This document shows, piece by piece, positions 1 through 64,000 of a stretch of DNA of 64,000 bases. Each line of letters starts with the position of its first letter. Positions within the stretch are counted from its first letter, which is position 1. A model generated the notes under the pieces. The model had not been told where the DNA came from, did not search any database, and saw only the letters and a list, made by a program, of their open reading frames with translations. The translations under genes and the position numbers were made by a program. The stretch comes from Acholoe squamosa (lineage: Eukaryota; Annelida; Polychaeta; Phyllodocida; Polynoidae): NCBI GenBank assembly GCA_949317995.1, contig OX439038.1:70814659-70878658 (forward strand). Reading direction: 5' to 3'.

Positions 1-289
1 TCATTATTTATCAACAGGGGGGGTGGTGGGTTTTCGCGCAGATGCGCGAAAATTCTTTACGCCCCCCCTAGACGGCGGAGGCGCAGAGAGTTTTCATGCC
101 CCCTCTTTGATCTATACTAGACTATAGTAGCGCGCAGGCTTTTTTGCTAAAAAGAGGGTAAATTTTTTTAGCCCCCCCCCCCCTCAAGAGGGGTCAAAAT
201 TTTTTTAGCCCCCCCCCCCCTCGAGAGGGGTCAGAATTTTTTACGCCCCCCCCAAACCCACCACCCCCCCCCCTGTTGATAATAAATGA
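1..289. repeat. C/G-rich inverted-repeat element, probably cut by the window edge
   Basis: The left end reads TCATTATTTATCAACAGG and the right end CCTGTTGATAATAAATGA, so the two ends are near-perfect inverted repeats. They enclose long G and C runs and several tandem copies of a GAGGGGTCAAAATTTTTTTA-like unit. A related right end with the same following CACTCCCTAA occurs near 44960-45010. Homology continues past the apparent right end, so the element may extend left of the window. It looks like a MITE-type or other non-autonomous repeat. No coding capacity is supported. Confidence 0.6.
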
Positions 290-599
290 CCACTCCCTAA
301 GTTTGGACGGATACGCACACAGTTTCCCATCGGGAAACAGCAGCTTTTCTAAACTCTCACGGCGGCACAGAGATGAGCGTTTACGGTTTAGCAAGATACG
401 TTCGGCTGACGCATGATGATGATCCGTTTTTGCATGTTGCAGACATGCACTGTTGCCTTGTGGGGTCGCTAGAACATTCATCACATTTCTCACTAATGCC
501 CCATGATACATATAATAATCATTTGTTTTTGTGATCTCTGAACTTTACTTTTTGGAAACCTCTCTTACCTAATATAGTTGTCCACTCCTCGTATATCGC

Positions 600-840
600 T
601 TTGAAAATTTTCAGAACTTGTAGCGTGTTGCTGTAAATCCGCCATTTTGTTAATGTGCTGTTCTCGTCCCTTCGCGCGAGATTACTGACGTCAATGACGT
701 CATTTCCGCCATTGCAAAACCCAAACAGGAAGGGAGGCCAGTTTTGTTTATTTCTGTGTCATTGTCAAGAGAGGTCTTGCGAGCATTACTCAGACGCCAA
801 TTTTCCTATCCAGTACCATACATTCCATCTAGAAGCCAAA
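600..840 (+). promoter_or_regulatory. GABARAPL2 promoter and 5' UTR with a double CRE
   Basis: The 240 bases before the start codon contain two perfect CREB/ATF palindromes TGACGTCA at 686-693 and 695-702, offset by 9 bp, with a CGCGCGAG motif just upstream. A GCCATTTT motif near 641 resembles a YY1 site, and a TTTCCGCCATT follows the CREs. No clear TATA box was seen, which fits a TATA-less housekeeping promoter. The transcription start is not defined; the region roughly 720-840 is probably 5' UTR. Confidence 0.6.
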
Positions 841-3005
<2,165 letters not shown>

Positions 3006-3950
3006 GCCGTAACCATGGTTACCAGCGACCGCTGCCATCTAGGGTCACTGGTAACCTCTCCTGGCATGACTGGAATGACATGGCCCGCCCTTGATAAATG
3101 AGAGATAGATAATGGACTGGATTTGTCAAACAGGAACTACCACACTTGTGTATGGGTTGGTTCATTATTTAAATGAATTAATTACTACAGGGTCTGGGCA
3201 TAAACTTTCTAACTCATATCTTTACCGGGGACTTGGTCTGGAGAGTGTATACCACCATGACTGTTATTATTATTATTACCACCGCCGCCTTCTACGGTCA
3301 ACTGGAAATCCATACACAATTCAATAGAACTTAAATATCGTAATGCGCTACTACGAGATTGGGTTAATTCATACAACGCTGCCACGTTTTATTTGTCTTG
3401 TTGGTGCAAAAGTTTTATGGAAGCTCATGTTGAAGAGTTGTAGATGAAAGAATGTATGGCTATTATGGAAATCGCCAGGCTTTCCACGCTCAGTGTTATC
3501 AATGTTTATAGTTTACTAACACAGTGCATCTGATGTTTTCTCTAATTATAATGTGAGTGGTTATTCAGAGTTTACCTAGTAGGAATGTATTTGATCCATG
3601 CAGATATTCCTAAAACAGTGATCCTTTATGAAGCATGTCTATAGGGACTTTGTCGGAGTTTGATATCTATGTTATATTAGCCCACGCTGTTGGACATATT
3701 CCATAGGTCCTGGTCTATGTACTACAATGCACGGTTTTCTTATCTATCGATCATTCATCCCAAACCATTTTTTGTTTTGAATATCAGGAACTTCACAACT
3801 ATTTATATGAACGTCATTATCATTTCTTCTGTAATAGTGTATAATTGGATCTATAGATACTTTTTATTTCTTCCCTAGTCCCCCTTGAGAACAATTTTAT
3901 GTACAATGTTGCATTATCATTTAATAAAACCTCAGTTGTATATGTAAGAA
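3006..3950 (+). other. GABARAPL2 3' UTR and poly(A) signal
   Basis: About 0.9 kb of AT-rich sequence follows the stop codon with no supported coding region. A canonical AATAAA lies at 3923-3928 and the following sequence is GT-containing, so cleavage near 3940-3960 is likely. No earlier clear signal was noted. Confidence 0.55.
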
Positions 3951-5410
3951 CTGTGACCATGTTTTCTTCCTCATGCGATTCACTGCTCGCGTAACCATAA
4001 TACCTATGACAGCAAATAGCCCAACCCAAGTCTATTTGAATCTTCTAGACATCAAATTCAACAAGAAACAAAGCCATTCCTCTTCGTAACCACCTTTTTG
4101 TCATAAATCGCCCCTCCCCCTCTCATGCAGTTTCTGTACATACCACTCAGTGAGTCTTCTCTAAATACAAATTCCTCACTTTACACTCTCTGAGATGTCA
4201 GAATGGTGTTGGGCCAACCTCTGAAAAAATTAGGCCCTAGAACAATTCACAAGGGGAAGGATTTCACAATATATGAAACTACATTTGAGTGGCCTCTGAA
4301 TATAGATGAACCTCAGCAGGTCTGCCATCTCTGTAGAGGGAATAAGGGGGGGGGGGGGTTTAGGCCCAGCATGATGGGATCAATTTTCTGTATACCATCA
4401 GCATTGCAAAATTGGCAAAAAAAAAAAACAGACATTACGAGGGGAGGAGAGGGGGTCAAATTTGGCATGACATCATTTATAGATGGCCAAACTAAGACAT
4501 CAACTTTACCATTGACTAAAATACAATAATCTTTCCAGATAGCTGCGAATGAGATCAGCAGTACTCCTTATGTTAATTTGCCAAGTTGGGCCTGCGCCTT
4601 ATATGTTCGGTAAAGAGAAATGATGAAATATAAAAAATCCCACCCTACCTATTAAAATTTGAGTTGTGGTTGGGGGTGGAGGTGGAAAGAGTTCAGATAT
4701 GTAGAGTTGGGAGGGGGGGGGGACTGGACACAGAGAATGTGGGGGCCAATATAAGGTGCCATATTTAACTTATATGACATTGCAGATCTTAAATACATCT
4801 TAACTTGTTCAGAAGTGTGTTTCCCCCCCCCCCCAAGTGTCAATGACTACAATTGTTTGTTTTTTCTTGGATCTTCTCAATGGTCCCGTTGCACATTGCA
4901 CAAATTAAAACGAAATAGGCAGCTCATGACATACACATTTATTAGTAGCTTGAACAAAGTACACTTCTAGACCCCACACAGTGTGTGCAAGTATTTAATT
5001 CATGGAATGCAAAGGAGGATATAAGCTACTCAGTAATTACCGGTACTTTAAAACCCGCTGGTTTATATCCTCGTGTAACGTTTACCACAATATGTGTTGC
5101 AGAGATTGATGTCTGAGAATAATACATATAAATTATATGCAGGTGACTTTATTGCAATACAAAGACGGACTAAGAGGGGAAAATAACACAGCTTATATAA
5201 CCATATTGACCACTGCCATCAGAGTTAAAATGATGATGCCCATAGAAAGAATGCGAATTATATACTGACCAAACTTCTCATCATTATATGTACAGAATAG
5301 GGATGTTTCTATTACAACCCCTTACAATTCTAAAAAGCAAAGAAATTGTTGTTTTGGTTACAATTTGGCACCACTTCAATGTACATAGAAGTGATGAGTT
5401 AATCGTAGAC

Positions 5411-5647
5411 TACCGTAATCTCCCGCGTAGAAGACGCGCTGTGCGTATAAGACGCACCCCAAACTCATTACATGCATTTTCGCGTATAAGACACACCTCT
5501 TAGGGGTGATTTTTGTCAATCCAGTACTGTTCTATAGTAAAATTACCCCTCGTATAAGACGCACACCCAACTTGAAAAAATCCTATAAGTCGCACAAGGC
5601 ATTTGTTTGGCGTAGAGGACGCGTCTTATACGCGGGAGATTACGGTA
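5411..5647. mobile_element. MITE-like element, TACCGTA family (copy 1)
   Basis: It begins TACCGTAATCTCCCGCGTA and ends TACGCGGGAGATTACGGTA, long terminal inverted repeats that could be read as TA target duplications around CCGTAAT...ATTACGG. The interior carries several further TATAAGACGCAC-type motifs. It shares its interior with the copies at 11905, 27433 and 60323 (subfamily 1). It is non-autonomous with no open reading frame. Confidence 0.85.
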
Positions 5648-7041
5648 TTCATCTAATTAGAAATCGGATACTTGAATAAACCTAAATAATCTCAAATTTC
5701 AGAAGATGTGTTATCAAAAAACGTAATTCTATTCTTTTACCATTTAGATTACAAAAAAATATTACCTACATTGTACTACAAAATAAATACATGGAAAAAT
5801 GACTTAACATTCATTACGTTAATAGGTTAGCTCCTAAATTACAAAATACTACAGCAAAGTAACATTTATTGTGACATACAAACAAATGCAATATGGGATT
5901 AAATGGAAATGACAGATTTATGGGCACCAGAAAACAAACATACAGTTGTGATTCCCAAGAAAAATTAGTAGCATGATGATGATTGTCATTTGTTTATAGG
6001 CCACAGGTGTACATCACAATTTAATAGTGATTGCCTTTTCGTGACCAAGAATTATGTATAAGTACATCGTAGATATATTCCCTTAGTGCCTTTCTGAGTT
6101 GGTGAGGACCTTTTTATACTCTTCTGAATAATAGCAACCACATTTTCCTTTCAGGTCTTCTGACCTCACAGCTTAAATCCAAAGAGTATCACTTTGGGCT
6201 TAATCAGAGATGCCACTCACTGGCCGACAAAAACCAGGAAAACTGAACTTTGGACACATTTTCCCAGGAATTTAACATGATTTAATACAGAAACCAGAAA
6301 ACCTCATATATGAGCTGCTCTTTATACACGAGGGTATACATGTGCATATAAAAATAAAATTCTTCTTAGCTATAAAAGCTTTTAGGATCATGATCAGTGT
6401 AGTTCTCATTATTGCCTTATTTTTGGAGTCTTAGTAACAATGCAGCAATATATTTTGCACAAAAACAAAAATCACAATTCATGGACCACATCGAAGAAAG
6501 GCATAAGTAGACATGAACGACATTCGTAAAAGAATAAACAGTACCATTTTGGTAGCAACAGCGAGAAAACATCAGTAATGCTATATACAGTGATGCGCAC
6601 TTTCCCTTGATGAAAAGAATGTATAATACAAAAATGGACCATGGTGTAGTATATGAATCTGACAGCAAGCGTATACTAACTATTCCTCGCCTTCATAACA
6701 AACAGGGCTATTTACACACATATTTCATACCGATGATTTTCATTTACTTAGTTACAATACACAATAACCATTTTATTGGTATCAAACAGCCTTTATTGTA
6801 TAACATGCCGTTCGAGGTGGTCTATGCACGCACACTCTCACCTGACTGATTCTGCACTCATATGATCTACCTATCAAACCTCACTTCTCCGCACCTGAGG
6901 GTGTAGGAAGTCAGACAGGACCAGATAAGTGCTGTCAGTTTTAGTCAGTTCTGTGATATTTTATGTGAGGGTATTAATATCTTTGGAAGAGACATCAATG
7001 TACATTTGAGATTGCAGATATGCAACTAAATATAATCTTAA

Positions 7042-8354
7042 TACCGTAATCTCCCGCGTATAAGGCGCGTCTTATACGCTAAACAAAATGCTGCTGGGTC
7101 TTATACGCGGGAGGGTAATTGCCTTGAGTTTGGGGTGCGCCTTATACATGGGGTTTTCCAACATCTCAATTGGGAAAACACCTCAAAAATAAGGCCCACT
7201 ATGCGCCGATGACAGCTTGAACTCATAGAGCCAGCAGCATGGCAGACTGGTCAGTGTCGATGCGCTCGCCGGGGATAAGGCCCACCATGCGCCGATGACA
7301 GCTTGAACTCATAGAGCCAGCAGCATGGCAGACTGGTCGGTGTCGATGCGCTCACCGTGGATAAGGCCCACCATGCGCCGATGACAGCTTGAACTCATAT
7401 AGCCAGCAGCGCGGCAGCCCGGTCGCTGTAGATTTGCTCGGCGGGCAATACGCCCACCATGCGCCGATGACAGCTTGAACTCATATAGCCAGCAGCGCGG
7501 CACCCCGGTCGCTGTAGATTTGCTCGGCGGGGAATACGCCGACCATGTGTCGATGACAGCTTGAACTCATAGCAGCGGCAGCGCATGTAGGTCTCTTCTT
7601 GGGATTTTGACCTGGCCGGAAGTAGAATGACGTCACACTGGAGACAAACATTCATGCCGCCTTAGTTCCTCAGGGATGTGGTGGGACCATGCTGTCACAC
7701 ACTTCTGACTGTTTTCAGATGAGATCTCATCTGAATAATAATCTTCCATTTAAGTTTCCATAAGTTTCAGATGATCTCATCTGAATGTAATTCAAATTCA
7801 GATGAGTGCTGGCATATATCCTTGATCGGGGGCTCTGCCCTCGAACCCCCGTTAGGCCGGGCACCCAGGGAAGCGCGGCGGCATCAACATTCGTCTCCAT
7901 GGAGGGCCAGGTCAATTCTGCAAGAAGTGACCCTTTTGCCGCGGCAGCCCGGTCGCTGTAGATTTGCTCGGCGGGGAATACGCCGACCGTGTGCTGATGA
8001 CAGCTTGAACTCATAGCGCCAGCAGCGCGGCAGCCCGGTCGGTGTAGATTTGCTCGGCGGGGAATACGCCGACCATGTGCCGATGACAGCTTGAACTCAT
8101 ATAGCCAGCAGCGCGGCAGCCCAGTCGGTGTACAATAGGGGGTGGGGAGGGGGGTTGGGAAGGGGGGTGGGGAGGGGGGGCACCTTCTACGCGAAACAGC
8201 CCCCCTGTGAGTTGGGGGGGCGCCTTATACGCGGGTTTTTCCAGAAATTGATCCAGAAGAGGTACGTGCGCCTTCTACGTGAAAAGGCCTTCTCTGAGTT
8301 GGGGGGGGGGCGCCTTCTACGCGAGCTGCGCCTTCTACGCGGGAGATTACGGTA
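7042..8354. mobile_element. Oversized TACCGTA-family element containing a minisatellite
   Basis: The same terminal inverted repeats as the short copies (TACCGTAATCTCCCGCGTA at the left, CGCGGGAGATTACGGTA at the right) bound about 1.3 kb instead of the usual 140-300 bp. Inside are two blocks of an 86-bp tandem repeat and a perfect palindrome CAGATGAGATCTCATCTG at 7716-7733. Apparent open frames here merely read through the repeats; the 86-bp period is not a multiple of three and shifts frame each unit. Confidence 0.75.
7191..7590. repeat. 86-bp minisatellite (second block about 7940-8130)
   Basis: About five tandem units containing CGCCGATGACAGCTTGAACT followed by CATA and GCCAGCAG are spaced 86 bp apart; for example AAGGCCC starts at 7191, 7277 and 7363. 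After about 340 bp of unrelated sequence, two or more further units follow from about 7940. The unit is GC-rich compared with its surroundings. It is wholly inside the 7042-8354 inverted-repeat element. Confidence 0.9.
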
Positions 8355-9856
8355 ACAGAGAAAAGAAGAAATCCTCTTTCAGAAATATATAGCCATACTT
8401 GACAATTGTATATAAAATGGAAATTTCAGTAACATTTTCAGGGGATATTTCATGATTCATTTTACCATTAATAATTTACTGGGACTGGGACTTTGGGAAC
8501 TGGGTACCAAGAAAGCAATTATCTCTGCTTATCTCACTACACTGCACAAATCACGATGGCTGAACACACTAGGAAATATGAAAGAACAGTTCAGCCCCTG
8601 ACTGTATGCCACATGTTACTCTGTAATTGAAAGTTAAAAGGCCAGCTATGCCTGATAGGCCTTTACCAGTCAGGGTTTGTGTTCTACATGCAGTCAACTG
8701 CCCTTGGAACAGTGGGGAAAAGGGATAGCAGTGACAATATATCTGGAGCGGTCAAGACAAACATGTCTTATAAAATGAGTGTATTACCACTGTCAAAGAT
8801 TTGTATGATTATTTACAGACACTTAAAATTCATGACACATGATATTACATACAAGAATACTACCCAGCTAGAGATTTACAAATTTAGTGTTAATGGTTAT
8901 ATTAGCACCTACAATGGAAGATCAATGAAGTCAAGTAATTTTCAACATCTTATAACAGATAGCACATGTCTGTGAAGTGCCACAATTGCTATGACACATA
9001 TATGATATGACTGATTGCAAGATCTGTCTCCTCTCTATCTCATTTTCTTGTGGTATTTTAACAGAATTCAATGGAAGAAATTCATTCGATGTATCTCTCC
9101 TCCACCAAATCACCTTATACAGTGGGATTTCAACCAAACAGATGAATTCTCTTCCCAATTTAAAAAAATGTGTACCCAATCGTTTCTGATGGTCAAATCA
9201 CTTCTCGCAGCCCCCATGCTATTAAAATGATTTGCTTATGATATAAACCAAAATGTTTCAATGCGTTGATTTTGAATGAAAAAAAAAACAACATTTGAAC
9301 GCCATGAATTAAACTCGATCATACTCGACTGGTTCTTTGAATATAACTATTACTTTATACACATTTTGCACAATGTCCTCTAAACATAATCTTGTCAACA
9401 AAGACTCAAGCATTTACAAGGCATATGGGTGCAAGTATCACATTGTTTATAACAACTTATCACTTGTAGATTTCCACCTAACCAATTATATGGTATTTTT
9501 GGCACAGTTATACCTCATTTTCAGTAGATCTTAAAAAGATAATATAATACAACCATCTATTCCCCAGGACATGATGATATCATCATCATCATGTGGCTGC
9601 TTACAAGCAGAGGATATATTTACATAAGATCACTAATCAAATTTACCCATACGATATGCGTCTATATACAAGACATGACACCAGAGCAATATCAGTCATA
9701 CGTCAACTCACTCTGTATAATAAATGGATGAATTAACCCTAATCAATTTTACACCTGCAGTTATTCACACATTATGAGGCAGTGATATTTGTTCTTCAGT
9801 GATAATTATATTTTGATTGGGAATAATGATGCACCTTGCTTTACATAAAATGTACT

Positions 9857-10109
9857 TTAATCAACTTTTTGTCTTGTCCATTTTATGAGCGTATCAGGTG
9901 AACGGTAGAGGAAGAGGAGTTTGGCAAAGAGCTCCTCTTCTAGTACAAGCTCTCGGACTTCACGTACTAGGTACACGTCTAAGCACAGCTTGAGAACCTT
10001 GTCAACATTTGGCAGCTCTTGGAACATAATTTGCATGCTGAGGCCACTGAAGAAGATCCGGACAAAGCGGCCGATGACAAGTACCAAAGAGACGTAGAGA
10101 CCAATGATT
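9857..10109 (-). CDS. Piezo distal alternative last exon (canonical pore and C-terminal domain)
   Basis: The acceptor at 10111-10110 is followed by 84 codons including the TAA at 9857-9859. The first A completes the Gly codon begun by GG at the end of the 15650 exon. It encodes the inner helix ([17 protein letters not shown]), the pore-neck MFQELP and the C-terminal domain [30 protein letters not shown] in parts closely matching vertebrate Piezo. The hydrophobic-gate pair Leu-Val (mouse L2475/V2476) is kept. At the neck, mouse M2493-F-E-E is M-F-Q-E, so one of two acidic residues is lost. This is the copy most like the ancestral form. Confidence 0.95.
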
Positions 10110-13100
10110 CTGTTCAAATTAGAGGGCCAAAGAAAAGGAAAATTAATCAGAATTTAAACAAACACGAGGACTTGAAGGGATTTAGCATGCGTATTTGTTA
10201 GTATCAATCTGATGTTAACAAAAAATTAACTGCCTGCAACTGAAGGTGCAACTGAAAAAAAAACAACAAAAAAACATGAAACAAGCTTTTGTTTGATAAA
10301 TTCAGTTTTATTTCACATATTACAATATGACATATACATCATGAACAAAACACAATAGACTGCTCAGCTAGGTCTATCTCTTCTTTCAGAAGAACGTACT
10401 TAAGAGTTTTTTTAATGATAATAAAATAACTACCTAATATATTAAAAAACAAATATGTCTTTTTACACTTAATATTCAATATTTAATGCCATATAATTAT
10501 CTTTCCATCACACAATCACAGTGTACAACACTGACACAAGTCATTGCACTCTAAAACATAGCATAAATATAAAAATTCATGTTTAGTTAATATAAATAGA
10601 TTAATATAAAAATACAGTACTAGCATCTCAGAATTCATGATATAATTTACCTCACCTCTATTTTCAAGTATTAATACCAAGTGATGATACACGCTAGGAT
10701 ATAACTTTTAATTCAAAACTTGTCCATATTGCATCATTTGGAATAGGGTTTTACCCAGTACATAAAAAGATGCAGATATCATATGTATCATTATATAAAT
10801 GAAGTCTGAGATGGTGAACAATCAATTGACAGTCAACATGTAGGAATGCTACTATATACCATTTATAAGTAACTGCTTTTTCTTACAGTTTAATGTTTTA
10901 TTGTCCACAATTGATCATATTGATATTCAAGTGTTGCACATGGTTATGCTTTATTTATTGGCCTTAGGTTATCAGCAAAGGTGTTTTCTTTTTCCTATTG
11001 ATAACCTTTTGATAAAATTTTGCACACAAATGATGAAACTGATAATGGATTTTCCAGCATCTGTTGTGGTTATTCCACAGCTGATACCATTAGTAGCCTT
11101 GGGAAAAAAATCATTTCTTTCTTTATATAATATGGTGATGAGCTAATTTGAATTTTTTAAATACAGTTCACCATAAGGGTTTTTGCTCTGTATTAAGTTC
11201 TAAAATTAGCATAAAGTTCAATACTAAATGGAACTAATGTTGATTGTTACACAAAAAGGTATGTTGTGACTCATGACCTACATTCTTGGGCAAAATCTTA
11301 TTTTCTTTTTCCTTTTTTCTATAATAAAGATGGAATATATACCAGTATATGTTGCAAAAACTGCATTACACAAAAGTGCCAAGCAGATAAGGAGTAAACA
11401 TGTATCACAATCCATTTATCTATTTGTATGGTGAGCAACATTACTCAATTCACTTTCCTAATTATATAAAAACTGAAATAACATACGAATGGATGCACTT
11501 ATTTCTAAAATACCATGGTACAACTGCAAATCAAAAGGGATGAAAAAAAAATCAATTTACCCTGTGATTCATCATTGCTTTATCTGTAAATAATTCTGTG
11601 TGCATAACTACCTTTGCAAAACTCTTTTCATATCAATACAAAGAAATCATCCTTTTTGGTTGAATATCAAAAACATAGTTTTATATCATTTCCAAACGGG
11701 CAAACAGCTAATGCTTCTTTAGCCAGTAGGCACAAATGGCAGGGAAGAGGCAAGGGAGGGAATATCTTCTTTTGCATATGATGAATTTACATTCTGCATG
11801 CTTCTCTTTACACACACAAACAGGTCTGAATATGTAGGTTCAGAAGAGCAGATGAAAGAGAGATGAACTTTTGACACATCTTTTGAATTTACTACTGGTG
11901 GTACTACCGAAAACTCCCGAGTATAAGACGCGTCCTCTACGCCAAACAAAATGCTGGGGAGTCTTATAGAATTATAGTTGGGTGTGCGTCTTATACGAGG
12001 GGTAATTTTACTATAGAAATGTACTAATCTTACAAATTTCAGCCTTAAAATGTGCATCATATACGCGAAAATGCATGTGCTAAGTTTGGGGTGCGTCTTA
12101 TACGCGCAGCGCGTCTTCTACGCGGGAGATTACGGTAATCAAGCTTATTAGAGTATAGTAGCATGATACAAACCATGCAGCAATGTTCGACCAGCAGTAA
12201 GGCATTTATGCAGAGGGGCTCGCCAGATAAGAATGCCTGTCATGATAAGTGTATAGAAACGGTTAAATACTGTTCCACATTACAAAAACTGATTAAACCT
12301 CATAGTTTGTAGCCTCTATTGCCAATTTAGATCAATCATAGATATAGAAAAAGAAATGTGTAGATACTATGGAAACACATAATATATATGCCTATCCTTG
12401 CAGATTAAACAGAAAGCAAGATGGACAAAGTACCAGTATATGTAAAGAGATTCAAAGTAGACAAGTCTTTCCTAGGAATGAGGGTTAACTATCATTAATA
12501 TTATGCCGGGTATTACAACATTGTACACCTAAGGACACAAGTATTTACTATGATCAACACACACAGGATAGGTAGCACTAAGTCTATATCAGACACAGGG
12601 TAGATAAGTAGTTAAGCCACACAATGGGCTATGTTATATATAAGAAATTATATTTACTATCAAACAAAGTTTATCAGCAGAATAACCTTCCTAGAAGCTG
12701 CACATGAAATTTATTTGATTATTAATATCTGATAATATACAAAACGTGAAGAGAATATCATACTCTAGACAACATCATTACATATACCAACATCAGTTAC
12801 ACTAAGTTAGCATGTCCTAAGTAACCCAAACAAGGTGTCTTCTTACGATCATCCAATGCCTTCTCATCTATGAAGATTTAACCCTCTTTGGTCTCCACCA
12901 CAGTAAATTGATATAATCTACCATAGAAACCACATAAGATAAATTCTCTCGTATAAGCTATGGCTAGTACCAGAACCCAAATTAAAATGCGGCTTATAGG
13001 ATTGGCCCAAAGTGGGGGTATTTGACACTATAGAATAGTACTGAACCTACAATTATCAAGCCTCAGATGTTGCTCCAACATTGAGGATGCGGCTTATACG

Positions 13101-16100
13101 AGGTTGCGTCTAATACGAGAGAATTTATGGTAATAAACATTCTTATTCCTAAAAAAGTAGGGAAGGTGATATTTCTGAATGGGCAGTGAAATGCAAGAAT
13201 ATCAGATGAAGAGCCTTTATCTATAAAATGACTGTATTTTTATGTAATAATAAGTCTTTTGTAGTGATATCACTTTATAGCATCTGCTGTGCTGTTATTC
13301 CAGGGAAAGATGTAACTAACTATTTCAGCACTGTAAATAAACACCACTACTCTTTAACAGGAGTAGGAATTAATATTTGATTCTGTTAGTTCTAATTGCG
13401 CACACTATTTTTGATTCTCTTGTTTCACTATTTTTCCTGATATGTCAATATTTTATAATTTAACATCAATAACTGCATGAAGAGACATTTAAAGAGAATG
13501 AAAAATTCAAATCCTGCCAATTTCAATTTGAAAATTTTAACACTATTTCACAATTTATTTTAGTCCTCTTTGAATTTCAGAGGCCTGCGGGTAAACTTAA
13601 CACGCGTTTCAGGTGACCTATAGAGGAAGAGGATCTGTGCATAGATGTCCTCTTCAATTTCGAACTCGCGGCACTCACGGGCCATGTAGAAGTCAAGGCA
13701 AAGAGCAAGAACACGGTCAACATAGGGAAGATGTTTGTACATGATCTCTGGTGGAAGTCCTGTTGTTCCAACACGTAAAGCCCGGCCGATCAAAAGGATG
13801 AAGGAGAGATAGAGGCCCATGATTCTGCAAGAACACGGAACATACAATTGTACAAATATTGACCAGTGATAAGGTAAGAAATCATATCTTTACAAACATG
13901 AAAAAGTAAATATAAGCATGCCTTCTCTCTCTGATTTTACCATGCTTGAAAACTCATGAACTTAACAACTGTCCATTACAAGTTTCTGCTAATTGACCAT
14001 TTCAAAGGTTTATAACAGCTTATAGTCTTCCTAAACTCAGGGTGTGGCTTATAAGTTTTCATAATCTGTCCCTGTAGTACTTTAGAAACACAGCTGCGAA
14101 TCTAGACTTGATATTGAATATAAAGGTCAGGCAAACAAACCAGCCTGCCAGACACAACATAGATTTGCCTTTATGTTCTGTGGACACATCAATTCCTATG
14201 TGAATTGCCAACCCTGGTGGGGGCTTTATATTGGAAACAAGACTCTCCAATGTAGTAAAATTATCATGGCTGTAACTTGGAATTTAAAGCTCAAAGAATT
14301 GAAAGTATACAGAAGCAGAGTAGAAAGATAGAGATTGTATAGTACCTCTTTGCTCATGATATAATGTTGTATTAACAATTCTGAAATCCATATGGCATAA
14401 GAATTACAAGCTACAGTATATCAAAGGAATGTTTACTACACTAATACTGATAACAATGTAATGGCACATACTACATATCAACTCACTCTGTACTACAGTT
14501 ATCATATGCAAACAATATTCTGTAAAGTATTCATGCAAAAAATTGTAAGTGCAAATGATGTATAAAGTTATGAACATACCTCTTGTAAATACAGATGAAA
14601 TAAATTATGGTGGAAGGAAGAGCATCGCAGATGACTGTGCTCTTTGGTGTCAATCCATCAAAAGATGAACAACGGTGTAAAAAGACCGATGACTGGCTAG
14701 GTTGTCATCTTTTTATCTACAGCACTATGTGACGCAAAGCAACCAAAGCATGCAGTGTTTGAGAAAACATAAGAAAATGTATATATCTTGAAAAAAATAT
14801 GGATAATCTTGATTTATATAAAAGATTGACATAAGATAAGGGGGAGAAGATAAATACAACTGGATTTTCGCTTCTTTTTTTCTATCCAAACATTTTTTCA
14901 TTAAGGCCACACCAAAAAAATAAGTTGGTCTACGGATTTCCCTCTCCATATTTTCGGAAATACAAATTTTTCTTTGAAAAAAGTCTCGTCTGCGGATTTC
15001 ACTGGCTTCACTTTCTACAAGTTTTCCTTTTGTGATGTTTGGCAAATTTTTTTTTTTTAATAAATTTTTTTCGCTCGCCTCACTTTTCCAGCAAGGAATC
15101 CAATGGACGCCAAAAAAATCTTATAAATAAAATAAAAAATTTGCTCGCTCGCACAATTTTTTTCAAAACCAAAATCCGTAGACCAACTTATTTTTTTGGT
15201 GTGGCCTAAGTTAATCCAGTGTTTAAAAGAAAATTGTAACAAGTATACCTTCTAACATGCAGAACATTATACCATGTCATTAATACTTGATATCAATATC
15301 ATATATACTTCATTATATAAAGCATGTTTGAAATCAACGGACTCCTACAAACATAAAATGAACAAGGGACAACATACATGTGCACCTAAGATCATACATA
15401 CAACATGACGTCATAATATATGCACTGCACACATAATTAAACAAATATCTAACAATGTATAAATAACAGATAGTTTCACTCATGTAACAAACAGGACTAC
15501 AAAAACATTCTTCAACAATACATACAAAAAAGAGCGAAATGGATAATAAAAGAGTACTATTTTTCCATACTTACTTTCCTCACATACCAAACATAATCAT
15601 TAAGAGAAACTGATCACTTGTATGACAACTGATATATGAGAGAACTCACCCATATCCAGTGAAGAAGGAAAGCCCAGCTGGCGCAACACGGTCGCTAAAT
15701 GCCACGATAGTAAGGTGGTTCTTCAAAGACTTGCCACTAGATACATCAAATGGAACTGTCAATGCATATTCTGAGAGCTCCCACCACTGAACTTTAATAT
15801 CCTCTGATTTCTTCAAATCAAAGGTTACATTCGTCTGACCTTCGGCTTCTGTGTTGAGAAAACAATAATACACTGAGAGATGATTGAGAGGTATATTTAT
15901 ATCAAATGTAACTTCCACTTGTAGTATTGTAGATTGTAATTTCTGTATATTAATTTCCTGTGCAGAGTAATACAATATCCAAATTGATAGCTGGAGGGTT
16001 GATTCAGACGTTAAACTTCATGGGTATAGGCATATCTTTCATGAGCTGTATACAATGAAGGAACTTACGTGTAACCAGCGAGGAAACATTTCTTGGAGTT

Positions 16101-19100
16101 TCATTTGGAGGTACTTGCATATACCGAGGGAATATGTCAATAAGATTTCTGCAAAAGATAATTTATTTAACTATACTATTTTATGAACATATAAGTGTGA
16201 AAACAACACCGGAGTGTTAGATATCTCAGAATATATCAGAGTGTGGAACAGCCGGGTGGCAGAGACTTCCCAGCACAATAGTCTGACAAAATATGAACAC
16301 TTAAATTTTCTCCCCTTCTTAATGACCAACTAACCAGAATCCTCTCAATAACATACATGTAATCTTGTCATCGTGAATTTGTAAATTTCTGCATTAGTAA
16401 TGATGTGCTTAAACTTACAGTGGGCTGGTGGCAGTGCCATTGATCAGACTGGCAAAGCTTTGACGTATCGCCACCATCTCCGGTATTTTGGGATTGAGAG
16501 CTGTTACAAACTGAGCAGTCACTTCATTGGAGGCTAACCCATTTGATGGTTGTCTACAAGAAAAAAAGATATCACAAATGTAAGCTTGCAAGATAAGACA
16601 GGTGTCAAGCCTCATATGGCATAATTTCAGCCATACAATTTCAAAGAACGCTTCTTCGTTTAATTGGAGGAAACTAACTATTTTACATACTTCTTGACAT
16701 GTGAAATAATGTAATTCTTTACATGTATTAAGGACACAGTTGTATAAGGTACAGATCAATGACATGGCTTGTAGGATTTGCCTGGGACCAGAGTGTGTCT
16801 TATGCATAGGGTCTTACAGAACTCAAAATAAAGACATAACAGGCATGTAACTTTGGGAGCTCAGATGTACTTGCTAAGAGAGGGATCATGATTATTAAAA
16901 AAAAAAAAAAGCCAGCAATCATGTGGCAAGTGTCAGTAGACCCAAGTAACAATTGTACAAATCTGTGCTAGAGAAAAGTCTTACCTTCCAACTGTGATAG
17001 AAAAGATGAGGTTGATATTGTTCTGACTGTCTTCTAATTCCTGGATAAGAGCCTTTTGACTGGGAGGGCTGATTCCCCAGGTTGCTGTTGATTCACCATT
17101 AATGAATATAAAGGATACATCCTCTGCCTTATATGAGCTCAGCCAAGCAGTTGCTTCCTGAATCATTTAGAAGTATGCATTTTAAATATTTGAATATACA
17201 AGTGTATAATATCTGCATGTACCAAGTTCATAATTTCTCTTATACAAGGTCTGAGTGTAGAATCTTATAAAAGAATTACACAATGTACTGTGGTGGTTGG
17301 TCGTCACCTTCGTCCACCGTCGATGGTTATAGTATGGTCATTCAACCATAGCGAGATTACTCTAGGTTATTTATATCATGTCACGTGGATCCCTCCACTC
17401 TACTATAAAAGGGGGGGGGGGGGGTCTTGTCATCTCCCTGGGTTCAGTCCTGGACTGACCACACAAGTGTTCAGATATACTGATCCACTGTGTCACAGGT
17501 TTGATACTCTCCCTAGCGGCGCTTATAAAGTAAGTATTGACTAAGGTCTATACCTATGTGATATACCTCGACAGAGCTTGCTCTTGAGTATCTATAACTG
17601 TTGATAGCCGAGGCTACTACTATGCCACTGACATTTAGACATGTTTACTGGTGTATATGAGAGACGAATAAAGAACAAGCTGGAACCTGAGTTGTATGTC
17701 CTTGTCTTTCTTGCATAAGATTACAATCGACTAGGGTACGGAACACTACAGTACTATACCGCACTACCTATCTGGCGGAATACCAAACTTGGGTAAGCAC
17801 ATTTTACAAAACAAAAGTCATATGAAAAAAAAACAAACAATTGGATTAAAATATTTTAGAGAGCAAGAGAAATACCAAGCACACAATGAGCTACTTACTG
17901 GTTCTCTAGAGTAATAACCCGTTAGTACATTATATTCCGCTTCTGACAACCGCTTTATAAACTGCTGCTGGACACTCATTTTGAAGATAGGCTGTGGAAA
18001 CAAACATAGTGAAATGGCATTATTGCATCAAGGTTAATCATAAATATGATGCTGTCTCCCTTGAGCCTTACTTCATCGTATTATGTTTTACTGGTATAAA
18101 TTTGAATCATTGTTGTATAATTTAGTTGTCAAAGTGATTGATGACTGAAAGCATTAACTAACGTCTACATGCAACTATGAAAGTATGTAAAAAAAAACAA
18201 ATATGTATCTTTTAAAATGAAATAAACAAAGCTATATCACACACCTGATATCCACCCAGTGCAACCTGGATGTCACAGCTCACTGGTGGATTGACTTGGT
18301 AGAGAACCGTATCGGCGAGGGAGAAGAGAAGGAGCGGGAACCAAATGATGAAGATAAGGAGGAAAAGGATGAGGCCACCCATGCCGTACTTCACTGCTAA
18401 CTGACGAAGCTGACCACGAGGTGTTGGATATGCCTTGAAAGGAGAATGATTTATGGTTATGTGAATACAGATTATTGATCCCCCTTGGATAAAGGTTCTT
18501 CTCAATTCTGGCTCAGGTGTCATAAAAAGACACACTTATGAATGATCTCATTGTCTCAGCTTGATAAAAAGATAGATATAGAAAATAGGATATAAGATTA
18601 ACAGTTTTCAAACACTCTCCAGAAAAATGCAAATACAAATTTTCATATGAAATCATAAAATCTGAATATAAACTAGCCCACGCACATCTTCTGCTCTCCG
18701 CCAGCACTTGAGCTGGAATATGTTGGCGTAGATGTCTTCCATCTCTAACCAGGATGTAAGCGCAAGCGTTGTGTCTGTCCACATCCAATCCATTAGAGCC
18801 CGCAGCTCAAGCAGGAATGGCACAGCAAGGAATCTGAAACAGCCAGTACATTAAAAAATTGCTAGTGATTTTCCCCCAACACAATTGAATTAGGTACTAT
18901 ACATGCTACTTTGCCAAAAAGAATTGTTGATATTACAATCTTTTATGAATAGATAGATATAAGAGCAACCAGAATGTAAGTTGCCACAAATTTAAAGTTA
19001 TTTGTTTTAATTCAAACATAGACAACATCCTTACCCCTTGAAGAGGAACAGGTTGACATAGTTGTACTTCTTTGTGAGGAAGTTGCCCAAGATACGCGTC

Positions 19101-22100
19101 GGGTACCCAGAACGAACTTGGTATGCCGAGAAACCAAAGTAGATACATTTGACGAAGTACCACAGCTGCGCCGGAATGTTGTCTGTGAAACTCCTGCAAT
19201 GATCAACACACAAATGCCATCATAGGATTTCTTTTATCAAAAATACTATAATCATATTGTACATTGAGAAGTTCTTACCCTGAACCAGTTGGTTTATGCC
19301 ATTATAGTGCATCTAGGTTAAGCTTTATTGCGTCATTTAACACCACCACCAGTTTGTAGTTGCCCTATTTCAGACCACATGTTCCCCACATCTGTACCCA
19401 TCAGAACATTCTAAATAATTATTCTCTCCTTAGGCTCATGTGCCAAACTTTTCTTCTTCATTTTCAAATTCCTTGTCAAAACCAACTTATAACTTCTGAA
19501 AAAAGGCTACCAGTAGGCTAATAACCATGCTTTTATAACAATAGATAGCTTGACTTATAAATAGGTCTTATGGTAGATGGAATAAAACCATAGTGTTGTA
19601 GATTTTAATACAATAGTAGAGAATAGTCCTGTGAGACATGGCGCGGCGACTTGTTATCTTGTGTCTAGTTTCAGTTGGTGAGACAGATAGGGCGTACTAT
19701 CATCTGGGCTTTTGGTAGTATATAGCACAAATTCAACCTGAACTACCCACTGCAGCTAAGTACTAATAGTCTGTAGACTGTCCATTCTGCATGCACCTCA
19801 CTCAGCTGCCTTCAATGTTCAATGCCATAGTCAACAGGTGTGTCATTATGAGTGTACACTGTCTCAGATTGCCAGGAGCCTGCTCTGCCTGCTCCCCCCC
19901 CCCCACACACCCAACTGCCTATCACTTGTAATAGTCTGTACCTCGTCACGGGCCAGTGGTCAGCAAACCGGCCAGATCACTCCACCTCTCTGTAGAGGGG
20001 GAGCACAGTGTAAGTACCTCGGTGTACATACATGTTTTCAGTGTTCCACAAAATCGTTTATATAATGAAAGGAGTAATCAAATTGATCTTTCATCACCAA
20101 TTTTAGATACATATTCTGAGATAGCATTATTTAAATGTAAACTAAAAATTTTACACAGAAAAGAATGTAGCAGTTCCACAAGGTGGCCTTACACTTCAAC
20201 CTCCTCTGATTTACAAAAATGCACATATGGCAACACACACTTTAGCACTGATTTCTCCATATAGATCTTTGACAGTGAATACTTTGTTCAAATACAGAAA
20301 ATATGATCCAATTGTACCATAACCCACTGAGATAAAACCTGTACTACATATATATAGTAGTTTCAAAACGAACAATTCTAAAACAAAGGCTACAGGGATG
20401 TATTTCTGAATCTTAAAATGCTCTAATGCTAATCTGCCATAGGGCTCCAAATGATGAAATGTCTTATCTGCGAATAAAATCAAAAGTATGAGATATATTC
20501 TGAAACTTCCTTCACTGATAAGTAAAGTACACACACTGTTGTTATTACATTAGAATAGTGAGCAGGAATAGTCCATAGCAGAGGAGCCACAAACAAAAAT
20601 AGATTGCAAGGCCTCCCTATCCCTTACACCGTGGTGACTGTGAACCATACACTAGTCTACTCATCTCACGAGTAGTACTCACTAGTCGCCGCGCTAATAA
20701 AGCAGTTGACTTACCTGTTTGTCAGAAGAGGTAGGAGGAAGAACATGTAGAGATGGATGAATGCTACCAGAATGATCTGGTAGATGAACTTGCCAACTAC
20801 CTGCTTCCTCAGGTACAACGCTCGGTCGATGATTATTAACACAAACTGTAGCAGTAGCATGATCAGGAACGGCACTGGCACCTGGTAAGAGACATGATAT
20901 TATAATTCTACATGGGGGAAAATGATCCATCCTGAAAAGCATTGAAATTGTGGAATGGGAGCCCTTGAACAGACTCTCCATAATGGACTTGAAAACTAAG
21001 AAATCCTTTATGAGTTTCATCCATGTATATACACCACTTCTGATCAAAGTTTTGGTAAAAGAAGGAGATTCATCACAAGTTACACCTCAGTAACAGTGTT
21101 ACTGTATTACATCATTGGAACAGTCAACACTGAATAAATGAACATACCTTATTTTCCTGTAGTACATCTGTCACGACTGTTCCTCCTGATTCCGAAGCCT
21201 TAAACAATGTTTGTATGATTATTAGAAAGTACATCTCCATGATAAATTAACAACATAATTGATATAACATTCTCTTCTACACTATATTCCCAAGCTGTGC
21301 AATTCTATTTTGTGCACTTTGTAAAGGTAAAAGGATTAAATTTGAGAATGGGAGCATTTACTATAAGATGAAGATATCTATATAAATCTCTGTATTTCAG
21401 TCACGGAAGACTTTTCCCAGGAAGTAGAAACAGGAGATACATTTGTTTTGTGAAAGTATGACAGTTTAAATGCAAGAGGCTACAAATAATGCACTAAGGT
21501 ATGACAGTCATACAGTGTGAAGTGACAGGGTTAGGTTAAGCGGGTCCAAATCTGTGGTTCAGACTTTTTCATTTGCGGAGTTGTTTTAGGATGACCTAAT
21601 GGTAAATGAGAACTCAACTAAGGCCACACCAAAAGAATAAGTTGGTCTACGGATTTCCCTCTCCATATTTTCGGAAATACAATTTTTTTTTCTTTGAAAA
21701 AAATCTCGTCTACAGATTTCGCTCGCTTCACTTTCTACAAGTTTTCTCTTCATGATGTTTGGCAATTTTTTTCGCTCACCTCACTTTCCAGCAAGGAATC
21801 CATTGGACGCCAAAAACTTCTTTAAAAAAAATTTTTGCACGCTCGCACCATTTTTTTTCAAACAAAAATCTGTAGACCAACTTATTTTTTTGGTGTGGCC
21901 CAACTGAAAAAGCCACAATATGCGACACAAAGAAATCACGCTAAGCAATGGAGATCAGTAGTAGTTGTCATGGGTTTGAGCAAGATAATCACTACCATGT
22001 CTAAACTAAAGCAAAGCAAATGTCTTCTATCATGAAGACTACTGGTATAGGATATATTCACTTCCCTCATAATAGAAAATAGTTATACATGAAACATTAA

Positions 22101-25100
22101 AGAGGAATGAAAATACTTACACCTAACCCACACAATCCCATGGTAATAAACTCTAAATGATAGCTAGATGTATGATTGTATGTATTTCAAGATACCAAAG
22201 CTGCTGAAGAAGCTATATCATAAGAATACCTTTTTTTCACTCTGATAATATTCAAACAGTACTATGTAGGTGTAAACTTGTAGCAACACTTATATCCCCA
22301 TTTCCAAAATTGGGAAATTCAGGAACTGGATGAGAAAAAGAATTCTTGGAGCATTTCTTCTTTTTCTGACTAGTGGGTTAGCCATGATTCACTGGAGGCA
22401 GCCTGTTGACGGATAGCTCAGTCCTGCCATGTGCAGTTTTAGATGAATTAATGGCAAATTCGGACACTGGAAGTGGCTGTTAATTTCATTTCCTATTAAA
22501 TATCAACCCCTTGCTCTCTGAATATAATCAATAGGGCTACAGGCAAAGTACTCTTGGTTTGAACAGGGGATACAAAATGTCATATACACTCAGAGATAGG
22601 GGAAAAAATGCAATGTTCTTAATACGTAGCACCTGTTTCTTAGTCTTGTCTCGCACACCTTTTTTTTCGTACATTCTGAATATTATCTACAAATTAATCA
22701 TACTTCAGAAATAAAGCGTTCCATTCTGAGCATGTATCCGTATTGCGATACAGCACCGAGGCATTCTTTGTTAAACCTTGTTAAACCTAGCACTTATGTC
22801 GGAAGGCACTTATATGAGATCCCATTGTAGTTGAGTTCGAAGAACCATCTACTTCTAGCACTTGCTCGAGAACAATGCTCTTTGGATACTTTTCTTTTTC
22901 TTTTTAAGAAAACAATCAGAAAAAAAACTTCTTTGATTGCGATATACACATTTCTATGAGTTATGCATTGATCAACTGCAATGTGAATTAAGCTCCCCTG
23001 AGAGCTTTAAGCCTAGGCAGTCACACTCCAAGTCTTAAAGGACTTACATGATGCCCTGGGGCCTAATAGAAGCAACAATACAAGGAAAAACAACAGGTTA
23101 AGTCAAAAACCACTGCAAATATAAGCCGTCTTTCCCCCATTGTGCATTGCTATTTTCTGAAGACCAAGCAACCCTGACTTGTTATTTTAAAAGTCAGTAC
23201 AACTTTTTCCTCAAAGTTTACACCCAGCTTTTAACTGGGGTTAGCATATGTGTGGGGTTTTACTGTAGTAAATCTAAAAGGAAACTAAAAGGGCCACAGT
23301 ATTTTGAGGACTCCATAGTAAAGACACATTCTGTATAATATATATAGTATGAGGTACTCTACACAAATATTTCTAAGCGTGGGTGAAGAAAGGACTAGGT
23401 ATGACACAGCTTACATTACAGGGGAAGAAATTAGAGATTTCTTTTTCTTTGAGGCTTATAATTAATTTACATTACTTCAGGGTGATTTCAATTGATATAA
23501 TCAAATATTCACGGACTGGCTTTTATGAAACATGTTAAGGCAATTGTGATTATTAATTATTTCCATGGCTCCAAAAAGCTTGGGAAATTTCTTTAGGTGG
23601 TTCACTGATTACAGAGGGACACTTCCTACTAGTGACAAGTGTGTTTCACATGATAATACATATTAAGTGTTTTGGTAAGATTGAAACACATCTTAATGAC
23701 GAAAGTATTGTAAATTCATAGTGTAGAACATTTTTATGTTATTATGATTTTGTTTTACACAAGTCTGTATCCAACTGAGTTTTCCTAACTAAAAATCTCA
23801 CTCACTAACACTGTTATTTTTTTTTCTGTGATTGTAAGTTTATTACTACCGTAGGTCGGCAAGTATGGAACATCTTAATTTAAGGGTTCACTCTTATCAC
23901 ACGGTCAATCCAAGAAATAAGGACAAATCTAAATCATAACATGGTAGAGCTGTTCTGACCCTTCAAGGACAGCAAAATGCTTCAAATGTCATGTCCATTT
24001 GTTGTCACAAGTGGCGAATTTTCAAAAGGAGGGGGCGCGCCCCTTCCTCAGAATAATAGGAGGGGATCCAAAACCCTATTTTTGGCTAAAATAGATATAT
24101 ATCCTAAAAGAGGGAAATCAACTCTTAGACCTGTACAGGCAAAGAGGACGATGCAAGTGCCCCTGCACTACCGTCTAATTCTGCTGCTGGTCATTCTGTT
24201 CCACAGACGAGTAACTCAATGTTTGTATATTGCAGCACCGTGCTGAGCCTTCAAACAGGTATCAAACCTGCATGGTCAGCATGATGCATGAATGCAGTCC
24301 TGCTGAGTTACTCACCTGGGCTGCATTTATTCATTACGACAACATATGGACATAACAGAGTAAGGCATTATGGGACCCTTAAAAGGTTTGGAGGCAACAT
24401 GCAGATGGTCAGGGAAAGAATCCAGGTCTGAGAAATCAAAACGTTCAAACAACTCACTTTGTCTGCACCAACAAATGGCTACACGCCACAGAAAACATAA
24501 CAGACTTTTAACATAATTGCATAACATTTCTTAACCCTTTAATGGCTGCATAACCCCTCCAGTCCATCGTCCTGATGCACCAATGGAGCACTATCATGTA
24601 AATTGTCAGCGCTACATTTGTACATCATGCCGACCCGGTAGGGGTGCATTGACCCCGCACGGTCCGCTTGATACTTGATTGCAGCAATGGTGAGTTACTC
24701 ACCAAGGCTGCATTCATGCATCATGCTGACCAATGGTAATAATACACCAATACACTATATATGCCTTTAAAGGGTAAGATTTAGCAGAATTAACAAATGA
24801 TACCAACATTCACAATTTGGAAGTTTATGCTATCACTTTACCCCGATTAAAAATTTGGAGGGTAGATCCCAGTATATCACCGAACAATTAGTTGGGAAGG
24901 ACATGATTTGAGGGTTCTTTATGTACCGTAATCTTTCGCGTATAAGGCGCACCTCGCCTATAAGGCGCACCCCCAACTCAGGGAGGTCTGTTATAACATA
25001 TAAGGCGCACCTCTGAGGGCAGATTTTTGGTAATTTAGTACTGTTCTATAGTATACCTCTGCAGCATTTTGTTTGGCCTATAAGACGCGCCTTATATGTG

Positions 25101-28100
25101 GGAGATTACGGTAGGTGTTTGGTCATTTAATGTGAGATACATGAATGTGTTTCTTATATTCTATCTATAATGATTGACAGTATATTTTTTTTCAATATGT
25201 AAATTACATGTACTGTACCGGTATAGCAAATTATATTAATATAGTTTTCCTCTTTAGTTAACGGGTAGCGTGTCTTTGTGTTGTTTTATTTCGCTTGTTT
25301 GGTTGTTGTTTTTTAGTTGGTTGTTTTTTGCCTTATCATTACTCATGTAACAAGGGTCAATTATGGTCGCCTTTCTGTATATTTTCTATATCACTGCATT
25401 TTAAATGAAGCGATTATGATAACTACTCCTATTATCAGTGACGAAACACTCCGTGAACTACTTTTCCATTAGCATTGTCACACATAGTTTTTCCACAAAA
25501 CATTTGATGTTGATGCTACCGCGCGTTTCTCATAAAGAAATTGCTGTTCAACTATATACATGTATACAAATGATTGAAAAAAGTAAATGTATGGTACTGT
25601 GTAACACCACTGGGATTTATATTTCGACACAAGTAGGTCTACAAACGTCCATTGGGAGATTTGACAAATACTCAACAGTATTAAGATAAACTTTACTTTA
25701 CTATACAATATTAAAATGGTAAAAAATATAGTAAATATATATAGATAAATTAAAGGTTTCACTTACAGAGGGTCCAAATGACTGATAGCCAAATACGACA
25801 ATGAAGAAGTTGATGAAGTCGCAAAGGAACATGAGCGCATAGACATCGGTGGCTGCGTTAAACTTGGGGTTTGTCATCTGGTTGTAGAACTTACGGAATG
25901 GCTGCCAGCATGCATCCCGCACTCTGCACATATGCAAAAGTCCAATAAATATTTTGAACAAGAAATCATTCTAAATCTGTCTCTTTTATAATGCATTGAA
26001 ATAGCTTGTTCTTCCACTTAATAGTTTTTATTGTTGTTTTTTCCCCTTCTATTTGCTATCTAAGTTTTACACATCGAAATGTGACTACGACAGGATTGTT
26101 TATTTCGTTAAAAAAAATAATAAGACAGATGTACTGGTACTGGTAGATTCTACATGACAATCCTCAACAAATAAGTTCTTGCCTACTGAGTAGATTTGTA
26201 TTTTTTTAACAAAAAATTGTTTATGAGATACCGGGGTTATTTATTTGACATAATTGCTTAATTCTCAGAAATATACTTAATATGATTGATATTAAAGTGG
26301 ACATACTCGTTAATACATGGAAGGTATTCTATATTAAACGCTACACAGGGAATCAGTTGTAAAATTACTTAACCTTATGCTAAATGTCAGTGTAACTAAA
26401 TAGAACACAGCAAACTACCAAGTAACACAATTATTGTACAGTATGCTATTAGCGCTATTTCTCCATCTATTGCATTATTGATTAAAATATAATTGATTAA
26501 TGAGTTAATAGAAATGAACAACATCGTTTTTGAAATATCATATGGCAGGCCTGTGATAATTCACAGCTGTGATTGTGTGCCACATTTGTGAGAGTTACTA
26601 CTTTGTTGTAGTGAATAACACCCTGGTGTGTATTTATTCGGGGTGACATGATTACTGGTACGCACAATGCGTTATCATGATTAGCTCTTAAGACTTATTC
26701 AAGGTATACTTCTAGAGCTTAAGAGTTATCAAGAGACCATCCCCACTTCCCAAGCTGGGTATATACAAAACCATGGGTTATTCAAAACCTAGTACTTACA
26801 GACAAAAATACATTATATAAATACAATGTAGATAATTTCTTAAAGATCTATAAACATATCAACATGAACATTGTAAGGACAACAGTCCATAAACTGGCTG
26901 CGTCCTACCTTTTTGCTAACTCTTTTATATGGTAGATATATTCCAGCCCATTGTCATAGTGGGCACCAAACTCGTACCACCAGGCTAATATGTCACTGTC
27001 GATAGAGTCACTCTCATCACGACCTTCTGAACTTGGCGTGTACTCTGAATCGTCCTCAGATTCAGACTCTGGGATTTGACTCAGAGTCCTGTACCGAAGA
27101 ATTGGGATGGTTAGGTTTGGTAATGAAGAAGGAAACCGGAGAGGACCTCTTCTAGGCAACTGATAGGGATCTAATATCATAGCGGGATACCACTCTTTCA
27201 TCCCAAACCAGGTACTCCAATACTGGTCTATAGTTCTGTGTTTGAATCATACTGAGGGTCAAGCGCTTCTAACTACCCATAGGCTGGAAGTTCCTTGATG
27301 AATTAGGCACTTAGCTATATGTCCAAAGTGTGGAGGGAGATCTGCCCCAGAGTCCAGAGTGCCTATTTAGATAGATTTGTATAAATCTTTTTAACGATTC
27401 CATGGGATTATTGATAAAATGTTATGGGACACTACCGTAAACTCCTGCTTAGAAGACGCGCTGCACATATAGGACGCACCCAAAACTCAGCACATTCATT
27501 TTCGCATATAAGACGCACATTTCAAGGCTGAAATTTGTAAGATTACCGTAGTACATTTCTATAGTGAAATTACCCCTCGTATAAGACGCACCCCAAACTT
27601 GAAAAAATCCTATAAGACCCCCCAGGCATTTGTTTGGCGTAGAGGACGCGTCTTATACGCGGGAGTTTACGGTAGTTGTTTTTTTAGCTACTTTGGTGTC
27701 CCAATAGCAGAGACACGTTGGAATGAGATATTCCTTTTTTGTTGTTTTAATTCATGCGTGCACTTTTGTACACTCACATACCGGCATATTGAACCTGTAT
27801 CATGCTGATCTGCTTGACAATATAATCTCTAAGGACATAGTAAGGTATAGGACACCAAACCACTTAGACCTTAGACACTTGATTAGACACAAATTACTCA
27901 TCACACCACAATTTACAAATCACAAAACCACCACCATTTTGTCATGCCTTTATGTTACAAACCTTTTCACTTTTACACTGAAATATTGAAGACATGGAAC
28001 GGTAACAGGAATGCCAATAAGATTTCAGAGGTCCCAAATACCCAAAGCAAGCAAGATACATTTGCATAAAACCAATGTGAATAAGATTGAACGCGTGCTA

Positions 28101-31100
28101 TGCACGACTGGCCCAGGTCTTCCACTACTTACCATAGGGGACTGTCAATATAGTGACAGTGTGTCCGAGTTGTCAATAGTTAAGGCTATGGAGAATGCAC
28201 CCATTATCGCTCGCATTTTTCATTGGTGAATAACTCCTCTCCTGGCCAGTTAAGCATTGCACAATATCAGCAGGTCTTGAATAAGGATCCATATTAACCA
28301 AAAAAGGCATGAGACACTGTAATTCTCCTCCATTTTGTTATAATCAAGCAGTTTCGATGGCACCGTAAGTCAATCCTCTCCCTGTCCCGCCATTTTGGAT
28401 TTTGCTGTTCTGTGCGCATGCGCGACTCCTTCCTTGTTGGAAGTTACATTTTCGACAGAAAAACAATCGATTCTATAGATTTAACTTGAAATTAATGGCT
28501 TTTTGAATATAATCTATGCATTTTTGGCAATATTAATCAATTTGAATTGATGACATCCCCTCAATTTCTTGTTAAACGAAAAATAAAATCTGACGACCGG
28601 TCACTCTGCACACATGCGTCAAGTCTCCTTGCCAGAAGTGCGGCGGTCAACATAACAAAAATATGGTGGTCCAATTTACAGTTACTTATATAAACGGTCT
28701 TAACCCGTCCTATACAGAAAATTCCACCTTACCTGCTGAAAAAAGCGTCTTAATTGCCCAATTCCCATAGGAGCCAATGTGTTATTTTGACCCCCTGTTG
28801 ACAGCCGAAATTGACCACCCAATGCAATCCTATGGAGCCTCGTTTTTATGAGAACATGTCAGGTTTTTTCTTCACCCTTTTTCATAGGTAAAGAAATTTC
28901 TTTTTCAAGAATTGTTACCCTGTACAGACAGACAAGGATCTAAGGAACATGCATCAACTTTCCATTAATTTCTAGACCCCTTTTTTTATAGAAGCAATTC
29001 CCACTTAAATTCGGCCATCTTGACTGACTGAAAACTGCTGAAAAGGCGCCACCAATGACCCAGGAGGACCTGGGCCAATAATGGAAATGTGTACTATGAA
29101 GCGGTGCTAATCATGAAATATGGCTCTTTTGAACTTTTCTATAAACGTTCCTTTAATTACAAAATTGCATTGGTAGGATGAAACTGGGAAGCAGCAAAGA
29201 CTATGATTCTATGTGAAGTATATAGAGAATTGCAGAGCGATGAGACAAAGCAGTTTAGAGAAGGGCTGTGAATATTTGAAGGTAAGCATATTGAAGAATT
29301 CCTTTAAAAGAGCCTTACCCTGGGCTTGGACGCTTCTTTTTCGTTTTCTTTTTCTTGGGTTGTTCTTCACCGCTATCCTCACAGCTCTTTATGGCTAACC
29401 CTGCGCCGTCATCCTCAAGGCTACCAGTGACTTCCAGCAATGAGTCTGACTCAAATACCTCATTCTCAGCGCCTTTGTCCTTGGCGGCAGCCATTTTTTG
29501 TTCAAGCGAGTGTTGATCGGTGAAGCTGACAGTGGCAGTTTCTGTGACCTTTATTGAGGAAAAAGTATGGTTATATTCTAATCTCTGGTCTGTTCAAAAT
29601 CCTTGGTTCTAAGTTGAAAGGTTTACTGAGCACATGATTCACTAATTGACCGAACTGAATAGCTGGGAGAAATTCAAAGGTAAACATAAAATACACTGAG
29701 CAAATTTAGGAATACCAGTACATTCAATATTTTGGCACCGCTGAATGTAACTGAATACTTTTGCAGGTCTTCCACCAAGCCTGGTGATTATCTTAGTCCG
29801 TTTTGAAATAAACTTTTTAAAATATCCTTTCATAGCGTGCCGTCTGATTGATTACTCTCCCCCAAAAGAACAGTACAGACCCAAATTTTACAAACATCTT
29901 TTTTATATGATTGGAGAAGCATCTCTCGCGATTTCGAATGGCCTGATGGCACAGTAGCGCATGAATAGAGTTTGGTGAAGGACCCACTTAAGCACTATTT
30001 CTGCTTCACAGCTTGGAACATGCCTCATTCAACACCCCACCTACTGCTAATTTCACATATGATATATAGCAGGCTGAAACTGAGAAGAATATATACAGAA
30101 GTCAGTCCAGTTGCGTCATTCTGTTTTGGGAGTGCATAAAATGAAATAGGAAGAGTCTTGGGGTTGGTTAGTTGAATGCTCTATTATCTCTTTCAAGACA
30201 AAAACAGGGCTGCTATTGCTAAAATCTCAGGCATTAAATACTTCATTCAAATTCTTCAAGGTACTTGCCACAGACTCTTGACAAAATTACTGGGAAAGTC
30301 TTTGGTATGTATAATATACTGCTAGTGTTCAGTTGTTGTTTTTTTTTAATTATTCTATTTTTCAAATCGTCAGTACTTGATGATCTACATTTTAGTTATT
30401 TCAGTTTAACAACTTAGTACAGGCAGTAATAAAGGCCAAAAACCACCACATGCTTTGGATAAATAATTATATAAATACAGGCTACGCAAAATCCATATCA
30501 CCATATAAAGTGCAAGGTAAAATCAGATTAAGAAGCTTGATATGACTGAAAGACTAAGTCACATAGAACTAACATGATTTTGATCGTTGTAATTGTAGGC
30601 ATTGGCGAGACGGTTATCTCCTATATCAGAGACCTTCAGTCCCCAACTAGTTTCGAGTGAGGCGGTAAGGTAGATAGACTGTCCCTGGTGCATTAACAAC
30701 AGAGGGAGAGGAGCAGAGAAAATGAATTTCTTTTTTTTTTTAATTTGCCTTAACATTTAGATCTTTCAATTTCTTCATCCTGGTGTAGAAGCTATTTGAT
30801 TGAATTTGAAATGTACATATATATAATTCTGAGTAACCTTAGCAATACTTTATAAGTTCTCTATCAATGTGGGCCATCTTTCATATACTATCTATGAGCC
30901 TTAACATGTTTTCCCCTCATACAAAATCTACTTACTGGAGAAGTGGCACCCGGTGATGGAAGTGGTGAGACCTGGCGGCTCATCTCGTGATCCTGTTCAG
31001 CCTTGGCCAGGTCAGCATCTGCGTCCTCTGCATCTTTCCACAAACCGTTACGCTGAAACACAAAGAGTTGGTTGTAAAATGTATAAGATGTTACTAGATG

Positions 31101-34100
31101 GGAAGGAAGCTAATTGAAGAAAGGTCCACAAACTGTTTTATTAGCTAACCCGAAAAAAAAAATCCTCATTACTGGAGGGGAAAGAACACATTGGAGAATG
31201 GTAGAAGGGGGAATATTTTTCTTTCTATTTTCATGCATCACTTACCAGGTCTACATTCATTTAAAGTGGTGCCAAAGAGCATTAGTCAGTACTCACCTTC
31301 AGAACTGTACGATGGATGAAGAGGCACACCAGAAGGAACAGGTCAAAGGCAGCATAGACATCTTTCTTCTCGATACCGATGATACGCGGTGGCCAGAAGG
31401 GTTCGCCATCATGTATGGTAACTGTCTCATTCCATGGGAAGAAGCCAAATTGGAACAGATACTTGACCACTACGACAGCCTGTATAGGATTGAAATGGAA
31501 GTTTATATAATGCTATAAATGACCTTCTTGTAATGAAAGCACTGTCACAATAGAAACTTCTCGGCTCTCAGGTTTAACTGAGGATACCAATTCTGCCTAA
31601 GAAGAGGGAATTAACAACTTGAACCATCTAAGGTTAAAAATTGTTCATTATCTTTATATCATTGTGTTGGCGTCCTCCTATACAGCATACCTCAGTGTAG
31701 GTGATGATGGTGACCCAGTAGGTCTTGGTGGGTCGCGGCACAGACAGCATGGCCCAGATAAACACAGAGATGGGGTACGGCATAGAAAGTAGACTTGCTG
31801 ATACCAGGTGGTTAAGAATCATGGCAAAGTAACACAGCATCTCTGATCGTGAGATGAGTGCCTCAAACAGAGCGATAAACAGCTGGAAGATACGCGGGGT
31901 CTTCTCACGGAATTCCTCCTCTGCATCATGTACTTCCTCCATCTCTTTTTGGTCCTCCAGTTTCCTGTTGGATTAGTCATAATTGACCAGGATATAGACC
32001 AGGATTACTGGGCATAAAAAAACTAAAAGATTCTAGTTTTAATGGTCTAGATATAAACATGCCTATTAACCTTGAGGAAAGAAGTAAAGGTCTTCTTGGC
32101 ACTTCTACCTATTTTTTTCTGACACTGGAAATTTTGTTTAGTATTGAGACTACTGACTACCGTAATCTCCCGCGTATAAGGCGCGTCTTATACGCGAATC
32201 AGGTCGTTCATGAGTCTTATACGCGAGAGCAAGGCTGCCTTGAGTAGGGGGTGTGCCTTATATGCAGGCTGCACCTTCTACGCGACAGATTACGGTAGTT
32301 TGAGGAGGGGCATTCACACACTTTCAGTACCATTCACACCCTTTCAGTACCTTACTGCTGTAAAGGTGACTTTGTGGCATGATATAGAGTTTGCGGTGAC
32401 TTACCTTGCGGTAAGGTCCAGGTCCAGGCCAGGATGCTTGCCGTGTACATCTACCTCCACAGTTTTTGGGTCAGTCACTCTGAATAGGAACACGGAAAGG
32501 AGAGCTTTGAATATATTTGAAATTCTAGTTGAAAATGCTGAGAGAGAAAGTAGCACAATGAACTTTAGACGGTCATATTTCACGAGTCTTGGCCTGCTTC
32601 AGCATTATAGCAGTTTAACTGCTGTTTTCCTATAAGCAGGAAAAGAAATATAGATATTGAGCTATGACAAATCAAAACAAAGACGACACTTACTGTTCAA
32701 TATTTTGAGTCTCCTCTTCCAATGCAAGTGGGGCCAATGCAGCTCTCCGCTCTTCCTGCATAACATAAAGAATGAATGTGGCTTTAAGAATGGTACCATA
32801 CATAGATTTACAGTATTTCAAATTCCAGTATGTCTCTAATTCAAGAGGTTTATTCAATGATAATCTTATCCGATTTTCATAAGGCATACCTTCATGCGTC
32901 GTTTTTCAGCTTCTTTGTCTTCATCCAGCACTTTGGCAACTTGGCGGTACTCATGGGAAATATCCTCCAGGATGCCAATAAGGTAGTCGAGGAATGATCC
33001 AATAACCGCCCAAGTCAACTTCAAACTGTTCAATATCCTTGTGCACAGATCCTCTATAAGCAGAACGCACAGAAGTCAAGTAATACTGGTGGCCTTAGTA
33101 AGCCTTGAGTTGATAACTGAGAGGGGTGATCTTTACTTTGAGAGAAGGGGGAAATGAGAGCAAACCTGCGACTTACAAGGTAATATCTGTAGATTATCTT
33201 ACTTTATAGAACATAACACTAGATTTGATAGCCTACAAGGAGTTTTGAAGTAATCTTAGCTTGGGGAAATGGGTCCTATTTCTTTTACCTTTTGGTGCTT
33301 CCCCTTCAGGTTCATCTTGGTCAGTGGGAGACTTCCCATCACCGCCGTCTGATTCACCGCTGGTGGAGGGTTTTGGTGATGGTGGAATGTCTTTACCACC
33401 AGGTGCCGTCATGGGAGAGGTGGGTGTTGTTGGGTCTGACTCCGATATTTGTCTCTCTACCAGTCTCTCTTGCTACAGATTCCAATTAAAATATTTGTAT
33501 TAAATTCCATCGCAAAGAACAAATATTTTACAAGATCCTTCAGATCACCGTCTAGCCCTAGTTCAATGATCGTCTCCAATATATTCAAATTTACTCGACC
33601 TTGTGAGGGTGGCATGGTGCTTCAATTCCCTTTTTGTTGGAATGGCACTTAAATGCAGCACTGGCAGTAGAGTTGCCAGTGCTGCATTTATGCATGCATC
33701 GATCAGGCGCTTTAACCATACATTGGCCACTTCGTTTATTTTGTCATAATTTATATCTATTTCTAACTGTACCAGAATTTATGTTATCCCCTCTACCTAT
33801 AGTATCAACCATCACCATGAAAGGGCCATTAAAGTAAGGAGAACCATGACTCGTATCTAACTGATTGGTGTATGGATCATTATCATTCATGCGACCACCT
33901 CCCATAAACAGTTTAACCCGACTGATGTTACTACTGCAGTACTACACATTCTTGAACACAAATTTAAACCATTTTTGTCCTTTTAAAGAAACCTTGGAGC
34001 CATTCCAGATAATGTGTAGGCTCTTGAAGGTAGAGAGGGTAGAAATATATGCTTCAGATAATGAGAATATACTCCTAGATTAGTGGCGGATTTAGAGGGG

Positions 34101-37100
34101 CGGGGGCGGGGGGTGCGCGCCCCCTCCTTTTTGCCAGTACTTAAGAGTTTACTTCCATATTTTGGACCCCAGAATTTGTTCTAAAACAGGGGGTGTGCCC
34201 CCTCCTTTTGGAGCGCGCCCCCACCTTTTTCAAATCCTGGATCCGCCACTGTAGATTTTCGTTTCTGTCAATGTACTGCACTTTATGTAAATACAATATT
34301 GATCTCGGAATTATTTATTTATAGGTTTTTTGTGCTCCTAAGCCAAATATAATTTGTTTCTTAAGCTTGAAACAGAACTCGATAAATATTATTAGCTTTA
34401 GGTAATAATTTAAAGCATTTTTAACACATTGACCTCTGATTTTGGGTTATAATAGTTTCTAACTCGTCACAACATCATGCAAAGTCAAGTCTGTTGAGAT
34501 TAGTTGTATCAAAAAGAGAGTTCACGGTCTTTTTAATATAATTGAGTGGCGGGAAACAGGGTTCCCACTAATTATGGGTCATGGTTTTAATTGACTTTTA
34601 ACTGACTTTTACCTGACATTTATCGGCTTTTACCTGACAAAATATTGGATAATTTACAGGGTTCACGAAAAAAAATTCATCCCCTCTCAAGCGAGGATGT
34701 TAATTAAAGAAATTTTGAAAATTTGTGTGAAATCTTGACAATTACCCCATTAAATTGTTAAAAATGACTTTTCCCAAAAATATCTTCTTAACTGACTTTT
34801 AACTGACCTATAAAGAAAAATGGGTTTAACTGACTTTTAACTGAGCAGTGGGAACCCTGGGGAAATCTACACCGGATAATGCTGTATTGTGAGCATGTGC
34901 TTATTTCACTTCCGCCCAGCCAGTTGTCATTCGCCATATTGGAAAATTATATCAAAGTGATCGGTCGCCAGCATGTATCTTCTTTGTATTTATAGGGATG
35001 AAAGTGAGTGATTCATAAATGAGTGTCCAAATTCAGACCCCTGAATGTAGGATCTTGGTATTTAATTTAAGTTAAGGAAATGTTTTTGAATTCATTGTAG
35101 AGAGTTTAAGAGTTTTCATCCCTGCGTAATACCACTGTAAAAAAAAGTTGTAATATATCAGACTTCAATAACAGTCAAAACCTATATGCTTTCCTTTATC
35201 TATATACTTGCTCATTTGTACATTTAATCATTTATCGAACTTATTTGTTTGCGTACCACACCATTCTTTCAGCATTTTACCAACTAAGTTGGGCCCAAAG
35301 TGTTAAAAAGACATGCCCGGTATGTTCTGTTAGGTTTGGTTGGATGGTTTTGTGTTAGGTGGAATAAGGTACATGTATATCATCTATTTTCTGTCACTTT
35401 CGTTCATTACTAACGTGTATGCATTTATTTTATCTGTATTGTTGTTTCATTCATTTGTTATTTAAGAGGAGGCGTGGGAACATTTAATATCAACCATAAA
35501 CTATTCACACTCAAATACAAGGTCACGCTTGGTCAAGTACATTATCAAGAGTAAATTGTACATCACAGATGTAATGGCCGTGAGATTGTAGTAGAGATGT
35601 GTAATTACAAGGTATATGGTACAATAGCTAAGTACCATATACCTCGTGTCATCTTGATTACATCTATAAATGATTTGAGTAGTACAGAAGGGTCAGGGGC
35701 TATTAGGGAGTAGTGTACTGGATTGTTATGCCAGGACTGCGTGCAGGTGACTGGTCTAGTCTACACTGCAGTCTTAGTCATGGTTGACTGATTTCAGTAG
35801 CTGATCTATAGTAGAGGCCTTTTGGCTGTTTTTTGATATGACCTGCTGCCCCCCCCCCCTCTTACACGACGTATAGATGGCCGAGGAGACAAGTCTCTCG
35901 GCCAATAATCTGATCAAGTCTGCCACCTGGATTTAGGTTATTGCAAATCATGGCAATAAACATGTTATGAGTAATAAAAAAAAATCATTATTAGCCCCGG
36001 CAGGCGATATTTTTAGATAAAAAAAAACTTGTTTTAGGAGGTATTGAACACTATTCATCAAGCAGAACACCCAGGAATACAAAACCGTTTTCAACATGAC
36101 CAAATAAAATGTATATCAAACCAGGAAGCAATTTGGGACATAAACCATCAACAGGGTTTCATCAGCTTTTCTACTGCTGCGCATACTTACCTCTACGGCC
36201 ATACGCACTATTCTCAACCAATTATATTTCTAAGGAACAATGTGAATAAGACAAAGCAAATGGTGAGATTACAGTTAACTCAGTTATGGTTAATAGTTTA
36301 CAGACCGCACTGTGGATTATACGCTATGTACATTTGTTGTCATGCTGCATGAATGCAGTCCTGGTGAGAGCTGTTCTTTTAGCGACTCACCAGTGCTACA
36401 TTAATGAATCAATGGATACACTCCTGAAGTGCCAGAATCATGCACTGCCGCAGCAATGATGCACTGCCGCAGCACTCGCAAATTACTTACTGCAGCGGTG
36501 CAGCGGCATCTCCAGCAGAATCGATCCATGAATAACATTTCATATTACTTTTGGTTTACTACATATGATTTGACTTATTGATACGCCGCATAATTGTAGC
36601 ATTATATAGAACATAACATAACCACATGTCATTGGAGATCTAGCTCACTCTGTATTAAGTATTCATGATATAACATTATTATGCATATTTTAGTGGCGCT
36701 GCAGCAATTTTGGGAGATATAGCATATATCATATAAAAAAGATTTAACGTGTGATATATATCACATATGGCCCAGGGTCTACTACTATAAAAACCCTGTA
36801 TCAACCCTGTAGGGTCACAGGAATCAGCATTTGCGAAATATTGACTAATTACTTACAAATAGAGACTATTATCTATACATGTACTGACACCAGTCTGGCA
36901 TAATCTTCTCTTACTAAACCCCTTGGACCGCTGGCCCCCTGGTGTGCTGGCCCCCCGGACACCTGGCCCCCGGACACCTGGCCCCTGGACACTTGGCCCC
37001 CGGACACTTGGCCCCTGGACACCTGGCCCCCTGGACACCTAGCCCCTAGACACCTGGCCCCCTGGAAACCTGGCACCCTGGACACCTAGCCCCCACAGAA

Positions 37101-40100
37101 AACTTTATCCTTAGCATGCTTAGTTTATCGCTCAGTCCCCAATGTGTTATGTGTATAGCTTGGATACTGTAAACATTGCCGGCTGAAAAAAAAAGTGTCT
37201 CACTTGGTGATTACCCATAGGACTCCATGTGCTAATTTCATCGCTAAAATCTATCTGACCCATAGACCCAATGGTTAAAGAACTTGTAGTCAGTATAGCT
37301 CCCAAAAACATGACTTAAGTACAGCAGTTTTTTTCGTAGAGAAAGACATCACTCACCATAAAGGACAAAATGTTGTCTGATAGATGAGATTTGAAACTTT
37401 CCTTCGGCTTTTGAAAAATGTGTAAACTAACAGTATATCACTGAATGATTACACCCTAAAGTTGGTGATTACAAATTTGTGGATCTGACTGAAAACCCGG
37501 CTCCATTAGCCCAGGGGATACCCTGGGCCAATAAATGTGTTACTTTACTTCGAATTAAAGTACAGCGGTATAAATCCTAAATTGTGTTCAACATACTTTA
37601 TAATCACTCAGAATTATCAAGTCTATTAGAAGCTCAGCAATCACACATTTACACCTAACGGGTATATACAATGGTTAAGTTATAGAGTAAGCATAACTAA
37701 GTTACATAGTATATTTAGATTTCACCAATACTGTTTCTCATGTCAATGTCAAGGAAACTTAAGATTCCCAATATAGACCTTTTTGCACCACTCTTATTAA
37801 CAGGGTAGGGAATGATAGCAGGAAGAAGGGCTAGATATTGGTAAATGAGTCAGTCTTTAAGTTTTTAATTCTGTCTACGTATCCACTACAGACGGGTGTT
37901 ATAGCAGTACTATGTTGTGCGACAAGCAGATCCCAGTAGGCGCTATTATTTAGATACACGAGGCAAAGTTACGTTTAAATGTGATTGTCAATGTTTTTAG
38001 GGTTGAGGTAAATGATAAGGGGTAGCCAGCCATGACACTGCTCTTAAATATTGGAAAAAATATATACAAAATGCCTGCATAGTTATTAAATCATGGGTGA
38101 TTGGAGGCGTGGGAGGAAGTCGTCATAATGAAATTAGGTCAAGCCAGCCAGTTTTTCCAAAGAACTAACTTATATTATGGGCTTCGATAGCAGGTGGGGT
38201 TGTAGAAATAAACTGAGACTAGTATGCGAGTTTCCTTTATAGCATGCAGGCATTCGTCTTAACCGTAAAACTTACCGAACCCACGTCACTCTAGGAATGG
38301 CACACACAGATAGCATCTATCATTAATCACATTCCCTATCAACATTTTCTTCAATCGGTATTAAATATCTATTTGATAGATAGCAAACGTCCCTTGAGAT
38401 TCAAATCCTTAGACTTATACCAAGATGTTTCTAGACAAACATCTAAGAAAACATATCTATTTCAACTATATTAAATATGGCATCAAAAACATTGCAATTA
38501 GTCATGCTCTATCTATCATAACATCATTCAGTGTACCCTGTATGCTACAATCTATATCAGGAAAACTAGGATAGCAAGGTGTAAAGATTTATTATGTATG
38601 AGACTTACCCCAGGTCGTTGACTCGCTTTTTCCAACCCCTTCTTCGTGCCACCCGTCATTGCCGCGTTGATTATCTACAATGTTGATATATATGATATCA
38701 ATGAAGGGGATACTTTAAGCATTGTGTCCTCCTGGATTATTAACAGGTGTGATTCCAAAACTGTGATTCAAATTGACCTCTCCTATTTGGGCGTCTTGTG
38801 AGCTGGTGTCAGATTAAGTATACACCACAAACCAGCTGAGTTGTGTCATATGGGATTTGATAATATATTACACAGCTGTGCTGACCATCATGTTCACTTT
38901 AAATTATGTTCCCCAAAATCTGAGTTTAGCGCGAGATGTGGCTCACCTCAAGTGGCCCAATCTTGGACTCGGACTGAGCCATAATGTCCTTGCTCAGGGC
39001 CAGTGTGTCGAGTACATCTACAGAGGACTCCATATCGTCATCAGAGTCTCCCTCAAACATGTAATAGTCTCCCGACCGGATCACTGCAAAATAGATATTG
39101 TGTTAAGTATAATAGATCACTGAGCACAAGTAGTTCCTCTCAACAAAACAATATCAAAGAGCCCCTGTGGATATCTATTCTTTTTTATTATTGGGTAAGT
39201 CTACTGATCCAAAAATGCAGGGTGAAAAATATTTGATAATGCATATTGATTTTCTGTCATTTGAATGAGATAATCGTTATAGAAGCTGTACTGACTCATT
39301 CCTAGGATTTGCGTAACATCTTTCTTTCTTCAGCTTTTATAATGTAAAATTGAAAGACTTTGGCAAGTCCGCCAATTCATTAAACTTTTTTCTTGCATTG
39401 TTATCAATCATTTTTATATTTCAAAATCACTTAAGCTAGTCTGCTCATCATACATGACTGGCGGATGTTTGTTTGTTTTTTTACCATCGTCTGCCATCAT
39501 GTAATAATCAGATACTTTAGCAAGTCTGTTGATTCATTCAAAATGCACAGAAAAAAGTTTTTGACTTTTTGTCTTCGTCACTTTTTTATAACACAAAAAA
39601 GTAGCATCACCACACTGATGAAAAAAGTACCGCTATCTCTTTGTTCGCAGGAACAAAGAAAAGCTTAGTCACATTTTTGGTGGTGAAAAAGATTTAACAG
39701 ATGCCTAAAGGCCACTGGCATCCTCTCTATGTAAAAGTATGAGTAGGGTAGCACACGGGGCACACTGCACAATTTTCAGGTCAGAAAGCTGTTTGCCTGT
39801 TAATCCCCATGCTTTTCTCTATAATCTGGTACTGGAAATTATTACTTGTTCCTAAAATGCCTCAAAGATAATAACTTCCAGAGTAATACTATATTCATAT
39901 CACACATACAACCCTGAAAATGTAGTATCCATCTTTGGACTCCTAAAACATAATGTATGTTTACCGTAATTCTGTACAACAATAAAGGTGAAACTCAAAG
40001 AGTTTTATGGATTTGGGAAAAGCCTTTGACACCCAGTCCTACGACCCTTTGAATGACTGAAAACATTAGTTCCGTAAATATTTTAAGAACACTACAGGTT

Positions 40101-43100
40101 GGGAGAATTAATTGCAAAAATGCTATAAAATCTACGGGGTATTCACTATCATAGATTAAGATGAAAGAATATGGGGTCCCCTAATGATCCATATTTGGAC
40201 CAATACTGTTTTCAATCTATCACAACAATATGGAACCATCTTCACCATAATCAAAATGTGAAGAATATATTGAATATTAAAAAAAAAGAGAAGTCATTCC
40301 ATCTGTTTACTTTGCCCATAGTGTCTTTTTGTCATTCGTATAGCCCTCCCTCTAACATCTAAGTTGATTGCAGGTGTTAGTTCTTTGAAAGACAATAGAA
40401 TATTATGTATTCCTTAGGGGTTAAGGTAATTTTCTTTAAAGTATCCCTTTACCGGCATAGTGGTCCTCTGCATCAATGAGCGTGGTCTTGGTGTGCAGTT
40501 TTTGTTGGCGCATCTTGATCCGCTCCATCTTGTGCTTAATGTTGGCAAGGACCTCTGCTTCTTTAGCCTTCTGCTCCTCAACTCTCTCAATCAGGTTACC
40601 ATTTATCAGCTCCGCACCCCTAAAAGATAACAGTGAAAGGTCATGTGGGGATGTTGGTAAAACTATTGGGCTGTAGGTCCTCTCCTTTCTATTGAAATTG
40701 AAGTAGGGAGAAAAGGGGCTTGATATTTTGAAAAAGTCTTCTTGTTCAGCAAGAGCGCATTTCAAAAATGGGGGGGGGGGTCTACATGAAGTATGCATCG
40801 ATTTATATTTCATAAATCTTTACCTGGCTGCCAACTTGTTCTGAATGGAGAGCTCTGTGACAACATGTCGGAAGTAGTGTGACTTGTAGATGCGGAGTTG
40901 GAAGAGAAGGAAGACAAAACAGATGGTGTCCCATGTGAGACCGGCTTCGTCGGCCGGCAGCGTGCATGACAGCAATTCATTTGGTGCTGAAATGGCAGAA
41001 CAGGGATAGCATTATATCATATTGCAAGTTACTGGACATGACTATCTGTCGATTAAAACTACCGTAAATTCTATAAACCACAGTGAGACCACCCTTTTAT
41101 GTATCTTTCAATTGCTGTGCACGAAGAATTCAACCTTAAGTTTTCCAGGCTGTCCTATTTTCTTCATGGAATTTGTTAAACGTTGACAAAGAGACATGCA
41201 TACATTTCTCTACTTCTAAAAGTAAAAACAACTTCGATGTTTTTCCTTCCATGCAAGCAAGCCGTGTATAGTAATAGATCACATCTATGGAACACATAGA
41301 AGAGCATACTACTCTGGCAAGCAAGATAAGTCACCCCCCTCCCACCACTTCTCTGGAACATGTAGGAAAGCATACTACCGTAATCTCCCGCGTATAAGCC
41401 GCGTCTTATACGTGGGGTTTTAGTTCTCATTGGATCCACAAGGGGGACATCAAGACCTTTCTTTTGATATGTTACATGCCCCCTTAGTCATAATAGGATA
41501 TAAGGGGGCCCAGGGGGGTCCGGGGGGCTCAAGCTACACATAGGTTTTTGAATTTTAAAAATTCATTCAGTAGAACCAAAGTTATTAATTTTTCATTTTT
41601 TTGAGAATTTTCCAAAACTCTAGGTGCGTCTTATACGCGCACTGCGTCTTATACGCGGGAGATTACGGTACTCTAGCAAGCATGATAGGTCATCCACTAC
41701 TCCCCCCTCACCATACTCTTTATTTCATTTATGGTGTGCTATCATAATCAACCAAAAATCAGGAGGACCAATGATTGGTGAATACAGAATTAAATCCATG
41801 GAATTGTTCTCAACGATGAGTTTAGACGTCCATCAGTGTGTGTATAATATTCCACGGTCCATCTATATGAAGCACACCAAGCTAAGCTTCTATCTATTTT
41901 ACTACAATGTTCTTTACAAGCCCGGGTTTCACAATACATAAAGCAACATGTTCCAATTAGAACACATTTATATAGTCTGGAAGAGAAATGAAATGGTAGC
42001 AAAAATAATGGAACATGGGGAAATGGAAAGTTAACATTGAAATGTGAAAACCTAGAGGCTGTATGAAAGTGAAATTGTAAAGATTGTACACGTGCAATGC
42101 ACGATTGGCCCAGGTTCGTCCATGACCTACCGTAGGTGACTGGCACTATAGTGAGAGTCTGTCAGTTGTCAATGGTTAAGCCTATGGAGAATACACCCAT
42201 TATCGCCCGTCATTTTCATTGGCGAATAACTTGTCACTTGGCGAGTAAAGCATTGCAGAATGCCAGGTGGGCTTGAATAAGGATCCATTTTAACCATAGA
42301 AATGCATGAGAGACTGTAATTCTCCTCCATTTTGTTATAATCCAGCAGTTTCGATAGCACCATAAGGCCATCGTCTCGCTGTCTGCCATTTTGGATTTTG
42401 ATGTTCTGTGCGCATGCGCAACCCGCTCCTTGCCGGAAGTCGCATTTTTGACGGAGAAACGATAGATTCTATCGATTTAACTTGAAATTAATGGCTTTTT
42501 GAAAATCCATGCATCTTTGACAATATCAATCGAATTGAATCGAATACACCCACTCAATTTACTGTTAAACAAAAAATAAAATCTGACGACTGGTCACTCT
42601 GCACGCATGCGTCAAGTCTCTAGACCGGAAGTGAGGCGGTCAACATAACAAAAATATGGTGGTCCGATTTACACACTCCTATATGAACGGTCTTAACATC
42701 TTACCTGCTGAAAAAAAGCTTCTTAATTGCCCAATTCCCATAGGAGCCAATGTGTTATTTTGACCCCCTGTCGACCGCTGAAATTGACCGCGCAATGCTA
42801 TCCTATGGAGCCTCATTTTTGTGAGAAAGTAGGTCAAACATGTCAGGTTTTTTCTTCAGCTTTTTTCATAGCTAAAGAATTTTTTTTCCAGGAATTGTGC
42901 ATGTGCAATGAAAGACTAGATCCTGAAGAACATGTTTCCATGATTTTTTGTTTAATTATCCCCCAATTTCTATGAGCAATTCCCATCTACAGTTCCAATT
43001 CATGATCATCAGTTTTTGGCTGAAAAGGCGCCGCCAATAGCCCAGGTAGACCTGGGCCAATTAAGAACAATAACAGGGAGGAGTTCTACATTTGCGGTTC

Positions 43101-46100
43101 ACAATAGACAAACCTTCTGATGAGCTGAATATGGAGTTTTCACGGTGGAGCACTGATTCTGTGTTCTCTTCTGCTGGAAACGAGAGTGTTACAGTGCAAG
43201 AGCTATGTAGTGTGTGTTACAGTTAATATGGTAATGTAAAGACCTAAACTAAAAGGCGATATTCCACCTGCACCATCCCCATCTCCCCATATATAAAGAT
43301 TTGAACCTCAAACCCACATTCCGCTTATAGGTGGGGTTTCAATACCTGAACCATATTTTCCTGATGCCGGATTTTTTCTTTCAAACTCACTTTTAGTGAA
43401 TAAGTGGGCATTTATTTGAAGAGGAATTTGCATGTTTACAGAACTGGCGAGTTACACGACAGGGCTGCAACATGCATGATCATGATGAAAAGGGGTTAGG
43501 GTGCATCTAAGCCCTACGTAGACCTTAAAGACACAAGTAAAGCATGTCGCTATAATACATGTACTTACTCTGTATGTAGTGACCGGAGCGCAGACATACG
43601 ATGCTCAGTAGCTGTACAAGCCAGCAGTAGTTACTGACAATGTTCTTCAGGTACACACAGCCCACCAACTGTAAACACACACAGTAATGGGTAAAATTAC
43701 CATAATTGTTAAAGTTACAAATTCAATGTACACTATAAATTACCGGTATATGTCATATAAATCAAAAAGTTCCTCAGTTCAGACTCTTATAAGCTGTAGT
43801 AGCTATGTGAAAAGGTCTATAAACGCATTGTACATGAACACAAGGCTTTACGGCAGTTTGCCCCTGAAAACTTAGTGTGCCTCATATACAGGGTTAAATT
43901 ATATTAAATTAGTATCAAACTGCTCAAATTATGGCCGCAAGTGCCCCTCATAGCACATACCGTAAATCCCCGGTCACAAGCCGGCCCCGGTCATAAGCCG
44001 GGGAGGAGTTCAGGAAAAAAATAAAAGCCGGTTTTTGGGTCAAATTTTTACCATTTTCTCTTTATTCTATAGTAAAAAAAAAACGGTCATAAGCTGGGGG
44101 GGGGGACTTTGGGAAAAATTTAGAAGCCGGTTTGGGCCCAAAATAGACAGGGGATTTACGGTACTTCAACTCAATGTGTGTCTTTTATGTGAGGTTGAAG
44201 TGTGCGCAAGGATCGATGGATGGTCAGAATTCTAAGTACAGAAGACTATTTTTTTTCAAAAAGCTGCTTACCTGAAGGGCACTCTTACATATGATGACGA
44301 AGTAGTTGTACATAAGCAGAAGTTTCCATCTGGAATTTATAACAAATGAAAATAGCAATATGTTGATATCCAGATGAGATACTGTACTGTCTATATCTGA
44401 TAACAAGTGCCGTTGATTTTGGGGTGAAAAATACCCTTCATGTCTTGAACATCGATGCATTCTAAAAATATCACGTTCTTAATTTTTTTTATTATTATTT
44501 AGCAAAAATTCCAAAAAAGGCTCAAGAATTCCCAGAATCTTTTATGCACTCAACACTGAGGGGGAGGGGGTTACTTGGGAGAGGGCCTCAAGTATCCCAC
44601 ACCACCTATACAATATATTTTATTGCGGAAGTCTGAAGACAACCCCCCCCCCCCGTCCTCTCCTTCACCCTCTCCTCACAAGATCCCGTCCTCATCCCCT
44701 GACCCCAATCACTAGTTGCACCCTATCTAGGACATTCAGGACCAAACATAGTTACATAGGGTGTGTTGTGTCAGTGGTATAAACAGTCAGTCACACCTCA
44801 GTGCTGTTGTAGCCTTTTCAGCAATGTTAAAAGGGTGAGGTCATGCATGACCAGCAGGGTCATGCGTTCACATGCGATTTTCGGCCCTTAAGGAGGGTTC
44901 AAAATTTTTTTGATCCATCGAGAGGGGGGGTCGGAATTTTTTTTCGCCCGTCCGCACGCAAACCCACCAGCCCCCCCCCCCCTGTTGTTAAAAAATGATC
45001 ACTCCCTAACCAGGACGACATCCATGCATCATGCCCATCTGTGTGGAAGACAATATAAACCCCATAAGTTTGGCATGATGCAAGCTTAGTCTTAGAGGGT
45101 TATTTCCTCTGTTCATTTGTCTGCATTATGCATGAATGAAGTAGTAGTGAGTTACTCGCCCATGCTAAATGATTCCATTATAATAACACTGTGACATAAT
45201 GCACAATCGCACCGAATGGCCAGTAATTAATTCAAGGACTAACTCAATAGCAAAGTTACTACCTTGGGACATGAGGAATCAGGAAGTGCTGGTAGGGGCA
45301 TTGTTTATGGGAAAATATGCTGGTAGAACAGACTATGAAAAGCTTGGAAAGACATATGGTACACTTCCCACCCTGCTACTTTAACTCTTTGAGGGCAGGA
45401 TAATTCTACCATTTACTATGTCCTGGTGTAATAAATCTACAAATGCAGCCCTGACATGGAACTCACCAGGGATGCATTCATGCATCATGTCGAACCTATC
45501 CAGTGAAATAGACAGTGTTGCAATTGTGCATCTTAACAAAAATGATTGATTCATGGCCAATATCATTCTCGATAGCAGTGGGATATGTGGAGAGGTATGG
45601 GGTGGGAACCAGGAAACTTCCTTGTTGATAAAACTGGTGTATGTATTCCCTCTATATAGGAGCTGTACATGTAGATAACAATATACAAATGGTGGTACTT
45701 TTATGGCCAAAATGCCAACACCCAGAGCTGTGTCACATTTTGTCCTTAACCAGAGGCATAGGAAGCAAATCATCATGGGGGGGGGGCAGCGGGGGCCCCT
45801 ACTTGGCCACCTTGAATTGTGTGCCTATACATACCTATAGTAAATTTGTATAGAAAAGTAATTTTTGGTGAACTTTACATCTAATTCCAGAGCATTTCCC
45901 TTATCCCATTACTATCTCAATCTTAATTGAGTTTTAGCTTAATTATGAATTCTTGGCAAATTTTGGGGGGGGGGGCCCAGACATACTAGGGCTCCACCTC
46001 CTTTATGATTGGGGGGTCCCAGGCCCCCCTGCCCCCCCCCCTTTTCCTACGCCCCTGTTAACTAGATGGAATAACTATGCCCTTTCGTCAACTTGAATGT

Positions 46101-49100
46101 TGTAGTCGCAGTGGGGAAGTCACCAATGCTGCATTCATGTATCATGCCCACTCTAAGTGGTACATACACTCCCAATGAGTGGACTGATCCACCGATGTAG
46201 TTTTTGTTGAGTAGACGTGCCAACACTGCATTGGTGCATCATCCTGATAAAGGATCAGGGACCTAGAGGCAATATATAGCCTTAAGAGGGTAAACTATGC
46301 TCATCAATCCAGATATCATGGAAAGAGTTATTTGTCATGGGTATCCAGGAGGACTTGTAATATGGTGCGTCGGGGGGGGGGACAAGATGAAAGCCTCTAT
46401 AGGGTGAACAGTAAGAGCCCTATATAGTGGGTGGTATGTAGGGGCTGTGTATGGGGTGTATCTCTGCCATACTAGCGGCCAGCTCGGATTGGCTGAAATC
46501 CTTCACTAGTGTGGTGGGATTGTGGGTAAGGCTTGACCTATATCTGACAAGATTTTTATTCCTACGTCGCAGTGCTTGGGGAATGGTGAAACTAGTCCTG
46601 GTCAGCTATCCCAGTGTCCCACCACGTCAGAGAAGGATTCGCCTGAAAATACGAGCTGAGGTTAGATTGTATCTCTGCCTCGTGTCAGGTGTGAGTACAC
46701 ATCACTACCAGTCCCTGAGCAGTCACCTGTAGCACCAGACCTACTTTAACACTGGGGAATTAGGGAATGGAGAAGGCTCAGAATCGTGATCTCAATGGGC
46801 TCCTGTTATAACAGGCTAGGAGAACTTACCAGGACATTTAATGGGTACTAATCTACTGCAGAGGTTTCATAAATACTAAAAGATAGCTATGTAAATTGAA
46901 ACGCTACATAACTACAAAACCAAAGACTTATAACAAGGTTCTGTGTATCTAATAAAAGTTCCAAGGACAGAAGCAGAGTTACAACACCACATTGATCCCA
47001 ATGGGTCTGGGAATCTACTGAACTTCTGGATTTGCAACATGCACTTCTTGTTACAGGTTTGCATTATAACGCCTTTAATGCGTTAATGTGTATCACTACA
47101 TAGATCATCGCTGTTGTAAGAATCATTGAATCCTCTGATAATCAACTATGGCAAGACTTGGTGTCATGCTTAGAACAACAATTTTACTATTAATTCTATA
47201 TTGGTGTCAGTGCCAGGAGGCAGAGACAGACACTGTCTGCATTCCTGCAAACTGCAAACCACCGGATTGCTTGTGTGCTGGACGCAACATCCCTGGTGGG
47301 TTAGCCCCCGAGGACACGCCTCAAATGGTGCTCTTTACCTTTGATGATGCAGTTAATAATCAGGTCTATGGCCCACTAATTGACCTTTTTGGGTTGGATA
47401 AGAACCGGACTAACCCAAATGGCTGCCCGATTGGCATGACTCTATTTGTATCGCACATGGACACTAACTACTGCAAGGTGGCTGAGTTCTACGAGAATGG
47501 TCATGAGGTGGCCTCTCACTCCATAACCCACAGGTTACCAATAGAGTTCTGGATTAATGCAACCTCCTATGACTATGCCTATGAGACAGATGGTCAGCGG
47601 ATTATGCTGTCAAGATTAGCTGGCATACCCGAGGAACAAATTACCGGATACCGTTCTCCATTTATACAGCCAGGCGGGGATACACAGTTCAGGGTACTTA
47701 AAGAATATAAATTTATGTATGATTCCTCTATACTGGTGACAACCAATGGAGGGCAAAACCGGTTCTGGCCATATACCCTGGATTTCCCTGGCCAAACACC
47801 CTGTCAGATCACCCCGTGCCCAACAAAGGAATACCCTGGTTTATGGGAGCTGCCTATTCAGCCAATCCCCGATCACAATGGGAAAGCATGCAGCTTCCTG
47901 GACACATGTTCACAGTCCATGGCAGCTGATGAAGTATACGGTTACCTGATGCGGAGTTTAAACACAAGTTATCATCGTAACCGTGCACCCTTAATCCTCA
48001 ACATGCATGCAAACTGGTTTGAAACCAATGACCACTCTCTGGACGGCTTCAGACGTTTCATCGAGGATATCATTACAATGGAAGACATCTACATCATTAC
48101 TTCAACACAGCTTGTTGAATGGATGCGAAGCCCAACGAGCCTTGCACAACTTCCAAAATCTGAGCTGTGGAAATGTGCCAAAAGGCCCATCGCTGGGCCT
48201 TGTTCTAACATAGTCATGACTGCTGGTCTTAACAGATCCAAGAAACCTGACTTTAAGGAATATAAATCTCGAAAGAGGCCAATTTACCAGGCTGACTATG
48301 CACCCGAGGACGGCGGTAGAGCTGTGCTGGCTGTCACAGCTGTAATTTTTGGGGCATGCTTTATCTACTTAGTGTATAACGAGCCTGTATAAAAGTAATA
48401 TTCTATGGCCACAAAATCTTTCATCCAATACTGTTTTGACTTTTGTTTGCAAAGAAGATTCAGTGGCATTTGTAATGTTCTTTTTCTAAACTGTGATAAG
48501 AATGGGTAAAGTATTTTGTTTGATAGGCTCAAGGCTCCTTTTTTGTGACCCCACTATGCCTAACCACTTTTCATTTCCTCCCGAATGGCAGATATATCAA
48601 TACGTTTTACCTGATATACATTGTAAACAGGATACATATAACTGCTCAGATTTTCATCAATGGGAATGGGTAGACTAGAAGGAGAGGAACCCTTCATGGG
48701 CAACTAACCACTTTAATACACAACCACAAAATAGGCAATGGCCTCATATATTTTTCCAAGGTATTCTTTTCTTTATAACACTGCTTTAGAGTGGTGGCTC
48801 TTTAAAGGGAGTTGACTGTAATAAGATTATATAAAAGTTTAAAACATTGGAGAGTATGTACTCACAGTTTGAGGAGTTTGCCGAGTGGTTTAATTAGCAT
48901 CTCCTGACCAAACCAGAGGAAGAAGAACACACCAACAAGGTATCCCATACAGAAAAGGGATATCCGTGTGGTGCCCGCCATGAAAACGATGACTAGCGTT
49001 ACCCAGAACATGTACTGGAACACGCCCGTCTTGATGTAGTCCAGGTACGAGCTGAAACACACATTGATTTATCACTAACTGTACTTATATGTTATATTGT

Positions 49101-52100
49101 TATTCTGTCCATTATTCAACCAAGAATAAAAGTGGCTGTGCACAAAAAAAGTCTCTACAGGAAGATCCCTGAATACAGATTTTCATAAGAATGTGTACAG
49201 GTAGGTCCTTGGAACTGACAAATAAACACTAGACACGCTTGAAGTCTTTCATCTTTGCTAGCATGTACAAGATGACTACTGTGGTCGTAGATTATTTCAC
49301 GCTGTACATACTTTCGCGGATTTCACGGAAGTGTAAAACCGTGAATTTATGTCCATAGTGAATAAATCTATCATATAGAATAGCAGAAGCTAATTTTGAA
49401 AATCCATGAATTCAAATACACATGAAATAGGGCCTTTCATCAATTCCGTGAAAATTTATACCAGTGAAAATATGTACGACCACAGTATCTATTTATCATC
49501 ACAACAGATATGACACAATTAGAATGGCATGAGGAAAACAAACTCTCCCATAACTGTAACTTGAGAATGAGGTTATGGAGAATAGAACATATATAGATAA
49601 GATTAATTACTCAAAGAACAGGACAATCACGTGACCCTTTGACCGATAGCTGAAACACAGCAGACATGATCATAATCTCCATGTATATTTATAGTCAATG
49701 ACTTAGAATCTTAAAATGCCTAGGAAATCCAAGATTTATTCTCTGTTTTTAGCAGTAATTTCATATTACCTTCATCTTAATTATTTTTCCTATTATAAAA
49801 GTAACACCTGCCTTAATGTTGCTGGCAGAAAGCTGATCAAGTACATGTATAATGTAAAACCACTGAAGTAAAAGCTTCTTGCATGAAAACAAATTAAACA
49901 CGTGGTAACTTAATGACAGCATGAAAAGTCTTAACACCTACTCTTTGCATGAGAGGAAGTCCTCGACAGGGTTTTCTCGGTTGGCTTCGACATCATCAAT
50001 GATGTCTTTGTTGTTGCCCCCTCCGTACTCATCAATGGCTGATGTGTTCTCGATGTAGAACACACGCCACTGCAGACACACAAACAGCAGCTGGAAGAAA
50101 TCAGCTGGACACAAAACAAAGATTAGTATTAGTCACTTTCTTTTTGATATTCAGTTCTTGTGTTATTCATGTACATGTGCATATTGAATCCTTTAATGAC
50201 AACATGACGGCAGCGCTGCTGAATACCCCTATAACACTGCATTGGTACGAAATGACAACCCTTTAGGAGTAGGATTAGCTAGAAATATATTAGAAAGTTT
50301 CTTGGTCTTAAAGGTAACTCACCTATAAGTTTGTAAGGGTCTGGTCCATAGATGTAGTTAGGCAGATAGAGGAATATTTGCAGGTTTCTTGTCACAACAG
50401 CAAACGTGTCCCAAGGGTATCCTGCAATAAGTATAAAATAATTTTACATGAGTGCTGACCAAACAATTTAAATTCATATGCATATAATTTCATTGAGGTT
50501 AAGGAGAGAAAGACTATATCAATATTCAATATGATATTCTCTAATGGTAGAAGGGATTAAACAATGGTATATGCAAAAAAAAAGGCAAGAGAAGACAGCT
50601 AGCTTCAGAAATAATTGTCAAAAGGTTATCAAACAAACTCACCCCAGCATATACCAAGCGGTACTCCAAGACACGCGAGGTACTGTAGGAGGAGTAGGAT
50701 GACCAGCAGAATGATGTATCCCGGCCACACAATGAAGGCCGCCTTCCGACTCAGGAGTAGTAGCACCCCCAGCGCCACCCCATAGATTAACGAGAATGCA
50801 TCCAGCCGGATAACCATGGTGATGACGGTCATCACGAAGCACATCTGTCAGTAATGGAGTTAACAAGGAGATCTTGCTGTGAGACATTGTATGATAAAGA
50901 TTTTACACATATTGACAATGCAAAGCTATGTTTGTCTAGTAGGATTTGACTTGAAATTCAAATAATATAGAGCAGTACTCACCTCCAAACCAAATTTGAA
51001 GAATGCATAGTTGACAAAGAACTTGAGGCAGTTCAAGACGTTCTTGTCTGCATCAGGGCGCTTGATGTCACTGAACACGATCCCGGTGCCTGGGTCAGGG
51101 TTGGTACCATAGTACTGCTTCTGGTGCACCCAGATGATGCCATGGAACGCGATCACTACTATGATCAGGATATACGTCTGTAAATAGAACAGTGTTAAAA
51201 GCTAATTTTTTTACCAGTCTTGGGGTTAACACTTTTGCTACATTCATGCATCATGCCCATCTGATAGAGTAGATACACTCTCAAAGTAATGACATTTAAT
51301 GAGTTTGTTCCCTGGTATATTAGAACATACTTTATCTTAATACACCTGCATTTCCACTGTTAAATAAATGAATGAAAAAATGACATTACCTGTAGGTATT
51401 GGGCGAGATTGTTTATCTTAGTCAGCCCAATATACTCTGCATTGTCTATGGTCTGGTTGAATGGGAATGGAGTTGTTCCGTTATAGTTATCCACTGTCTG
51501 AAATACAGATTTTAAAGAAAGAACATCATTTCAAATCCTCAGGTACATGAAGGAACTTTCAAAATAAACGATAACATTTTCTATACGAAATATGACACTG
51601 GTGATATCCATGAGATGTAGGTGCATAAAACATTAATGGTATTTGCTTGATCGGTGTAAAGCATTAAGTATGGCAGAACTCTGATGCGTCAGATTGAAAA
51701 GAACAACTCAATTCATAGGTTTAATGATTTTGCCATGAATACCTTTCTTCAAATCAAACTATTTCAATACTGTTACTAAGGCTGCAAATACTGTCCACTG
51801 TCATTTACGATGAATAGCTATAGGGGTCTGTATGTCCTACTGGTTTGAGTTTGTTGTGTTTTTTTGTTGTTTTTTTTGTTTTGTTTTTTAATTACTCATC
51901 TTTTAATCATAACAGGTTGTTTTTGATTTAGAAATTGAGTAAAACAATGTGCGCGTGCAATGTAACTGTGCAGAGAAATCCACACAATTCAGGTTGTAGA
52001 AGAATACCTGCATACAACTGGGGTTTTCTTAGGTATTTGATCAACACAAGTCAAGATCCTTTGTTTTATTTTGCATGTGCAAATTGAAGTAACAAATTGA

Positions 52101-55100
52101 ATGGAAATGATCTCTACATTTGAAATATATTTAGGGGTCTAAACTACCGTAATATCCACTGGGTGTTGTGAATGCCAATGATAAAGATGAATACAATGAT
52201 GGATACCTCATCCCTGGACAACACCTACTTTCAGAGACAACTTGGTCCACATCTTACCAGCTCTTACCATCGCTAAAATCTGCTCCAGCCCCGCTAAAAT
52301 CCCATACAATTTAACATATTTTGAGGCTTTTCATGTGGTCCTGCCTCTACAAACCCCTAACAATATTTCTTATATGGCAGGAACAAGTTTAAAACAAAAT
52401 ATACACCCCAAACTCTTGAAGGACACACAGTACATAAATGTCTAATGTCCTTGGTCGACAAGATGTATTGACGCTGCCCTGGCAAGTAACATCGAGCGTC
52501 ATATCAACCTGATGAGGGGAGGCCTGAAGCACTTATGCAGTGCTAGCCAATTGGTTGCCAATGCTCATTAGCACTGCATTCGTAATTCATAATGACAAAG
52601 GAACAGGAACCTGGAGGCAGCATAGTCCTTAACGGGTTAGGGAAATTTAGTAGCAAAAATGGAAAATCAAATGATACTGGCACTTTCACTCATGCATAGT
52701 CAAAACCAAAACCACGAGGCTCTTACTCTACTGCAGTTTTCCTCTAAATCCTCCTCATTATATAGAAATGACACTACTTGTGTCATCAATGGCAAGCGTG
52801 GTGTTGATATATCCTGGAAAATTGTGGTTATCGTGACAGGTGCGGTTTACATGGAAAGCGATGTTAAAGATGATAAGCTGGGTGTGTGAAATACTCAGAA
52901 TAGAATATTCTTTGCATGGATGAACATGTGTATTATCTTTTCTTTTACATATCAAATTTGATTTCAAAAGTCTGTGATACAGACAAAATCACTGCATTGA
53001 CACTGATAGACCCATAATAAAGCAACGACTTCCAAATCAGTAACCAGGCGGGATGGGAAGGGGCAAGGTTCTACATCACATTCCTGATGAAGCTATTAGC
53101 GAAAAGGTCGCCTTCCTTGATGCTACTTTTGGTTTGATGCACTACCGGGTGCAGTGGCGGATTTAGGATTTTGAAAGGAAGCGCGCACCCGTTGTGCCCG
53201 GCATCTAAATCCGCCACTGGCAGTCAGTGGTCAGCATGATTCATATGATCAGTGCTAGTGAGTTACTAACCAGCACTGCCATGGTGTCATAAAGCTTAAT
53301 GTATAATGACAATGGGTAAAGAGTGATAGGCTTATCATCTACTCACAGAACAGTTGGAGTACCAGAAGCCATGCTTAATGATGGTAAGCTGGAACATCAT
53401 CTTGGCTATGGCGGCGATGGAGGCCCAGACGAGGCAGAGGCCGGTCATGACAAAGTGTAGCTGGGGGATGGGCAGTCCGAACAGTAGAAACACCATGAAC
53501 ACTACGTTGATAGCTGAGACCTGAAATAAGATTAGAAAGTTAGTCACCTCTGATTCGCATTCATAACAATAACAAGGTTGAAAAGATCGTATGGACATAG
53601 GACGAATATATGAGTTTAACAAAGGCCCCATAGTGCTTAATGCATTATCTCCGTTCAGTTGTCAAGATACATGACAAAACAGCCCTGTGGAGTCAATTCA
53701 CCAGAGCTGTTTCCATGTTTCATGCTCAGCTTACAGGGTAGTGACTATCTTAAAAGTTCAATAAGATGGTCCAATACAGCATTGTAGCATCAGCCCCAAC
53801 CAAGGAACAGGAACCTAGGGGCATCAGGCAGCGGTCAATAGACTAAACACATTATAAAGCATCTTACTTCGACCAAACAGGAGATGAAGATGGTGAAGGT
53901 GAGCAGCTTCAGCCAGTGTACTTCTGCAACCCGCCACAAGAGGATGCTCAGCTCGTCCAGGTATGTCGCTGCAATGTTCCACCACGTCTTCGTTTTCTGA
54001 AGGGCCCGCGTGCGCCACTCTGAGGGGAAAAAATGTTGAGTATCGTAATCTCCCGCGTATAAGGCGCGTCTTATACGAGGGGTTTTAGTTCTTCCTGGAT
54101 CCACAAGGGGGACACCAAGAGCTTTATTTTGATATGTTACACTCCCCCTAACTCAAAAGATAACATAGGGGGATTCAAGGGGGTGTGGGGGGGCCTAGCT
54201 ACACATAGCTTTTTGAATTTTGAAAATCCAATTAGTAGAACCAAAGTTATGATTTTTTGATTTTTTTGACAATATTCTTCAACTCTAGGTGCGCCTTATA
54301 CGCGAGGTGCGCCTTATACGCGAGAGATTATGGTATGAGTAAAAGGTAGCATCAGAGTTGACTTGCTAGCACAACATTGGTGCATCATGCAGGCATATAA
54401 ACTTGAGGTTCAGGCTGTTATGCAGGCCTTAAAGGATTAATTTAGGTTAAAGAAAAAATCAGTTATTCATCACAAATTGGCTCTATCATTTGCTTGCTGT
54501 AAATACCGGTAATCCAAACGTTATTTTGGCCATTTCTGTTCAGTGCAATTCGGCACCTTTGCCTGAACTCCAATTCAATATCAAACCAGTAGGCCTGAAG
54601 TGTTTTTTACATCTGACATTGAAAATGGATAACATTACTTTTCTTCTGCGGAGTACTGTCTGTAGTGTCACTATGGTTTACCGCTGATGTCTCACCAGCG
54701 GGTGCGTCAGTCTCAGCGGGATTTGCAGGTGCAGGGTTTGCTCCTGTTCTCAATGGTGTTGTACTCTCCTCAAATCTACAAAAAGATATTTTTATAATTT
54801 ATTCAATGCAACCTCCTTCATCATTTTCTCTATGTTGAAGAACAAACATGCCTTATATGTTAAGTGAATTGAAAGGAGGAAACCAAATAAAAATACTTAC
54901 AGGATTATAAAATATGGTAAATGTATAAGACTGAAATGGCTTGATGTGCTTATCTTATATTTGTACTAAAAATATTTTCTGATTTTCTTTTCTTAATATT
55001 CGAAGTATCACCGACTAAGTCATAACAATTCATAAATATTTTTTTTCATTTGTGAAACTTGAGTATAAGGAAGAGAGGGTAATCCCGCTTATTCCGTGTC

Positions 55101-58100
55101 AAGATACAGCCAGAGGGGTTATTTCATATTTTGGATAAAACTACAGGATTATGCTACAATTTTGTTACAACTTTTACTCTACATTTCTCTGTGTAAGCGT
55201 ATGTTGTCAAACTAAATAAATTGTGTAAAACACATAAGTGTAAAACACATAATACATATACTACATAACGGCACCATCATATGGGCCACTAACTATATGC
55301 AGTATCTACAACCCAGTGCACAACACACCTCACACCACATGTACAAGATTACAACATTACCACTCCACATACCCTGTAAGGGCCGCACAGTACTGTATGG
55401 TCACCTATTTGGTATTACCCGAAAACTTACAATGCCTGAGTACAGTCCTTACGAGTCTCTTACTATAAGGCCGTATTCATGCACCATACCGACTCTTTGT
55501 GATTACACAGAGATAGCATAATGCATGGATTTAACCATACAGTGAGTGGACTCACCAGTGCTGCATTCATACATTGTGGTGGGAAATAGGCATACTGTTT
55601 AATACATTGTGCAGCACTTACAGAGCTAACTGTACAAGGACGGTACACATAGACATAGAGTATGAAGACACTACTCAGTCATTGGCCTTTATGCCTTTGT
55701 CCGGCAAGTGCCTGAGATGAGTACTTCTAGAACTATAATGTTGGGCCATGCTTGACTCAAGGACCGACAGCGTGGTGCCAACACGCACCCCTGAATAGGG
55801 GATACCCATTTGGGGTGCCCAAAACGAGGGTTACTGTTTCACAAAGCTGTTCGAAGAATTAAAGTGGGCTCCGAATGCCATAGTCAATGACCGCAGAAGA
55901 CATATAGATATTTATCTATGAATCTATCAAGTTAAGTGAAAGTGGCCAGCAATAGCCCTACACTGAGTCTGGAACCCGGGACCCCTATATTCCTACACCT
56001 CCACCTTACAGTTGTGCCAACCCTTCCCTTCACAGACCCTGATTTTGGTGCACTTTGATTGCAAAATGAGATAGGAGTCCTGTTAAACCTTGATATATTA
56101 TACATGGAAACCCACAGTATTAAAGAGTTAGCTGTTATCAAACTGACATTATGTAAATGGGATTATAAGACACCATAGTTATCCTGTATCATATTTCGGG
56201 GGAATATTTACAAATTTCCTGCACCATGTTAATCAGAAAATTGATGACCCAAAACCTGCTTTGATATAAACTTTAATGTTGGATACAAACCGTGGCCATC
56301 TGAAACGTCTGAATATGTGTGAAACCAGATTTAGTTTGAGTGCGCTCAATGAGTGCGGGCCAAAGAGACCTGGTCCTACGAATTCTGCTCCTATGAAATG
56401 TGGCTGCATATTAGAGTTAACCATCACCTTAATTATCTAACCATTCTTTCTGAAATTTTTAATTCACAGGATTGACTCCTGGAGGTGAAAGTGTTTTATC
56501 CCCCCAAAACGGGAATCAGCTTCTCCTTTTTGACTCCTGATGAACTGTTTCTTTTTTAAGTGTGCCCTAACGCTTTTAGTGTTTCAAGTCATTGTAGGCC
56601 CGAAGATGTATGAGGCTGGCTTCTCAAGACTATCTAGAAAGTAATGTATGGGATATCATTTATGAACCTTTGTGCTCTTCTGACAAGCCCTGCGTATTTG
56701 ATTAGCAGCCTCTTATGGCTATGGTAATAGCCGTTGAGAACTTTGTGCTTAATGATACATGTATGTATGTCATGAATCTCACTCAGATGGTCATGAGTGC
56801 CGGTTTGTCCTACAACGAGGTGAAATGTGACATTGTGTGTAATGGATTTCAAATTAAAAAATAAATAAATGATAAAATAATGAAAATCAAGATACATGTT
56901 GCACACGAAGGCAGTGTTACTGGACACTCAGTGGTTAGGGTTATAAGTATGATAATTCCATGTCCATGTTATGGCCTATCATTTTCATTCTTTTACTTTT
57001 AACTAAAGCATTTTGAATAAGCGTCCCGTCATATGGCATTATTTTGTTTAACCCAAGGGAGAATACATAGTTTGATATAATCTATTAATTCATTTCAATA
57101 AGTTAACAGTGAAATTCATCTCTCAAAGATGGGTGGTGTTGAAGAGTGAGGACCTATTGTCTGCTGATACGATAATGAACCTTGTAAAACTGTGCAATGT
57201 CACCATACAATATCTAAAGAAGAGTTCTTAAATCTTCAGGGAGGTAAAAGGGAAAGTTGAGAGTTTGTGTCATCAACTACAAATATGTGTGCCCTCTGTA
57301 ATGCTAAAAGCACTAGGAGACTCTGATCACAGCTCCAGTCTATTTCACAACATCATGTACAACGACAACTAATTCTGTACACTCAATGTACAAGTTGTCG
57401 GTCTGTCTTATGTGTTCAGGGCTTTTCGTAAAAATAACAAGAAAAAAGTAGCAATTTCTCAAATACTTTTTGTCTCAACTTTTTTGGGTGATTGTGTATG
57501 ATAATAAATTCCAAGTCGAAACTGGTTTGATTATCATATCTTTTCATGTTTTAAGTGTCAAGGTTTGAATAAAAGAAACACATAAATCAAACGAGACATT
57601 CTAATATTCAATGCCACACAACACATTCTACGTCAGAGCAAGGAATGCAGGTTTACTTATAGATGTCTGTCCAGGGATGTCTACCGTAAATAAGAACAAA
57701 ATAACCGGCTTGTTATACGCTACCACACGGTCACATGTTATTATTCACATTCACACACTACTTATATTTCCGCACACAAATATGACATGAAAATTCTAGT
57801 TGTTAAATCATTACCGGTAAATGCTTTCTATATTTTCAGAGATCTCTTCTATATATCATTTTCAATGCAGTCCGTAAATAGTTTTAATCTGTATAGGAAT
57901 CTAAACATCATAGGACATTGCAGTTGAAACGGAAAGTAGTCACGATTTTTTTTTATCAAACAAATGTTTAACAATATATCATTTGACAGCCAAACTTAGC
58001 GAAAAATAATGAGTACCGAGGTACAAAAATCTTATTTTTTTCTATGAGTGCCTTAGGATAGAAAAAAGTGACTTTGATGTTGATGGGATATAAATGCTAT

Positions 58101-61100
58101 TTATCTGATATTTTCCTACTTTGTCTTTGTTTCTTTATTAATACATTTGATTTCACAATATTTCTCATTACATACAACATCTACATATAGATGCAATGGT
58201 CAATTACACATCCATGTCTACTATAAGTTAACAACGGCAGCATGGCAATTGTTTCTACTCAAGACCACAGCAACTAGACCAGGTACAGAAACATTGCAGG
58301 ATACTCACGTAAAGCGCGAGATGTCGGAGATGCGCAGGAAGGGAGTCTGGAAGTAGTGGAGCTGGAGAATGATGATGATGAGGAACGACGTCGGTGTAAG
58401 CAGCTTCACGAACAGGGTCGCTGTGTCAAACTGCTGCAGGCCAATATCGTGAAGTCTGTAGGAAAAACATCAATATATATGTCAGCAGATATGATAAATG
58501 TCTTTTCTGAACCAATAAGGGCCACATGGTCATCTCATGCACTACTATCTTTGGTTACTAAGGTATGAATGCAGCCCTGATCAGTGCTCACCAGGACTGC
58601 ATTAATGTATTATGATGAAACCAATGGAGTGAGGGTAAGACCTGTGTCCCTAAAGCTCAAGTACATGTATGTATCTATTTCTTGTGAAAATAGAAATTTA
58701 TATAGCATCGACTGTTCCTGGTCTGAAAAATTGTCAAAGTAACAAAAAGCACTGTGGGTAAAAAATGTGATATCATTATCTGTTAGTTTGCTATTATACA
58801 TACATCTCTGGAGTGAACCCAGTGGAGTTCTGCCAGTACTGGGGGAACTTGTCAAACTGGTAGGTGTAGATGACGCACAGTACGAACATGGAGTAGACAA
58901 TGGTCACCCACCAGAAGACATTAATGGTCAGCCGCCACCACCGGTAGCACAACTACAAAGGAAACAACTATGTGGTTAGCACTACGTTTATCCAACAGAT
59001 TTATCCATGGTTTAATTCATCACCTTTAGTCGGATAGAAAGTCTATATTCAAAATCGACTCGAAATACAACCAATCTTTTCATAGAAAAGAACCAGTATG
59101 TCCCTGATTTTCTGTAGCTTGCAAAAGAGATTGGATATTCCACAGACAGCCTTAAAACAAAGTGAAAAAATTGGGATGCTGTTACCTTGAATGTGATGAC
59201 AAAGTAGCAGAAGAGGAACATGTAGATGATGCGGTAGATGACAGCCTCCTGGATGGCCATGACGAGGAAGAGAATGGCGCACACGAGGATCCAGTACTTA
59301 CACAGTAGATGCCACACCCACCGACCAACCGCCTTCATCGTCTCACTGTCATAGCCATCCACCACATCTTGAGATCCTGAAAATAACCATCAATTACCAT
59401 TGTGTATATGAATCTACCTTTATGAAGGAATGTTATCTAATCCAAAAGCACTCTAACCATAGAGATAAAGAGGAATTCCTTGCTCTAAATAGGCAGAATT
59501 TATGCTATTAGTGCATGTCTTTATATATACCTCCATTGTTGCAGGCCTGTCAAAGGCCAAAGTGTCTACCGCCGGCCACCTAAGGGACTCCCTTCTGGTA
59601 TTTCTGCATTTCTCCAGTACATTTGATACAATAATCTCTGATAGCGAAGTGGCAGGATGTCATGTTGACACAAGCCCTTTTTACTGATACTAGATAAAGA
59701 GAATACAAATTTTACATACGACTCTCTGCTGTCTGTTTACTGAGTGGTACAGTATCACCATCGTTGCTGTGCGCTTCCACCTCTTGTTCGACGTTGGCTT
59801 GCCCCATGGTTGGCGTGGGTGGGCTGGAGCCGGCAACACCGTTCTCCGGTTCACTAACCCTGCGAAGGGGCATGCCTTGAGGTGCATTGTCTAACGCCTT
59901 CTGCTGCACCTCCCTCATGTACTGACGCAGTGTCAGCCAGAAGAAGAACGTGAAGAACACCTGGAATAAAATGCATCAAAATGCATTAGTGAAGATGAGC
60001 ATTATTTGACTTAAGCTATAACCTTGAGTTATACATGTACAGTATAGAGAATGTCTTAGTGTTTCATGGAATGATATGCAAAGGGGCTAGGACCAGGGCT
60101 TTCTTTTGTTCTTATCTCTGCAGCTACATCCTCATTCTGCAAGTCAGTAGGCAGAATGACGGTAAAGATATCATATTTATAAATTCGCGATCAGATATCT
60201 TGCCCTGAGTCCTTGGGATTTGAAACGGTTTTATTTGGTCCTGGTTATACAGTGATCAATTAAAATTGTTCGACCCAGAGCAAACCAGAGGTGCGTGAAG
60301 CTAACGCTACCATTCTGTACAGTACCGTAAACTCCCGCGTATAAGACGCGTCCTCTACGCCAAACAAAATGCTAGGGAGTCTTCTAGCTTTCTCTCAAGT
60401 TGGGGGTGCGTCTTATACGAGGGGTAATTTTACTATAGAAATGTATTAAATTTACAAAATTGAACCCTAAGAGGTGCGTCTTATACGCGTAAATGCTTCT
60501 ACCAAGAAGGGGGTGCGTCCTATACGCGCACCGCATCTTCTACGCGGGAGATTACGGTAACTTAATACTCATTATCACATTTAGCACAATATACAGTTGC
60601 TTCAACAAAGTATAAATAAGTCACATGCGACAAAGATAGAGTTTAAAATATAGACATAGCACCATAAAATACAAAAAGAATACACTTGTACATTTACAGG
60701 TAAAGACTAGACAGAGAAGGGGACAAGACAAGCCCGAATGAAACGAGGCTTTACAGATGGAGGAATGTAGCCTTAAGGCGGCAGGCGTGACCTCAGGATG
60801 TAAAAGATTCATTGCAGTATTTTGCAGCCATAGCGTTTCACAGAGTGCATTACCGGTAGTTCCCATAATGAGATATAAAATTCCAGTGTACAATTTTATG
60901 TATTCCCTGGTAGATCTCTTGATAGCATGGGCTTCAGAAAGGATCAAAAATTGATTTTATCCAAGACTGACTATATGACAAAAATGATTAGGATATGGAG
61001 CCTCTTTTTCTGGCAAAAATTACCAATATCTATCATAATATAGAAACAGAGTATTAGATTAAATTGTGATTAAGTACCTGTACTGCAAGGGGCAGGCAAG

Positions 61101-62711
61101 GGTAGGGGTACTTGACCAGTCCAATCTCTTTGAAGCTGTAGCCGGATGCTGTCTTGGTGGGGAGTTCGTGAAGGTTAAAGCCGTAGATATACTGCATGAG
61201 GAGCAGGCCTATCGCGTAACTCACGATGAGCGGTGAACAATTCAGGCAGATCTGGTACAATAATACATATATTATGTTACAGGTTATGTGCTTTATGTTA
61301 CTTTTTGACACTTATTATTCTAGAAAAAATATTACATGGAAAGTTGACAAGTCTTTTTTTTTTGTCAGAATGATGAAACAAGTCGAGACATTATTCATGG
61401 AGGTTTTTCGCACAATTTTTATGGCCCTATATGGGGTGGTCACAGCAAATAAGAAGATAAGAGATTATTATTCTTGGAGTCGTGGTGAAAGAATTGACGA
61501 CCCAACCTCCTAGAAATCATAACTGAAATAAACAGATGAGGATTGAGGGGTGGAGGAAGGACAGTTATACTTAGGGCTTTTGCGGGACCTCTACTAGGTA
61601 CAGCCATTACTGAACCTGGTCATGGGAAGGTAGGTACTGAGACCAGTCATCCAAAATTGAAGCAGTGATATAAATGTTTTCACCTTGCGTTTAGCAGGGA
61701 TCATCCAGATGACGCAGGCAGCGAGCAAGTAGATGAAGGTCAGCCAACTGTGGTATGTGATACTCCAAGCCTACAACATATAAGTATGACACATATTATT
61801 ATAGGATACAATGGCCACTGTTAGAACACTATTGTCCAATTTTATCAAAGTTATTTGGCACATTTTTAGCTTTTTCCTTTGCAACCTTTATCTCAAATTC
61901 ACAAGCCATATGGTGTATACACAGGACTTTAACAAATCTGATTCGAAAAAAATGATACAGAGAACAGTGGAAAACTTGCTCATTGACACAGCACCATGAT
62001 GATGACTAATGTACTAAGATGTATACAGCAGAACTGTTTATAAATACCATCATGATGATGAGTGATGCTGCATAACTCTGCTTCATAATGTATGTGAAGA
62101 TAGAGCTGATTGGGCTGCGTTGTCGGGGTCGGTTTTGGTCAAAGCTCACACGGCGGCTCGAGGGTTGTGATCCATTTCTGGAGGACCTGCGACGAAGAGA
62201 CACATCCTCGGTCGTTGGGTCCATGGAGCTGTATGACTGACGCTGGTTAGAATCATCCACCAACGACTGATTGGGGAATTAGAGTGTAATCTGTTAGTCT
62301 CATACATATACATGCATTCATCAATTCAATGATCTTTGGTTATCTTAAACCCAAAAATGAGAATTCAATTTCATTCTGTTTTAGAAAATTCAGTTGAATC
62401 ATGTACAAAGGTAAAGAGAGAAAATCCAAATACATGATTAGAAGGTATTATCTCACGTATTGCCTCTTCTATCTTATATAACAAAAGAGTTGATTTCATC
62501 TGCCTTCAGTATTATTATTATGACCCTTAGTATACCAACTGACTTGTCAAAATAAGATCAAAACTTTTCAAAAACATGTAACAAAATTAAAAGTTATAAC
62601 ATGAAATATGTGGGAATCTTTCAAGCAAAAAGTCTTCATCGGTCCAATACTCACACGCCTGGACAAGGCGGCTAGTCTATACAGTCTATAGATCATAAGG
62701 TCCATGACCGT
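9857..62711 (-). CDS. PIEZO: Piezo-type mechanosensitive ion channel (5' end outside the window, two alternative last exons)
   Basis: 44 shared exons plus one of two terminal exons, all with GT donors and AG acceptors and compatible phases, join into an open frame of 2,267 or 2,263 codons. The order of conserved segments follows vertebrate Piezo: blade repeats ([28 protein letters not shown]), beam, [51 protein letters not shown], anchor [42 protein letters not shown], the extracellular cap, the inner helix and the C-terminal domain. Piezo is a homotrimeric stretch-activated cation channel of the plasma membrane. Roughly the first 400 residues should lie beyond 64000. A deacetylase-like gene is nested in one intron. 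No frameshift or premature stop was found in my joining. Confidence 0.97.
10250..10312 (-). other. Candidate poly(A) site for the proximal-exon Piezo transcript
   Basis: On the minus strand AATAAA lies at 10312-10307. About 30-60 bases downstream comes a strongly U/GU-rich stretch (GTTTTTTTGTTGTTTTTTTT, about 10275-10255), the layout of a classical cleavage and polyadenylation site. It lies after the proximal last exon and only about 140-200 bases before the distal exon acceptor at 10110. It would end a 3' UTR of about 3.2 kb. The same T-rich stretch could instead act as polypyrimidine tract, so the role is inferred. A second AATAAA overlaps the end of the proximal exon at 13559-13554. Confidence 0.5.
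11905..12137. mobile_element. TACCGTA-family MITE (subfamily 1) between the two Piezo last exons
   Basis: The left end TACCGAAAACTCCCGAGTA and right end TACGCGGGAGATTACGGTA are imperfect inverted repeats. The interior resembles copies at 5411, 27433 and 60323. It lies between the proximal and distal Piezo last exons, so it would be 3' UTR in the proximal transcript and intron in the distal one. Confidence 0.8.
12919..13132. mobile_element. Diverged TACCGTA-like element
   Basis: The left end TACCATAGAAACC... then ATAAATTCTCTCGTATAAG, and the right end AATACGAGAGAATTTATGGTA, form an inverted repeat related in design (CTCTCGTATAAG) to the main family but distinct. An extra dozen bases interrupt the left arm. 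It lies between the two Piezo last exons. Confidence 0.6.
13560..13824 (-). CDS. Piezo proximal alternative last exon (divergent pore and C-terminal domain)
   Basis: An acceptor CTTGCAG ending at 13825 precedes an exon in exactly the same phase as the distal one, with 87 whole codons after the split Gly and a TAA stop at 13560-13562. It encodes [17 protein letters not shown], then [20 protein letters not shown], then the C-terminal domain with invariant LFLYRSPET and a longer tail (RRPLKFKED). By my hand alignment it is about half identical to the distal exon. Gate Leu is kept, the next residue is Leu, the mouse F2484-F2485 positions are Gly-Thr, and the neck MFEE is MYKH. It is intact with no stop or frameshift, so selection has probably kept it. 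Confidence 0.92.
14904..15206. mobile_element. AGGCCACACC inverted-repeat MITE (copy A)
   Basis: The first 36 bases (AGGCCACACCAAAAAAATAA, then GTTGGTCTACGGATTT) are matched as reverse complement at the right end, an essentially perfect terminal inverted repeat. The inside is T-rich on this strand with CTTTGAAAAAAGTCTCGTC and GCAAGGAATCCAATGGACGC landmarks. A second copy is at 21621-21900. The target duplication is unclear. It lies in the Piezo intron between the cap exons and the last exons. Confidence 0.88.
15650..17991 (-). CDS. Piezo exons 40-44: extracellular cap (C-terminal extracellular domain)
   Basis: Exons are 17899-17991, 16985-17157, 16419-16553, 16069-16148 and 15650-15848. They follow the outer helix and encode [10 protein letters not shown], the [16 protein letters not shown] segment (the SPPS motif is a Piezo hallmark), and [20 protein letters not shown], which leads into the inner helix. 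Several N-glycosylation sequons are visible (NGT, NET, NVS, NVT), as expected for the extracellular cap that covers the pore. The last exon ends in GG before GTGAGT, giving the split Gly codon that both alternative last exons complete. Confidence 0.94.
18245..25923 (-). CDS. Piezo exons 34-39: last blade segment, anchor and outer helix
   Basis: Exons are 25767-25923, 21148-21198, 20715-20881, 19035-19193, 18686-18833 and 18245-18433. In order they encode [19 protein letters not shown], a short 17-residue linker exon, [13 protein letters not shown] followed by [13 protein letters not shown] (anchor), [18 protein letters not shown] with [36 protein letters not shown], and [20 protein letters not shown] (outer helix). 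These are the most conserved parts of the family and are intact. Two acceptors are AAG instead of the usual YAG (before 21198 and 18433), and the donor after 18686 is the less usual GTGCGT. Confidence 0.94.
21621..21900. mobile_element. AGGCCACACC inverted-repeat MITE (copy B)
   Basis: It has the same long terminal inverted repeat and interior landmarks as copy A at 14904-15206, with small indels. CAACT occurs just outside the left end (before A/AGGCC) and again directly after GGTGTGGCC at the right end, which may be a remnant of a target-site duplication. Confidence 0.87.
24281..24335. repeat. Short hairpin repeat (TGCATGAATGCAG family)
   Basis: GCATGATGCATGAATGCAGTCCTG, then GAGTTACTCACC, then GGGCTGCATTTATTCATTA form an imperfect palindrome. 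Similar copies occur near 33651, 36338, 45127, 45441, 46125, 51240, 53222, 53680, 55545 and 58566. In the clearest copy (33651-33689) the arms AAATGCAGCACTGGCA and TGCCAGTGCTGCATTT pair perfectly over 16 bp around a 7-base loop. Confidence 0.7.
24531..24778. mobile_element. TTAACCCTTTAA inverted-repeat element
   Basis: TTAACCCTTTAATGGC at the left and CCTTTAAAGGGTAA at the right are inverted repeats bounding about 245 bp. The interior contains the hairpin-family words (GCATTCATGCATCATGC, GAGTTACTCACC). Fragments with the same TTAACYCTTTGAGGG or CCTTAA(R)GGGTTA ends flank several other hairpin-repeat copies, for example about 45380 and 46285. The hairpin repeat is therefore probably the core of this transposon family. 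Confidence 0.65.
24924..25113. mobile_element. TACCGTA-family MITE
   Basis: TACCGTAATCTTTCGCGTATAAGG at the left and TATGTGGGAGATTACGGTA at the right. The interior has repeated TATAAGGCGCACC motifs. It lies in a Piezo intron. Confidence 0.82.
26909..29548 (-). CDS. Piezo exons 32-33: long charged, low-conservation cytosolic insert
   Basis: Exons are 29319-29548 and 26909-27235. The first encodes an acidic then strongly basic stretch ([16 protein letters not shown]). The second encodes about 108 residues, including [13 protein letters not shown] and a Ser/Asp/Glu-rich run ([20 protein letters not shown]), then [21 protein letters not shown]. It sits where vertebrate Piezo has its variable region before the anchor and I see no counterpart there. 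Start 27235 (acceptor ACACAG) was chosen because it is the only acceptor keeping the frame with the GG-ending upstream exon. The 29548 acceptor is an unusual AAG directly after AATA. Confidence 0.82.
27433..27674. mobile_element. TACCGTA-family MITE (subfamily 1)
   Basis: TACCGTAAACTCCTGCTTAGAAGACG at the left and TATACGCGGGAGTTTACGGTA at the right. The interior is like copies at 5411, 11905 and 60323. It lies in a Piezo intron. Confidence 0.83.
28107..29079. mobile_element. About 970-bp interspersed element with GGCCCAGGT ends (copy 1)
   Basis: Nearly the whole span is homologous to 42104-43061. Shared landmarks include GGAGAATRCACCCATTATCG, GCCATTTTGGATTTTG followed by GCGCATGCGC, AAATAAAATCTGACGAC, AACATAACAAAAATATGGTG and CCAATTCCCATAGGAGCCAA. 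ACTGGCCCAGGT near the left and ACCTGGGCCAAT at the right are inverted repeats. Similarity continues about 20 bp left of that motif, so the true left end may be slightly earlier. No coding region was seen. A more distant partial relative is at about 37176-37545. Confidence 0.75.
30936..33472 (-). CDS. Piezo exons 25-31: clasp region and penultimate blade repeats
   Basis: Exons are 33289-33472, 32890-33053, 32694-32755, 32405-32479, 31691-31964, 31297-31479 and 30936-31052. The first encodes a Pro/Ser/Asp-rich linker. The second encodes [19 protein letters not shown] with a long acidic-basic helix. The 31691 exon encodes [20 protein letters not shown] and [20 protein letters not shown]. The 31297 exon encodes [19 protein letters not shown] and [12 protein letters not shown]. 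These last two are Piezo signature blocks and are intact. The final exon is a charged linker. Confidence 0.93.
32158..32297. mobile_element. Short TACCGTA-family MITE
   Basis: TACCGTAATCTCCCGCGTATAAGG at the left and TACGCGACAGATTACGGTA at the right. At about 140 bp it is the shortest complete copy in the window. It lies in the Piezo intron between exons 28 and 29. Confidence 0.83.
34081..34251. mobile_element. AGTGGCGGAT-ended MITE
   Basis: The left end AGTGGCGGATTTAGAGG and right end CCTGGATCCGCCACT are inverted repeats. TAGATT directly precedes the element and TAGATT follows the closing CACTG, a likely target duplication. The interior is G-rich then C-rich. A 68-bp relative lies at 53152-53219. 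CAGTGGCGGAT ends resemble those of hAT-type non-autonomous elements, but that assignment is from memory. Confidence 0.75.
36919..37095. repeat. Minisatellite of GGACACCTGGCCCC units
   Basis: About a dozen units of roughly 14-15 bp, variants of GGACACCTGGCCCCC, run in tandem with small length changes. The long open frame through it on the minus strand (Gly/Pro/Val repeats) is a by-product of the repeat and is not supported as a gene. Confidence 0.9.
38609..44329 (-). CDS. Piezo exons 18-24: mid blade, beam and latch region
   Basis: Exons are 44272-44329, 43569-43668, 43114-43170, 40824-40986, 40453-40619, 38947-39083 and 38609-38674 (this last 3' edge is uncertain by about 2 bases). They encode [31 protein letters not shown], a 57-nt exon, [20 protein letters not shown], the beam helix ([20 protein letters not shown], then [11 protein letters not shown]), and [17 protein letters not shown]. 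The 57-nt exon at 43114-43170 is in phase whether kept or skipped and has a weak GTTTGT donor, so it is probably a cassette. The RxxWWRPW segment found between the beam and SGDYxxFE in vertebrate Piezo is absent. Confidence 0.9.
41376..41670. mobile_element. TACCGTA-family MITE (subfamily 2)
   Basis: TACCGTAATCTCCCGCGTATAAGC at the left and TATACGCGGGAGATTACGGTA at the right. The interior (GGATCCACAAGGGGGACA, TTTTGATATGTTACA, GTAGAACCAAAGTTAT) is shared with the copy at 54041-54335 and not with subfamily 1. Confidence 0.86.
42104..43061. mobile_element. About 960-bp interspersed element with GGCCCAGGT ends (copy 2)
   Basis: It is homologous along its length to 28107-29079. The left ATTGGCCCAGGT and right ACCTGGGCCAAT are a perfect 12-bp inverted repeat. 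GCCCAGGTAGACCTGGGC at the right end also folds on itself as a hairpin. It ends about 50 bp beyond the donor of the 57-nt Piezo exon at 43114-43170. No coding region was seen. Confidence 0.76.
43958..44163. mobile_element. MITE with TACCGTAAATCCCCGGTCAC ends
   Basis: TACCGTAAATCCCCGGTCACA and CAGGGGATTTACGGTA form terminal inverted repeats; the interior has repeated AAGCCGG/CATAAGCCGGGG motifs. The outermost bases match the main TACCGTA family but the next bases differ, so this is a related but separate family. Confidence 0.78.
44880..45010. repeat. Fragment of the C/G-rich inverted-repeat family
   Basis: CGCAAACCCACCAGCCCCCC, then CTGTTGTTAAAAAATGATC and ACTCCCTAAC, match the right part of the element at 1-289, including the bases beyond its apparent end. 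Upstream CAAAATTTTTTTGATCC and CGAGAGGGGGGGTCGG also match its internal units. Confidence 0.65.
46440..47147 (+). promoter_or_regulatory. Candidate promoter and 5' UTR intron of the nested deacetylase-like gene
   Basis: This region is more GC-balanced than the surrounding intron. It contains an ATTGGCT (CCAAT-box type) at about 46489-46495, a good donor CAG/GTGTGAG at 46688/46689 and an acceptor CTTGTTACAG ending at 47056. A non-coding first exon spliced onto 47057 is plausible. No transcript evidence is available and no TATA box was identified. Confidence 0.35.
47148..48392 (+). CDS. Chitin deacetylase-like, membrane-tethered polysaccharide deacetylase (NodB fold)
   Basis: A single 414-codon open exon. 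Residues 1-23 are a signal peptide. A Cys-rich stretch ([15 protein letters not shown]) precedes the catalytic domain. The carbohydrate-esterase-4 motifs are present: FTFDDA with D66/D67, HSITH with metal-ligand His124 and His128, GYRSPF with Arg169, and NMHANW with His287. Residues 392-410 are hydrophobic next to the C-terminus, so the enzyme is probably anchored type I or by GPI. Several N-glycosylation sequons occur. The family removes N-acetyl groups from chitin outside the cell, remodelling matrix or gut lining. It lies inside a Piezo intron on the opposite strand. The lack of coding introns suggests retrocopy origin or intron loss. Activity is inferred. Confidence 0.93.
   Translation: MARLGVMLRTTILLLILYWCQCQEAETDTVCIPANCKPPDCLCAGRNIPGGLAPEDTPQMVLFTFDDAVNNQVYGPLIDLFGLDKNRTNPNGCPIGMTLFVSHMDTNYCKVAEFYENGHEVASHSITHRLPIEFWINATSYDYAYETDGQRIMLSRLAGIPEEQITGYRSPFIQPGGDTQFRVLKEYKFMYDSSILVTTNGGQNRFWPYTLDFPGQTPCQITPCPTKEYPGLWELPIQPIPDHNGKACSFLDTCSQSMAADEVYGYLMRSLNTSYHRNRAPLILNMHANWFETNDHSLDGFRRFIEDIITMEDIYIITSTQLVEWMRSPTSLAQLPKSELWKCAKRPIAGPCSNIVMTAGLNRSKKPDFKEYKSRKRPIYQADYAPEDGGRAVLAVTAVIFGACFIYLVYNEPV
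48866..54775 (-). CDS. Piezo exons 9-17: middle blade repeats
   Basis: Exons are 54696-54775, 53868-54019, 53347-53520, 51390-51497, 50983-51177, 50643-50844, 50323-50421, 49942-50104 and 48866-49051. They encode a variable Pro/Ala linker, [113 protein letters not shown], and [17 protein letters not shown] with [19 protein letters not shown]. The last matches the vertebrate block containing TGxTRISIFxxGYL. Exon 10 begins only 21 bp from a MITE. Confidence 0.93.
53152..53219. mobile_element. Miniature 68-bp CAGTGGCGGAT element
   Basis: CAGTGGCGGATTTAGGATTT at the left and GCATCTAAATCCGCCACTG at the right are inverted repeats separated by about 30 bases. It is related to the 34081-34251 element by its ends and by GCGCGCACCC. 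Confidence 0.75.
54041..54335. mobile_element. TACCGTA-family MITE (subfamily 2) abutting a Piezo splice acceptor
   Basis: TATCGTAATCTCCCGCGTATAAGG and TACGCGAGAGATTATGGTA ends enclose the same interior as 41376-41670. Its edge is 21 bp from the first base of the Piezo exon at 53868-54019, leaving only a short pyrimidine tract between. Confidence 0.86.
54776..58308 (-). other. Large Piezo intron (3.5 kb)
   Basis: AT-rich sequence with a hairpin-repeat copy near 55545. I see no coding exon, RNA gene or bounded transposon in it. Confidence 0.6.
58309..62711 (-). CDS. Piezo exons 1-8 of this window: early blade repeats
   Basis: Exons are 62655-62711, 62048-62266, 61684-61770, 61078-61251, 59720-59960, 59186-59376, 58804-58952 and 58309-58455. 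They encode a basic linker ([11 protein letters not shown]), a Ser/Arg-rich stretch, [79 protein letters not shown] with [34 protein letters not shown] followed by [12 protein letters not shown], and [19 protein letters not shown]. These correspond to about residue 430 onwards of vertebrate Piezo. 62655-62711 is the least certain exon, but its frame runs in phase into the next. Confidence 0.9.
60323..60559. mobile_element. TACCGTA-family MITE (subfamily 1)
   Basis: TACCGTAAACTCCCGCGTATAAG and TACGCGGGAGATTACGGTA ends with a subfamily 1 interior (GACGCGTCCTCTACGCCAAA, CAAAATGCTAGGGAGTC, GGGGTAATTTTACTATAG). It lies in a Piezo intron. Confidence 0.85.
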
Positions 62712-64000
62712 CTAGAACAAAGTGAGACATGCTATCTGTATAACTTAACCACCATTATGAGTTCTCTTATCTATTACAATGTTTTACAAGCCACTTTATT
62801 TAACAGATTAGGCAGGTTATTCCATTTAAAATATCATAATCTTAATGCTAGAATCATGCGGTCAAGCTCTCCTCTCCCGAAGGTCGTATTGGTTATGATC
62901 ATGATCACTTATTCTTTTCTTTTCTTACATTAGCTGTGAATTCTTAGGATTTACAGTAAAATATTGTTGTTGTTTTTTTTTGTTTTTTTTTTTAAATGAT
63001 TACCGATCGAAGGGAATTACAAACTAGGGAACCTCGAGTTTGGGTGATGCTCAGCGCATCAAATAATGTGTCATTGACATTTGTGTTGCCCTCACATCAT
63101 CCCCACTAGGTTTAGGACACCCCCAAACACCTGGATATATGATATCTTATAAAAATTATATACTATTACATATCCCAGTCTCCTATAAAAATCCTCAATA
63201 ATAAACTCCACCCAACAGAAAATTTCTGTTGTCTGGGTTTTAACAATGGGATTTGTTTTTCCTGAATATGCAATTGTTAATTCATGGATTTTAAATCTGA
63301 CAATGTCATACACCTTGTTTTTACCTCAGAGTACACCTGATGAGACCCTAAGAGGTCGAAACCTTGTTTTATTCCACCCATATTAAATAAATTTTAATAT
63401 CCTCTAAATAAATGTTTAGAGTTAAGCTCCAAGGCTTGGAGAGTGAAGCCACCCTGGGCCCTGGAGGATGCATTACAAAGTGGTGTATCCTAGGTGATGA
63501 TGACATCATTGTACATCAGTAACAATGATCTCCTTGGAGACCCCCCTATCAACCAGAGTTGATAAGGTGAGGCGAGCATGGCAACGGTGCCATTCAAAGC
63601 AAGGTAGTGCTGAGGTGCGGAGGTCCAACATTTGTTCTCTAGAGTAAAATATTGTTTGACTCATTCGCAGGCCTTAAAAATCTAAACAACTGTGCCCTTA
63701 TCAAGTATTTGTATGCTATTCTTCTATGTTTTCTTTTCTTCGGATGCCCTTTTTATAGCTGGAAGAGTGTAACTTCGATGTTATCAAATTCACTACTAGT
63801 GTAACTAAATGCCCTTACATCCTATCACCTCATGTTCTTACCCTAGGGAATCACCTCTAGATATCGAAGGCAGGGTTATTTTATCATACGTTGTGAATAC
63901 TGGGGATCATGGCACAGGTTCTTAAACATATAAGGGAGTTTCATGCCTGGACATTCTGTAAAGGACGTGGATACTGCCCTCTCCACTACCTACTGTACTA
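62712..64000 (-). other. Start of a Piezo intron running out of the window
   Basis: AT-rich sequence upstream of the first recognised Piezo exon. I could not identify another Piezo exon; an open stretch on the minus strand at about 63005-63080 lacks a convincing acceptor. The N-terminal Piezo exons should lie beyond 64000. Confidence 0.55.

What the first reader, a model, noticed from the sequence alone, without database searches (positions are those of the whole stretch)
9857..13824. Two intact, in-phase alternative last exons for the Piezo pore
The exon ending at 15650 (split Gly codon GG/A) can splice to 13824 or to 10109. Both targets begin A-ATC in the same phase, both encode a complete inner helix plus C-terminal domain, and both end in a stop. 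By hand alignment they are about half identical, so the duplication is old, yet both are free of stops and frameshifts. Only one set of upstream exons exists, so this is exon duplication and not tandem genes. Swapping the whole ion-exit module by terminal-exon choice would be a simple way to make channels with the same force sensor and different conductance, selectivity or inactivation. I know of no description of this arrangement in Piezo.
Basis: partly seen in the sequence, partly recalled or inferred. Interest (0 to 1): 0.93.

Follow-up and report, generated by a model that had tools for sequence, protein, structure and literature searches.

The report
Piezo channel with two pore exons
An animal's apparently only Piezo touch-channel gene carries two different, intact versions of its final exon, so the cell could build the same force sensor around either of two ion pores, one of them lacking the acidic residues linked to calcium selectivity in the mouse channel.

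Summary
On the minus strand one Piezo gene (exon model from about 62.7 kb to 15650) is followed by two intact terminal exons, 13824-13560 (PROX) and 10109-9857 (DIST). Both join the 15650 donor in the same phase and both align from mouse Piezo1 2466 to the C-terminus. No third copy was found in the window. In the 1.48-Gb assembly the cap family matches only this locus. The two are 52% identical, dN 0.38, dS about 1.7. PROX is not private to this genome: three database proteins (94, 71 and 65% identical) form a clade with it. A wider tree group ("type A", 22 rows) takes in a Physella acuta Piezo model called isoform X3, but by plain identity its other 18 rows are nearer DIST, so that wider link is tentative. 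PROX-type exons change pore positions: V2476L, F2485T, F2494Y, E2496H, E2495 to K or I. Best reading: alternative last exons that swap pore properties, analogous to NALCN pore exons. No transcript was seen; function is inferred. Eight literature searches aimed at it found no earlier description.

The parts
15650..15848 (-). last shared Piezo exon (end of extracellular cap), ends in a phase-2 donor GG|gtgagt at 15650/15649
   Evidence: donor score 3.4 in the exon model; its ORF matches Pfam PF12166 positions 149-218
13560..13824 (-). PROX: proximal alternative terminal exon (pore-lining inner helix from mouse 2466 plus C-terminal domain, TAA stop)
   Evidence: acceptor score above 99.5% of all AG on the strand
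9857..10109 (-). DIST: distal alternative terminal exon, canonical Piezo-like sequence, TAA stop
   Evidence: acceptor score above 91.4% of all AG on the strand
16069..62711 (-). upstream exons of the same Piezo gene (home-made model, 53 exons including the last shared one, some of them spurious; the start of the gene was not found in the window)
   Evidence: Pfam PF15917, PF23188, PF24874, PF12166 on pieces of the model; 24 of 53 model exons overlap tblastn matches of Physella acuta P0124
13554..13559 (-). AATAAA directly after the PROX stop codon (candidate poly(A) signal; next AATAAA at 12715-12710)
   Evidence: consensus match only
10110..13553 (-). 3.4 kb between PROX and DIST in which no Piezo body exon was detected
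   Evidence: no P0124 match at E<=0.01 here; P0124 itself detects 24 of 53 model exons, so a weak exon could be missed

Best explanation
One Piezo gene has two alternative last exons made by an old duplication of the terminal exon. The donor at 15650 is joined either to PROX, whose own stop and poly(A) site end the message, or past it to DIST. Each message encodes the same blades, anchor and cap but a different pore-lining inner helix and C-terminal domain. The DIST form should behave like a usual Piezo. The PROX form should have altered permeation (the acidic vestibule residues of mouse, E2495/E2496, are K/H in PROX and Q/E in DIST) and altered inactivation (V2476L at the gate, F2494Y at the MF constriction, FF at 2484-2485 becomes GT). 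Shown: anatomy, phase, intactness, a single cap locus, divergence pattern, homologues of PROX elsewhere. Inferred: that both are spliced and translated, how the choice is made, and every functional difference.
For: Both exons intact, in phase and full-domain. PROX-DIST nucleotide differences fall 29/16/48 on codon positions 1/2/3 over 80 codons; NG86 dN 0.38, dS 1.73: coding constraint since the split. The 500 bases of intron before each exon are no longer alike while two stretches of the exons are 69% and 76% alike. Of 123 database proteins, three are nearer PROX than DIST: P0001 94%, P0002 71%, P0003 63-65%; with PROX they form a clade: 98/94, 95/95, 99/92. Wider type-A group: 22 of 126 rows, 99/83 (its bootstrap had not settled); 19 of those 22 rows again one side of a branch, 99/97, in a 50-row tree. 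A full-length Physella acuta Piezo model, named isoform X3, falls in that group, and in tblastn its end matches PROX (E 5e-26) better than DIST (E 7e-19). 19 of 20 type-A fragments have S or R (codon AGN) just before the first Ile or Val, as an acceptor AG in this phase gives; P0002 starts too late to tell. The cap family occurs only at this locus in the 1.48-Gb assembly. Residues: neither 2495 nor 2496 acidic in 11 of 22 type-A rows against 1 of 107 others with letters there; 11 aligned positions fixed in 4 PROX-type rows and different in 4 DIST-type rows, among them 2476, 2494, 2496. E2495/E2496, L2475/V2476 and M2493/F2494 matter in mouse Piezo1 (PMC7796548, PMC6349400, PMC10531961; passages).
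Against: No RNA evidence. No DNA of any relative was obtained, so both exons in one gene are seen only in this genome, and dN/dS across species could not be computed. By plain identity all 18 type-A rows other than PROX and P0001-P0003 are nearer DIST than PROX; for Physella 58% to PROX against 61% to DIST. The wider group therefore rests on a tree of about 87 columns, where long branches may mislead. The group was named from that tree, so its residue signature is partly circular; P0087, inside the wider group, was dropped as a long branch and counts among the 'others'. At 2485, 5 of 108 others also have T, three of them next to type A in the tree. V2476L is not special to PROX: 12 of 22 type-A rows keep V and 21 of 108 others have L; Y at 2494 occurs in 8 of 108 others. 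The S/R mark is not special to type A: 76 of 112 other proteins show it. dS 1.73 is near saturation. DIST has no AATAAA or ATTAAA within 3 kb of its stop (nearest 3,059 nt). The AATAAA at PROX would leave a very short 3' UTR. The substitutions seen here are not those tested in mouse in the passages read.
Confidence: 0.75

Rival explanations
1. PROX is a coding-looking relic or a rarely used exon; the real gene uses DIST only.
For: DIST is the canonical sequence (70% to a bat Piezo2 C-terminus); no transcript seen for PROX.
Against: Open frame, strong acceptor (above 99.5% of AG on the strand) and constrained divergence; a 94% identical open homologue plus two more distant ones. A strong first acceptor would be hard to skip always (inference).
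Confidence: 0.1
2. The two exons descend from two tandem Piezo genes; the body of the second was deleted, leaving its last exon. Type-A exons elsewhere are then last exons of a separate Piezo paralogue, not alternative exons.
For: Octopus and leech are each reported to have two Piezo genes (PMC12919962, PMC7992859; passages). Holding PROX,P0001 together with DIST,P0005,P0007 is rejected (p-AU 0.0037). The one Physella model seen has one exon type only.
Against: Concerns origin, not present anatomy: here both exons follow one upstream gene and the cap family is found nowhere else in the assembly. The wider seven-row test is not rejected at 5% (p-AU 0.061).
Confidence: 0.25
3. Lineage-specific duplication of the last exon followed by fast divergence of PROX; the wider type-A group is then a tree artefact or convergence.
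For: Seven-row one-clade test p-AU 0.061, not rejected. All 18 other type-A rows are nearer DIST than PROX by identity.
Against: Intron flanks unalike, dS about 1.7, PROX-type homologues down to 63% identity, five-row test rejected (p-AU 0.0037).
Confidence: 0.15
4. Assembly artefact joining two haplotypes or two loci.
For: None found.
Against: 52% protein identity is far beyond haplotype divergence; long contig (the window lies at 70.8 Mb on C4) and only one cap locus.
Confidence: 0.02

Closest known systems
NALCN alternative pore exons 15a/15b and 31a/31b (Senatore et al. 2013, PMC3557258; abstract, outline and section 6 read)
   Same: Single channel gene in invertebrates; a duplicated exon carries the pore; an acidic permeation residue (E) is exchanged for K; reported in molluscs and other phyla.
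   Different: NALCN exons are internal, mutually exclusive exons, with transcripts shown; here the exons are terminal, each with its own stop, so choice is coupled to 3'-end formation. The Piezo residues are vestibule residues, not a P-loop filter.
Vertebrate Piezo1.1 (exon 30 skipping) and Piezo2 splice forms (exon 33 and others), as reviewed in PMC12490864 (passages)
   Same: Splicing changes permeation and kinetics of a Piezo.
   Different: In the passages read, splicing removes the lateral plug or other segments; none exchanges the pore helix.
Ordinary Piezo terminal exon (C-terminal end of Pfam PF12166)
   Same: DIST is an ordinary member; a phase-2 start before the first Ile is common among database fragments.
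   Different: A second, divergent copy in the same gene.
Tandem duplicated exon substitution events (PMC9741552; seen in a search listing only)
   Same: Homologous exons exchanged by splicing.
   Different: Here the exons are last exons with stops; whether that paper covers such cases was not checked.

Membership tests
Piezo channel gene | Pfam Piezo domains in order (TM25-28, THU, THU9-anchor, cap) | tested here: met
   (three pieces of the exon model and single ORFs)
Piezo terminal exon (inner helix and C-terminal domain) | aligns to the end of PF12166 and to solved Piezo chains through the C-terminus | tested here: met
   for both exons. AlphaFold models of single exons were of low confidence (pLDDT 67 and 63); Foldseek for PROX put Piezo1 6bpz first but at E 0.1
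Alternative last exons of one gene | one donor, two acceptors in the same phase, each exon with a stop | tested here: met
Alternative last exons of one gene | one set of upstream exons | tested here: met
   window; whole assembly, cap family only; other families unanswered
Alternative last exons of one gene | functional poly(A) site after each | tested here: inconclusive
   AATAAA at 13559 after PROX; only variants within 3 kb after DIST
Alternative last exons of one gene | transcripts using each acceptor | not testable with these tools
   no RNA data available
NALCN-like pore-exon switch (works like) | exchange of acidic permeation residues between copies | tested here: met
   DIST Q/E, PROX K/H at mouse 2495/2496, so one acidic residue differs between the copies; homology to NALCN is not claimed
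NALCN-like pore-exon switch (works like) | different ion selectivity of the two forms | not testable with these tools
   needs electrophysiology

The most novel reading that the evidence does not exclude
An ancient pair of alternative Piezo pore exons (A and B), older than the split of the lineages that carry type A, lets animals with a single Piezo gene make two mechanosensitive pores from one force sensor: a usual calcium-permeable one and a type-A one with neutral or basic vestibule residues and a changed inactivation gate, in parallel to NALCN.
Probability: 0.35. Interest if true: 0.88.

Novelty: new variant of a known kind. Interest (0 to 1): 0.75.

Why it matters
Vertebrates get different Piezo currents from two genes and from splicing of intracellular segments. 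Here choice of the last exon would change the pore itself. If both forms are made, nature has supplied a matched pair of Piezo pores on one sensor: a direct test of which residues of the inner helix and vestibule set calcium permeability, conductance and inactivation, and of how touch cells with one Piezo gene could get different currents.

Tried and rejected
Third or decayed copy of the exon: none at E<0.1 in the window. Tandem second Piezo gene: no body-exon match between 13560 and 10110 or in 1-9856 (the Physella query detects 24 of 53 model exons), no other cap locus in the assembly. DNA of relatives in viral and prokaryote contig collections: none. Structure prediction of single exons: helical, low confidence, weak fold match, not used as evidence. 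tRNA and Rfam (gathering thresholds): nothing. Shared intron sequence before the two acceptors: none detectable in 500 bases. The first exon model was too strict and was replaced; some exons (for instance the one in the 36.9-37.1 kb repeat) are probably spurious, which does not touch the last exons. Species of the window: not identified; Physella, Magallana and Tegillarca are among the named relatives, so a mollusc is possible, as inference only. Papers: ten searches; passages read in PMC7796548, PMC8042031, PMC12490864, PMC6349400, PMC10531961, PMC8924262, PMC12919962, PMC7992859; abstract, outline and section 6 of PMC3557258.
Full report
What is there. The minus strand of the window carries one Piezo gene. 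A simple exon model with splice-site and codon scores traces it from about 62.7 kb to 15650 in 53 exons, some of them surely wrong. tblastn with a full-length Piezo of the snail Physella acuta (P0124) overlaps 24 of these 53, in order and once each; only the terminal exon is found twice, as PROX and DIST. Pfam recognises TM25-28, THU, THU9-anchor and cap in pieces of the model. The start of the gene was not found in the window. After the donor at 15650 come two terminal exons, PROX (13824-13560) and DIST (10109-9857), both starting A-ATC after an AG and both completing the split codon GG|A. Both run from mouse Piezo1 residue 2466 to the C-terminus without a stop or frameshift.

More than chance. 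Pfam E-values are 1.9e-29 and 1e-41. No other copy occurs in the window at E<0.1, and no Piezo body exon was detected between PROX and DIST or in the 9.8 kb after DIST. A search of the whole assembly (1.48 Gb, 63 contigs; the window is C4:70814659-70878658) with the cap family gave 4 matches, all at this locus: DIST, PROX and two upstream cap exons. Searches with other Piezo families or a whole Piezo protein did not complete.

Age and constraint. The exons are 52% identical as protein. Over 80 codons, differences by codon position are 29, 16, 48; dN 0.38, dS 1.73, near saturation. The 500 bases before each acceptor share nothing detectable.

Relatives. A search with PROX found 4 proteins among 6 candidates; a search with DIST found 183, of which 120 are listed. 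Of these 123 distinct proteins, 3 (P0001, P0002, P0003) are nearer PROX than DIST. They form a clade with PROX (98/94; 95/95; 99/92). A search with a spliced protein ending in PROX, scored on PROX alone, found 10 full-length Piezos: 1 snail, 8 vertebrates, 1 caddisfly; the snail (Physella acuta, named isoform X3) scored best at 60%. In the tree of 126 of 130 rows (P0116, P0087, P0061, P0046 left out as long branches) a wider type-A group of 22 rows has support 99/83 and includes the Physella model; the bootstrap had not settled. In a 50-row tree that I chose, 19 of those 22 rows are one side of a branch, 99/97. Against this, by plain identity the 18 type-A rows other than PROX and P0001-P0003 are all nearer DIST, the Physella end by 61 against 58%, though its tblastn E-value is better for PROX. 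So the small PROX clade is firm and the wider group is tentative. DIST groups with P0005 and P0007. Holding PROX,P0001 together with DIST,P0005,P0007 is rejected (p-AU 0.0037); the seven-row version with P0002 and P0003 is not at 5% (p-AU 0.061). The duplication is thus probably older than the lineages that carry P0001 to P0003, but a lineage-specific origin is not excluded. Of the 20 type-A fragments, 19 show S or R just before the first Ile or Val, as expected for an acceptor AG in the same phase, and P0002 starts too late to tell; 76 of 112 other proteins show it too, so the intron position is old and not special to type A.

Residues. Numbering follows mouse Piezo1 by the alignment. PROX / DIST: 2473 F/L, 2476 L/V, 2480 A/F, 2484-2486 GTT/FFS, 2494 Y/F, 2495 K/Q, 2496 H/E. 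At 2485 all 22 type-A rows have T or S; 5 of 108 others have T. Both 2495 and 2496 are non-acidic in 11 of 22 type-A rows and in 1 of 107 others that have letters there (P0061; P0110, listed, is gapped). Eleven positions are fixed in four PROX-type rows and different in four DIST-type rows, including 2476, 2494 and 2496. Not all are special: L at 2476 occurs in 21 of 108 others and Y at 2494 in 8 of 108. In mouse Piezo1, E2495/E2496 are said to bear on calcium selectivity, conductance and block (PMC7796548) and on ruthenium red sensitivity (PMC8042031); L2475/V2476 form the hydrophobic inactivation gate and M2493/F2494 contribute (PMC6349400; PMC10531961). L2475, R2482, P2536 and E2537 are kept in PROX, so it still looks like a channel. 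The type-A group was defined on a tree of the same residues, so its signature is descriptive.

How it most likely works. A first-acceptor (PROX, score 3.7) versus second-acceptor (DIST, 1.1) choice, with an AATAAA directly after the PROX stop and another at 12715; DIST has only variant signals within 3 kb. Use of PROX ends the message; skipping it reaches DIST. Since each exon holds the pore helix and the vestibule, the result would be two pores on one force sensor. Piezo is a trimer (general knowledge), so mixed trimers might give intermediate channels. Shown: anatomy and relatives of PROX. Inferred: expression, regulation and function.

Compared with what is known. It works like the NALCN pore exons of molluscs and other invertebrates, where an E or a K is spliced into the filter (PMC3557258), but with terminal exons and in an unrelated channel. 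Known Piezo splicing, in the passages read, removes the lateral plug or other segments (PMC12490864). Eight searches of the open-access library aimed at it listed no report of a duplicated Piezo terminal exon; listings were read, not every paper. Octopus and leech have two Piezo genes, so type-A ends elsewhere may belong to separate genes; that is the main open question.

Noticed in passing
window 5427-5631, 7065-7147, 11921-12121, 24940-25090, 27467-27658, 60339-60525 and others: Dispersed repeat family built on GTATAAGACGCAC on both strands: 41 matches with up to 2 mismatches against 0.77 expected; copies lie between PROX and DIST. Looks like a miniature inverted-repeat element (inference).
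   Followed up: partly
window 14878-15233: Inverted-repeat element (62-nt arms, 81% complementary, 232 nt apart) inside the intron between the 15650 donor and PROX.
   Followed up: no
window 7189-7572 and 7940-8132: 86-bp GC-rich minisatellite in two arrays (4.5 and 2.2 copies).
   Followed up: no
window 36920-37094: 15/30-bp tandem array with open frames of Gly-Pro-rich repeats; the exon model took part of it for an exon, probably wrongly.
   Followed up: no
window 9857 down to 6797, minus strand: No AATAAA or ATTAAA within 3 kb after the DIST stop; nearest AATAAA at 6797, so DIST has a variant signal or a long 3' UTR.
   Followed up: partly
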